Part shown: piece after piece, positions 1-43,653 of the stretch
Layout: each line of letters opens with the position of its first letter
Position numbering within the stretch: the first letter of the stretch is position 1
Source of the DNA: a virus
IMG/VR virus record: IMGVR_UViG_3300043438_001489
Coordinates: 1 to 43,653 of that record
DNA length: 43,653 nt
Direction: 5' to 3' (one strand)
Made by a program: the position numbers and the translations under genes
Notes under the pieces: generated by a model
What the model was told of the DNA's origin: nothing
The model's input: the letters and a program-made list of their open reading frames with translations, nothing else
Database searches by the model: none

Positions 1-70
1 TAGTCTTCGTGTAGTATTACTATCGATGCCCACACCCATAGTCATAGATAGTAATACTACACGAAGACTA
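1..70. repeat. 24-bp terminal inverted repeat (fold-back), probably an assembly or amplification artefact
   Basis: Bases 1-24 are the exact reverse complement of bases 47-70, with a 22-base spacer. In the second copy of this region at the right end (43528 onward) the sequence left of the shared part is different and reads as normal helicase coding sequence. The first 22 bases are therefore not part of the continuous genome as read from the other end. They look like a snap-back join, as arises in amplified or chimeric DNA. A true hairpin end is the less likely alternative. Confidence 0.85.
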
Positions 71-148
71 GAGTTATGGTCTTGGAATTCAGCCTGAATC
101 CTGGAACGGTCCGATTGCGATGTAGAACCGTCCAGGATTTCAGCCCGA
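23..148. repeat. 126-bp terminal direct repeat, left copy
   Basis: Identical to 43528-43653. Base 22 differs from base 43527, which marks the edge. The helicase reading frame continues correctly through the repeat, so the two copies are the same locus read twice. This supports a circular map of 43,505 bp. A physical short terminal repeat cannot be excluded from the sequence alone, and the length is close to that expected from a de Bruijn graph overlap. Confidence 0.9.
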
Positions 149-1266
149 ACACCTTGCTTGGCAAGTTCGCGTTGCAGCCATGCTAGTGTGGCTCGAAACG
201 AAGAAGCAACTACAACCTTGGAAGGATTAGGGGAAACGTGTCCAGGGTCCATATAGCCTCGTTCTTCGAGCCATTCTGCAAACCACTCGAACTTTGAACT
301 GGAGAATGAATCTCCAATGATGCCAGGCTCGTCCCAGCCAGAACTAATCGCATACTGGCGGGCACGAATTGCGTAAGTAGCCGGAGAAATAGGCGAACTA
401 CCACCCTGACTATTTAAATACTCACGCAAATAGTTGAAGTAGTGTGTACGTTGAGACTTATCCATGTCTAACACAACGTTAATGTATTGCTTAGGCGGAC
501 GACCAGCCTGAATCTCAGCCTTGGTGCGCCGCATAAGGTACAAACTGTCTCTGTTAATCCATTCGACGGGGTTGCGCAGGCTGACAGGTACCACAAGGTC
601 TTTAGTGCGGCCACCTGGTAGGCGAATGGTGCGAGATTCCATGTTGAAGTTGGTAAACATCCAATGTTGATGGGACTTGTACACTTCAGGGAACAGGAAC
701 TTGAGTGTGCCGTAACGGTTCTCTAGTTTGGAACGGTCAGGGGTACCTGACACTGCAAGGCGTAAAGCCTTGGGGTCTGTCTTTAGATTTGATAGACCAC
801 GCCAGAATTGTGTGTACTGGTATCGTTGATCGGTTGCAGTAGGAAGAACCCTGTGAGACTCGTCAATGACAATAGCAGTATAAGTAGGGGTAAATAGGTT
901 CGGAACCCTTGGTTTGCCCCCTGGAGCGACTGAAAGAGCGTCATGGTTAGCAACAACAATAGCAGGAGCCACAACATTAGTAATGCGGTCATTCTTTTTC
1001 TCAGCACTTCCTGACGTTAAGTCATACACGTTGACATGGGTGGGCACAAACTTCTCGATGTGACCCTGCAGCCAAGTAGTCTTAGCAGGAAACTTGGGCG
1101 CAAGTATAAGAGTAACACCGTCATCGAAAGCATTGTTGGCTTCTAGTGCAGCCAAAGACATTAGAGTCTTGCCGGAGCCAGGCTGGTCAGCCAGTAACAC
1201 TCGGCGTTTCTCTGTGATGAAGTTCACAGCAATCTTCTGTGAATCCCACAGCATTTCATAAATCAA
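23..1266 (-). CDS. SNF2/superfamily 2 DNA helicase, N-terminal and central part (continues at the right end)
   Basis: ATP-dependent DNA translocase/helicase of the SNF2-like superfamily 2, probably acting in phage DNA replication or recombination. Reading from a TTG at 1266 there is a Walker A motif DQPGSGKT (residues 27-34), a Walker B box DESH (135-138) and motif III SGTP (173-176). The C-terminal RecA lobe lies at 43275-43653. Joined through the terminal repeat, the protein is 498 residues. The TTG start overlaps the stop of the methyltransferase-like gene by two bases and has a GAGGAG ribosome binding site nine bases upstream. An ATG at 1254 is the alternative start. Bases 1-22 are not genuine coding sequence. 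The family is clear; the exact role is inferred from its neighbours, a nuclease, an SSB-like protein and a primase. Confidence 0.9.
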
Positions 1267-1793
1267 GTGACTCGACTCCTCACAAGTTGTTTCATAATAA
1301 TTTGCTTAGGCAAGAGTTTGTAGCAGTAGTAACTGCTACTAAAGGTAACCCTATTGCTAACCCTGCCATCCTGTTGGATAAACTCTATACGTTTGTCAAA
1401 CATTAGCATCTGCAGGTCTTTCTCGGCAAACAACTGCTTTGGCGCAGCATCGTTTAGCCAGGTATTAGACATGATCAAGGCAAATGGTTTATCAAACGAT
1501 AATGCCCGTTCAAAGATTTTACGCTTATTAGTGAACGGTGGGTTGGATACTATAATGTCCCAGTTTTCTGGCTCATATGAGTAGAAGTCTTTTCCATCTG
1601 CTATGTGTGAATGCACAACTTCATTGGTTAATGAGATTTGCTTAACGAATTCACTGTCTGTGGTGTCAAAGGGGCACCAGACAATAGAATCTTTAGGGAT
1701 ATACTCAAGTATCGGAGTTACTCCGTATGCCGGCGTGTAGCATTCATCATTTGAACCACCAGAATAAAGCAAATTAGAACTGTCGTAAATCAT
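1263..1793 (-). CDS. putative small N6-adenine methyltransferase-like protein
   Basis: 176 residues. The motif NPPF (residues 84-87), preceded by WDIIVS, matches motif IV of N6-adenine DNA or RNA methyltransferases. WCPFD (39-43) sits where the S-adenosylmethionine loop (motif I) is expected, but it lacks the usual glycine pattern. The protein is short for a complete methyltransferase and has no visible target-recognition domain. It could modify phage DNA against restriction, modify a host RNA, or be inactive. The ATG at 1793 overlaps the upstream stop (TAATG) and has GGAG seven bases before it, so it is translationally coupled within the left operon. The call rests on NPPF and the Rossmann-like pattern only. 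Confidence 0.6.
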   Translation of the reverse strand: MIYDSSNLLYSGGSNDECYTPAYGVTPILEYIPKDSIVWCPFDTTDSEFVKQISLTNEVVHSHIADGKDFYSYEPENWDIIVSNPPFTNKRKIFERALSFDKPFALIMSNTWLNDAAPKQLFAEKDLQMLMFDKRIEFIQQDGRVSNRVTFSSSYYCYKLLPKQIIMKQLVRSRVT

Positions 1794-2110
1794 TAAGCGT
1801 CTCCTCGAACAAAAGCATCAATGTCTTCAAACACTGCATAAGTTTTAAACCACTCAGCAAGGTCCTCTAAAGTACCAAGCCTACTCTTAAACGCTTCACT
1901 ACCATTGTATGTCAAAGTTATGACATATCTGGCTGTGTCAATCTTAAGCGGCATGATTTGTAGAATCACCATGTAAGGGTCAGCGTTAGGGTTTTGTGAA
2001 GTTGCTTTGCCAATAAACATGTGAGGCATGCCAGAGAGGGGTCGAAACCCCAACTCTGACACAACTCGCATGGCCTCGGAAGAGAGTGGCGGAATGTTAT
2101 TCTTTTGCAC
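1793..2110 (-). CDS. hypothetical protein, 105 residues
   Basis: Not recognised. A soluble alpha/beta-looking protein without Cys clusters, membrane segments or known motifs. A longer reading frame exists upstream, but it lies inside the WhiB gene. The GTG at 2110 has AAGGAGAGA seven bases upstream and is the better start. It overlaps the WhiB stop by about 14 bases, and the gene ends in a TAATG overlap with the methyltransferase-like gene, so the three genes are coupled. Confidence 0.7.
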   Translation of the reverse strand: MQKNNIPPLSSEAMRVVSELGFRPLSGMPHMFIGKATSQNPNADPYMVILQIMPLKIDTARYVITLTYNGSEAFKSRLGTLEDLAEWFKTYAVFEDIDAFVRGDA

Positions 2111-2495
2111 GATCTCTCTCCTTTTTCCGAGCCTTTTGGAATCGATTATACGATTTGGCACGAAGAATCTTGCGTTCACCAGCAGACAAACCACCCCACA
2201 CCCCATCAGGGATGTTGAAACGCATCGCATGTTCAGCACACTGCATCATGACAGGACAAGTTTTGCACAACTGTTTAGCATGTTGCACATCACCCACATT
2301 CTCCATCTCAGCAAAGAAAGCATCAGGGTAAGACTCGCAAGGAGCATTACCTAACTCTTCCTGGATACGTTCAAGTAAGGCTATGTGAGATTGTTGCTCA
2401 GCATAAGAACCAAGCAACCCCTCAAAGTCATAGACCTTACTTACATCGACACCCTCGAGGGTGTTCACTGTCGTTTTTGCTTTGTCCAGACCCAT
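2097..2495 (-). CDS. whiB: WhiB-family iron-sulfur transcription regulator
   Basis: 132 residues from the ATG at 2495. The four conserved cysteines C53, C77, C80 and C86 (C-x2-C-x5-C in the last three) that bind a [4Fe-4S] cluster are present. They are followed by the GVWGG turn (98-102) and a basic C-terminal tail, the standard WhiB layout. WhiB proteins act with the sigma factor of actinobacterial RNA polymerase and are confined to actinobacteria and their phages, so this gene is the strongest host clue in the window. A GGAG lies six bases before the second possible ATG (2495). The first ATG (2507) has no ribosome binding site. The upstream gene overlaps by 59 bases. It probably alters host or phage transcription early in infection. 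Confidence 0.93.
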   Translation of the reverse strand: MGLDKAKTTVNTLEGVDVSKVYDFEGLLGSYAEQQSHIALLERIQEELGNAPCESYPDAFFAEMENVGDVQHAKQLCKTCPVMMQCAEHAMRFNIPDGVWGGLSAGERKILRAKSYNRFQKARKKERDRAKE

Positions 2496-2775
2496 CGGTT
2501 TCTCCATCTACTAAGTAAGCCTTAGCCGCACCCTCAAGTAGGATGAAGTCCAAGTCGTATTCTTCACTAATTGCCCGCATAGACTTCTCTACACCGCGAA
2601 ACAGGCGAAGTAGCAAAGCCGGGTCAGTAACATCCTTACGGATACTGACATGAGCATGCATCTCATCCTCAGGAACATAATACGACAACTCAATACTAAT
2701 CGCCTTGGAATCATGCTTTTGGTCAAGTTTAGTTGACAGGTTGTACTTATTATCTTTTTTCTTTAGTCTAGGCAT
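2437..2775 (-). CDS. hypothetical protein, 112 residues
   Basis: Not recognised. It has a basic N-terminus (MPRLKKKDNKYN), then an alternating strand and helix pattern, and a Ser/Asp-rich tail ending CRCK. The ATG at 2775 is chosen because the longer frame would lie inside the next gene upstream. The chosen start overlaps that gene's stop by eight bases and has GAGAG upstream. The tail overlaps WhiB in another frame. Confidence 0.65.
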   Translation of the reverse strand: MPRLKKKDNKYNLSTKLDQKHDSKAISIELSYYVPEDEMHAHVSIRKDVTDPALLLRLFRGVEKSMRAISEEYDLDFILLEGAAKAYLVDGETDGSGQSKNDSEHPRGCRCK

Positions 2776-3064
2776 TAGACTCTCTCTGATCAGGCGCTTC
2801 ATGAAGCGCATCTTGTGCGATGCCGGTAGTGCACATCGCATAAACGTCGAACATACCATCGGAACGGCTACGAACGACAATCTTAATAGGAGCATTCAAA
2901 CGTTTAACCTGAATGCGTAAACCACTGTTACTGTTCTTGGATGGGGTAGGCAGCATAATCCACCTGCCGGGGTTAGCCATCAAGGCTTCAATAACAGCAT
3001 TGTACTTAGATGTATACTTCCTGGGCGGGACATCCGCCCAGACAATCTCAATATCAGATTTCAT
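2768..3064 (-). CDS. hypothetical protein, 98 residues
   Basis: Not recognised. The middle (ALMANPGRWIMLPTPSKN) and the strand-rich part after it resemble a small protein that could bind nucleic acid, but no family can be named. The ATG follows directly on the upstream stop, with GAGAGG six bases before it. It is a member of the tightly packed left operon. Confidence 0.65.
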   Translation of the reverse strand: MKSDIEIVWADVPPRKYTSKYNAVIEALMANPGRWIMLPTPSKNSNSGLRIQVKRLNAPIKIVVRSRSDGMFDVYAMCTTGIAQDALHEAPDQRESNA

Positions 3065-3259
3065 TTAGTTCCTCTCTGTGAACGGTTTTATTGTGCGAGC
3101 AGATAAAAACAACTCAACATCTGAGCGTTTGTATCTAATGGTGGCAGCATTACTACCCCCAAACTTGATGTAACGTGGCCCCATGTTGCGACTACGCCAC
3201 TTTTGTAACGTGTTAAGGGACACGCCACAAATGTCGGCAACCTGTGCCGAAGTTAACAT
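3065..3259 (-). CDS. small helix-turn-helix DNA-binding protein (MerR/excisionase-like)
   Basis: 64 residues. MLTSAQVADICGVSLNTLQK is a typical winged-helix beginning of the AlpA/excisionase/MerR group, followed by RSRNMGPRYIKF and an RYKRSDVELFL ending, the usual pattern for this group. Such proteins bind DNA as excisionases or small regulators. No integrase is seen in the window, so a regulatory role is more likely. The ATG at 3259 is used. A TTG at 3274 has a better placed GGAG and would add five residues. The longer frame to 3361 lies inside the upstream gene. Confidence 0.8.
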   Translation of the reverse strand: MLTSAQVADICGVSLNTLQKWRSRNMGPRYIKFGGSNAATIRYKRSDVELFLSARTIKPFTERN

Positions 3260-3266
3260 TTCTTCA

Positions 3267-3494
3267 CTAGACAATAACACTCCAATGCTGTCCGTCATCC
3301 ATAGATATGGCAGACGCGGTCTGAATACCATCCACCTCAGTGATGCGGCTAATAACCACATTGTCTAAGGTTGCGGCGTTCTCAATGAAGTTACCCTTGT
3401 AAGCACGCATGAACTCTTCGTCAGCAACGAAGTAGTTATCCGTATCGGTAACCTTGTAGAACTTGTGAACACTATAACTAATTACGGTCGTCAT
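3267..3494 (-). CDS. hypothetical protein, 75 residues
   Basis: Not recognised. A small mostly beta-looking soluble protein (MTTVISYSVHKFYKV at the start). The ATG at 3494 overlaps the end of the upstream 45-residue gene by 17 bases, and GAGAG lies eight bases before it. No Cys cluster or membrane segment. Confidence 0.6.
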   Translation of the reverse strand: MTTVISYSVHKFYKVTDTDNYFVADEEFMRAYKGNFIENAATLDNVVISRITEVDGIQTASAISMDDGQHWSVIV

Positions 3495-3615
3495 CTAATT
3501 GACTCTCTTTCCATCTCTCATAGTCGTCATCACAACGACAGGATAAAGATCGGCACGTGTCGCACCCATCTGCTTGTTCTTCTTCTGTGAAGTCATCCCA
3601 ATCAGCCTCCCGCAT
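3478..3615 (-). CDS. tiny acidic Cys-containing protein, 45 residues
   Basis: Starts MREADWDDFTEEEQADGCDT and has four cysteines in a C-x2-C, then C-x-C arrangement (GCDTCRSLSCRC), which could bind a zinc ion. It is strongly acidic. The ATG at 3615 has GGGAG seven bases upstream and overlaps the preceding gene by 14 bases. The longer frame from 3672 lacks such a site. Function unknown; small acidic phage proteins often inhibit host enzymes, but nothing here shows this. Confidence 0.6.
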   Translation of the reverse strand: MREADWDDFTEEEQADGCDTCRSLSCRCDDDYERWKESQLDDDRN

Positions 3616-3820
3616 ACTGAATCTCCCAACCTGTAAGGTCAGAGCCATTAGCAAGGTCAGCAGCAAAGGCAAATCGTTCAGACTCAGGCATCTGAGCCAG
3701 GAACTCTAACTGACGCACAGTTACCTTAGAGTCGTGTAGGACGATAAGACTGCCTACCCCATACTCTCCGGATTCGGATACCCAAACTCCATGAACAATT
3801 GTATTTAAACTTGTAGCCAT
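3602..3820 (-). CDS. hypothetical protein, 72 residues
   Basis: Not recognised. Strand-rich first half, helical second half (SERFAFAADLANGSDLTGWE). Its start is coupled to the previous gene by a TAATG overlap at 3818-3822. Confidence 0.6.
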   Translation of the reverse strand: MATSLNTIVHGVWVSESGEYGVGSLIVLHDSKVTVRQLEFLAQMPESERFAFAADLANGSDLTGWEIQYAGG

Positions 3821-3966
3821 TACTCAACACGCCCCTCAACAATAGACAAAGCCATCCACAAGCCATCAAGATAGCCGCGACCATAACTCTGCAAGTCGTT
3901 TGACGCAACCTTTTCAGCCTTTTTTATCTCGTCCATAAGGGTGGACACATTTGGTATTTCACTCAT
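3820..3966 (-). CDS. tiny hypothetical protein, 48 residues
   Basis: Reading frame from the ATG at 3966 to the TAA at 3820. It begins MSEIPNVSTLMDEIKKAEKV and continues with a helical GRGYLDGLWMALSIVEGRVE. It fills the gap between two neighbours exactly, with TAATG overlaps at both ends, which is the main support that it is real. Function unknown. Confidence 0.65.
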   Translation of the reverse strand: MSEIPNVSTLMDEIKKAEKVASNDLQSYGRGYLDGLWMALSIVEGRVE

Positions 3967-4208
3967 TAACTAATCACCTCGATTATCTTATTGTTTGTTT
4001 CAATTTGGGCTTTTAAATCTTCCAACGCCCAAAGCCTACCAGTATGGTATGACAATTGGTCCATCTCATCAGGTAAGTTCTGTGACTTCTCCTGAATTCT
4101 AATCAAAGCCAACTTATCTTCCTGTGCTTTAATAAGTTGACTAATCTGGCTCAATACCAGATGACGATCGAAACTACCTTGCCAATGATTAGACATTGTC
4201 ATTGCCAT
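3966..4208 (-). CDS. hypothetical coiled-coil protein, 80 residues
   Basis: Mostly helical, with a heptad-like pattern (QISQLIKAQEDKLALIRIQE), so a small coiled coil is likely. AAGGAG lies seven bases before the ATG at 4208. Overlaps its upstream neighbour by 20 bases and its downstream neighbour through TAATG. No family recognised. Confidence 0.65.
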   Translation of the reverse strand: MAMTMSNHWQGSFDRHLVLSQISQLIKAQEDKLALIRIQEKSQNLPDEMDQLSYHTGRLWALEDLKAQIETNNKIIEVIS

Positions 4209-4332
4209 TTGCTATCTCCTTAATCTCTACCAATAATCGACCTGCTTCATTCCATTCGGCCTGGTCAGGGACAGTATCCCCACCACCAAAGAAAATAGAC
4301 CACACAAGAGCCTGTGCATTCTCGTCTTCCAT
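4189..4332 (-). CDS. tiny hypothetical protein, 47 residues
   Basis: Frame from the ATG at 4332 to the TAA at 4189. It begins MEDENAQALVWSIFFGGGDT and continues with an amphipathic helix. It is acidic. GGAGAAGTA precedes the start, and the start overlaps the upstream stop. Its last codons carry the ribosome binding site of the next gene. Function unknown. Confidence 0.62.
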   Translation of the reverse strand: MEDENAQALVWSIFFGGGDTVPDQAEWNEAGRLLVEIKEIANGNDNV

Positions 4333-4496
4333 TACTTCTCCTTTTTAATCAGGGCGATAATCCACTTCTTCTTGAGAACCGCCGGTCGCCCAAAATCCAA
4401 CTCTTTCTCAAGGATTTTAATAATACGCTCACGCTCAAGCAACCTCCCTGTGTTAAACGCAATACTAGTCAATGAACCTGGTTTGCCATCAATCAA
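4332..4496 (-). CDS. tiny basic protein, 54 residues, first gene of the left operon
   Basis: Frame from a TTG at 4496 to the TAA at 4332. The C-terminal half is basic and helical (VLKKKWIIALIKKEK). The TTG has GGAG six bases upstream and no ATG is available. It is the promoter-proximal member of the left operon that then runs leftward through the contig ends. No clear promoter was found upstream. Function unknown. Confidence 0.55.
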   Translation of the reverse strand: MIDGKPGSLTSIAFNTGRLLERERIIKILEKELDFGRPAVLKKKWIIALIKKEK

Positions 4497-4544
4497 CTTT
4501 TTCTCCAATCGTCAATAATCACTAATCCACTCAAAGGTGAAAGT

Positions 4545-4599
4545 AAAAAAAAGTGGTTGAGCGTAAGGAGAAAGGGGGGAAATCCCTACGCTCAACCAC
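4545..4599 (-). terminator. intrinsic terminator after the amidotransferase gene
   Basis: A 13-bp perfect stem, 4553-4565 (GTGGTTGAGCGTA) with 4587-4599 (TACGCTCAACCAC), and a 21-base loop. On the minus strand the stem is followed at once by eight T residues (plus-strand A run 4545-4552). It lies between the amidotransferase stop at 4695 and the start of the left operon at 4496, so it separates two transcription units. The minus-strand loop carries six C residues. Confidence 0.85.
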
Positions 4600-4648
4600 A
4601 CATCCACCAAGTAAACCCAACCATGAGAAAAAACCTTGGTGAACAATA

Positions 4649-4688
4649 CCCCTGAGCAGCGGAGTTGATAAGGAGGCCAACTCAGGGG
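4649..4688 (-). promoter_or_regulatory. mutually exclusive stem-loops at the 3' end of the amidotransferase transcript
   Basis: CCCCTGAG (4649-4656) pairs with CTCAGGGG (4681-4688). GAGTTG (4662-4667) pairs with CAACTC (4678-4683). Both use bases 4681-4683, so only one can form fully. The minus-strand loop contains CTCCTTATCAACTCC, which is complementary to the ribosome binding region of the amidotransferase leader (5840-5848) and the amidoligase leader (7626-7634). A riboregulatory role is inference. Confidence 0.5.
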
Positions 4689-4694
4689 GTAAAA

Positions 4695-5834
4695 CTAGAA
4701 CAACTCGCAACTATCCTCAATACGCTCAGTAACCTTAGCGTCTGAATATAGTGTGCCATCAGCCAAAACAATACCGTAATCGACTAGGTCATAGTCATCA
4801 AGGTAAGAGTTAAAGGCGTTCAGGTCGTCCTCATAATCTTCATACTTGTACCCGTTATAGTACGCGTATTGTAGGTGTTTAGGGTTAGTAGACATCGTAC
4901 CCTTAACCCTGTATGCGATGTAGTAGTGAGGTTCACCTTTAACCTCAGCACCAAGGAAGTCGGTCTTTTTATCACCGCTTGACTTACCTACCGCATAGTT
5001 CCAATAGTCATCATCAAACTCATCGTCATAACCACCAAAGCCAGATGTCGGACTGTCATACCAAGAGTTACCGGTCGCCTTAGCACCAGAAGTCTGGTGA
5101 CGATAGTAACCATAGTTGTAACCGCCACCGATATGCTTAGACTTACCAAGCGTACTCATCTCGGTAATCACACCATCAACAACCTTAAGGTATGTGTACT
5201 GTTCGACATGAGTAATCAGGTCAGGCATAAGGTCTAACTTGATAAGTACCTGCCATAGCAAGGCTTCTGTCGATGCGAAGATAAACGAACCGTCCTCGAC
5301 TTGACAGATAACCATAGGCGAATGCTCAAGACGAGCCAGGTGCAACACACCTTGGTCGTCATGGCGTAACCATGCGATAGCCGCATCACCATCTAACTCT
5401 TGCAACGACTCAAGGTTGTTAGCATGCTCCTCAATGAGAGCAGGGATAACAGCAGTATCCACATCAAACTTGATGCGACTACTGAGAATCGATCTGACAT
5501 AGTTATGGTTATAGATAACACCATTATGGACGAGAGCAATATTACTGCTAGGTGACATAACAGGATGATTGTTACGATTGTCCTCTGTCGAACCATGCGT
5601 AGCCAACCTAGTATGAACAATACCAACATTAACTGTTTTGGGTACGCCTTTGAGTGCTAATCCACTCCCGGGGGTCGCACCCTTATGAACACCAGACATT
5701 CCGTCAGGTGTATGCCAAGCAATACCGCTTGCCATACCACCACGCGACTCCAACGCTGTAAGTAACGCATTAGACAATTCACGCGGTCGAATCTTTGAAC
5801 CTTTAGACAAACTAAAACCACCAATACCACACAT
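4695..5834 (-). CDS. class II glutamine amidotransferase (Ntn-hydrolase glutaminase)
   Basis: 379 residues. Cys2, which becomes the N-terminal nucleophile after Met removal, is followed by the family residues in order: RGGMASG (31-37), HTRLATHGS with R76 and H80, NHPV (89-92), the oxyanion HNG (103-105) and DTAVIP with D126. This is a full glutaminase domain that releases ammonia from glutamine. The C-terminal 150 residues are Gly/Tyr/Asp-rich (GGGYNYGYY and following) and match no synthetase or sugar isomerase domain, so the acceptor is not defined here. Its upstream neighbour is an amidoligase, which makes a two-protein amide-forming system the best reading. AAGGAG lies ten bases before the ATG, and the start is fixed by the need for Cys2. 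A stem-loop separates the two genes. Confidence 0.92.
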   Translation of the reverse strand: MCGIGGFSLSKGSKIRPRELSNALLTALESRGGMASGIAWHTPDGMSGVHKGATPGSGLALKGVPKTVNVGIVHTRLATHGSTEDNRNNHPVMSPSSNIALVHNGVIYNHNYVRSILSSRIKFDVDTAVIPALIEEHANNLESLQELDGDAAIAWLRHDDQGVLHLARLEHSPMVICQVEDGSFIFASTEALLWQVLIKLDLMPDLITHVEQYTYLKVVDGVITEMSTLGKSKHIGGGYNYGYYRHQTSGAKATGNSWYDSPTSGFGGYDDEFDDDYWNYAVGKSSGDKKTDFLGAEVKGEPHYYIAYRVKGTMSTNPKHLQYAYYNGYKYEDYEDDLNAFNSYLDDYDLVDYGIVLADGTLYSDAKVTERIEDSCELF

Positions 5835-5869
5835 AGGGCATCAACTCCTTATTGTTATTTAATTAGAAT

Positions 5870-5918
5870 GTTAAGGGTGTGAGTGAGTTGGGGGGACATT
5901 GGCACTCACACCCTTAAC
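5870..5918 (-). promoter_or_regulatory. long stem-loop between amidoligase and amidotransferase genes
   Basis: A 16-bp perfect stem, GTTAAGGGTGTGAGTG (5870-5885) with 5903-5918, and a 17-base loop carrying six C residues on the minus strand. Unlike the terminator at 4545 there is no U tract after it, so it may be a transcript processing or stability element or a partial terminator that sets the ratio of the two proteins. Confidence 0.65.
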
Positions 5919-5931
5919 AAGTATTTACCGA

Positions 5932-7620
5932 TTAAGCATCGACAAACTCATACTCACCGTTCATGGCGTTAGCCAGAGCGTGAGTATCTTTGTCGTACTC
6001 ATCTGACGGAATCTCAGAACCGTATTGTCTGAGCACCGATACAACATCTGCCATAGAACGAACCGAAGTCCAAACGCTGACAGGTATATCAAGTCGTGAC
6101 ACATTAACCATCTCACGACAGAACCACGCCCACCTAATGAGGTGTTCGTAATTATACTTAGGCCCCATAACCCTGAACTCTATCGTGCCATGCTTGCCCA
6201 AGGATTGGACATTCAGGTCATGATAGCGGTCATCAGGTTGTGACCATGAGGCTGCCACAATATCTGAGGCAGACAACTTCTCACCAGTACGATAGTTAAG
6301 CAAGTCGCCCTTGACCGCATTACGCACCGCAGACAACCAATACTGGAGGTTTTGCGAGGTAACATCGCGACAATAGTTGCGACTACTACGATGAGCAATA
6401 TGTTCGATGAACGGTGACACAATACTGTAAGCGCGAACTAGACGACCAACATCAGTGATAGTCAAGTCCTCAGCACCAACATGAACGTGGATCCCTGGAG
6501 TGCTGTTCACCGGAGCATGCTCCAATGGCCCACACAGGTCACGCAACCCGTTGCTGTGGAAGTGCGACAAGATAGGAGACACATACTCCATACATTCGCC
6601 ACCATCTTCATCACAATTATCGTGATAACCGTCATAACAGTCAGAGCAATCGCAAGAACAACCGTCATTATCACCCATAGACTCTAATGAGCCGTCACTA
6701 GTTGCTTCCCACCCGCGGGGGCGGCTAACCAACTGTGCCTGAACAGTCTCGACCTCAATACCCCATGTTCTGGAAGTATTAGAGCCAGGCTCCAACAAAG
6801 GAATACTATCCCATGTTTGAGTGACTTCAGCAGGGAACACACGCTTAGAGATGTCAGACTTCAACGTCTGCCAATACCTCTCAAAGTTAGTGCGTGAAGT
6901 AGCAAGTCGCTCAACACGCTTAGTGTCACCTAGCCTAGCCTTATCAGCAAGCAATTGGTTACGAGCATCACGCACAGAAGCAAGGCTTAGCGGGATATGC
7001 TCATGTAACCGAGTAACCGTCTTGCCTAGAGTGTACGCAACATCAAGACCAACCTCACTAGGTAACCGCACAGTAGTATCCAACGCATACAGGCTATCAG
7101 TGAACGAACTAGCACCATACTCAGTAGCACGAGCCAAAGCATACGCTTCAGCCAACTCACCACTAAAGGACGGCTTGAACGGATCGATAATACGATAACG
7201 TCCCTCGTACGTGCCATCAGGTACAAGTACCTGACCAGCACGCTCTAACACAATCGTGTTACTAACCGTAGCCACATCTCTAGGTATGTAAGTCACATAC
7301 AAAGGTATAGACAAACCAGCGTGCTTAACAAGCACCTTGCCGTCCACTTTGTCTGCTAGACCCTGAGCAAGCAACTTGCCCAGATTGTCAATCACATACT
7401 GTGTCAACTTGGCAGAGGCCATCAAATACTTGGCCGCTTGAATAGAAGACTCCGCGCTATCAGACAACTCAATCGAATTAGTGTGAGGTACAACAATAGA
7501 TGCTTTACCGTACGACTGAACTCGACCGTTTTGACGTTCATCACGAAGATGACCTCTAAACCATGAATAGAGATAAGGCACATTAGTAGACACGACAACA
7601 TCTGCTTCATTAAAAAGCAT
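5932..7620 (-). CDS. amidoligase of the COOH-NH2 ligase (glutamine-synthetase-like) family
   Basis: 562 residues. The C-terminal half has the marks of the amidoligase family: WGIEVET (286-292, the metal and ATP-binding ExE strand), DGSL (309-312), EYVSPI (345-350), GIHVHVG (376-382) and GTIEFRVM (478-485). These enzymes form amide bonds between a carboxylate and an amine using ATP. Family members occur in phages and beside glutamine amidotransferases, as here, which suggests ammonia or an amine is joined to a carboxylate of a peptide, protein or cell-wall component. Residues 321-343 form an insertion with six cysteines and many Asp residues, probably a zinc site. The first 280 residues match nothing I know. 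GGGAG lies ten bases before the ATG. The substrate is unknown. Confidence 0.85.
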   Translation of the reverse strand: MLFNEADVVVSTNVPYLYSWFRGHLRDERQNGRVQSYGKASIVVPHTNSIELSDSAESSIQAAKYLMASAKLTQYVIDNLGKLLAQGLADKVDGKVLVKHAGLSIPLYVTYIPRDVATVSNTIVLERAGQVLVPDGTYEGRYRIIDPFKPSFSGELAEAYALARATEYGASSFTDSLYALDTTVRLPSEVGLDVAYTLGKTVTRLHEHIPLSLASVRDARNQLLADKARLGDTKRVERLATSRTNFERYWQTLKSDISKRVFPAEVTQTWDSIPLLEPGSNTSRTWGIEVETVQAQLVSRPRGWEATSDGSLESMGDNDGCSCDCSDCYDGYHDNCDEDGGECMEYVSPILSHFHSNGLRDLCGPLEHAPVNSTPGIHVHVGAEDLTITDVGRLVRAYSIVSPFIEHIAHRSSRNYCRDVTSQNLQYWLSAVRNAVKGDLLNYRTGEKLSASDIVAASWSQPDDRYHDLNVQSLGKHGTIEFRVMGPKYNYEHLIRWAWFCREMVNVSRLDIPVSVWTSVRSMADVVSVLRQYGSEIPSDEYDKDTHALANAMNGEYEFVDA

Positions 7621-7640
7621 ATGTAATCAACTCCCAAATG

Positions 7641-7782
7641 TGCTAACTTCCACCCGACCGGGTGGTCGGATGCTTTGAAACACAACACACAAAAGCGTGT
7701 ATGTGTAACAAACCTAAAGGCAAACACAGGCACAAACCAAAGCCATAAACATGACAAAGGTGGCACTATGTAACCCATCGTC
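7641..7782 (-). promoter_or_regulatory. regulatory block A: leader hairpins and repeat elements upstream of the amidoligase
   Basis: Three elements recur in block B (8388-8540) in the opposite order but the same orientation: a hairpin element (7641-7670), a GTGTATGTGTAACAAA element (7697-7712) and a conserved run (about 7716-7782) that includes ACACAGGCACAAAC and CTATGTAA. The hairpin part holds two overlapping palindromes, CCACCCG/CGGGTGG (7650-7665) and CCGACC/GGTCGG (7654-7669), that cannot both form. No certain -35/-10 pair was found. The block lies 20-160 bases before the amidoligase start, so a control function is likely. A 120-residue open frame across it lacks a ribosome binding site and is not called. 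Confidence 0.5.
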
Positions 7783-8098
7783 ACGACATAGCAGTACGAA
7801 GACTGCTAAGCACGCCATAACGATACTGCCTGTGGATAACTCATACCTTCTAAATAGAGTTATCCACAAGTAATAATGCTATGGAGCCCAATAAAATACT
7901 GGAACTGTGGTAATTGTGACAGCAGTGACAGCGTTTTACCAAAGTTTGGCAATGACAAGGATAAGGCCCATAAATAGGGTACTTCCTACAAAACTTTTGT
8001 GAAAATAGCAAAACGCTGTCACTAGTACTGCTCCGTACCGATAAGTACCGATACAGACAGGTATGTCGTCACGACATAGCAACCCTGCCTGTGGATAA
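7779..8098. other. putative origin of replication with three perfect DnaA boxes
   Basis: Perfect TTATCCACA boxes lie at 7831-7839 (complement), 7860-7868 and 8090-8098 (complement). The first two sit in a 12-bp inverted repeat (7831-7842 with 7857-7868). CGTCACGACATAGCA occurs at 7779-7793 and 8067-8081, each time upstream of CTGCCTGTGGATAA (7826-7839 and 8085-8098). GTGACAGCGTTTT (7925-7937) faces its complement at 8010-8022, and GTACCGATA is tandemly repeated (8035-8053). No gene lies here. Several DnaA boxes with direct and inverted repeats in a non-coding segment are characteristic of a replication origin. Direct proof is lacking. Confidence 0.75.
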
Positions 8099-8124
8099 AC
8101 CTGTCACCTCGCTGTCACTAAATA

Positions 8125-8271
8125 CTAAGTAACAATCAAGATAAAAAGCGTGATAACAGTAGCAATAGCGCTAACCCAAACCAAGGCACTAACAATAGCC
8201 AACCTACGCCACATCAAATACTCATACGGAATCTCACGCTGCTCAGCATCCAACGATGCCATCTTAGCCAT
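8125..8271 (-). CDS. small membrane protein, 48 residues
   Basis: Frame from the ATG at 8271 to the TAG at 8125. It starts MAKMASLDAEQREIPYEYLM, followed after WRR by one hydrophobic helix of about 23 residues (from LAIVSALVWVSAIATV to the C-terminus). It is a single-pass membrane peptide with its charged end probably in the cytoplasm. Its start overlaps the stop of the 29-residue gene (TAATG). Function unknown; it could be a membrane anchor, a superinfection-exclusion peptide or an accessory lysis peptide. Confidence 0.6.
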   Translation of the reverse strand: MAKMASLDAEQREIPYEYLMWRRLAIVSALVWVSAIATVITLFILIVT

Positions 8272-8360
8272 TACTGAACCGCCAACTCGAATAGGGCTTC
8301 ATAACCCGCTTCGATCATCGCTTTAGCAGTCAACTCTGCTACTAGTTCTTTTGTCGCCAT
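8271..8360 (-). CDS. tiny peptide, 29 residues
   Basis: A short helical acidic peptide, MATKELVAELTAKAMIEAGY and nine further residues. GAGAGG lies six bases before the ATG at 8360, and translation is coupled to the membrane protein downstream. The longer frame up to 8588 crosses block B and lacks a ribosome binding site near its start, so the short form is preferred. Function unknown. Confidence 0.45.
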   Translation of the reverse strand: MATKELVAELTAKAMIEAGYEALFELAVQ

Positions 8361-8746
8361 AACTAACCTCTCAATAGGGGAACAAACAACAAGGGAAACA
8401 CAGGCACAAACAAAAACAAGCCAGGCTAAACATAAGGTGCTATGTAAACCATCACCTTTTTTAGGTGTGTGTGTAACGAAAGCATAGGGGAACGCCCGCA
8501 CTAATTTCCAGCCACGGGGGTGGTGCTGGGGTGCTGGGCGTGTGTCGGCGTGGCGTATCTCCCTGCCATAGGTAGAAGATAACGCCATGCTAACGCTTTA
8601 TGTAAGGGGCGTGGAACGTATCCCTCATTAGTCAAGGCAAACGCTGGCATAACGCAGGGAGCAACAACAATAGGCAGATTCCACTCGTTTCCTTTCTATG
8701 CGCAGGGGAAAACCCCCCGCTTTCGCGGGGGGCTTCCTTGTTGCGC
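8361..8746. other. intergenic region with regulatory block B
   Basis: 386 bases without a well supported gene. Block B (8388-8540) carries the three elements of block A in the order: conserved run (8388-8453), GTGTGTGTAACGAAA (8467-8481), hairpin element (about 8495-8540, CCAGCCAC paired with GTGGTGCTGG). Block B precedes the tiny-peptide gene at 8360, as block A precedes the amidoligase. A 49-codon frame starting MPAFALTNEGYVPR (near 8633 on the minus strand) looks protein-like but has no ribosome binding site and is left uncalled. The terminator at 8709 closes the region. Confidence 0.55.
8709..8732 (-). terminator. intrinsic terminator after the orphan gene 8747-9901
   Basis: An 8-bp GC-only stem, CCCCCCGC (8713-8720) with GCGGGGGG (8725-8732), closed by a four-base loop. 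On the minus strand it is followed by TTTT (plus 8709-8712). A canonical rho-independent terminator 15 bases beyond the stop codon at 8747. Confidence 0.92.
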
Positions 8747-9901
8747 CTACTTGACTAGTGTCTGCGCAGTCTTGACCATCGAACCGAATCGGCGTGGCGA
8801 CAAGTCGCTGAACACTTCCTCTTTTAGTTCGCTGATTGAGTAGCCATCGTTCAGTAGCGCGATGAACGCTACTGCTTCGGCTTCGGCTGGAACTAGGTCG
8901 GTCGCTAGTAGCGCCTCGATTAGTTCCGCACGCTCATCCTGCACGGTGAACGACTTGCTGATAAAGTCGCTCTCCGTGCTGGCAACGATGAGCGACTGCT
9001 CAAGGTTGGCGTTCACTGCTGAACGGAACTCGTAGGTTGCTTTTTCACTGGCGGTGAACTCGCTTCCTGCGGTGAATGTTCCATCGGCCGTGAGGCCCTC
9101 CAGCATCCTACGGATAGCCGCGACACCGTCACGGCGTACCTTAAGGATGTTACGGTACACATCCCCGATGGTGAACTCGATGCGGCTAGCCTGCTCGTTG
9201 AGTGTATCTACGAGGATGCTAAACGCTTCGGCTTGACGAACGATACGCTCGTTCATCCTGCTAGCGTCACGCTTGACGATGCTCAAGAAGCCATCGCGTT
9301 CACGGACATCGTAACGAACAAAGTCGCTCGCTTCGATGGCATCGGCAAAGTCTGCAAGCGAACGCTTGTTAAGCGCCTGCTTGTAGACATCGGCTTCGGC
9401 GCGGTCAAGTTGCCCCGTGCCTACTAGTAGACGAACTAGCGCATCGTTCCATGAACGAACGATAGCCATCTGAACCACGTCATCGGCTGAGTAACCGCCG
9501 AGTCCGAGTTCGATACCGCCGAAGCGCTGGTAACCGATTTCTCGCTTAACCAAACGGTCGATGTCGCTGACCGTGAACGCTTCATCGAAGCGCTCCGAAC
9601 GGTACGCCGAGTGTGACTTGATTGCATACATCGCAACCAGCGCATCGGCGTTAGAACCGCTTTGTGCAACCTGCATCGCCTCAACGATGCTGGTAAACGG
9701 AAGCGACTCCGACTCGCAAAAGATAGCGAAGCCGACCGGAGCCGACCACACTAACTTCTCAATTTGAGCAGGCTTACCGACCTGCGCCAGCAATTTCCGC
9801 TGACCCTTTGCGGTTGCTTTACCAGCAACCTTGTCGCTGGCAATAGCACCAGCAACAATGCGCTGACGTAAAGCCAGCGCGTCAATCATGCGTTTACGCA
9901 T
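8747..9901 (-). CDS. orphan protein of unknown function, 384 residues
   Basis: I do not recognise a family. The ATG at 9901 has AAGGGG six bases upstream. The protein begins MRKRMIDALALRQRIVAGAI with a basic, Ala/Lys-rich first 45 residues. It is then mainly helical with many charged residues and repeated Ala/Glu/Asp helices, and has a single Cys (in AIFCESES). No membrane segment, Walker motif or nuclease motif is visible. Base use (many TCG, GCT, GAA, ACG) is richer in G+C than the flanking genes. It stands alone between a strong terminator and a divergent promoter region and is transcribed separately from both operons. It could be a DNA-binding or nucleoid-like protein, or an accessory defence or anti-defence protein; none of these is shown. 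Confidence 0.85.
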   Translation of the reverse strand: MRKRMIDALALRQRIVAGAIASDKVAGKATAKGQRKLLAQVGKPAQIEKLVWSAPVGFAIFCESESLPFTSIVEAMQVAQSGSNADALVAMYAIKSHSAYRSERFDEAFTVSDIDRLVKREIGYQRFGGIELGLGGYSADDVVQMAIVRSWNDALVRLLVGTGQLDRAEADVYKQALNKRSLADFADAIEASDFVRYDVRERDGFLSIVKRDASRMNERIVRQAEAFSILVDTLNEQASRIEFTIGDVYRNILKVRRDGVAAIRRMLEGLTADGTFTAGSEFTASEKATYEFRSAVNANLEQSLIVASTESDFISKSFTVQDERAELIEALLATDLVPAEAEAVAFIALLNDGYSISELKEEVFSDLSPRRFGSMVKTAQTLVK

Positions 9902-10214
9902 AATCAACCCCTTTCAGGTGTGCCACGATACGGGCATGCGCTGAGCGGGCGCTCAGGCATAGCGCTCGCCTTGTCGTGACCGCAATGGCGAGCAAGAACA
10001 ACGCTACCGTTTCGACAAAATTCTGTGGGTTTTTTTTAAAACATCCCCCGAAGCCCCGGCCCGCGCGGAAGTACGCGATGTTGAACCCCCAATCATCAGG
10101 CCCCTACATAAACCATTCTTGCTCTGGATCGATCTAGATTTTTCATGCGTATCATCCTGGGTCTGGTTTTTGTGGCTTATTGCTATTTGCATAGCATGTT
10201 TGTATACTGTTGTT
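9902..10214. promoter_or_regulatory. divergent control region between orphan gene and late operon
   Basis: Contains two inverted repeats near the orphan gene, CTGAGC/GCTCAG (9941-9956) and GCTCGCC/GGCGAGC (9964-9993), an eight-T run (10030-10037), and a GC-rich stretch (10044-10080) bounded by CATC and GATG. At the right end it holds the promoter and palindrome of the HTH gene. No gene is supported here. A minus promoter for the orphan gene must lie here but no good -35/-10 pair was found. Confidence 0.55.
10180..10214 (+). promoter_or_regulatory. leaderless promoter with overlapping palindromic operator
   Basis: TTGCTA (10180-10185), a 17-base spacer, TATACT (10203-10208), then six bases to the ATG at 10215, so transcription should begin on the start codon. 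A perfect palindrome, TGCTAT-TTGC-ATAGCA (10181-10196), overlaps the -35 and spacer. It is well placed to be bound by the HTH protein encoded immediately downstream, which would give autorepression (inference). Confidence 0.7.
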
Positions 10215-10718
10215 ATGCCTAATTATCAGAATCATCCTTTGCGTGTTATTCGCCGTCGCCATGGTTTGGAGATGAAGGAGTTGGCTCGCTTGGCGGGTGT
10301 GTCGCGTGCTACTGTTTCTCAGATTGAGGAGGGTAGGACTAGGCGACCTAATGAGCGTGTGATTGCTGTGTTGGCTCGTTTGTCTGGTGAGGATCCTGTG
10401 GGGTTGTTGTCTCGGGTTGTGGCTTGGGGTGAGCAGGGTTTTGAGGATGTTGTGCCGCGTCGTGCGTTGTCTGCGTTGCAGTTGCCTCCTGAGATGTTAT
10501 CTAATTTGTATCCTTCTTTTATTTCTTGGCGGGCAGAGTTTGCAGATAATCCTACTCGTTTTGCTTCGTTTTTGCGTATTAATCGTTTGACGGTTGCTAA
10601 GTATGAGCGTGGTGGTTTTGTTGGGGGTATGCCGGATTCTTTGGCTCATGCTCTGGCTGATCGTTTGAAGTTGTCTGATGAGTATTTGCAGGCTGTTGAG
10701 GATTTGCCTCTTGGTTGA
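10215..10718 (+). CDS. Cro/CI-type helix-turn-helix transcription regulator
   Basis: 167 residues from the ATG at 10215. Residues 8-60 form an HTH_3 (XRE) domain (LRVIRRRHGLEMKELARLAG, then VSRATVSQIEEG). A second HTH-like stretch lies near the C-terminus (RFASFLRINRLTVAKYERGG). The frame stays open to 10119, but the promoter at 10180-10208 places the transcript start on this ATG, so the longer form is rejected. It is the first gene of the plus-strand operon with the small terminase, fibre and lysis genes, so it probably times late expression, repressing its own promoter through the palindrome. No integrase or second repressor is seen, so a lysogeny switch is not supported. Confidence 0.85.
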   Translation: MPNYQNHPLRVIRRRHGLEMKELARLAGVSRATVSQIEEGRTRRPNERVIAVLARLSGEDPVGLLSRVVAWGEQGFEDVVPRRALSALQLPPEMLSNLYPSFISWRAEFADNPTRFASFLRINRLTVAKYERGGFVGGMPDSLAHALADRLKLSDEYLQAVEDLPLG

Positions 10719-10887
10719 GTCTATTCATGACACTGCCTGGGCGATTAGGACTGCGATGCGTTTGGGTGGGGATAGGCGTGAGGAACAGTTGTTAAAACAG
10801 TTACCACCTTTTACTGTGTTTGTTTGTAATGAACATAATTGTGGGGGTACTGTGCCTTGTCATTTATGTAAGGAAGAAAATGTCTGA
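10711..10887 (+). CDS. small zinc-ribbon-like protein, 58 residues
   Basis: Frame from a TTG at 10711 that overlaps the HTH gene stop, with GAGG nine bases upstream. The C-terminal part (CNEHNCGGTVPCHLC) has cysteines spaced C-x4-C-x5-C-x2-C, suggesting one zinc ion. The N-terminal part is a helix with basic residues. It ends eight bases inside the small terminase gene. Possibly a DNA-binding helper for packaging or transcription; function unknown. Confidence 0.6.
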   Translation: MVESIHDTAWAIRTAMRLGGDRREEQLLKQLPPFTVFVCNEHNCGGTVPCHLCKEENV

Positions 10888-11599
10888 TATTGAGTTGTCT
10901 CACCCGAACATGGAAGTGTATGGGAAGACTAACACTAAGGCGTTGCGTAAGCCTGCTGAACAGTTGTTATTTGAGCGGGCGATTAATGCTGCTTGGTTGG
11001 CGCATCAGCGCGGGTTCCCTATTGAGGTGCAAACTATTTATGACCAGGACAGGTCTTTAACTATCCCGTTTTTGACAAAACTGTTAGTTACTCCTAAGTT
11101 TAAGACTGCTTTGGAGGCTCGTGGTATTCCTGTGGAGACTGCTGTGGGTATTACGGCTGAGCAAGCGTATGCGTTGACTGTGATGACTGACCAGTCGCTG
11201 AGTATGGACCCGTTTCAACGTTTGAAGAAGTTGGGTGTTTCTTGGGCGCAATGGCAGGGTTGGTTGAAGCAACCTATGTTTGCCCGCATTTATGGGAAGA
11301 CTACTGAGGATTTGTTACGCTCTTCTGTGCCGGCTGCTTTGACTGCTTTGGCTGCACGTGCTCAGGCTGGTAATAATGATGCTATTAAGTATTTGCTGGC
11401 GATTACTGGTTATTATGACCCGTCTGCTAAGTCGCAGAACGCTGAGTATGACCGCGTTATTTCTGCTATGATTGATGCTGTAGAGCGCAATGTTGAAGAT
11501 CCTGAAGCGTTGAAGCGTATTAGTTCGGCTGTGTCCGAGGCTGCTTCAAAGTGGAATGTTCCTTTAAGTATTGATGCTGAAATTGTCGAGGACGAATAG
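10880..11599 (+). CDS. terS: terminase small subunit (phBC6A51-type HTH)
   Basis: 239 residues from the ATG at 10880, with AAGGA before it. The central order is that of phBC6A51-type small terminases: LLVTPKFKTALEARGI, then LTVMTDQSLSMDPFQRLKKL, then an HTH segment GVSWAQWQGWLKQPMFARIY, then a helical oligomerisation part with ALAARAQAGNNDAIKYLLAI and TGYYDPSAK. The small subunit recognises the packaging site and feeds DNA to the large subunit. Unusually, the large terminase is encoded 22 kb away on the other strand. The recognition site is not identified; the GC-rich stretch upstream of the operon is one candidate. Confidence 0.75.
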   Translation: MSDIELSHPNMEVYGKTNTKALRKPAEQLLFERAINAAWLAHQRGFPIEVQTIYDQDRSLTIPFLTKLLVTPKFKTALEARGIPVETAVGITAEQAYALTVMTDQSLSMDPFQRLKKLGVSWAQWQGWLKQPMFARIYGKTTEDLLRSSVPAALTALAARAQAGNNDAIKYLLAITGYYDPSAKSQNAEYDRVISAMIDAVERNVEDPEALKRISSAVSEAASKWNVPLSIDAEIVEDE

Positions 11600-11610
11600 A
11601 TTGGTTGGTT

Positions 11611-12414
11611 ATGCCTACTACTGGTGATTTTCCGTTACAGTTGTCATTACCGACAGGTGCTGACCCTGTAGATGTTTCTGTGTTGAACGCTAACTTTGAG
11701 AAGGTTAATGATTATGCTGGAGAGAATGATACAGACATTGCTGCTATTACTGCTAACAGTTGGGTTTCTACTAGCCGTATCGCTGATTCTGCTGTTACAA
11801 CCGTTAAGATTGCTAATGCTAATGTTACGGCCGCGAAACTCGAAGCAACCTTAGATCTTACTGGTAAGACTGTTTCGGTTGCTGCCCCGTCTGCTGGTGC
11901 GCATGCTACGACTAAAACTTATGTTGACGCTCAGGATGCGGCTACTTTGGTTGCGGCTAAGGCTTACACTGATATAACGATCCCTAGTTTTTCGGTGTTG
12001 ACTTCTGGCTCTTGGTCTAGTTCTGCACCTTTTGGTAACTCTATTACTACTACTGGTTTTCGTAAACTAATTCTTTCTATTACTACTACCGCTTACAGTG
12101 GAATGACCGGGCTTAATGTTGCTTTCACTGGGGTAACTGGTTGGGACACTGTTACTACTACTTTTGGTTCGACGTCTTTGACTACTGCTGCAGGCTCGGC
12201 TGTTTTGACTGCTGATGTTACAGCCGTAGGTAACGTACAAGTTTTTGAAATCGATTACCCTGGCGCTGCTGTTAAGAAAACTCTTTTTGCTCGCGGAAAC
12301 CTTAGATTTGTAAATGGCCGTAGCACTAACGCTGCCGCTATTACCGCTTTTCTTTGCACTCCCTTTGGTGCAACGGGTGCTTCAGGCACGTATGAAGTGA
12401 TCGGCGTACGCTAA
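11611..12414 (+). CDS. tail fibre / receptor-binding type structural protein
   Basis: 267 residues. The N-terminal part (TADPVDVSVLNANFEKV-like, with ISTSRIADSAVTTVKIANAN-like repeats and SAGAHATTKTYVD) has the pattern of trimeric tail-fibre shafts: short Ala/Val/Thr repeats followed by a KTYVDAQDAATLVAAKAYTD helix that caps them. The C-terminal 140 residues are Ser/Thr/Gly-rich beta sequence, probably the receptor-binding head. ATG 11611 is used, with TTG 11605 an alternative; no strong ribosome binding site is seen. It is separate from the collagen-like fibre at 36338, so the virion may carry two fibre types. Confidence 0.7.
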   Translation: MPTTGDFPLQLSLPTGADPVDVSVLNANFEKVNDYAGENDTDIAAITANSWVSTSRIADSAVTTVKIANANVTAAKLEATLDLTGKTVSVAAPSAGAHATTKTYVDAQDAATLVAAKAYTDITIPSFSVLTSGSWSSSAPFGNSITTTGFRKLILSITTTAYSGMTGLNVAFTGVTGWDTVTTTFGSTSLTTAAGSAVLTADVTAVGNVQVFEIDYPGAAVKKTLFARGNLRFVNGRSTNAAAITAFLCTPFGATGASGTYEVIGVR

Positions 12415-12425
12415 CCTAACATTTG

Positions 12426-12434
12426 TGATAGACT
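12426..12434 (+). promoter_or_regulatory. extended -10 promoter for the metallophosphoesterase gene
   Basis: TGATAGACT matches the TGnTAnnnT extended -10 seen at five other places in the genome. The start would be near 12441, giving a leader of about 34 bases that carries GAAAGG eight bases before the ATG at 12475. No -35 is evident. Confidence 0.5.
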
Positions 12435-12474
12435 CGGTCTTGAAAAAAAATTTTTACCTTGAAAGGTATCACAT

Positions 12475-13428
12475 ATGCAAGATCTTGCTTGGACACCAAT
12501 CCACCGTGCACAACCAATTAAGTTAAACCTCAACAAAAACCCTCGACCTAAGAGCGGTGGTTGGCGAGTAGCCGTAGCATTACCAGACCCACAAATTGGG
12601 TATCGTCAGTTGGGCAAGAAACTTGACCCTTTCCATGACGAGAAAGCAATGAACGTTGCTCTGCAGATTGTGGAGTGGTTGGCTAAACACGACAGAGTTG
12701 ACGAAGTAGTTAACCTGGGCGACTTTATCGACCTACCTGCTCAGGGCCGTTTTGAGCAAGAAGCAGCGTTTGCTTTTACTACACAGCACGCTATCGACCG
12801 TGGTTACAAATTCTTGCAAGAGCAACGGGCTGCTGCTGGCGCTAATGCCAAGATTGTTCTCATTGAGGGTAACCATGACAGGCGTATGGAAAAGTTTATT
12901 GTTGCTAACGCTGCAAGCGCTTTTGGTTTAAAACGTGCAGATACGAACGAGATGCCTGTAATGTCTTTGCCTTACCTTTTACGATTAGATGAAATTAAAG
13001 TGGAGTATATTGATGCTTACCCAGCCGGAGCGTACTGGCTCAACGACAGGCTTCGTGCCGTCCATGGAACGAAGGTTCGTTCTAATGGGTCGACTGCGGC
13101 AGCCTACACGAATGCTGACCCGCACATCTCAACCATCTTTGGGCATGTTCACCGTCAAGAACTCCAATCCAAAACAGTTTTTGACCGGCTTGGACCAATC
13201 AAGTCGATAGCGGTCTCTCCTGGCTGTTTGTGTCGTGTTGATGGTGCTGTGCCGTCTGTGAATGGTTCTACCAAGATTGATGGTTCGCCTGAAACCTATT
13301 TTGAGAACTGGCAGCAGGGTATCGCTATTATTTCGTATAAGAAGACTGGCGAGTTCTTTGCTGATCTTGTACAGATTAATGATGGTAAAGCGTTGTTCCG
13401 TGGCAAGGAGTTTGTCGCTAAGTTGTGA
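12475..13428 (+). CDS. calcineurin-like metallophosphoesterase
   Basis: 317 residues. The metal-binding motifs appear in order: PDPQ (37-40, D38 with Q in place of the usual H), GDFID (82-86), GNHD (132-135), HG (197-198) and GHVH (223-226). This is a full two-metal phosphoesterase domain that hydrolyses phosphomono- or diesters. The substrate could be nucleic acid, a nucleotide signal or a teichoic-type polymer. It sits between a fibre gene and the lysis genes and has its own likely promoter. A virion or host-takeover role are both possible. Confidence 0.88.
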   Translation: MQDLAWTPIHRAQPIKLNLNKNPRPKSGGWRVAVALPDPQIGYRQLGKKLDPFHDEKAMNVALQIVEWLAKHDRVDEVVNLGDFIDLPAQGRFEQEAAFAFTTQHAIDRGYKFLQEQRAAAGANAKIVLIEGNHDRRMEKFIVANAASAFGLKRADTNEMPVMSLPYLLRLDEIKVEYIDAYPAGAYWLNDRLRAVHGTKVRSNGSTAAAYTNADPHISTIFGHVHRQELQSKTVFDRLGPIKSIAVSPGCLCRVDGAVPSVNGSTKIDGSPETYFENWQQGIAIISYKKTGEFFADLVQINDGKALFRGKEFVAKL

Positions 13429-13434
13429 TAAACT
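13426..13434 (+). promoter_or_regulatory. extended -10 promoter giving a leaderless lysis transcript
   Basis: TGATAAACT ends six bases before the ATG at 13441, the same spacing as at 10215 and 36087, so transcription should begin on the start codon. The upstream gene's stop codon (TGA) is embedded in the motif. Confidence 0.6.
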
Positions 13435-13440
13435 TTCTTC

Positions 13441-13689
13441 ATGGCTGAAGAAAATTCTCACGTTCGTATTACGAACATAATGATGTACCAGAAATTGATG
13501 GACATCAATGAGAATCAGATTACCATGATGTCTGAATTAAAACATTTGTCGACATTGCCTGACAGAGTCAGACATGTTGAGTCTGGGCTTGACCGCTTAA
13601 AGTGGATTGAAAAAATCGCTTATGCTGGTTTGGGTTCGGGTCTGGGGTCTATAATTGTTTTAGTTGTTAAATCTATTTCAGGAGTTTAG
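13441..13689 (+). CDS. XhlA-like membrane-associated lysis protein
   Basis: 82 residues. A cytoplasmic helical part with a coiled-coil signature (LPDRVRHVESGLDRLKWIEK), then one hydrophobic helix (AYAGLGSGLGSIIVLVVKSI) at the C-terminus. This is the layout of haemolysin XhlA and similar proteins that assist holins. It lies just before the endolysin and holin genes. Translation is predicted to be leaderless. Confidence 0.65.
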   Translation: MAEENSHVRITNIMMYQKLMDINENQITMMSELKHLSTLPDRVRHVESGLDRLKWIEKIAYAGLGSGLGSIIVLVVKSISGV

Positions 13690-13697
13690 AAACAATC

Positions 13698-14339
13698 ATG
13701 GCTAATCTTCATCCAGCATTAGTTAAGAAGGGCATTGAGCCTGGAACTGTTGCAGCATTTCTTGCTGTAGCACAGTTTTATGTTGGCACCAAGGAAAAGC
13801 CTAAGAACAGTAACCACACCATTTTTGGTGCTTGGTATGGTGTTCAGACGGCTTGGTGTGCAATGTTTGTTTCTTACTGCCTAAACCACTCGGGCAATGG
13901 TAAAACCATTAATGGTGCGCAGTCCAAGAAGGGTTACGCGCTGTGCTCTAAGGGTATTTCTTGGTTTAAGAGGAAGAAGGCTTGGTTCCCTGTGAAGCAG
14001 GCTAAGCCTGGTGATGTTGCTTTCTTTGACTGGAACCATGACCACGCTCCTGACCACACTGGTATTGTGGTGAAGGTTGATCTGAAGCGTAAGCGTGTGT
14101 TGACTATTGAGGGTAACACTGGTCCTTCTAACTTGTCTAATGGTGGCATGGTTATGAAGCAGTGGCGTTCGATGTCTGTGATTATTGGCGTTGGCCGTCC
14201 AGCGTTCCCTGCGGCTGTTGTAGCCGTTGAAAAGACTCCACCGGCACCTGTAGCGGTTGAGGCAGTAAAACCTGTCCTTGACCCTGCTGTGGCTGCTTTG
14301 GTGGCTAAACTCGAGGCTAACCCTAAGGAAAATATCTAA
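13698..14339 (+). CDS. endolysin with CHAP amidase/endopeptidase domain
   Basis: 213 residues. The CHAP domain has its catalytic cysteine in AWCAMFVSY (C54), the histidine in PDHTGIVV (H120) and the third position in IEGNTGP (E138/N140). KPGDVAFFDW is the usual strand before the histidine. It cleaves peptidoglycan peptide bonds at the end of infection. From residue about 175 an Ala/Val/Pro-rich tail follows that may bind the wall or act as a linker. There is no signal peptide, so export needs the neighbouring holin-type proteins. AGGAG lies 13 bases upstream of the ATG. Confidence 0.92.
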   Translation: MANLHPALVKKGIEPGTVAAFLAVAQFYVGTKEKPKNSNHTIFGAWYGVQTAWCAMFVSYCLNHSGNGKTINGAQSKKGYALCSKGISWFKRKKAWFPVKQAKPGDVAFFDWNHDHAPDHTGIVVKVDLKRKRVLTIEGNTGPSNLSNGGMVMKQWRSMSVIIGVGRPAFPAAVVAVEKTPPAPVAVEAVKPVLDPAVAALVAKLEANPKENI

Positions 14340-14623
14340 TGTCGTTTGGTGCTCGTTTTAAGGCTGTTTTGGCTGTTCTAGGTGCTCTTGCCTGGCGTGG
14401 TTTCGGTATCCTACTGTTTGTTATTGGTGGGGCTGCAGGTTCTGGTGCAATTTTCACTGGTGATCCATTCGTGGGTATTTTGATTGCTTGGTCTACTGTG
14501 ATGATTGGTGTTGTTGGGGCTGTTGGTTATGCGATTGCTGTGACTGGTTCTGCTTCGTCGGATGATGTTGCTAAGGCTTCTCAGGACGCTATTCAGAAGT
14601 TGAAAGAAGAAAAGGATAAGTAA
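14339..14623 (+). CDS. holin-like protein with two membrane helices
   Basis: 94 residues. Two hydrophobic helices (about residues 17-42 and 45-70, GILLFVIGGAAGSGAIF and ILIAWSTVMIGVVGAVGYAI) and a charged C-terminal tail rich in Lys, Glu and Asp, typical of small holins. It starts in a TAATG overlap with the endolysin stop, which supports the lysis role. The holin family cannot be named from sequence alone. Confidence 0.75.
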   Translation: MSFGARFKAVLAVLGALAWRGFGILLFVIGGAAGSGAIFTGDPFVGILIAWSTVMIGVVGAVGYAIAVTGSASSDDVAKASQDAIQKLKEEKDK

Positions 14624-14871
14624 TGGCTAAAGACACTGGTTCTGGTATGAACCTAGATAAAATTCAGGCTCTTCGCAAGAAGATTGCTGCTGATGATGCT
14701 GCGTCTGGCCGTTCTGTTATGAAAGCCTACAAGAAGAATCGTGCCGAGTTTGAGAAGAAACTTGCTTACGAGAACTCTAAGGCAGGTTTTGATGCTCGTG
14801 TAGCGAAGCAGAAGATGGATGAAAAGAAGAAGAAGTACAAAGCAACAATCGACAACTCCCCAACCTACTAA
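14623..14871 (+). CDS. small highly charged helical protein, 82 residues
   Basis: Lys-rich and helical (KIQALRKKIAADDAASGRSV, ending in a KKKKYKATIDNSPTY-type tail). The start overlaps the holin stop. Not recognised. With the next two genes it forms a set of small basic proteins at the end of the late operon; a DNA-associated or minor virion role is possible. Confidence 0.65.
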   Translation: MAKDTGSGMNLDKIQALRKKIAADDAASGRSVMKAYKKNRAEFEKKLAYENSKAGFDARVAKQKMDEKKKKYKATIDNSPTY

Positions 14872-14880
14872 GGACTAAAA

Positions 14881-15318
14881 ATGCCAAAAATGATGAAAGA
14901 CGAAAACGACTCATACCTGAAGCCTGGCCAGAAGGATGAGGACGATTCTTACGTAGGTAAGAAGTCTCCTTACAAGCCTGGGATGGACAAGATGAACCTA
15001 CCAGGTAAGAAGTCTCCTTACAAGCCTGGGATGGACATGATAAAGATGACTCCAGAGCAGAAGATGAACTCCCGTAAGCGTGCTTTAAGAAAGCGAATTA
15101 GCGGCGACCGCGCCATGGGAACTGCTAGTTCTATCAGCGCTACTGTTCGCAAGACCGCTAACCGTAAAGACAATGCTGACCCTAAGAAGATTAAGAGCCT
15201 AGAAGGCATGTACATAAACGCCAAAAAGGGTGAAGCCGCAGGCAAGAAATATCTAAAGTCTATGGCCCCTAAAACTGTTCCTTCTAAGCCTTTGGTCAGC
15301 CCCGACCGCATGAAGTAG
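14881..15318 (+). CDS. basic repeat protein with KKSPYKPGMD repeats, 145 residues
   Basis: The N-terminal third holds two copies of GKKSPYKPGMD separated by KMNLP, a Met/Lys-rich region, then a basic helical part (RKRALRKRISGDRAMGTASS). It is very Lys-, Met- and Pro-rich, low-complexity at the start and probably disordered there. AAGGA precedes the ATG. Similar short basic proteins are common in late operons of aquatic podoviruses as unknown structural or DNA-condensing proteins; this is a weak analogy. Confidence 0.65.
   Translation: MPKMMKDENDSYLKPGQKDEDDSYVGKKSPYKPGMDKMNLPGKKSPYKPGMDMIKMTPEQKMNSRKRALRKRISGDRAMGTASSISATVRKTANRKDNADPKKIKSLEGMYINAKKGEAAGKKYLKSMAPKTVPSKPLVSPDRMK
14955..15037 (+). 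repeat. in-frame 35-bp direct repeat in the basic repeat protein
   Basis: Bases 14955-14989 are repeated exactly at 15003-15037, offset by 48 bases (16 codons), so the reading frame is kept. The identity at synonymous positions points to a recent duplication. Confidence 0.9.
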
Positions 15319-15326
15319 GTTTAAAA

Positions 15327-15494
15327 ATGATGGACATGAAATCAAAGAAGACCCCTATGGGCGTTAAAATGATGAACAGTGGTAGTAAAAGTTCTTCGTC
15401 GAAGAAGGATGCTTTGAAGAAGGCTGCTTCAAAAGCGTCAAAAGTAGGTTACAAGAAAATCAACACCTCTGGACTAGACAACACTCAGATGTAA
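15327..15494 (+). CDS. tiny Lys/Ser/Met-rich protein, 55 residues
   Basis: Begins MMDMKSKKTPMGVKMMNSGS, then a run of Ser and Lys, ending TSGLDNTQM. It resembles the previous protein in composition. An ATG at 15330 is also possible. It is the last gene before the bidirectional terminator. Function unknown. Confidence 0.55.
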   Translation: MMDMKSKKTPMGVKMMNSGSKSSSSKKDALKKAASKASKVGYKKINTSGLDNTQM

Positions 15495-15506
15495 ATTAGA
15501 TAAACG

Positions 15507-15540
15507 AAAACCCGCCCCAGGAAGACTACGGGCGGGTTTT
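15507..15540. terminator. bidirectional intrinsic terminator between convergent operons
   Basis: AAAACCCGCCC (15507-15517) pairs with GGGCGGGTTTT (15530-15540) around a 12-base loop. The T run follows the stem on plus and, because of the A run, also on minus. It closes the plus operon and the minus virion operon, whose last gene stops at 15553. Confidence 0.93.
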
Positions 15541-15552
15541 CTGCTTTTGGGG

Positions 15553-18500
15553 TTACTGACCGGCTTGGTCACTTCTGCGTGCCAAGATTTCTTGCACGGC
15601 TTTCTTGCGGATGTCTATTGTGTCCAGTTCGGTCTTCTTTAAACCTGTTATCCAGTTCTCGAACACCATCTGGTTCTTGCGGGTGGCAGCGTCTACGTTC
15701 ATGCCTTTTTGTGAGGCTTTAGAGCCAACAATCGGTAGATTTGGGAACATTAGTGCCACCATGATGTGTACTGGTCCAAAACCTAGTTTGCTTGCTGCGT
15801 CTTCAACAAACAATGGAACAGTTTGTCGAGTGAAACGGTTGCCTGACATTAGCGGGCTTCCGCCTTGTGTTTTCTTTTCAAAGATCCAGTCGTTAGCCAT
15901 TGAGATTAGTAGTGGCTGTGATGAGGTTACGAAGTTGTCAAACGTGTTGAAGGTGATTTCTCCAAGTTGTTTTTCTAGTGGGTCTTGGTTGTTGAAGCGG
16001 ATTGCTTGAACCCATGACCCTTGACCGAGCAGGTCGGTTACAGGGTTTGAGAATGTAAAGGACGACATTCTGCCTTCATCGTTTAGGAAGGTAGGGTTCA
16101 TGTTGCCCTTCATGTAACTTGGGCGTAGTTGGTTGTTTGGGTCAAAGTCACCAAAACCACTGTATTCTGCACCTTGTGCTTCTGACATGAACTGTTGTAG
16201 TCGAAGAACAGTTATGGCGCTTCCTGGCTTATCTAGCACCCCTGTAAGTACCGCTCCAAGCATTTTTGCACGCCAGGTGAAGAATAGTACAAAGTTTCGG
16301 GTGAACTTTTGGTTGAAAGCGCTTAGGCCCTGCATCTGTGGGTGAACTTTGTTAACCTTTTTTGACACAAAGGCTGCGGCTTCTTCTAGGCTGTTCCAGT
16401 TGCCTTTTTGGATTAGGTCGATGAAGGCGGTTAGGCGTAGCCAGTCGTCTCGGTTTCCAGCCCAACGGGCTAGGAAAGCATCGCCTTTGTCGTAGCCCCT
16501 GCGAAGAATGCCACGTTTCTTAGTGCTTCCTAGTACGTCTAGTTCACGTAACTGGTCTGCTCCACCAGCCTGGCTGTGAGGCACAACACCAACAGTTTTA
16601 ACATAAAGGTCCCACCAGTCTTTAAGGCTGACTGCCACCTGTTTGTTTTTGATTCTGGTTGTGAACGAGGTGCTTGAGGTTGGGTCGTTTACTGGGTTGA
16701 TCTGTAATTCAGCCTTTGCAGTGCGGCGGTCTAGTACAGCAAATGCGGCTTCTGTTGCGTTTGTTTGTTTTGCTGCGAACATTCCGGCGATAGCGCCTGG
16801 TTCTAAACCTAGTTCTTGTTCTACGTCGATACCTACAGCCCGCATAACAGCCGATGCGCGACCGTACGCTAATGGGCTCCACACTCCCAACAGTAGACCG
16901 TTAGCGGTAACTCCACCAACAGTGTTTTGAATCCAGTTTTTAGGGCTGTACTGGGTCATCATCTTTTTTGCCAGGTCTTGAAGCGGTTGAACTTTAATCA
17001 TTGCTCGTTCAAGGCTTCCGTTAGCCTGCAAGTGTTTTACCTGAGTTAGGTACGAAGATACTTCTTTAAGTTGTTCAACGATTGCTCTAGGGAAGTAGTA
17101 ACCTGGCGGGATGGCTGATAGTAGTTCGTTCCCTGGGGTTGCTCGCTTGGGTAGCACTAGTTCGACTAGGTCGGCTGCTTTGGCTTCTTCACGGCTTATG
17201 CTGCCTTTAGCGAATCCGAATAGTCGAGTGAAGTTTGCTGCTGCGCTTGTTGTTTCGATAACTTTTTGAGTTGCTGAGTGAACAGCAACATACATGTCGT
17301 AAGGGTTTTCGATGTCCCATTCTCGCCAAATGTTTACGAATGCTTCTGGGTCTTTGGTTTGTACGAATGCAAAGGCATCGGCTTTTTTAGCCATTTGTGT
17401 GGTTGCTGCGCCTGCGGTTAGCGCAGCCTGTGCGGCTTTGTTGTCTGTAATTACTTTTCCAGTGGCGGTGTCGATGACTTCAATGTTTTGACGGAGCATT
17501 CCCTGCCCGATTTCTCGGAGGGTTCTGTTGATGAAGTCGCCTTCAAAGGCTACGTTTCGTGCAATAAAACTTTCTTCTCCGCCAGAGAACAGGCGGCTGT
17601 GAACTACCCACATGTCAGCCATTGCTTCTCTTAGCATGGTGTCATCTGGTGAGATAAACTCGTCTAGGAGCCTGGCATCGTCGACTAGTTGACCGTAGGC
17701 TTCTTTGCTTATTCCTTTGGTTAATTGATCGCTTTTGGCTATTGCGCCATTTTCTAGTTGTTTTATTGCAGTAAACGCTTTTACAACAATTTCGTCTGGG
17801 ATTTCTTGTAGCGCTTTGAAGGCTTCTGTTGATAGTTTGCGACCAGTTTGGGCTTCAAATGCTGCATACTTTTCTTTAATCTTAAGCAAGTGTCTTGCAA
17901 CAATTTCAGCAAATTCGCTTGTTACTGTTTTGGTGTTCATGGTGATTGGGTTGACCAGTTCACGTAGGTCTTCCATGTTCCAGGTTGCGAAGGCTCGTCC
18001 GATACGGTTTAGGGTTTTCCAGCCTTTAAGTTTGGCGAGGATGTTTCCACGTTCTGCTAGTTTGTTTACAGACATTTCGTACATCATGTCGTCGCTAAGG
18101 TTGTTGTCTACGGCTTTCATGGCGTCTAAGACAATTAGGTTGTCGAATACGACTGGATCTAGGCTTTCCAATGCGTCTACGTTAGCCTGGGCGCTTGCTC
18201 GCTGTATTTCCTGTATCGAATTAGCCTCTGAGGCCGCCTTAGCGACCTTTTCAGACTGGTGCATGAAGACAGCCGCTATCGGCTCTAAACGGGCTCCCAT
18301 GACGGCGTTAAAGTCCATTTTGGCAATGATTTCGACCATTACGTCATCTGTTTGGTTGGCAAGGGCTGCATCTAAGTCTTTTGAAGCCTTTTTAACGGCT
18401 TTAATGTTCATACCTTCGCTGCTGAGGTCGTTGTCTAGCAACTTCATTAGACCGGTCATGATCGGTTCTGCGATTCGGTTTGCTTCATACTTGAAGCGCT

Positions 18501-21500
18501 GTACAGCGTATCCTCCGTTGAGCCTGTGTGCTTGGTGCAGGCTAGTTGCTACATCTTCCTGGATTAGGCGTGTAACGAGTAGGCGGACACGTGCAATAGT
18601 CTCTTCTGGGTTGGAGTTAAGAAGACTCTTGATTTTTGTGTTTGTTTTCTTGTCAATGCCTCGGGACATGTTTTTCATGTCTTCAATCATCATGCGTTCC
18701 ATAATGTCTTGAAGGTTGCGCAGTTCGTTTGCATCAAACCATTGACCGACTGGTAGGGAATCCATTGCCATAATAAGGATGCGGGTAGGTGAGAAGAGCG
18801 GGGTGATTGGGAGGCTGTTTAGCGGTCCTTGGCAAAACTGTTGCTTAAAGATGTCATCGCCTAGTGCGTCAATGAAGTCACCTTCGGTTATGTAGATTGC
18901 GTGAGCACCAAGTGCTTTTCGCTCAGTTTGGCTTAAAGTGTCATAATTTAGACCCATTGCACGTGCGGTTAGGGCGTGCTGATTTCTCTTTAGGGAGATA
19001 GTTGAACTTGGGTAGATTCCGCGAGCGTTAAAGTAGAGGTCTCGTGCGTTAATAACTAGGGTGGCGTATCTTGACATGAAGTTTTCGTAGGCTTCAGTTC
19101 CAAGCACAAGGTTGTTTGCTCTTGCGATTGCCGAAAGTCTTGAAAACATTTCTTTGTCTGCGGTGTAAAGGTTTTCAATGTCAAAGTTGTTTTTGATAAA
19201 GGTTTCTTTGACACCTTTTTCTTTTAGGGCTGCTCTTGCACCCTTTTCAGTCTGGTCGAAGTTTGCACGCAACACACGACTTGTAATGTCTTCGTAAGCA
19301 ATGTCTGCAACCGGTTTTGATAAGTCCCCAGCCTGACGGGCTAGAACTGTCTCCATGTCAGTGAAACGACCGAACGCTTTTCCTGCACTGTAAGAGGCAA
19401 GGTCCATGACCCAGCCTTCGCCACGAGCGTTAAGTTCGTTTGCAAAAGATGCCAACATGTGTAGGGTTTGGTCAACGGTTACGTCTGGGGCTGGCAGGCC
19501 GTCTGCGATGTCTCCAACATCTCTACCGCTAGCAATTAGAGTGCTTTCAAAGACGGTGTTGAACTTAACCTGGTCTATTTCAACCTGGCTAATGTGTTTC
19601 TTACCGTTTCTGATTAAGGCTAAAACGTCAGAGCGTTCGATGATCTCTTTTTTGTCTAAGACTTTTGCTGCATCTTCGATACCTAAAGCCTGTAGTACTT
19701 CTAGTACTTGGGCTTCGGTAGGGATAACTTTTCCAGTGGCAGGGTTTACTTGACCTGGGCGTAGTGGAGAGTTCTTGCGGTTAGGGTAACTGTCTAGGAG
19801 TTCTTTGTAGTTTCTCCATGGGCTTGCGCCTCCACCAAGTTGGGTAAGGTTTTTCATGTGCTGCATTGCTGCAGTCCATTCGTCTTGATCCATTGATGTT
19901 ACGACTACTTTTTTGCGCAACCAGGAGATAAACAGGTTAGGGTTGCCGTTGTCAACAACATCTGAAATGGACATTTTGCCGTCCCATTCAGGTTTGGACA
20001 GGTTTGGCGAGTCTTTTGCTATTACTTCTTCTATTTTCTTTACTAGTTTTTCAAAACTCTTTTTGGAGTTGGCGAGGCTGGTTGCTCCGTCGATCCCACG
20101 TAAGACTACTCGGGCGTTTGGTGATGCTACTAGTTTTTGGTCTACGAGGTCTTCTGCTAAACGCAGGTCGTATGCGTGCCAGAAACGGGCTACAATGTTT
20201 GCTTCTACACGGGCAACGGAGGTTGCGTTTATTCGGATTTGGGCTGAGATAAATGGTAGGAGTTCTTGTGGGCGAAGCGCTAGCGGGAGGGTGCGGGCCA
20301 CTTCTGACTCAGCGATTGCTCGCACAGCGTTACGAGATGCAGTTTCCCACTGTTTAGATAGAAGTCGCTCGTACAAACCCTTTTCTGCACCGCTTAGCCC
20401 CTTGTAACCTTTTTCTTTCACGGCTTTAAGCACTGCGGTAAGTATTACGTGAGTTGCTGGTTCTCCTGCGGCGGCAGGCACAGCCCGCCCGTCTTTTAGC
20501 ACTGCGCTTACAAGCCCTGGCTGTACACCTAGAGATCCTACAATTTTTTGAACTTCAGGGGTTGCATCAATGTAGTTGATGAAGTCTTTGCTGCTAGGGT
20601 TTAGAACAGCATCTGCAGCCTCTATTCCTACAGGAAAATCTCCGTTTACAAGGTCTTTGCCACGAGCCGTTTTTCCCTGGTCTGCCAAGTCCAACACAGA
20701 GGTGTTTCGTTTTTCTCCACGTTTAAAACTTAAAATAATTTTTGCTGAAGCGTATCCGTCAAGTTTCATCTTCGCTTCAACAGCGCCTTCTACGTAACGC
20801 TCAAGCATTTCTTCAACACGACTGGTGATTCTGGCTTCTTCGGCTTTTAGGAACTTTCCTGAACGGGGAAGGGTTCCAGTAGTTTTTGCTGTCGCAATGC
20901 TTCTTGTGCGGGCTTCTAGCGTGTGGAGTAGAGGTGGGGTTACAAACTCGGTCCAAGCATAGCCAGGGAGTTCTTTGCCTTCTTCGATCTCTTTTGGTGT
21001 AAGAGGCTTTCTTTCCATCAAAGGCTTTAGGGCAGTTGATAGGGCTTCCATGTTTGAAAGTTCGCTTACTGGCGGGATGCCCGCTTTTTCAGCAAGGTCG
21101 TCTATGGCTTCAGCGAAACGGCCACCGTCAACGGAGTCTCGGTGCGCACTGGCGCGGTAAGCGTACGCAATGAATTCGCCCATGAGACGCTCTGATGCGC
21201 CTTCTTTTTCGCTGGCAAATAGTGTTTCAAAGTTTCTACGGTTTAGTTCACCCATTGCCCCTGTGCGGGTTCCGCTAATGACAGCATGGGTAGGTTTTGC
21301 TTGTCCGAAGATGTCGATTCCGTTTTCAAAGAGGGTTTCGATAGCCTTCATCTTCTTCATACGGAGGTCTTCTAGGTATTCTGTGACTCGTTTGAGTTCA
21401 GCGTCTGTAACCATTTCGGTGCGAAGTTTGTTGCGGCGCAGCGCGACGTCTAGAACTTGGAGTACTTCTCCATCTTTAAGGTCGGCTACCATGTCTACGG

Positions 21501-23844
21501 TTACAATGACTGGCTTGCCTTTGATGTTGATTTTGATTTCTTTTTTGGCTGCAACTTTTTGGATGGCTTTTTTGGCTGCCAAGATTTTGTTCATTTTGGC
21601 GGCAGCGATTGTTTCGCTGATGCTGTCTAGGGATACTCGTCCGTCGATGGCGTCGAATGATTCTTTAGGTAAACCTAGTCGACCGAGGATGTTTCTGATT
21701 TCTTTGTCTCGCACTACACCTGCTGCTTCTAGGTGTAGAGACCAGATGCGCCCACGAAGTAGAGGGGAAACGTCGCGACCAAGTTTTGCTGCTATTTCTT
21801 TTTCGGCAGCGTTTGCGGCAAGGTTGTAAGACCTGGTGATTTCAGGGTTGTTTGTTAATGGGTTTACTCCGTCGTTTGCCACACGTTCGATGGCGTAAAA
21901 GTCTTCGCCTTGACCTGATAGGCGGTTGGAAACCCATTTAATTCTTGAAGCGAGGAGAGATAGAGAAACGCCTGAAGCCTGCAACATTTCACCGGTAAGG
22001 TTTGCTACAGAAATTCTTTGAGTGCCGGTGGTGTCTGCGCCTAGCGCTTGACGGATCCTTAACCAGTCGTTGGAGATGTTATCTCCAGACCAAACCATGG
22101 CTTTACCTTTTGGCTGGAGTTCAGCCTGCTTGCCTTGAAGGAAAGCAATCTCTTTGTTTTTGGCAGGACCGATTCTTTCCCCAGCACCTTTACGTTTGCT
22201 TTCAGCACCCTTAGTGCTTCTCTCAACAGTTTCAGCACCTTTGCGGGCTATGGTCTGTCTAAAACCTACAGGTTGGGTAAATGCTTCGTCTAGGAGTTTA
22301 ATGTATTCAGCGTTCGCTGGGTCTGTTCTCCAAGCCTCCCATGCGGTAGCCGCACTGCCATCTGCTCGTCGAGAAGCAGAAGTCATGTCATCAGCAAGTT
22401 TTTGTACAGGGGTTGCTGCACGAAGTTCAGCCGCAGATCGATTTGTACGGAAAATAGGGGACGGGCCTTCAAGAGACCGCACAACTTCATCAGCCTGGGT
22501 GGTAACAAGTCTTTCAGGTGTTTCAATACCTGCCTCAGCAGCCGACTGCTCTAAACGGATAAGTGCACGGGTGCCCAGATTCGCTTGAAGTTTTTTAATA
22601 CCTTTAGGGCTAACAACGCTTCCCACAACTTGACCAAGGTCATTGGCTTCTTTAAGTAGGATTTCGTTAATTTTTTCTGCTGAAACTTTTTGCTCTGCTT
22701 CAAGAGTTGCTTTTTTGAGTGCAAGCCTTTGAGCGATTATGTCTTGACCAACCTGCATTAGGTCGTCAGGGGTTAATTCAGCCTTACCGAGGGCTTCAAG
22801 GTTTTGTTCAAACTCTTTTGCAAACGTTCTTGCCGCAGTTTTTGAAGCCCAACGGTCAAACGCAACCTGGTGGGCTTCCTGGAAGCCTCGACCCATCTCT
22901 TTAAGGATGTAAAGGTAAGGGTTAGTGTTAGCAATAGTGTATTTAGGGTCAGTAAGTTCAATTTCGTTACCTAAGCGGGTGCGAAGTTTCTTTCCTTCAA
23001 CCTTTTGTAGCGGAGCATAGAACGGTCGAGGAGCGTTTAGAGTTTTCTCAGCAAATCCAGCCTTGTCTGCAGCGGTAACGTAACGGGTTGCTACCGAAGC
23101 ACCACGGGCTGCACCCTTAATTGCACCACCAATACCTAATGTTGCATACGTTGCAGGGTCTAGGAGGATGTCAAGGGTAGTTCCGACCGTGTTTTTTGCT
23201 GTCCACCCGCCGAGAGCGGTGTCCCAGTACACGTCTTCACTGATTTTTGGTACACCTAGGTCGGTGAGGTCTTCGTTGTTGAGGACTTGGGTCCAGGAGT
23301 CGTATACTTTTCCGCCTGTAAAGTTTTCAATGTCTTTTTTTGCGTCGGGTAGGACGGAGTATGTTAAACCTTTGACGGTTCCGACTATTGGAGCAGATAC
23401 CATTCCAATAAAGTTGGAAGCAATTTTGCCTAGTTCGTCTGCTTCGATTCCGTCTTCGACGGTTCTCTTGATTTCTGCAGCATTATGGATTGAGGTGGCG
23501 GCTGTGTTGAGTACGGCACGCCCTAGTCCGGTGATTACACGGAATCCCCAACCGATTGCACCCCACTCGGAGTAGTCAGGTTTGGTTTCTTCTGCAGGTT
23601 TCGAGGGGATTAGTGAGTCTGCGAATCCGCCGATTGGATCTGTTGGAGTTGTTGGAAATGCTGGGGTTGTGGTTCTGCCACCTGGTCCGATTAGGCGTGC
23701 TGCTTTGTCGGAGTAGTTTGCGAAGGGTTTTCCGAGCAGTCTTTCGGCTTTTGCGGAGGCGGAGGCAACGTTTACTTTTGACATGTCTTTCACCGATGAT
23801 GAAATCTTGCCAGCCTTTTGGATGTAAGAGTTGCTGTCTGCCAT
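15553..23844 (-). CDS. giant virion/ejection protein, 2,763 residues
   Basis: The largest gene, about 19% of the genome. The N-terminal 120 residues are Ser/Pro/Thr-rich. Amphipathic helices with short hydrophobic patches follow (GWGFRVITGLGRAV, ATYATLGIGGAI), then a very long, mostly helical, charged body. The last 500 residues include YSPKNWIQNTVGGVTANGLL and FTRNFVLFFTWRAKMLGAVL. This layout fits very large internal virion or ejection proteins of podoviruses, which enter the cell with the DNA. No clear lysozyme, protease or RNA polymerase motif was found by eye; an N4-type virion RNA polymerase would be the main alternative and needs a profile search. AGGAAGG precedes the ATG, and an extended -10 lies 20 bases upstream. 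Confidence 0.8.
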   Translation of the reverse strand: MADSNSYIQKAGKISSSVKDMSKVNVASASAKAERLLGKPFANYSDKAARLIGPGGRTTTPAFPTTPTDPIGGFADSLIPSKPAEETKPDYSEWGAIGWGFRVITGLGRAVLNTAATSIHNAAEIKRTVEDGIEADELGKIASNFIGMVSAPIVGTVKGLTYSVLPDAKKDIENFTGGKVYDSWTQVLNNEDLTDLGVPKISEDVYWDTALGGWTAKNTVGTTLDILLDPATYATLGIGGAIKGAARGASVATRYVTAADKAGFAEKTLNAPRPFYAPLQKVEGKKLRTRLGNEIELTDPKYTIANTNPYLYILKEMGRGFQEAHQVAFDRWASKTAARTFAKEFEQNLEALGKAELTPDDLMQVGQDIIAQRLALKKATLEAEQKVSAEKINEILLKEANDLGQVVGSVVSPKGIKKLQANLGTRALIRLEQSAAEAGIETPERLVTTQADEVVRSLEGPSPIFRTNRSAAELRAATPVQKLADDMTSASRRADGSAATAWEAWRTDPANAEYIKLLDEAFTQPVGFRQTIARKGAETVERSTKGAESKRKGAGERIGPAKNKEIAFLQGKQAELQPKGKAMVWSGDNISNDWLRIRQALGADTTGTQRISVANLTGEMLQASGVSLSLLASRIKWVSNRLSGQGEDFYAIERVANDGVNPLTNNPEITRSYNLAANAAEKEIAAKLGRDVSPLLRGRIWSLHLEAAGVVRDKEIRNILGRLGLPKESFDAIDGRVSLDSISETIAAAKMNKILAAKKAIQKVAAKKEIKINIKGKPVIVTVDMVADLKDGEVLQVLDVALRRNKLRTEMVTDAELKRVTEYLEDLRMKKMKAIETLFENGIDIFGQAKPTHAVISGTRTGAMGELNRRNFETLFASEKEGASERLMGEFIAYAYRASAHRDSVDGGRFAEAIDDLAEKAGIPPVSELSNMEALSTALKPLMERKPLTPKEIEEGKELPGYAWTEFVTPPLLHTLEARTRSIATAKTTGTLPRSGKFLKAEEARITSRVEEMLERYVEGAVEAKMKLDGYASAKIILSFKRGEKRNTSVLDLADQGKTARGKDLVNGDFPVGIEAADAVLNPSSKDFINYIDATPEVQKIVGSLGVQPGLVSAVLKDGRAVPAAAGEPATHVILTAVLKAVKEKGYKGLSGAEKGLYERLLSKQWETASRNAVRAIAESEVARTLPLALRPQELLPFISAQIRINATSVARVEANIVARFWHAYDLRLAEDLVDQKLVASPNARVVLRGIDGATSLANSKKSFEKLVKKIEEVIAKDSPNLSKPEWDGKMSISDVVDNGNPNLFISWLRKKVVVTSMDQDEWTAAMQHMKNLTQLGGGASPWRNYKELLDSYPNRKNSPLRPGQVNPATGKVIPTEAQVLEVLQALGIEDAAKVLDKKEIIERSDVLALIRNGKKHISQVEIDQVKFNTVFESTLIASGRDVGDIADGLPAPDVTVDQTLHMLASFANELNARGEGWVMDLASYSAGKAFGRFTDMETVLARQAGDLSKPVADIAYEDITSRVLRANFDQTEKGARAALKEKGVKETFIKNNFDIENLYTADKEMFSRLSAIARANNLVLGTEAYENFMSRYATLVINARDLYFNARGIYPSSTISLKRNQHALTARAMGLNYDTLSQTERKALGAHAIYITEGDFIDALGDDIFKQQFCQGPLNSLPITPLFSPTRILIMAMDSLPVGQWFDANELRNLQDIMERMMIEDMKNMSRGIDKKTNTKIKSLLNSNPEETIARVRLLVTRLIQEDVATSLHQAHRLNGGYAVQRFKYEANRIAEPIMTGLMKLLDNDLSSEGMNIKAVKKASKDLDAALANQTDDVMVEIIAKMDFNAVMGARLEPIAAVFMHQSEKVAKAASEANSIQEIQRASAQANVDALESLDPVVFDNLIVLDAMKAVDNNLSDDMMYEMSVNKLAERGNILAKLKGWKTLNRIGRAFATWNMEDLRELVNPITMNTKTVTSEFAEIVARHLLKIKEKYAAFEAQTGRKLSTEAFKALQEIPDEIVVKAFTAIKQLENGAIAKSDQLTKGISKEAYGQLVDDARLLDEFISPDDTMLREAMADMWVVHSRLFSGGEESFIARNVAFEGDFINRTLREIGQGMLRQNIEVIDTATGKVITDNKAAQAALTAGAATTQMAKKADAFAFVQTKDPEAFVNIWREWDIENPYDMYVAVHSATQKVIETTSAAANFTRLFGFAKGSISREEAKAADLVELVLPKRATPGNELLSAIPPGYYFPRAIVEQLKEVSSYLTQVKHLQANGSLERAMIKVQPLQDLAKKMMTQYSPKNWIQNTVGGVTANGLLLGVWSPLAYGRASAVMRAVGIDVEQELGLEPGAIAGMFAAKQTNATEAAFAVLDRRTAKAELQINPVNDPTSSTSFTTRIKNKQVAVSLKDWWDLYVKTVGVVPHSQAGGADQLRELDVLGSTKKRGILRRGYDKGDAFLARWAGNRDDWLRLTAFIDLIQKGNWNSLEEAAAFVSKKVNKVHPQMQGLSAFNQKFTRNFVLFFTWRAKMLGAVLTGVLDKPGSAITVLRLQQFMSEAQGAEYSGFGDFDPNNQLRPSYMKGNMNPTFLNDEGRMSSFTFSNPVTDLLGQGSWVQAIRFNNQDPLEKQLGEITFNTFDNFVTSSQPLLISMANDWIFEKKTQGGSPLMSGNRFTRQTVPLFVEDAASKLGFGPVHIMVALMFPNLPIVGSKASQKGMNVDAATRKNQMVFENWITGLKKTELDTIDIRKKAVQEILARRSDQAGQ

Positions 23845-23863
23845 AATGCCTTCCTAATGGTCA

Positions 23864-23872
23864 AGTATAGCA
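23864..23872 (-). promoter_or_regulatory. extended -10 promoter for the giant virion protein
   Basis: Minus strand TGCTATACT, the best match to the recurring extended -10. The start would fall about 13 bases before the ATG at 23844, leaving room for the AGGAAGG ribosome binding site only. Confidence 0.6.
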
Positions 23873-23896
23873 GTTTTAAGGTGAGTGGACTAGCCT

Positions 23897-25081
23897 TTAC
23901 TTTATGTTTGAGCCGCCAGCGATAACGTCAGATGGGCTGTAGCCGCTCTGTTTTGCAAACAGACCTAAGTAAGGATCCATTCTCGCTACGTCGTCAAGGT
24001 TCTTCAATTTACCATACTCTTCAAATAGGTTCTTAGTCATCATGGCGTTCCAGCCCTTCTTACCTGCAGAGAACTCTTTTTGACCAGTTGTAGGGTTTAC
24101 ACCATCAAACGTTGTAGGACTCTTCCATTTAACGCTAGGGTTGTCGTTAAAGTAGCCGTCTACTTCTTCCTGAGCCTTAATAAGTTTGTTAACCTCAGGT
24201 TTATCCAAACCATACTGCTTTTCAAGAGTGTTTTTCAAACGCTTCTTGTTAATACCAAGAAGCATTGAACCTTCTTCAGTAAGTTTGCGCACAGCCTGCT
24301 TAGACTTCTCTGTACCAATAGCGTTATCTATACCCATAGTTACACGGTCAAACTCGGCTTTCATAGCATTAGCAGCCTGAACCTTAGTGTTACCGACAGC
24401 AAGCCCCATGTCTGCACCTTGCTGTAAAGCGGTACCCTTCTGGGACTGTAGGAAGCCTTGCCAGTTTTGGTTTTGTCCAAGAACAGTTCCCATAGCCTGG
24501 TTTAGTGCAGTGGTTGATCCAAAGTCGTTTAGGATAGCCTCTTGACCGACACCCAGTTCACTTGCAGCCCTGTTGCGGCGTTCCTGCTGTGCAGCCAGTT
24601 CTGCCGAAAGACCCGTAACCACACCTTGTGCGCCTTGTGCAGACTGAGCAATCCCTGTATCAAAAGACTTACCAATGTTTTCGGTGTCTGCTCGAACGTC
24701 TGCGGTTAACTGACCGTACATGTTTTCAACATCGGCACGATTTGTTTTGTAACGCTTCCTGGTGTCCTGTTTTTGTTGCGTTAACTGACGGATTAAGCCC
24801 ATGTTAGGGCCGCCAGTTAGGTAAGAGTATTCACCGTAAATGTTTGACTTGGCTTGACCGAAAGCGTCTAGCGGGTCCATCTCATTCATACCTGGAACCT
24901 GGATGCGAGACTGGGCGCCCACCCGGTTAAACAAGTCGTTTTGAGTTGACTTTACGTTACCACCAGGGGTCATAACACTGCTTGTTGGGTTTAATACCTG
25001 CCCACCAGTTAAGTCCATTGCGGCTTCGGAAGGCTTAGGCTTTACCCCGTAACCACTCGTAAGGTCTAAGTTCTCAGCCAT
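23897..25081 (-). CDS. probable internal virion (ejection) protein, 394 residues
   Basis: Gly/Gln/Asn-rich, helical central part (LIRQLTQQKQDTRKRYKTNR and following) with many Gln and Ala, and no Cys. The Ala/Gln-rich coiled-coil character and the place between the nozzle-like gene and the giant protein are those of podovirus ejection proteins. It shares TAATG-type coupling with the gene upstream. Family not recognised from sequence. Confidence 0.65.
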   Translation of the reverse strand: MAENLDLTSGYGVKPKPSEAAMDLTGGQVLNPTSSVMTPGGNVKSTQNDLFNRVGAQSRIQVPGMNEMDPLDAFGQAKSNIYGEYSYLTGGPNMGLIRQLTQQKQDTRKRYKTNRADVENMYGQLTADVRADTENIGKSFDTGIAQSAQGAQGVVTGLSAELAAQQERRNRAASELGVGQEAILNDFGSTTALNQAMGTVLGQNQNWQGFLQSQKGTALQQGADMGLAVGNTKVQAANAMKAEFDRVTMGIDNAIGTEKSKQAVRKLTEEGSMLLGINKKRLKNTLEKQYGLDKPEVNKLIKAQEEVDGYFNDNPSVKWKSPTTFDGVNPTTGQKEFSAGKKGWNAMMTKNLFEEYGKLKNLDDVARMDPYLGLFAKQSGYSPSDVIAGGSNIK

Positions 25082-25581
25082 TAGTTGCCACCGATCTGCT
25101 TCATTTTATTGATAGCATCATTACCCAATAACTGTGCAAGAAGTTGCTGAACAGTAGTATTACGTGATTGCTGCTCCCCAGTGTCAGTGATCTTGTTAGT
25201 GTTAATAAGGTCTTGAAGGTTTTGAACTTGGTTAAGTTTGACATCCTGAGTGTCTTGGTAAGCCCGGTCATCAGCCTTAAGGTATCCACCGCTACGCAAC
25301 ATGCCACGTGCAGCATAGTTGTCCGCTATGCCTTTATAAGCATCAAGCGAACTTCTGTCAATTTTTGAAAGGTTCGTTCGCAACTGCATTGCTGCCGCAT
25401 TCTCTTGGTATGAACGCAAAGCACGGTTATTTTGTAAACTGTTGTCAGCCTGGTTTATCTGCAACTGCTCAGGTATACCTACATTGTATTTTTGGGTAAC
25501 ACTTTGAGTTGTGCCAGGCTTCCCTGCAACGATGCCTTTAGCCCCAGTAATGCTGGAGTCGGCTTTGATTGAATCTGCCAT
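25081..25581 (-). CDS. probable virion protein, 166 residues
   Basis: Gln/Asn-rich and helical (QADNSLQNNRALRSYQENAA, and a Tyr/Gly segment YAARGMLRSGGYLKADDRAY). The phrase ARGMLRSGGY is of a type often seen in small internal tail or ejection proteins next to large ones. Coupled to its neighbours through TAATG overlaps. Likely packaged with the ejection proteins; family not identified. Confidence 0.6.
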   Translation of the reverse strand: MADSIKADSSITGAKGIVAGKPGTTQSVTQKYNVGIPEQLQINQADNSLQNNRALRSYQENAAAMQLRTNLSKIDRSSLDAYKGIADNYAARGMLRSGGYLKADDRAYQDTQDVKLNQVQNLQDLINTNKITDTGEQQSRNTTVQQLLAQLLGNDAINKMKQIGGN

Positions 25582-25802
25582 TAACTCTTACCAATCTGTG
25601 ACTTAGGTTTTGCAAACATGCGAGCACTATTTTTGCCCTGAACCCATTTTAGCATGGCTGAGTTCTTTGCACGCTGTTTCATGGAACGTTCTTTATAACC
25701 CTCTTTGTCAAGTTTCATACCTGTGTTAGGTCCTGATACGCCAATACCGTACTGTTTTGGTCCTGCTGCGTACTTGTTAAATCCTGATCCGCCTACGTTC
25801 AT
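25581..25802 (-). CDS. small basic virion-operon protein, 73 residues
   Basis: Gly-rich N-terminus (MNVGGSGFNKYAAGPKQYGI), then a Lys/Arg-rich helix (ERSMKQRAKNSAMLKWVQGK). No family recognised. Overlapping stops and starts on both sides place it in the virion operon. Confidence 0.6.
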   Translation of the reverse strand: MNVGGSGFNKYAAGPKQYGIGVSGPNTGMKLDKEGYKERSMKQRAKNSAMLKWVQGKNSARMFAKPKSQIGKS

Positions 25803-27355
25803 TATGCTACCTGTCCCATCGTCATTCTACGTCCAGCCTGGATGTACAGGACTAGCCCATCAACGGTTGATGGTGAAGTGTATTGTGAGCCATCGTTCTC
25901 AAAAGTAACCTCAAATGATGCTCGTTTAAAGGTTTGTTTACCCGAAATTTTTACTACGATTGGTACAGGGTAGTTGGTTTGTAACCCGTTAATGAATGTT
26001 GATTCGGGTGCACCAATAGGGTTCCAGGTGTTGGCTAACACAGCCGACCAGGTTGATGAAAGGATTTGACCCCAAGTTGTGCTAGTTGTGTCCCTGTAGT
26101 CGATTGGGGTTAGGGTTGCTTTTAGATAGTCAACAATGGTGCCAGCGAACTCCCAGCCGAAGAGTCGTTTAAATTTGGTTGGCAACCCCATGTCGTATGT
26201 TGCGGTGCGAATGGTGGAAACAATTGTTTCGGTGTCTGTTAGGTGTTCTAATCTTATTCTTAGCAGCGTGGTTGCTGTGCTGTCGCCTACTTTTCTTGCC
26301 GAAACACCGAAGGCTGTAGTTGGTGACCCTTCGGAGATGATGCTTCCGTAAGGTGCTTCTAAGAAGTAGTACGGGGATAGTAGGCTGGTCCAGGTTGTCC
26401 ACGTCGATGTTTCAGTGTTGTAACAGTACGTAATGCCTGAGTTCCAGACGAGCAAGTATGGACCGACTTTGGACAGGGTTGTTTTGACGTTCCAGGTTCC
26501 TTCGCCTTTAAACTCCACTTTTTGGGTGTTGTTTATTGGGTAGTAGTTGTATCCAGCAAAGTTGTATAACGTTCCGGCATACAGTACAGCGTAAGTGTTG
26601 TCTACTTTAACCACACAGAACTCGTTGTCTACACCGATAGAAGTAGAGAGAGCGCTTAATGATCCGTCGGTTGGTTCTGCTGAGGCTCCGAACGCTAAAC
26701 GCCAGGTTGAGTTGCTGCGGAAGATGAAGATTTCGCTGTTTCCTTCGATGAGGCGAATCATGTTCTGTCCGTCACCTTCGCTAACATCAATGAAGTTGCC
26801 GACAGGGAACTGGTCAATTGAGGTTCCAGCAGACACTGAAGTGATTTCGCTGTAACGAATGGTTGAAGTGTTACCTAGGGCGCGGCTAGAAATGTAGATT
26901 CTGCCCATCATTGCTAAGATTTGGTTGCCTGCAGGCATTGCTGCAACTGCAGTAAAGGTGTAACTTCCGCTAATCTTTGACCAGTAGCCACCTGCGCCAC
27001 CTGTACGAACAAGGTATAAGCGGTTGAGGTAGGTTGTCATGTCGGCTGCGCCGAAAGCCCAAATCTCTGTAAAGGTTCCAGCAGAGATGTTGTAAATGCT
27101 GGTCTTAGTGTCGTTGGCTACAACAACAAAAGCCACTCCGTCTTCGTTGCGGAAGTTGCCAAGGATGCGCATACGACCAGTTCCTAGTGGGGAAACTGTG
27201 GTTGAAACGATTGGCGGTCTGCTAACTACTTTACCGTTTGGGGAAATAACTACGTTGTTAGCGATTGAGAGTTCGTTCTCTTCAATGAGGGTAGGGTTGT
27301 TGGCGTTATTTAGCCCGCCAGTGAAATTAGATAGAACAACGCCTTCCCTGGACAT
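25802..27355 (-). CDS. tail nozzle/stabilisation-type protein, 517 residues
   Basis: The beginning (LSNFTGGLNNANNPTLIEEN, then IANNVVISPNGKVVSRP) is the typical start of podovirus tail nozzle or DNA-stabilisation proteins, followed by a beta-rich body with repeated strands and aromatic-Gly turns suggesting a propeller (GGYWSKISGSYTFTAV, TETSTWTTWTSLLSPYYF). It would close the short tail below the adaptor and hold the DNA in. It directly follows the adaptor gene, the usual order in podoviruses. Confidence 0.8.
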   Translation of the reverse strand: MSREGVVLSNFTGGLNNANNPTLIEENELSIANNVVISPNGKVVSRPPIVSTTVSPLGTGRMRILGNFRNEDGVAFVVVANDTKTSIYNISAGTFTEIWAFGAADMTTYLNRLYLVRTGGAGGYWSKISGSYTFTAVAAMPAGNQILAMMGRIYISSRALGNTSTIRYSEITSVSAGTSIDQFPVGNFIDVSEGDGQNMIRLIEGNSEIFIFRSNSTWRLAFGASAEPTDGSLSALSTSIGVDNEFCVVKVDNTYAVLYAGTLYNFAGYNYYPINNTQKVEFKGEGTWNVKTTLSKVGPYLLVWNSGITYCYNTETSTWTTWTSLLSPYYFLEAPYGSIISEGSPTTAFGVSARKVGDSTATTLLRIRLEHLTDTETIVSTIRTATYDMGLPTKFKRLFGWEFAGTIVDYLKATLTPIDYRDTTSTTWGQILSSTWSAVLANTWNPIGAPESTFINGLQTNYPVPIVVKISGKQTFKRASFEVTFENDGSQYTSPSTVDGLVLYIQAGRRMTMGQVA

Positions 27356-28014
27356 TATTCGTCCTCTGGAAGAACAACCTTAGTAGGGTAAAAATTTACG
27401 TCTACAGTGTTTTCTTGAGTCATTTGGCGGTTCATTGAGTCACGGAAACGCTGGTCTTGGTAAGACATTGCTTGCCAGTTCTCATCCAAACGGTATGCCT
27501 GGCCTAGAACGTAATCCATTACTTGGTTGTAGAAACGGTCAGGAACCTGCAAAAGGTCATTTAAACCTGTAAGGTTCTGTGGGTAAGCAATGTAGTAAAG
27601 AGTAAGAGCACCTACACCATTTTCGTTTGCTGAAGGGTAAATGTAGATGTCGCCGTCCCATTCGTACCAAATCTTAGGGTCGCCTGTGGCTTCCATGTCA
27701 GGGTCGTCAGCACTAATGGTTTCTTGAGCCGCCTGGAAAGAGATTGCTTTTAGCGGGACACCTTTGTAGTGGATTCCTTGAATCTGATATACCGGGCTGT
27801 TCTCTGGAAGGGCGTAAAGGGTTTGACCTGCAACAACATCGGATGCTGCGCTACCTTTTAAAGTCTGGTTACTGCTGGCGATCTCTCGCTGTGCAGCGTT
27901 AACCCAACGTAACAAGTCAGCGCTTTTAAGTTCAACTAAAGCCTCATCGCCAAAGATACGTTTAACGTCTTCGGCTACTTCGTATGCTGTGCGTGTGTAA
28001 GATTCTCTAGGCAT
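27355..28014 (-). CDS. head-tail adaptor protein
   Basis: 219 residues. The opening (TAYEVAEDVKRIFGDEALVE, then LLRWVNAAQREIAS) and the later beta sandwich with GDPKIWYEWDGDIYIYPSAN are the pattern of podovirus/siphovirus adaptor proteins that sit under the portal ring. It is followed by YNQVMDYVLGQAYRLDENWQ and a helical end. It lies between the capsid-side gene and the nozzle, as expected. The start overlaps the upstream gene by eight bases. Confidence 0.8.
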   Translation of the reverse strand: MPRESYTRTAYEVAEDVKRIFGDEALVELKSADLLRWVNAAQREIASSNQTLKGSAASDVVAGQTLYALPENSPVYQIQGIHYKGVPLKAISFQAAQETISADDPDMEATGDPKIWYEWDGDIYIYPSANENGVGALTLYYIAYPQNLTGLNDLLQVPDRFYNQVMDYVLGQAYRLDENWQAMSYQDQRFRDSMNRQMTQENTVDVNFYPTKVVLPEDE

Positions 28015-28474
28015 TTGGGTCGAACAGTAACTTTCCGTTATGGCGGGCGTAATTCATTGTCAGTCCTAGTTTAGCAACATCTCGGGCTAATTCTCGGCGT
28101 TCAGCCAACATTTCTTCTCGTTCTTTAATCTTCATGAACTCATGTGCAGCGTTTAGAGCCTGAATGTCATCAATTGAACCACCTGATTGGGTTACGTCTG
28201 CCGTAATAATGTCTGCCATAATACGTTCGTCCAGTTCCCATTCCGCATAGTTTTTCAGAACGTAACGGTCTTGCCCTCCGCTAACTACAACAGAGTAAGG
28301 TTTGTCTTTGTTGAACTGTGGGTGGCTGGGTTCCAACTTGCGGATATATAAGGTTGGGTCGTAGTCTGCTAGGACACGGGCGAACCGTTCACAACCTGGC
28401 GGGACGTCTCTCATACGGTCAAGTTCGCTGAGGTCTTGAATCATTCCGTTTTGTTTAAAATATTCTATAGCCAT
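28007..28474 (-). CDS. hypothetical virion-operon protein, 155 residues
   Basis: N-terminal part with PGCERFARVLADYDPTLYIR and SGGQDRYVLKNYAEWELDER (a compact alpha/beta domain), then a long helical C-terminus (AAHEFMKIKEREEMLAERRE). It occupies the slot between capsid and adaptor, often taken by head-completion or decoration proteins. AAGGAG stands before the ATG. Family not recognised. Confidence 0.6.
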   Translation of the reverse strand: MAIEYFKQNGMIQDLSELDRMRDVPPGCERFARVLADYDPTLYIRKLEPSHPQFNKDKPYSVVVSGGQDRYVLKNYAEWELDERIMADIITADVTQSGGSIDDIQALNAAHEFMKIKEREEMLAERRELARDVAKLGLTMNYARHNGKLLFDPNA

Positions 28475-28498
28475 TTGTTACTCCTTGATAAGCCGAAT

Positions 28499-28530
28499 GG
28501 GGCATAGGTTACGAGGATCACCTATGCCCC
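28499..28530 (-). promoter_or_regulatory. stem-loop downstream of the capsid gene
   Basis: GGGGCATAGGT (28499-28509) pairs with ACCTATGCCCC (28520-28530) around a ten-base loop. No U tract follows on the minus strand, so it is more likely a partial terminator or mRNA 3'-end stabiliser that lets capsid be made in excess of the genes behind it. Confidence 0.65.
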
Positions 28531-28547
28531 ACGCGGGGATTAATCGG

Positions 28548-29801
28548 TTAGATACCTGAAGCGATACCCGAGATTACACCGTGAGTGTTACGACGGTAAG
28601 TCGAGATCTCAGAGTAGTTACGTAGGTACGCAATGAAGGCGTCACGACGGGGAACTTGCTTCCACTTCGAACCGTCTTCATCGATCCATTCCCAACCACG
28701 GTTAGTGTTTAGGTTGATCTTCTTCTGGTTAACAAACCACATCTTACCATCTGGTGCGTCGAAGTCAGCCTTGAATGGTAGGTCACCGAACTCGGTCGCA
28801 AAACCTAGTCCACGGTTACCACCATCGAGGTCTACCTTGTTCACGTACCGACGACGGTCCTGAAGGGTCTTCCAGTATCCGTTCCATGAACCGTGGTCGG
28901 TCCAGATAACGTCTGGCTTGTCGCCTTCCTCAGCAATGCTAGTAACCATACCGATCATGTCTAGTTCGGTGATCTGCTGTGGCACGCTTGAGACAGAGAT
29001 GTCGTCAACCTTTGCAGCCCATGAAGGAGTGGTTGCAGGGTCGATTCCGTGAAGGACGCTGGTGTTGCTGATTAGAGCACCGAATCCAGACCATTCCTTC
29101 TTCCAGTTGTTAACCTGAGTTGCCGAGGTTGAGTTCGAACGAACAACAGCCGAACCAACAGTAACGCTCGCAGCAAGGTTGCGGTCGAAAGTAACTACCT
29201 TGGTAGCCTTGTTGATTCCGGTTACAGTCATGTAACCGGCGGTGTGAGCAGGGGTTGGTACTGTGTTTACTAGCGAGGCAGCAAGTAGAACGTCTACGCG
29301 CATACCAATGTGAATGTACTTCACGCTGTCTAGTGCTAGGGTAGCCCCAGCAACAGTGTTGGCAGTTGCAACCTTTGCTAGAGTTCCAGTGCCGTCTCCG
29401 AAGATCTGGCGGTTCTGGTCTTTAGCAATGTCGTCGCGAATGCGCTCGATTTCTTCTGAAGTTACGTCAGCGAAGGTCTGGTAGTTCTGTGAAGCCTGAG
29501 CCATAACCTGACCGGTTAGGCGTACGGATCCATAGAACGACTTTAGACCAGTCTGGCCTTCTTGGTACTGCTGGTTGCCAGCCTCTGGTAGGTCTTCGTC
29601 TTCACCACGTGCACCAATACCAGTGTTACGACCTACGTGTGCAACAAACTTGACACCTAGACCACCAACCTGAGTAATGTTACGAGCGCTTGACTTAATA
29701 CCATCCAGTGCTGGAGTTGCGTTATTGATTTGTTCGTTAATGTCACCGTAAACGTCTTTAAGGATTACGTTGGCAATAGCGAGGTTCTGACCATCGGCCA
29801 T
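28548..29801 (-). CDS. major capsid protein, HK97-fold type
   Basis: 417 residues. The N-terminal helix with LDGIKSSARNITQVGGLGVK, the loop HVGRNTGIGARGEDEDLP and the central FYGSVRLTGQVMAQASQNYQ followed by IRDDIAKDQNRQIFGDGTG are the standard order in capsid proteins of actinobacterial and related phages. The C-terminal part has DVIWTDHGSWNGYWK and RNTHGVISGI. It follows the scaffold gene, with its own promoter and an 80-base leader, and is followed by a stem-loop, both consistent with high expression. Confidence 0.9.
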   Translation of the reverse strand: MADGQNLAIANVILKDVYGDINEQINNATPALDGIKSSARNITQVGGLGVKFVAHVGRNTGIGARGEDEDLPEAGNQQYQEGQTGLKSFYGSVRLTGQVMAQASQNYQTFADVTSEEIERIRDDIAKDQNRQIFGDGTGTLAKVATANTVAGATLALDSVKYIHIGMRVDVLLAASLVNTVPTPAHTAGYMTVTGINKATKVVTFDRNLAASVTVGSAVVRSNSTSATQVNNWKKEWSGFGALISNTSVLHGIDPATTPSWAAKVDDISVSSVPQQITELDMIGMVTSIAEEGDKPDVIWTDHGSWNGYWKTLQDRRRYVNKVDLDGGNRGLGFATEFGDLPFKADFDAPDGKMWFVNQKKINLNTNRGWEWIDEDGSKWKQVPRRDAFIAYLRNYSEISTYRRNTHGVISGIASGI

Positions 29802-29887
29802 AATACACTCCTAAGTGCTAGATTGAATAATTCATTTATGTATTTCGTTCGCCCTAGCCACTCGTGGCCGTACTCACTACTAATTAA

Positions 29888-29896
29888 AGTGTAACA
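29888..29896 (-). promoter_or_regulatory. extended -10 promoter for the capsid gene
   Basis: Minus strand TGTTACACT in the scaffold-capsid gap. The start would lie near 29881, giving an 80-base leader with AGGAG before the ATG at 29801. It matches the TGnTAnnnT form seen elsewhere. No -35 match. Confidence 0.5.
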
Positions 29897-29899
29897 CAG

Positions 29900-30760
29900 T
29901 TAGTTAAAACGACCGAACTGTTTAGCAATTTGTTCAATTGCGGCTACTCGTTCGTCACGGCTGTTAAGTTTTACAACTTCTGGGGCTGGTGTACCGTTTC
30001 CAGCACCACCTGCAACACGTGGAGCGCGGCGACCTACCTGCTGAGTGATCTTGTCCACTTCTTGCTGGTACTGTTCGTAAGCGGCACCAATTAACTGTGG
30101 AAGTTCCGCATCAGGGTACTCTTCGCTAAGTAGCATGGCTCGACGAACAATCATGTTTTCGTCAATGTCGCCGTGCTCTTCACGTAGATACTCTAGTGAG
30201 GTTTCAATTTCGTACTCGTATCGGGCTTCTTCAGCCTGGGCAACTTCTTCTTCACGCTCTGAACGGAGTGCGTTAATTTCAGCCTTAAGCGCCTTTAGTT
30301 CAGCAGAAGATTCGTCTCCTAGGTCGAAAGCAAACCCGTCTTCTTCGTCAGAGGCTACAGCAGCAACTTCAGTTGCTTCCTGCATTATTTGCTGAGCCTG
30401 CTGCCATCCGTAGCGTTCTGCAAGTTCATCGTAGATTGCTTTAGGGTTAGCGGAGATCTGCTGGGCTAGTTCTAGCGAGGCTTCGATAATGTCTGGCGAC
30501 ACACCTGCATCTGCTAGGGCACGATACCCTGACATTTTTTCAAACTCGCGGTCAATACCGGACTGCCACTTAGACACTACAGGCTCAATCATGCCGTGCA
30601 GCGACTTCGGTAGAATGTCGTACAGTTCGTTCAGTGATGGGTTGTTATTTGAAGAAGAGTCTTCTTCAATGTCATTCGCTTCATCAGATGAAGCAATTTC
30701 ATCGTTGTCCTCAAATGAGTCAACTTCTTGGTAATCTAGGGTGCCTTCGTCTTCAGCCAT
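29900..30760 (-). CDS. scaffolding protein
   Basis: 286 residues, very acidic N-terminus (DYQEVDSFEDNDEIASSDEA), a long helical, Glu-rich coiled-coil middle (LKALKAEINALRSEREEEVA) and a short basic end with QVGRRAPRVAGGAGN. This composition, and the position directly before the capsid gene, is typical of scaffold proteins that shape the procapsid and leave. Confidence 0.85.
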   Translation of the reverse strand: MAEDEGTLDYQEVDSFEDNDEIASSDEANDIEEDSSSNNNPSLNELYDILPKSLHGMIEPVVSKWQSGIDREFEKMSGYRALADAGVSPDIIEASLELAQQISANPKAIYDELAERYGWQQAQQIMQEATEVAAVASDEEDGFAFDLGDESSAELKALKAEINALRSEREEEVAQAEEARYEYEIETSLEYLREEHGDIDENMIVRRAMLLSEEYPDAELPQLIGAAYEQYQQEVDKITQQVGRRAPRVAGGAGNGTPAPEVVKLNSRDERVAAIEQIAKQFGRFN

Positions 30761-30774
30761 TCCTCGGTCCTTCT

Positions 30775-31011
30775 CTATCTATACGTTGCTGTTTTAGCAG
30801 CGATCTTTTTAGGTTGAGCAACGAATTGCTCTCCCTTACGGTTTCCCTTTGCCTTTGCGGCATTGGTTGCTTTCTTCTCAGAAGCGCTCAGACTGTTCCA
30901 AGCGTTCTCTGGAAGATAACGTTTCTTTCCTTTAGATAGACTACCATCAGAAGTCTTCCACTTCTGCTCAGTCCAATTCTTAAGGGCTTGTTGAGTTGGT
31001 TTTAAGGGCAT
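30775..31011 (-). CDS. small basic protein of a conserved phage family (DUF5872-like)
   Basis: 78 residues. MPLKPTQQALKNWTEQKWKT, then KGKKRYLPENAWNSLSASEK and a closing QFVAQPKKIAAKTATYR. Proteins with this shape (K-x2-Q-x-L-K-x-W-T, RYLP, QPKKIA-x-KTA-x-YR) occur in many aquatic phages and some bacteria; the family name is from memory. Function unknown. It lies in the capsid module with two similar small basic proteins. Confidence 0.65.
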   Translation of the reverse strand: MPLKPTQQALKNWTEQKWKTSDGSLSKGKKRYLPENAWNSLSASEKKATNAAKAKGNRKGEQFVAQPKKIAAKTATYR

Positions 31012-31190
31012 TAGTTAGTGTACCCTCCACCGCTCTTCTTATACTTTGTTGCTAACAGTTGTGCTTTACGGGCTGACCATTCTCCAGGGTCGCCGCCTTT
31101 GGTGCCAGCCTTGATGCGGTTAAAGAGCGCTTTACGCATAGCAGGGTTAGTGTAGTTACCTGCTTCATTAACCTTTGACTTCTTTTCCAT
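31011..31190 (-). CDS. small basic protein of a conserved aquatic-phage family, 59 residues
   Basis: Frame from the ATG at 31190 to the TAA at 31011: MEKKSKVNEAGNYTNPAMRK, then a segment with RIKAGTKGGDPGEWSARKAQ and a Lys/Gly-rich end. This NYTNP…GEWSARKAQ pattern recurs in phage virion operons as a small protein of unknown function. It fills the gap between the portal stop and the next gene exactly, with TAATG overlaps at both ends. Confidence 0.7.
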   Translation of the reverse strand: MEKKSKVNEAGNYTNPAMRKALFNRIKAGTKGGDPGEWSARKAQLLATKYKKSGGGYTN

Positions 31191-33211
31191 TACTGACCTT
31201 GAGGTTGCTGTATCGGTTGACCGTTTGCGTCCATTGGTGGCTGGGCTGCCATCTGTAGTTGAACAAGTGCTTGTTCGTGGATGTTAATGTGCTTGTTGAG
31301 TTCAGCCTTCTGTGTCGGGCTAAGCATGTCGTATGCTGGGCTCTTGCGGAAGGTGTCGTGTTCCTGAATGTGTACAGCGTGGTTATCCCACTTGTTTACA
31401 GCAATGATTGCTGGTGGGGCTAATGGCTGACCCGTTTCAGGGTTTAGCATCTCTGGCTGACCTGCAGCCACACCTTGCTGCCACTTCTGGTAGTGCGACA
31501 TAACATCCATGTCGGTAAGGTTCTTGAACTGAATGTTCTCACGCTGTGCACGCAGTTCATCAGGACGGGTACCCTTATTGTCAGAGTAACTTCTAATGGT
31601 GGTGATGTCGAGAAGTTTCAAACCGTCTTCTGGTGGGATCATTCCCATCTTCATCATGTCCATTACAAGGGCTTGTTTAGCGGCCTTTGAAGTTGGCAAG
31701 GCTGAACCGGATTCGATTCGGATGTCAGTTCCGCGAGCAATGTCTGAGCCTTTAAATAGTTCGGCAGAGAAACTGCTGTCTGAGCCAACGATTTTTACGG
31801 TGCGCTCGGTTGTCCAGTATTCGGCTACTAACGATAGGGCTAGTTTTGCTACTAGTGACAAACCTTCTTCGATGGAGGCGAAGGTTGGGGCTAGGTAACT
31901 GTCGTCCCGTTCTTGCAGGTAAGCGATAGCGGTTGCGGCTTCAACGCCTGGAGGGGTGCCACCCTTAGATACTTGGTGCTGACCCGAGATGTCTTCTAGG
32001 TCGTTGTTCAAGGCTTGGAGTTCTTCTGCCACGTATGGTGGCAGTTGAGGCATTGGGGCGGACTGTGGGAAGTCGAAACCTGGACGAACACCAATGTACT
32101 GACCTGGTGCGGTGTTGATTTTTGAAACAGATAGCGAACCTTCACGGTAGTAAACCTGTGGCTTAGCCATCATGTTCTTAGCCTGGATGCGCTGTGAACG
32201 GGTGCGGTTTACTTCACGCTGTAGAGGGATAGCGTCGTCGATTACGCAGGCAGGGTAGTATTGTCCGCTTGGAATGTGGTCAAACTTGGTGATTGGGTAA
32301 CAGTTGTAGCCGCTAGGGAAACCTGTTAGACATGCGTCAACAATGATGTCGTCTACGATGGTAACAAAGCCACCGTTAGGGAACATTGCTGAAGTTCCTG
32401 GCTTAATCCATGCTTCGATCACTAGGCAGGCATCAGGCTTGCTGTTGTTCTCACGGATGTCTAGGGCTGAAGAGATGTCCGCAATTTCTGTTGAGGCTAC
32501 AACAGTTGGTTGCTTGTCCTTGGGGATAAGGTCTTTGTACATGGTCTTAACCCATTCAAGCGGCTTCGTGTACACGTGCAGCATGTATGGCTGCTTTTCG
32601 TGATCAACGATTGATAGGTCTGGGACGAATACGTTGAAAGGGGATACGTGGTCTACGCACACGTCACCTTTTTGGTCGTCCATGTAGTCGGCTTCTTCGT
32701 CCCAATAAGTCTTAAGGTATCCGATGCCTAGTACTGAAATGTCTCGTGCCACTGCACGCATTTCACGACCAATCTTTAGGCGGTCGTACATTGACTCCCA
32801 AATCTGGGTGGCAGCAGTTGCAGCGAAGATGTCTTCGATTTCGTTTGATGCCGGTAGGGCTACAGCCGATGGCTTCTGGCTGGTTAGTTTGGAGATTTCG
32901 GTTCGCACGATGGGCCGAATGCGGTTGATGGTGATGCGGGGTAGGTTTTTGTCACCACGGGGTAGGGATGCGATCTGGCTCTTTGTTGAGTCCCAGGCTA
33001 CATACTGTTTGCCGCGTTCGAACGACATGTTGATGTACCACTGTCGCACACGCCAGTTCTTTGAATCCTTTGACTTGGTGTATTCCTTGCGGATGTAGTC
33101 GACAATCTTTTTGCCTTTAGAGTCATTTTGGAGTTTCTTTAGCGCAGCATCATCGAGCAGGCTTGAAGTTACTTCGGGTGCTGCGTAATCAATAGCATCA
33201 CTTGATGCCAT
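31190..33211 (-). CDS. portal protein
   Basis: About 673 residues from the ATG at 33211. WRVRQWYINMSFERGKQYVA and INRIRPIVRTEISKLTSQKP are the clip/wing segments of podovirus-type portals. MRAVARDISVLGIGYLKTYW and the DHVSPFNVFVPD strand follow, then a helical stem region with LQREVNRTRSQRIQAKNMM. The C-terminus is Gln/Pro-rich (QMAAQPPMDANGQPIQQPQ), which may form the barrel. The longer start at 33253 overlaps the small membrane-protein gene by 56 bases; 33211 overlaps it by only 14. It forms the DNA entry ring for the terminase. Confidence 0.88.
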   Translation of the reverse strand: MASSDAIDYAAPEVTSSLLDDAALKKLQNDSKGKKIVDYIRKEYTKSKDSKNWRVRQWYINMSFERGKQYVAWDSTKSQIASLPRGDKNLPRITINRIRPIVRTEISKLTSQKPSAVALPASNEIEDIFAATAATQIWESMYDRLKIGREMRAVARDISVLGIGYLKTYWDEEADYMDDQKGDVCVDHVSPFNVFVPDLSIVDHEKQPYMLHVYTKPLEWVKTMYKDLIPKDKQPTVVASTEIADISSALDIRENNSKPDACLVIEAWIKPGTSAMFPNGGFVTIVDDIIVDACLTGFPSGYNCYPITKFDHIPSGQYYPACVIDDAIPLQREVNRTRSQRIQAKNMMAKPQVYYREGSLSVSKINTAPGQYIGVRPGFDFPQSAPMPQLPPYVAEELQALNNDLEDISGQHQVSKGGTPPGVEAATAIAYLQERDDSYLAPTFASIEEGLSLVAKLALSLVAEYWTTERTVKIVGSDSSFSAELFKGSDIARGTDIRIESGSALPTSKAAKQALVMDMMKMGMIPPEDGLKLLDITTIRSYSDNKGTRPDELRAQRENIQFKNLTDMDVMSHYQKWQQGVAAGQPEMLNPETGQPLAPPAIIAVNKWDNHAVHIQEHDTFRKSPAYDMLSPTQKAELNKHINIHEQALVQLQMAAQPPMDANGQPIQQPQGQ

Positions 33212-33521
33212 ACTCTTCTCTGACAGCGGCAAAATCATACTCATTATCGTCATCTACCTCTTCGTAATTATCCGTTACTAACGGGGCTTGTTGATACAGC
33301 GGAGCGAGTTGACCGCTTGCTGCTAATATTTGTTGAAACGCTATTGGATCCTTTGTCGACAACAGGTTCACTGCCTGGGATAGCATCTTGCTTGTCTCCT
33401 CGTTCTGCTTCACTAGCCCCCTCGTTGCTTGGTTCAATGTTTTTGTCATCAACCAAAACGACAGCGGCAGTATCAGCAAGGAGGTCAGCACTAGCGTTAA
33501 TAGAAATGTCTCGTATGTCAT
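33198..33521 (-). CDS. small membrane protein nested in the preceding gene, 107 residues
   Basis: An N-terminal hydrophobic helix (FLLTLVLTSLLILPLSFWLM, residues 6-25), then a charged helical cytoplasmic or periplasmic part and an acidic end (NYEEVDDDNEYDFAAVREEY). It overlaps the C-terminal half of the zinc-finger protein in another frame for 254 bases. The good membrane helix and the fit to the portal start support it. The ribosome binding site (GAAAGA) is weak, so confidence is moderate. Confidence 0.55.
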   Translation of the reverse strand: MTYETFLLTLVLTSLLILPLSFWLMTKTLNQATRGLVKQNEETSKMLSQAVNLLSTKDPIAFQQILAASGQLAPLYQQAPLVTDNYEEVDDDNEYDFAAVREEYGIK

Positions 33522-33795
33522 TTATTAATCTTTCGGTAATAAGCGGGATGCGCTTAATCTTCTCGTTGAGTGCAGCGTTCTCATCCTTTAGAATAACTGC
33601 ACGATCTGGGGTTATGAAACCAAGTTGGTGGCTTACAGCAACCAAACAACGGTAACAAAGGTAGACCATTCCATGATAGTCGATCTGCTTGTCTAGGTCG
33701 ACAAGGATGTTGTCAAGCCCGCCACTTGCTCCACAAGCAACACATTCGTGTGGAACGTGTGGTGCGCGGGTGTATGTTTGAAAAGTTCTAGGCAT
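33268..33795 (-). CDS. zinc-finger-like protein, 175 residues
   Basis: The N-terminus has two Cys pairs (ECVACG and LCYRC, C-x2-C each) with His residues nearby (HVPHE), probably one zinc site. A helical middle (AVILKDENAALNEKIKRIPL) is followed by a low-complexity Ser/Asp/Asn tail that coincides with the nested membrane-protein frame. AAGGAG lies before the ATG at 33795. Possibly a packaging or transcription accessory protein; not recognised. Confidence 0.7.
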   Translation of the reverse strand: MPRTFQTYTRAPHVPHECVACGASGGLDNILVDLDKQIDYHGMVYLCYRCLVAVSHQLGFITPDRAVILKDENAALNEKIKRIPLITERLINDIRDISINASADLLADTAAVVLVDDKNIEPSNEGASEAERGDKQDAIPGSEPVVDKGSNSVSTNISSKRSTRSAVSTSPVSNG

Positions 33796-34106
33796 TATTT
33801 GTCTCCTTTTGACTTGAGGCGTTTGGACAGCGCTGCTGCCTTAGCCTTTGCGTCAGACTTAGATGATGCTCCCCATGCTTGTAGGGATAGTAGTAGACGG
33901 GTAGGTCTACCCTTCTCATCATACTCTGGTCCAGGCATTCCCGCCATACGAGCAAGAAAAGATGCTCTACGAGGGTTGTCGCCTGATTTTACGGGTGGTC
34001 GTAGATTAGATCCAGGGTTTTGTGCTTCGTAGGACTTGCGACCAGTCTCGTTTAAACCACCTTTAGGGTTTTTACCAGCCTTACGCTGCCATGCTCCGCT
34101 AGCCAT
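33795..34106 (-). CDS. small basic protein of a conserved phage family (DUF6321-like)
   Basis: 103 residues. ASGAWQRKAGKNPKGGLNET, GRKSYEAQNPGSNLRPPV, RRASFLARMAGMPGP and DEKGRPTRL follow in order, a signature shared by small proteins next to the terminase in many aquatic podoviruses; the family name is from memory. Coupled to the terminase stop by TAATG, with GGATGGGA upstream. Function unknown; being very basic it may bind DNA. Confidence 0.7.
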   Translation of the reverse strand: MASGAWQRKAGKNPKGGLNETGRKSYEAQNPGSNLRPPVKSGDNPRRASFLARMAGMPGPEYDEKGRPTRLLLSLQAWGASSKSDAKAKAAALSKRLKSKGDK

Positions 34107-35623
34107 TATTCCCATCCTATTGTTTCGTCAGAGGCGTTCTTAAACGTCCAGGAGGACGTTCCGTTATCTCGTCTTGTGTCTTGTTCTACTGCATTAAGTG
34201 TATCACCAAACTCGTGCATCATCTCTCTTTGCCCGCTCATAACATCTGGTGTTAGGTCGTCCATAAGAGTAAAGAAGTATCTTGATGAGTCAAATGCGTG
34301 GTTGTATTTGTCTTGGATTTCTTCAAGTTTGTTTAAGGTCATTTCGGCTTGCCGGTTCGCTCGCCGCTTGAACTTAAGTTTAGATAACTCTCCAATAAGA
34401 TTTTGACAGTCGTCTGTTATGAGCCAGAAAGGTTTATTTGTCCTTGGATTTATCTTGATGTATTGTTGCATTTTGTTTAAACCAATACCAATTTGGCGGG
34501 GAATAATGTCAATAACTATGTTCATGCCACCAAGTTGGAACTCTTGAAGGTAAGAAGTTCCTTTTACTCCGTTAGTTTGAGCCAGAGCAGGGTCACCAAC
34601 GACCATGAACGGCTGTATATTCCATTCTCGGTTGATTCTGTGGAAGGCTTCACAGTGCTCTTGGATGGTCATTTGCGCCTGATAGTGCTCTGCGAAGGTT
34701 GTAATGGTGCCATCGGGGGCTACAGCGTGCCATAGGATGGCTGTGGGGTCTCTCCAACCATAGTCAACTGACACATAAACTCGGTGCTTCTTAGTAAGTT
34801 TAAACTCTTCCGAGGGCAGGGCATGGGTTGAACGGTGGAAGTCTTTAAATACTGCGCCACCAACCTGGATGAACTGACCTTTTTCACGGATTGCTCGTTG
34901 TTCAGGGGTTAGTGAGGATAGGTAGTCTTCAATAGCCTTCTTGTCCAGGTATGGGTTGTCCGACATTTCTACTTCGACTACGCCGAACTGCGGGTGGCCT
35001 TGCTTGCCTGGTAAGTAGACCTGTTCGTAGATGTATTCCATACCTTCAACAGGAGTGAGGGTCATCCACCAGTCCCCGTTGGTGTCTACAAGACGGGCAC
35101 GACATTCGTCGTACACCATTTCTGGCGGCTCTTCGTCAAAGTGGACGAAGTGTCGAGAGGTTCCAGCGAACTTTTGCAGGTCCTGGTCGTAAGACATGAA
35201 CTCTACAAAAGATCCGTTGGATAGGGTTAGTACCCTACGTTCTTTGGAGTATGAGTCTTCCCAGGAGCCGTTGACCAGTAGTGAAGGCGGGACCCATTGT
35301 TTGAATTGAGGTAGGAGGATTTTATCAATTCCGGAGGAGAAGTCGACTCCAACAACACGTCCACGGATAATACCTTCGGGGACCTTCCTATGTGGATGCT
35401 CGCCTTTGAGATAGTAAATGTCTTCGATAACTCCAGCAACAGTTTTGCCGCTTCGGTTACCTCCAACGTAGAGTCTATGTTTATGTTGATCTGCGCTGAA
35501 TTCGATTTGTTTTGCATGCGGTTTGTACCTATTTATGTTGGGTTGGGAGGCGGATATTCTCATTTGTTCCGAGATGCTGAACAGCATTTCGGATGGTCTA
35601 ATTAATTTTTTGGGACTAGCCAC
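34106..35623 (-). CDS. terL: terminase large subunit
   Basis: 505 residues. The ATPase has Walker A GGNRSGKT (54-61), Walker B HFVHFDEE (D163, E164) and coupling motif TLTP (188-191). The nuclease has VDYGWRDP (D287), VVGDPA (D344) and HAFDSSRY (D445). This is a complete motor and nuclease that pumps DNA into the procapsid through the portal. The start is a GTG at 35623 that overlaps the nuclease gene stop. The small subunit is at 10880-11599 on the opposite strand. Confidence 0.95.
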   Translation of the reverse strand: MASPKKLIRPSEMLFSISEQMRISASQPNINRYKPHAKQIEFSADQHKHRLYVGGNRSGKTVAGVIEDIYYLKGEHPHRKVPEGIIRGRVVGVDFSSGIDKILLPQFKQWVPPSLLVNGSWEDSYSKERRVLTLSNGSFVEFMSYDQDLQKFAGTSRHFVHFDEEPPEMVYDECRARLVDTNGDWWMTLTPVEGMEYIYEQVYLPGKQGHPQFGVVEVEMSDNPYLDKKAIEDYLSSLTPEQRAIREKGQFIQVGGAVFKDFHRSTHALPSEEFKLTKKHRVYVSVDYGWRDPTAILWHAVAPDGTITTFAEHYQAQMTIQEHCEAFHRINREWNIQPFMVVGDPALAQTNGVKGTSYLQEFQLGGMNIVIDIIPRQIGIGLNKMQQYIKINPRTNKPFWLITDDCQNLIGELSKLKFKRRANRQAEMTLNKLEEIQDKYNHAFDSSRYFFTLMDDLTPDVMSGQREMMHEFGDTLNAVEQDTRRDNGTSSWTFKNASDETIGWE

Positions 35624-36059
35624 GGATTAGGTCTGTCAATTCTTTTAAAGTTAGTCTAACAATAGGGTCACTATTACCAGAATAATTACTGAGGGGATTA
35701 CTAAGCCGAACAAGAACGCTAAGAGTGGTGTAGGCCCACCAATTGCCGCTGCGATCACTAGAGAACCCAGCACGCTGAGTGACAAGAAACCCGTAAGTGC
35801 CTGACGCATTTAGGCACTCGATTCTGGCTTCTTCAAGCCATTTGATTGTTTGTTCGTGTGAAGCCGTCTTTGCACTGGCTCCTCCTTTTACCTCGAAAAC
35901 GATTAGACCGTGCTGTTCGTCGTGTAACCAAACATCGCCTTGGTCTAGGGAACCTGTTAGTACGTTTCGGCGGGCTTCTAGTTCGCTGTAACCTTCACGT
36001 AGTAGATGCTTACGTACGCCAGTTTCGGCAGATGTGCCAATTTGTTTTGCCTTACTCAT
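35616..36059 (-). CDS. PD-(D/E)XK nuclease, Holliday-junction-resolvase-like
   Basis: 147 residues. KQIGTSAETGVRKHLLREGY at the start, then the core GSLDQGDVW (D42) and IVFEVKGG (E56, K58), the D-x-n-E-x-K signature, followed by a helix with Arg and Glu. Proteins of this size and order are taken to be junction resolvases or repair nucleases. Beside the large terminase it may trim branched DNA before packaging. AAGAGACGA precedes the ATG; 27 bases separate it from the divergent plus gene at 36087. Confidence 0.85.
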   Translation of the reverse strand: MSKAKQIGTSAETGVRKHLLREGYSELEARRNVLTGSLDQGDVWLHDEQHGLIVFEVKGGASAKTASHEQTIKWLEEARIECLNASGTYGFLVTQRAGFSSDRSGNWWAYTTLSVLVRLSNPLSNYSGNSDPIVRLTLKELTDLIRG

Positions 36060-36071
36060 TCGTCTCTTTCG

Positions 36072-36080
36072 TGCTAATAT
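36072..36080 (+). promoter_or_regulatory. extended -10 promoter giving leaderless fibre transcript
   Basis: TGCTAATAT, with TAATAT six bases before the ATG at 36087. It is the same geometry as at 10203 and 13429, and lies in the 27-base gap between divergent genes. Confidence 0.65.
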
Positions 36081-36086
36081 TCAATT

Positions 36087-36338
36087 ATGGCAGAATCCCC
36101 AAACATTGACGTAAGTCAGTTGCATTTGTCGGCTGATACCGACACCGGGGCTACTGCTATCCATCATACTCTTGGTCCGAAGCCTTTTCAAGCCTCACCT
36201 GGAAGTCACCGCCATGATGGTAAGGACTCTGTCCGTTTAGATTTTAATGATTTAATGAATAGTTGGATGAACATTGATGGCGGCACTCCGTCAACAATTT
36301 ATACTCCTATTCCTCACCTTGATGGAGGCGCAGTTTAA
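36087..36338 (+). CDS. small virion protein upstream of the tail fibre, 83 residues
   Basis: TLGPKPFQASPGSHRHDGKD is a segment seen in short proteins encoded just before phage tail fibres, where it may form a turn or metal site. The rest is Asp/Thr-rich. Translation is predicted to be leaderless. It ends in a TAATG overlap with the fibre gene, so the two are made together. Confidence 0.65.
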   Translation: MAESPNIDVSQLHLSADTDTGATAIHHTLGPKPFQASPGSHRHDGKDSVRLDFNDLMNSWMNIDGGTPSTIYTPIPHLDGGAV

Positions 36339-38329
36339 TGGCTGTTATTATTCAGATTCGACGTGGCACTGCTGCGGAGTGGACTGCCGCTAACCCTGTT
36401 CTTGCTCATGGTGAGATGGGTGTTGAGACTGACACTTTAAAGGTAAAGATTGGTGACGGATCTACTGCTTGGGTTAGTCTTCCTTACTTTACGCAGGGTG
36501 CTACAGGTGCTACAGGTCCGACTGGTCCAACAGGTCCAACAGGGGCAACTGGTGCTACTGGTGCTACTGGTGCGGCGGGTACGAATGGTACGAATGGTAC
36601 GAATGGTACGAATGGTACGAATGGGGTGGATGGGGATTCGGCTTACGAAGTTGCTGTAGCAAATGGTTTCGTTGGAACTGAAGCCGCTTGGTTGACTTCT
36701 CTTGTTGGAGCCACGGGTGCTACTGGTGCTACTGGTGCTACTGGTGCTACAGGTGCTACGGGTGCTACAGGCGCTACAGGGGCGGCAGGCACAAATGGTA
36801 CAAATGGTACAAATGGTACAAATGGTACAAATGGTACAAATGGAGTGGATGGTGATTCGGCTTACGAAGTTGCTGTAGCAAATGGTTTTGTTGGAACTGA
36901 AGCCGCTTGGTTGACTTCTCTTGTTGGAGCAACAGGCTCAACTGGTGCTACTGGTGCTACTGGTGCTACTGGTGCTCAAGGTCCCATAGGTTTGACTGGT
37001 GCTACCGGTGCAACAGGTGCTACAGGTGCTACAGGAGCAACTGGTCCAGGTGTACCAACTGGAGGTACTGCTGGTCAAATCCTTACCAAAAACTCGACCA
37101 CAAATTATGACACTGTTTGGGCTGCACCTGGTGCGGCTGCTTACACCACTGTTGTAAAACAGTTGGTACGTAACGACACTGGTGCAACTGTTACTAAAGG
37201 TCAAGTTGTTTACATAACAGGTGCAAACGGAACCCACGCTCTAATAGGTTTAGCAGACGCTGACACTGAAGCAACTTCGTCAAAGACGCTTGGTATTCTT
37301 GAGCAAGACTTGGCTGCTAACGCAGACGGTTACGTTATTACCGAAGGTTTGCTAGATAACGTAAACACTGGTTCGGCTACTGCTGGTCAGTCTGTTTGGT
37401 TATCTTCAACTGCTGGTGGTTATGTTTTTGGTGCACCACCTGCCGAACCAGCGCACAGCGTTTACCTTGGTATTGTTCGACGAGCAAATAGCAGCAACGG
37501 ACAAATCCTTGTCAAAGTACAAAACGGTTATGAACTTAATGAGTTGCATGACGTGTTTACTGGTTCTGCAGTATCGGGCGATCTACTTAAATATAATGGT
37601 AGCGGTTGGATTAATTCAGCCCAGTCCACTTTGGCTATTGCCCCGTCACAGGTCACCGGTACTGCAGTCATAACTACGGATACTCGCTTGTCTGACTCAC
37701 GCACCCCTACCGCTCACGCTTCAACCCATGGTTCTGCAGGATCTGACCCTATTACTGTTGCACAGTCACAGGTCACTAACCTAACAACCGATTTAGCAGG
37801 CAAGGCAGCCTCAAGCCATACGCATGATGCGGCTGATGTTACTAGCGGAACTTTCGCTATCGCCCGTATCCCTACGGGGACAACTGGTACAACTGTTTCC
37901 TTAGGTAACCACACGCACACTATTGCTAACGTTACTGGTTTGCAAACAGCGTTGGACGCAAAACTTACTACCGCTGACACTGGTTGGCTTACCTCTACCG
38001 TAATCAGTGCAGCAACAGGTTGGTCTGTAACTTCTTACAACATTAGAAGGTTAAACGGTATAGTAAACGGAATCCTTACAGTAAGCCGTTCTGGTGGAAA
38101 CGTAACAGTACCAGCAACTGGTAACATTACAAACCAAAACGTAGCAACCTTAACCTCTGGATGGTACAACACAACCTCAGACAGTGGAATGGTACTAACT
38201 AACGGTTCAGGTCCTCTTACAGGTGGATACATTCAATCAAACGGAACTATAACCATTAGCGCAATGTCATCTGGTGCAACAATCTCAACTGGAGATACCT
38301 TCAGTTTCACCCTATTCGAGATGGTTTAG
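36338..38329 (+). CDS. collagen-like tail fibre protein, 663 residues
   Basis: Residues 1-48 (IIQIRRGTAAEWTAANPVLA, then LKVKIGDGSTAWVSLPYF) are an N-terminal virion-attachment domain found in many phage fibres. Residues about 50-240 are Gly-X-Y collagen-like repeats (GATGATG, GTNGTNG) interrupted by two copies of a 30-residue non-collagen module (DSAYEVAVANGFVGTEAAWL). A beta shaft, an ASTHGSAGSDP repeat that suggests a fibre bend, and a C-terminal head (about 560-663) with TVISAATGWSV follow. It should form trimers and bind the host. GGAGG lies nine bases before the ATG. The gene ends tail-to-tail with the HNH gene. Confidence 0.88.
   Translation: MAVIIQIRRGTAAEWTAANPVLAHGEMGVETDTLKVKIGDGSTAWVSLPYFTQGATGATGPTGPTGPTGATGATGATGAAGTNGTNGTNGTNGTNGVDGDSAYEVAVANGFVGTEAAWLTSLVGATGATGATGATGATGATGATGATGAAGTNGTNGTNGTNGTNGTNGVDGDSAYEVAVANGFVGTEAAWLTSLVGATGSTGATGATGATGAQGPIGLTGATGATGATGATGATGPGVPTGGTAGQILTKNSTTNYDTVWAAPGAAAYTTVVKQLVRNDTGATVTKGQVVYITGANGTHALIGLADADTEATSSKTLGILEQDLAANADGYVITEGLLDNVNTGSATAGQSVWLSSTAGGYVFGAPPAEPAHSVYLGIVRRANSSNGQILVKVQNGYELNELHDVFTGSAVSGDLLKYNGSGWINSAQSTLAIAPSQVTGTAVITTDTRLSDSRTPTAHASTHGSAGSDPITVAQSQVTNLTTDLAGKAASSHTHDAADVTSGTFAIARIPTGTTGTTVSLGNHTHTIANVTGLQTALDAKLTTADTGWLTSTVISAATGWSVTSYNIRRLNGIVNGILTVSRSGGNVTVPATGNITNQNVATLTSGWYNTTSDSGMVLTNGSGPLTGGYIQSNGTITISAMSSGATISTGDTFSFTLFEMV
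36635..36930 (+). repeat. 219-bp tandem module duplication in the collagen-like fibre gene
   Basis: The stretch 36635-36711 recurs at 36854-36930 almost unchanged (one C/T difference seen at 36670/36889). The offset of 219 bases, 73 codons, preserves the frame. Runs of GGTGCTACT-type and AATGGTAC-type triplet repeats lie between and around them (five Asn-Gly-Thr units in one copy, six in the other), so the tract is prone to slippage or recombination. Confidence 0.9.
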
Positions 38330-38982
38330 TCTTCTAAGACCTTCGGTAATGTCCCATGCTTACGGGCTTCATCCCTACGCTTCTTATCCTCAGCGTGAAT
38401 CATTTCATCCGTAGCAAACGTTACAGGGTCATGCGGTAAAGCATCCTGACCAATAGGTAAGAACGGCACACTCGCATCAACTTTACCCTCAGCATTAACA
38501 GGACGATCCCCATAAAACGGGTCATTCGTGGCATGCCAACGGTTGTGACATTCAGCACAAATACGGTGGACGTTTCCTTCAATGTTGCACATAGTGTTTT
38601 TGTCAGGGCCATGGTGTACGGCTTCAGCAGGATGACCTGGACAGCCAATGATTGGTTTAACACCACCACCAGCATTCTTCAGCCACGCCCACTCACAAAC
38701 CATTCCAGGTTTGATAGGGAACTTCTTTACCGCTTCTTTACGTCCAGTAGAGATAGGGTCAGCGTACTGATCCAACGACTTGGTGCCAGTGTAACCTTCA
38801 AAATAGGCATCAATATCTAGTTTGTCTGCAGACAAGGCTGCTTCATAAGCGTTTGACGGTTCCAGGGAGTAGGCACCTAGACAGCAACACTCAGTGTCGT
38901 CTGCCAGGTTGCCGTTCCACATGTCAGCACACTCATCATGAAAACCTGCTTTGCAGGCTAAACAAATTTCGTTATCAGCCAT
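38326..38982 (-). CDS. HNH endonuclease with Cys-rich N-terminus
   Basis: 218 residues. HNH core: AEAVHHGP (H123, H124), then NVHRICAECHNRWH with N137, C142, C145, H146 and H150, the zinc and catalytic pattern. The first 35 residues hold further Cys groups (CLACKAGFHDEC, ECCCLG), probably a second zinc site. It may nick or cut DNA during packaging or replication, or be a free-standing homing type enzyme. Its stop overlaps the fibre gene stop by four bases, with no terminator between. Confidence 0.88.
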   Translation of the reverse strand: MADNEICLACKAGFHDECADMWNGNLADDTECCCLGAYSLEPSNAYEAALSADKLDIDAYFEGYTGTKSLDQYADPISTGRKEAVKKFPIKPGMVCEWAWLKNAGGGVKPIIGCPGHPAEAVHHGPDKNTMCNIEGNVHRICAECHNRWHATNDPFYGDRPVNAEGKVDASVPFLPIGQDALPHDPVTFATDEMIHAEDKKRRDEARKHGTLPKVLED

Positions 38983-41498
38983 TAGTTGTACCTACGGTCC
39001 TCATGGTTAGTGGTGTCCGTGTCGTTGCCAGCAATATTGTATAGATATATACCAGCATACATGCGGCGACCGGCACCACCACGTTGAGGTGAGATAGGCA
39101 TACGCATACGCATTTCACGTAAGAATGGGGTCATGGCGAGTGAAGTTTCACCATTCATGTCACACCAAGTCCTGTAAGTCTGTAGCAGTTCTTGCGCAGA
39201 CACCATACTTGCAGCGTTAACAACAACACAGTCTTCAATGAACTTCGACATGTGGTCTTCCTCAAAGCGGTACTCTGTAGTAGCCAACTTGACAGCATCA
39301 GGTTCACTCAGCCCGTTGTTAAGCACACGAATTGCGCCCTCAATCATCCAAGCAAGAACACCCGGACCCTCATATTTAACAATGTCGTCCGACAAGCCTT
39401 GCTTCTGTAAGGCTTCAGGCACTTGGTAACTGAAGTCAATCTTACGTAAACGCCTCCAGAAACCTGACCCGCCCGAACGAACAGTCGGTAGGTGGTTAAC
39501 AGCAAGGAACAAAGTGTGGCTCGGTTTGAAGTCGAAGAAGTCTTTATACATTTTGCGGGCAGAGATAGTATCTCCACCAGTCAACATCTTAATACGGGAC
39601 TCGTTGAACTTACCGTCAGGTCTAGTTTCAGATGCCACAGCGAAACGCACACCACGCAGGTTAGCGATTTCGGTAGCATGCTGTGTAGTGTTCGTGTCTA
39701 GCAAGAAGTTTTCTGGCATGGAGCGAGCATAAGTTCCTAGAATCTTTGAAGCAATCTCCAACAGGGTTGACTTACCGTTGGCACCCACACCAACAAATAC
39801 TGGCAGCACATGCCAACGAACTTCACCAATCAACGCAATACCGAGGAGTTCTTGGATGTAGTTGATGCGGTCTTCGTCTGTGATTACCAGTTTAAGGAAC
39901 TGATCCCACATTGGTGTTTCTTTTTGGCTAGGCGCTACAGTGGTTTGCATCGTGTTGTAGTCCGTCTTAGGGTCTGCATCACGCAACACACCTGTCTCCA
40001 GGTTGACTATTCCATTTGGCGTGCATAGTTCTAGGGGGTTTTTGTCCAGTTCGTGCGGTAGGACGATAATGTCTGGCACTGATTGTGCCAACATGACAGA
40101 ACTTGTGAGTGCTGAACGAGATAAAGACTTCTTAGCCCAGTCCATCCCAGCCTTTGAAGCATCGAGTGCTCCAAAGGACAGGGCGGCCTCGGCAGCCAAC
40201 CTTTCGATTGACTTTGCTGTGTCTGGTACGTATGTGCTGTTCTCCCAACGGTACCAGCCAAGATCAGGGACGAAGATGAACTTTCCTTGTGCGAAGTCTG
40301 CTAGCCTTTCAGCGTTCGCAACGTCAGTGTATTTGAAAGCATCCATTGGTAAACCGATTGGGGCTAGTTCAGGTGCGACTGCTAGTGAGCCGTCTGTAGT
40401 GGTCGACACGGATGCTTGTCCTTTTGGGAGGTCTGGTACTGCGGATAAGTGTAGTTTGTGTACATGGTTGCGAACCTCTGAGGAAAGTTTTGCCTCAGAA
40501 TAGGTTGACACCATTTGTTTAGCCCATTTAAAAGCGGTTTGCACTTCACCTGGGTGGGGTTGCCGTTTCTCTCCCTCAGTTAGAAGGTTGAGGAACTTGG
40601 CTTCTAATAGTTGGGCGGCTTGATTATAACCCTCTTCAGTAAAGCAACCGTAGCGGACGGATGCGTAGATTTTAATAGCCTGTGCAAGGAGCCAGGGGTG
40701 GCGTGCTTTCGGGTTTGCTTTGTCGATAGAGTCCAGAAGTTGTGCCGTCCAAGCGCAATTGTCTTGCGCAATACGCCATTCCTCAGGGGGAGCAACAACA
40801 ACAAATTCACTGACAGTCGTGTTGTCTGAAATAAAACCATGCGACTCGAGGGCTTCAACCACTTGCGAAAGTTCAATAGGATATGTGAAATCATTAAACT
40901 CAACCTCTACATTTACAGGATGCTCAGCATCTTTATGGTTAATCGTACCAGGCGCTCGCAGTACTCGTGGTAGGTCTGATACGTTATCAACCTTACCACC
41001 ATACAGTTCGGCTACACGTTGGATGAGTTGTCCGAAGCGGCGTGAAATACCTGCCACCATGGAACGGTTCATGTCATCGATTTCGCCGTCTTCAATCGGC
41101 CAGTAAGGTTGTAAACCGTGACCTGAATGGACAATGGCGCAAGGGTTAGCGCCGATGATGGCGGAGATAGATTCGATAATGCCCATAGCATTTTCGTAGT
41201 TGTTAATACCTGAATCTTTGTAGTCCAGGTCAGCCCATAAGGCGTTCAAGCGAACAATGTCGTTAACATCGCCGCGAGTGTTAGCGGATGTAATTACTGA
41301 CTCGTCTACCGAGTTCACCATCGTGTAGACATTCATACCATTAGCAGTCAGTGTTTGCGCAAATATGTCTGCGTTCGCTAATGGCAAGGACTTGGAAGTC
41401 CAAGGGTTTTTCGGACCGAAATAACAAACAGTTACTTTGTCAGTTTCAGTTTTACCGAGCCTTGTGAACAGGTCAAGAATCGGTTTAGTGTTTAACAT
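38982..41498 (-). CDS. primase-polymerase (AEP) fused to SF3/D5-type helicase
   Basis: 838 residues. The N-terminal archaeo-eukaryotic primase domain has the metal pair DLD (90-92), HSGHGLQ (124-130) and DLPRVLRAPGTINHK (175-189). After a D5_N-like linker the SF3 helicase has Walker A GVGANGKST (570-578), the B-strand RFAVASE (618-624), motif C HTLFLAVNHLP (661-671, N668) and WRRLRKI (681-687) with the arginine finger. It can lay primers and unwind DNA at the origin. As no DNA polymerase gene was found, this protein is the central replication factor. AAGGAG lies nine bases before the ATG. Confidence 0.93.
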   Translation of the reverse strand: MLNTKPILDLFTRLGKTETDKVTVCYFGPKNPWTSKSLPLANADIFAQTLTANGMNVYTMVNSVDESVITSANTRGDVNDIVRLNALWADLDYKDSGINNYENAMGIIESISAIIGANPCAIVHSGHGLQPYWPIEDGEIDDMNRSMVAGISRRFGQLIQRVAELYGGKVDNVSDLPRVLRAPGTINHKDAEHPVNVEVEFNDFTYPIELSQVVEALESHGFISDNTTVSEFVVVAPPEEWRIAQDNCAWTAQLLDSIDKANPKARHPWLLAQAIKIYASVRYGCFTEEGYNQAAQLLEAKFLNLLTEGEKRQPHPGEVQTAFKWAKQMVSTYSEAKLSSEVRNHVHKLHLSAVPDLPKGQASVSTTTDGSLAVAPELAPIGLPMDAFKYTDVANAERLADFAQGKFIFVPDLGWYRWENSTYVPDTAKSIERLAAEAALSFGALDASKAGMDWAKKSLSRSALTSSVMLAQSVPDIIVLPHELDKNPLELCTPNGIVNLETGVLRDADPKTDYNTMQTTVAPSQKETPMWDQFLKLVITDEDRINYIQELLGIALIGEVRWHVLPVFVGVGANGKSTLLEIASKILGTYARSMPENFLLDTNTTQHATEIANLRGVRFAVASETRPDGKFNESRIKMLTGGDTISARKMYKDFFDFKPSHTLFLAVNHLPTVRSGGSGFWRRLRKIDFSYQVPEALQKQGLSDDIVKYEGPGVLAWMIEGAIRVLNNGLSEPDAVKLATTEYRFEEDHMSKFIEDCVVVNAASMVSAQELLQTYRTWCDMNGETSLAMTPFLREMRMRMPISPQRGGAGRRMYAGIYLYNIAGNDTDTTNHEDRRYN

Positions 41499-41579
41499 CT
41501 TTATTCACTCCTTAGTAAGATGGAAGACCCCGATAGGAAAGGAGACAAACTATCGGGGTCACCATCAGTATAACATTCG

Positions 41580-42131
41580 TTAGAGGGTAACGATACCCTT
41601 AACCTGGTCAACGGTGAGACCTGTCGCCAAAGCGATCTGGTCGATACCGACACCGGATTGTGCGAGACTGTTGGCAAGGTCAACCTTGTCAGCAGGGACA
41701 CCAGCAGGAGCCGGTGCGGTAGCAGGTGCAGCAGTAGTTCCACCAAACTGGTTGGCGAAGTAGTCACGTGCAGCCTTAGCATCCGCCTCAGTGAATGGGG
41801 TGAGGATGAACGGTGCAGACTGACCTGGCTTTGAAGTGCCACGACCTAGACGACCAAGAACAGGCTTATTAGTGCCTACAGATGGCTTCAAGGTTGAGAT
41901 AAGAGCACCCTGGAAGAACAACACGTTGTCGTGTTCTTCAACACCATTTGGTGCATCAAGAACTACAACACGAGCAGCAATAGCATCGCTGTCTCCATAG
42001 TCAGTCTTGATACCCTGACGGTACTCAGTAGGCCAAACTAGGAGCAGGCTGCCCTGGTAGTCGGCTGGACGGAATTTGGACGGTGAGGCAGGTTGTGAAA
42101 AACTGTCCTCGAAATAAGGCTGATTTGCCAT
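41580..42131 (-). CDS. probable single-stranded DNA-binding protein (OB-fold)
   Basis: 183 residues. A beta-rich N-terminal domain (LLLVWPTEYRQGIKTDYGDS, then AIAARVVVLDAPNG and VLFFQGALISTLKP) is followed by a Gly/Ala/Pro linker and a small helical end (ALATGLTVDQVKGIVTL). The position between primase and nuclease is that of SSB-like proteins in actinobacterial phages. It has no acidic tail of the bacterial SSB type; the terminal helix bundle may take that role. AGGAG lies 11 bases upstream of the ATG. Confidence 0.7.
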   Translation of the reverse strand: MANQPYFEDSFSQPASPSKFRPADYQGSLLLVWPTEYRQGIKTDYGDSDAIAARVVVLDAPNGVEEHDNVLFFQGALISTLKPSVGTNKPVLGRLGRGTSKPGQSAPFILTPFTEADAKAARDYFANQFGGTTAAPATAPAPAGVPADKVDLANSLAQSGVGIDQIALATGLTVDQVKGIVTL

Positions 42132-42154
42132 ATGGGTTTCGTCTCCTAAACGAT

Positions 42155-42907
42155 TTACTTTGATAGGGGTTGTGTAAACAAGTCATCGAAGTACACTTCG
42201 ATAGGCTCATCTACGGAGGGGTACTCTGCGCAAGAGAAACAATCTTTACTAATGTCAAGCGTCCTGAGATATGCGTTGAGGTCTTCCGTAGAAGTAACCT
42301 TAGCATAGATTTCGTTCGCCCGAGCAAGAGCATTGAGAGCCACTTGTTCATCGTACGGTTCACTCCAGAAGATGCCCTCTGAGAGTGAAATACTGTTGCG
42401 TGGATAAAACTTGACAGCAACTTCGTTGACATCATATCCAGCATTTTTCCAACCAAGACCATACAAGTGGGCTTGGATTCTGTAAGTATCACCAGGACCT
42501 TTACGGCGTACTGATACTAGTTTTGTGGTGCCAACCAACTTGTGGTCGACAACAGTGCCGGTCTCAGTGTCAAATAGGTCACAAGAACCTTTGATGACGT
42601 TAGGACCAATAGCACCTACTGTGAGTCGGGTCTCGATGAGCCAGCGGGGTGCCTCGCCATCGACGTTCGCTTTTTGAAAGAAGCCTTCCAACATTTCATG
42701 CATAGAAGTTCCGAGGAATGGGAGCCACGGAAGATCAGCGATAGTGGATGGCTTATCCCGCTCCACACCAGCCAACTTACGAGCCAAACATCTGAGACAG
42801 TCCGTTCCAATTTCTGACGGACCGATAAGCGTTTGCTGGGACCTTGGTTGATTGGCGATGGCATCAAATATTACCGCTTCCATCGCCAGGTTCACTGGAT
42901 GTGTCAT
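42155..42907 (-). CDS. Cas4/RecB-like PD-(D/E)XK exonuclease
   Basis: 250 residues. The nuclease core reads H in GTSMHEML, D in GSCDLFD, then VVDHKLVGTTK and the YRIQAHLYG helix of RecB-type enzymes. Four cysteines bracket it as two C-x2-C pairs (DCLRCLARK near the N-terminus, DCFSCAEYP near the C-terminus), matching Cas4/AddB proteins that hold an iron-sulfur cluster. Probably resects DNA ends for recombination with the SSB-like protein and helicase. AAGGAG precedes the ATG at 42907, and it overlaps the upstream gene by 44 bases. Confidence 0.88.
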   Translation of the reverse strand: MTHPVNLAMEAVIFDAIANQPRSQQTLIGPSEIGTDCLRCLARKLAGVERDKPSTIADLPWLPFLGTSMHEMLEGFFQKANVDGEAPRWLIETRLTVGAIGPNVIKGSCDLFDTETGTVVDHKLVGTTKLVSVRRKGPGDTYRIQAHLYGLGWKNAGYDVNEVAVKFYPRNSISLSEGIFWSEPYDEQVALNALARANEIYAKVTSTEDLNAYLRTLDISKDCFSCAEYPSVDEPIEVYFDDLFTQPLSK

Positions 42908-43274
42908 TACTCTCCTTATTTATAAACTTCTCAATATCTGTGATTGACGAATCAACATATTCACCAGCCTGCTTGATCTCTTCCGAGAAAGCAATCTGAT
43001 TCAACTCAGCCATAATTGGTGAAGTCCAGATTTTGAAAGCCGTTCGGGCGGCTTCCACATTTTTACTCTCAACAATACCCAAGGCTAGTAGAGCAGAAAA
43101 TACCATCATAGCGTTTGCTTTGATAAGAATCTGATCTTCTTCCTTTTTATCAGGATTGTCTTGACTGATAAGTGATGAATGGATTTCTCCAACATCAACG
43201 ATTTCCATACCGAGATGAGCCACAAAATCCATGACAGCATCATCATTAGTAAACATAGCAGACGGGTCTGACAT
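42864..43274 (-). CDS. hypothetical protein, 136 residues
   Basis: Acidic, helical, with a Ser/Asp/Glu-rich tail (NDTSSEPGDGSGNI). No known motif. Its ribosome binding site AAGGAG is part of the last codons of the helicase gene, whose stop adjoins its ATG at 43274, and it overlaps the exonuclease gene. It probably works with these replication/recombination enzymes. Confidence 0.65.
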   Translation of the reverse strand: MSDPSAMFTNDDAVMDFVAHLGMEIVDVGEIHSSLISQDNPDKKEEDQILIKANAMMVFSALLALGIVESKNVEAARTAFKIWTSPIMAELNQIAFSEEIKQAGEYVDSSITDIEKFINKESNDTSSEPGDGSGNI

Positions 43275-43653
43275 TTATCTCCTTAAAGAAGCAAGGACTT
43301 GCCTTGCATATTCGATGCCACGAGAACCATCTAACAGTTCACGAGACAAGTTAAATCTATCACCGTTTGTTTCGGCAATAGCCAAGTCGATGGTCTCATT
43401 AGACATAAGCCACCATATGGTCATTCGGTGCGTTCGAGATAGACGATCGATACGGTCCTCTACCTGTTCAGCATCATCAGATGAATATGGTACATCAAAG
43501 AACACCATGTCATCTGCAGCATCAAGGTCGATGCCCACACCCATAGTCATAGATAGTAATACTACACGAAGACTAGAGTTATGGTCTTGGAATTCAGCCT
43601 GAATCCTGGAACGGTCCGATTGCGATGTAGAACCGTCCAGGATTTCAGCCCGA
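43275..43653 (-). CDS. SNF2-type helicase, C-terminal part (continues from 23-1266)
   Basis: The C-terminal lobe carries LLSMTMGVGIDLDAADD-type motif V and motif VI in DAEQVEDRIDRLSRTHRMT (residues 434-452 of the joined protein), including the arginines that contact ATP, and ends LRR. The reading frame enters from the left-end segment through the 126-bp shared sequence without a shift. It is thus one 498-residue gene cut by the contig ends, not a broken gene. Confidence 0.9.
   Translation of the reverse strand, partial: RAEILDGSTSQSDRSRIQAEFQDHNSSLRVVLLSMTMGVGIDLDAADDMVFFDVPYSSDDAEQVEDRIDRLSRTHRMTIWWLMSNETIDLAIAETNGDRFNLSRELLDGSRGIEYARQVLASLRR
43528..43653. repeat. 126-bp terminal direct repeat, right copy
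   Basis: Identical to 23-148. Within it, 43552-43575 is the sequence whose reverse complement appears as the fold-back at bases 1-24. The sequence left of this copy is normal helicase coding sequence. Confidence 0.9.

Follow-up and report, generated by a model that had tools for sequence, protein, structure and literature searches.

Amidoligase cassettes have been described in LUZ24-like and related podoviruses, namely LUZ24, tf, UFV-P2 and PSA-HP1 (PMC3890496, PMC5498523). Amid the replication genes of these phages, an Amidoligase_2 protein is encoded adjoining or near a class II glutaminase, together with an additional COOH-NH2 ligase, an ATP-grasp enzyme and a cyclotransferase. For related phage cassettes, wall modification and superinfection exclusion have been suggested (PMC5498523, PMC10580990, PMC11318856), in the accessible parts of these papers without an experiment behind them. 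The Arthrobacter phages Ottawa (gp65/66), Kovu (gp97/98) and Salgado (gp98/99) likewise carry adjacent genes for an amidoligase and a glutamine amidotransferase. A bacterial parallel is the peptidoglycan-amidating complex MurT/GatD of Staphylococcus, in which the ligase MurT is supplied by a stand-alone glutaminase and bears an inserted Cys4 zinc ribbon whose role is unclear (PMC6113224).

Here, we analyzed such a gene pair on IMGVR_UViG_3300043438_001489, a contig of an uncultured actinobacterial virus, the whole 43,653 bases of which are referred to as the window. The pair itself is of a known kind; what is new is a distinct actinophage clade that includes the window and is marked by a Cys-rich ligase insert and a conserved glutaminase tail.

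The paired genes and their domain organization

The original prediction had placed a class II glutaminase lacking a synthetase domain beside an amidoligase, and had proposed a profile search of both proteins. Both reading frames were recovered at the predicted positions on the minus strand, and each matched its family profile. The pair comprises the following features:

4695–5834, minus strand, stand-alone class II glutaminase (Ntn, GATase_6), 379 aa; PF13522, 3.9e-21
5145–5834, minus strand, glutaminase catalytic domain, residues 1–230; model confidence mostly >90
5079–5120, minus strand, glutaminase tail motif YNYGYYRHQTSGAK, residues 239–252; 10 positions invariant in the four closest members
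4719–4937, minus strand, glutaminase C-terminal alpha/beta domain, residues 300–372; AlphaFold2 block confidence mostly 70–91
5932–7620, minus strand, Amidoligase_2 (COOH-NH2 ligase, glutamine-synthetase/GCS-type fold), 562 aa; PF12224, 8.5e-16
6781–7620, minus strand, ligase N-terminal extension, residues 1–280; an alpha/beta part and a 47-residue helix (213–259)
6745–6765, minus strand, WGIEVET motif, residues 286–292 (E289, E291); invariant in 56 sequences
6592–6684, minus strand, Cys-rich insert, residues 313–343; from the alignment and Cys counts of 72 amidoligases
6475–6495, minus strand, GIHVHVG motif, residues 376–382; H378 and H380 invariant
6166–6186, minus strand, TIEFRVM motif (EFRVM 481–485; T479, E481, R483); invariant

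The glutaminase starts with MCGIGGFS, so that the cysteine follows the initiator Met. It scores 75.9 bits against PF13522 (cut-off 27), matches PHROG 14519 'glutamine amidotransferase' at 1.7e-35 and has the GlmS glutaminase as its nearest solved fold (Foldseek E 1.7e-15). Across 53 relatives, R76, N88, H90, H103, N104, G105 and D126 show no variation, and C2 is retained in at least 90%. The predicted catalytic residues Cys2, R76, HNG and D126 were thus borne out, whereas H80 was not among the invariant or 90% columns. Similarly, the C-terminal half had been described as Gly/Tyr/Asp-rich, which applies to a disordered linker at about residues 253–290, while the remainder consists of a conserved helix (239–252) and a folded domain (300–372). 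In the AlphaFold2 model (mean pLDDT 84), the tail motif forms a short helix at 241–248, and the linker, modelled as disordered at 253–286, separates it from the C-terminal domain of beta-beta-alpha-beta-beta-alpha topology. The tail motif is a candidate docking element.

The ligase scores 59 bits against PF12224 (curated cut-off 22), with a profile match spanning residues 298–504 only, and matches PHROG 2443 at 1.7e-17. Its three predicted motifs, WGIEVET, GIHVHVG and EFRVM, are present, and E289, E291, D309, E345, G376, H378, H380, T479, E481 and R483 do not vary among 56 relatives; E289 and E291 are putative metal ligands. For residues 1–280, which are common to the long clade I ligases, the profile search returned no family match. 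Foldseek ranked YbdK (1tt4/1r8g) and then glutamine synthetases as the nearest solved folds. The YbdK match has a probability of 0.99 at E 2e-3, a TM of about 0.2–0.3 and about 12% identity, and no match among solved structures fell below E 0.001. In the viral structure library, the neighbours of the model are phage amidoligases, including those of Arthrobacter phage Salgado and Pseudomonas phage tf.

The most distinctive feature of the ligase is the insert at 313–343, which the original prediction had overlooked together with the tail motif and the clade status. It lies between D309-G-S and E345, contains C321, C323, C325, C328, H333, C336 and C343, and presumably binds zinc. Although the ligase is modelled well overall (mean pLDDT 87), much of the insert falls in blocks of about 52–55, and the zinc-binding reading is therefore drawn from the Cys pattern and not from the model. 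YbdK (1r8g, 1tt4) and glutamine synthetase have neither this insert nor the N-terminal extension.

Glutaminase and amidoligase genes occur together

To obtain comparable loci, 80 were picked by the glutaminase sequence alone and others were reached via amidoligase queries and annotated Arthrobacter phages; the pairing count covers 72 loci after duplicate removal, the window included. Neither of the outcomes that would have contradicted the original prediction was observed: the ligase matches its profile with its active-site residues intact, and the pair does occur together elsewhere. An amidoligase adjoins the glutaminase in 67/72 of the non-redundant loci; the remaining five are truncated by contig ends, which lie 155 to 1,110 bases from the glutaminase start. 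Pairing is close to obligatory, which makes the idea of a two-subunit enzyme directly testable. In most loci the ligase lies upstream on the same strand, as in the window, where the ligase comes first and the glutaminase second; some loci instead have a divergent arrangement, with 360 to 1,210 bases between the genes. The between-locus distances of the two proteins correlate with an r of 0.74, a value reached in 0/2000 permutations, none of which exceeded 0.09. Since neighbouring genes have a common ancestry, this correlation tells us that the genes travel together, not that their products touch.

Such pairs recur in phages of many hosts, as the original prediction had stated for some bacterial and phage loci and as described for the Arthrobacter phages and the podoviral cassettes (PMC3890496, PMC5498523). 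Judged by sequence, with few cases checked by profile, the recurring neighbours of the pair resemble phage genes, such as those for WhiB, a helicase and a terminase; no third pathway gene recurs among them, and none specific to the wall was identified there.

Other assignments were considered and rejected. The window gave no PADLOC match to a defence system. In the genome scan for a bacterial chromosomal origin, only one locus (L094) has amidoligases beside the glutaminase; the scan matches are mostly about 630 aa long and are presumably of asparagine-synthetase or GlmS type. The plasmid matches listed are glmS. L094 is a 15-kb contig of a Microthrixaceae MAG, of either viral or bacterial origin, with two tandem amidoligases followed by a tailed glutaminase at 1018–3969. 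Six further loci from Actinomycetota MAGs (L095–L100) encode stand-alone glutaminases of 263–274 aa with no amidoligase nearby.

A distinct actinophage clade with a ligase insert and a glutaminase tail

Thirty-two loci, one of them the window, form one clade in both trees (support 1.0 for the glutaminase and 0.998 for the amidoligase). In 31/32 clade ligases, the segment from D309-G-S to E345 holds the Cys-rich insert, whose cysteines number 6 to 11; three of these inserts (L027, L033, L040) are evident from the alignment and were missed by the automatic Cys-motif pattern. In L013, the exception, the insert is acidic and has a single cysteine, as it does in the near-twin L012, which is not part of the tree. 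Clade glutaminases end in a tail, about 105 to 167 residues long, that carries the motif YR.(M/A/Q)T(S/A)G(G/A); the window's version is YRHQTSGAK. Outside the clade, most glutaminases fall between 242 and 296 residues and the insert is absent from the ligases, some of which show a CxxC pair at another position. PF12224 also recognises the clade ligases much less strongly, at 1e-6 to 1e-18, compared with 1e-26 to 1e-43 for the others.

The Arthrobacter phage pairs share with the window their gene order, strand, protein families, actinobacterial hosts and a hairpin-capable spacer, and Ottawa and Kovu have a WhiB gene nearby as well. They differ in their shorter proteins and in a ligase without the Cys-rich insert, and in Kovu a gamma-glutamyl cyclotransferase is also located beside the pair. 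A similar tail motif occurs in Arthrobacter phages without the insert, so tail and insert are linked but not inseparable. The Cys cluster is absent from the ligases of the three Arthrobacter phages and of 13 other phage records inspected, and searches of phage records gave no match covering 80% of a clade ligase. Judged from these comparisons, the clade appears to have no cultured member among the isolated phages examined.

For the ATP-grasp enzyme of the LUZ24-type cassettes, the Pfam search found no counterpart among the larger ORFs of the window; a PF14395 search for the second COOH-NH2 ligase gave no match, in the controls likewise. Gamma-glutamyl cyclotransferase (PF06094) is encoded in 10/16 records outside the clade, while a search with positive controls found it neither in the window nor in any of the 33 records on its side. 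LUZ24-type glutaminases bear CxxC-type cysteine pairs at the C-terminus, whereas in the window's clade the cysteines are in the ligase. In LUZ24, tf, Bjorn, PJNS034, TacPo2 and Alcaligenes phage QDWS535, all from Gram-negative hosts, the glutaminase has 470 to 586 residues with CxxC-type pairs in its C-terminal part, and the ligase is without an insert. The presumed metal-binding module may therefore reside on either partner. Vibrio phage 172P1 has neither the CxxC-type glutaminase tail nor the ligase insert.

Hairpins around the genes

Two hairpins flank the glutaminase gene:

5869–5919, minus strand, intergenic hairpin with a 17-bp perfect stem and a 17-nt loop; dG -30.6, z -5.5
4545–4599, minus strand, terminator-like hairpin and T8 run, located downstream of the glutaminase; inverted repeat I9, fold and T run

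Among the perfect stems with short loops found in the window, the one between the ligase stop and the glutaminase start is the longest. As no U run follows it, it may set the ratio of ligase to glutaminase rather than end transcription. Similar folding is frequent: 13/16 loci with a same-strand spacer of 40–130 nt (the window and 12/15 others) fold at z <= about -3. Among control spacers of these phages, 11/38 have hairpins, so that the pair spacer represents an enrichment and not a unique mark. The stems differ in sequence among distant loci; those of the window and L002 are related, with one base pair changed on both sides. An RNA family search gave no match.

Proposed function of the pair and alternatives

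On the basis of family membership, conserved catalytic residues and pairing, the two proteins probably constitute a two-subunit, glutamine-dependent amide ligase. The class II glutaminase would hydrolyse glutamine via its N-terminal cysteine and hand the ammonia to the amidoligase, which would activate a carboxylate with ATP at the EVE/HVH/EFR metal site and convert it into an amide. In this clade, the glutaminase tail and the Cys-rich insert, the latter presumed to bind zinc and situated next to the ligase active site, probably tether the two subunits or the substrate. Actinobacteria of this kind amidate their peptidoglycan. The target might accordingly be a free carboxylate of a host wall peptide or its precursor, altered during infection; the phage could gain from this if other phages bind less well or if lysis is timed. 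We regard the host wall peptide as the most plausible substrate, if only tentatively, and tend to favour as the overall explanation a split ATP- and glutamine-dependent amide ligase acting on a host wall carboxylate. The target, which the original prediction had offered as conjecture, stays conjecture here. If it is indeed the wall, phages would amidate peptidoglycan during infection. The prediction for these cassettes reportedly goes back to Iyer et al. 2009, and our literature search, to which that founding paper was external, found no experimental test of the pair's product.

The comparison with MurT/GatD gives the wall reading only slight additional support. MurT/GatD is a two-subunit, glutamine-dependent amidating enzyme, as the window pair would be, and in both a separate glutaminase accompanies a ligase bearing an inserted Cys-rich module. 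However, MurT has a Mur-ligase fold and GatD is a different type of glutaminase with active-site Cys94 (PMC6113224), whereas the window pair combines a glutamine-synthetase-type ligase fold with an N-terminal-Cys, GlmS-like class II glutaminase; the parallel is thus one of analogy, not homology. An extended version, in which the clade is a separately evolved two-subunit wall-amidating enzyme of MurT/GatD-like plan, its zinc insert and glutaminase tail bind one another and gate ammonia, and phages of Gram-negative hosts carry the metal module on the other partner, is quite unlikely to hold in full. Independent of this, the clade offers the defined insert and the tail motif as a handle for mutation.

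Members of the ligase family can also join amino acids to peptides or proteins, and amidation is therefore not the sole possible reaction. The pair could instead modify a host or phage protein; the ligase would then couple a protein carboxylate to ammonia or an amino acid, as has been proposed for peptide-tagging enzymes of other phages and of bacteria. Peptide-bond chemistry would fit the ATP-grasp enzyme, second COOH-NH2 ligase and cyclotransferase of related phages, the Cys-rich insert and the tail domain could bind a protein, and phage GNATs and R2K ATP-grasp ligases have been proposed to modify host proteins (PMC7824862). Yet, given how strictly the ligase is coupled to a glutaminase, its nitrogen donor is more likely ammonia than an amino acid, and no candidate target gene recurs next to the pair, which leaves a protein target unlikely.

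More doubtful still is a role in making or altering a small molecule, for example a gamma-glutamyl amide or a thiol-related metabolite. YbdK, the nearest solved fold, is a glutamate-cysteine-ligase-like enzyme, and the cyclotransferase of relatives outside the clade is consistent with such a product; however, that gene is missing throughout the window's clade, and the surroundings of the pair show no other recurrent metabolic gene. Finally, it is highly improbable that the ligase amidates the C-terminal glutamate of actinobacterial Pup: Pup ligase and Dop also have a glutamine-synthetase-type fold, but the Dop chain appears far down the fold search without significance (E 1.6, probability 0.06), and many relatives are encoded by phages that infect Pup-less hosts.

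Host and genome layout of the virus

One gene of the window points to its host:

2097–2507, minus strand, WhiB-family regulator; PF02467, 2.2e-18

WhiB marks actinobacteria as well as the phages that infect them. The profile search that detected it here also found it in 34/49 related records and, among 14 control genomes, in Corynebacterium alone. Judged by this gene, we take the host to be actinobacterial. Portal, major capsid, terminase and head genes were recognised in the window. One helicase gene is split between both contig ends (1–148 and 43528–43653), which have at least 40 exact bases in common; this suggests a nearly complete genome that is probably circular. Bases 1–22 resemble a reverse-complement copy of the neighbouring sequence and are probably a small fold-back assembly artefact. 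Adjoining the helicase, a 176-aa ORF at 1263–1793 shows weak N6-adenine methyltransferase-like matches; L002 has no counterpart at the equivalent place.

Three exact DnaA boxes (TTATCCACA), all copies of the window, are clustered within 268 bases at 7831–8098, in an ORF-poor 1.1-kb stretch upstream of the amidoligase; by chance, 0.39 would be expected across the whole window. L002 has three boxes of similar spacing in the equivalent place, and we consider 7831–8098 a candidate replication origin. A 2,763-aa protein encoded at 15553–23844 gave no significant Pfam match. The plus-strand gene at 36338–38329 probably encodes a fibre, as its product has collagen repeats and a phage tail repeat in addition to an Mtd-type N-terminal domain.
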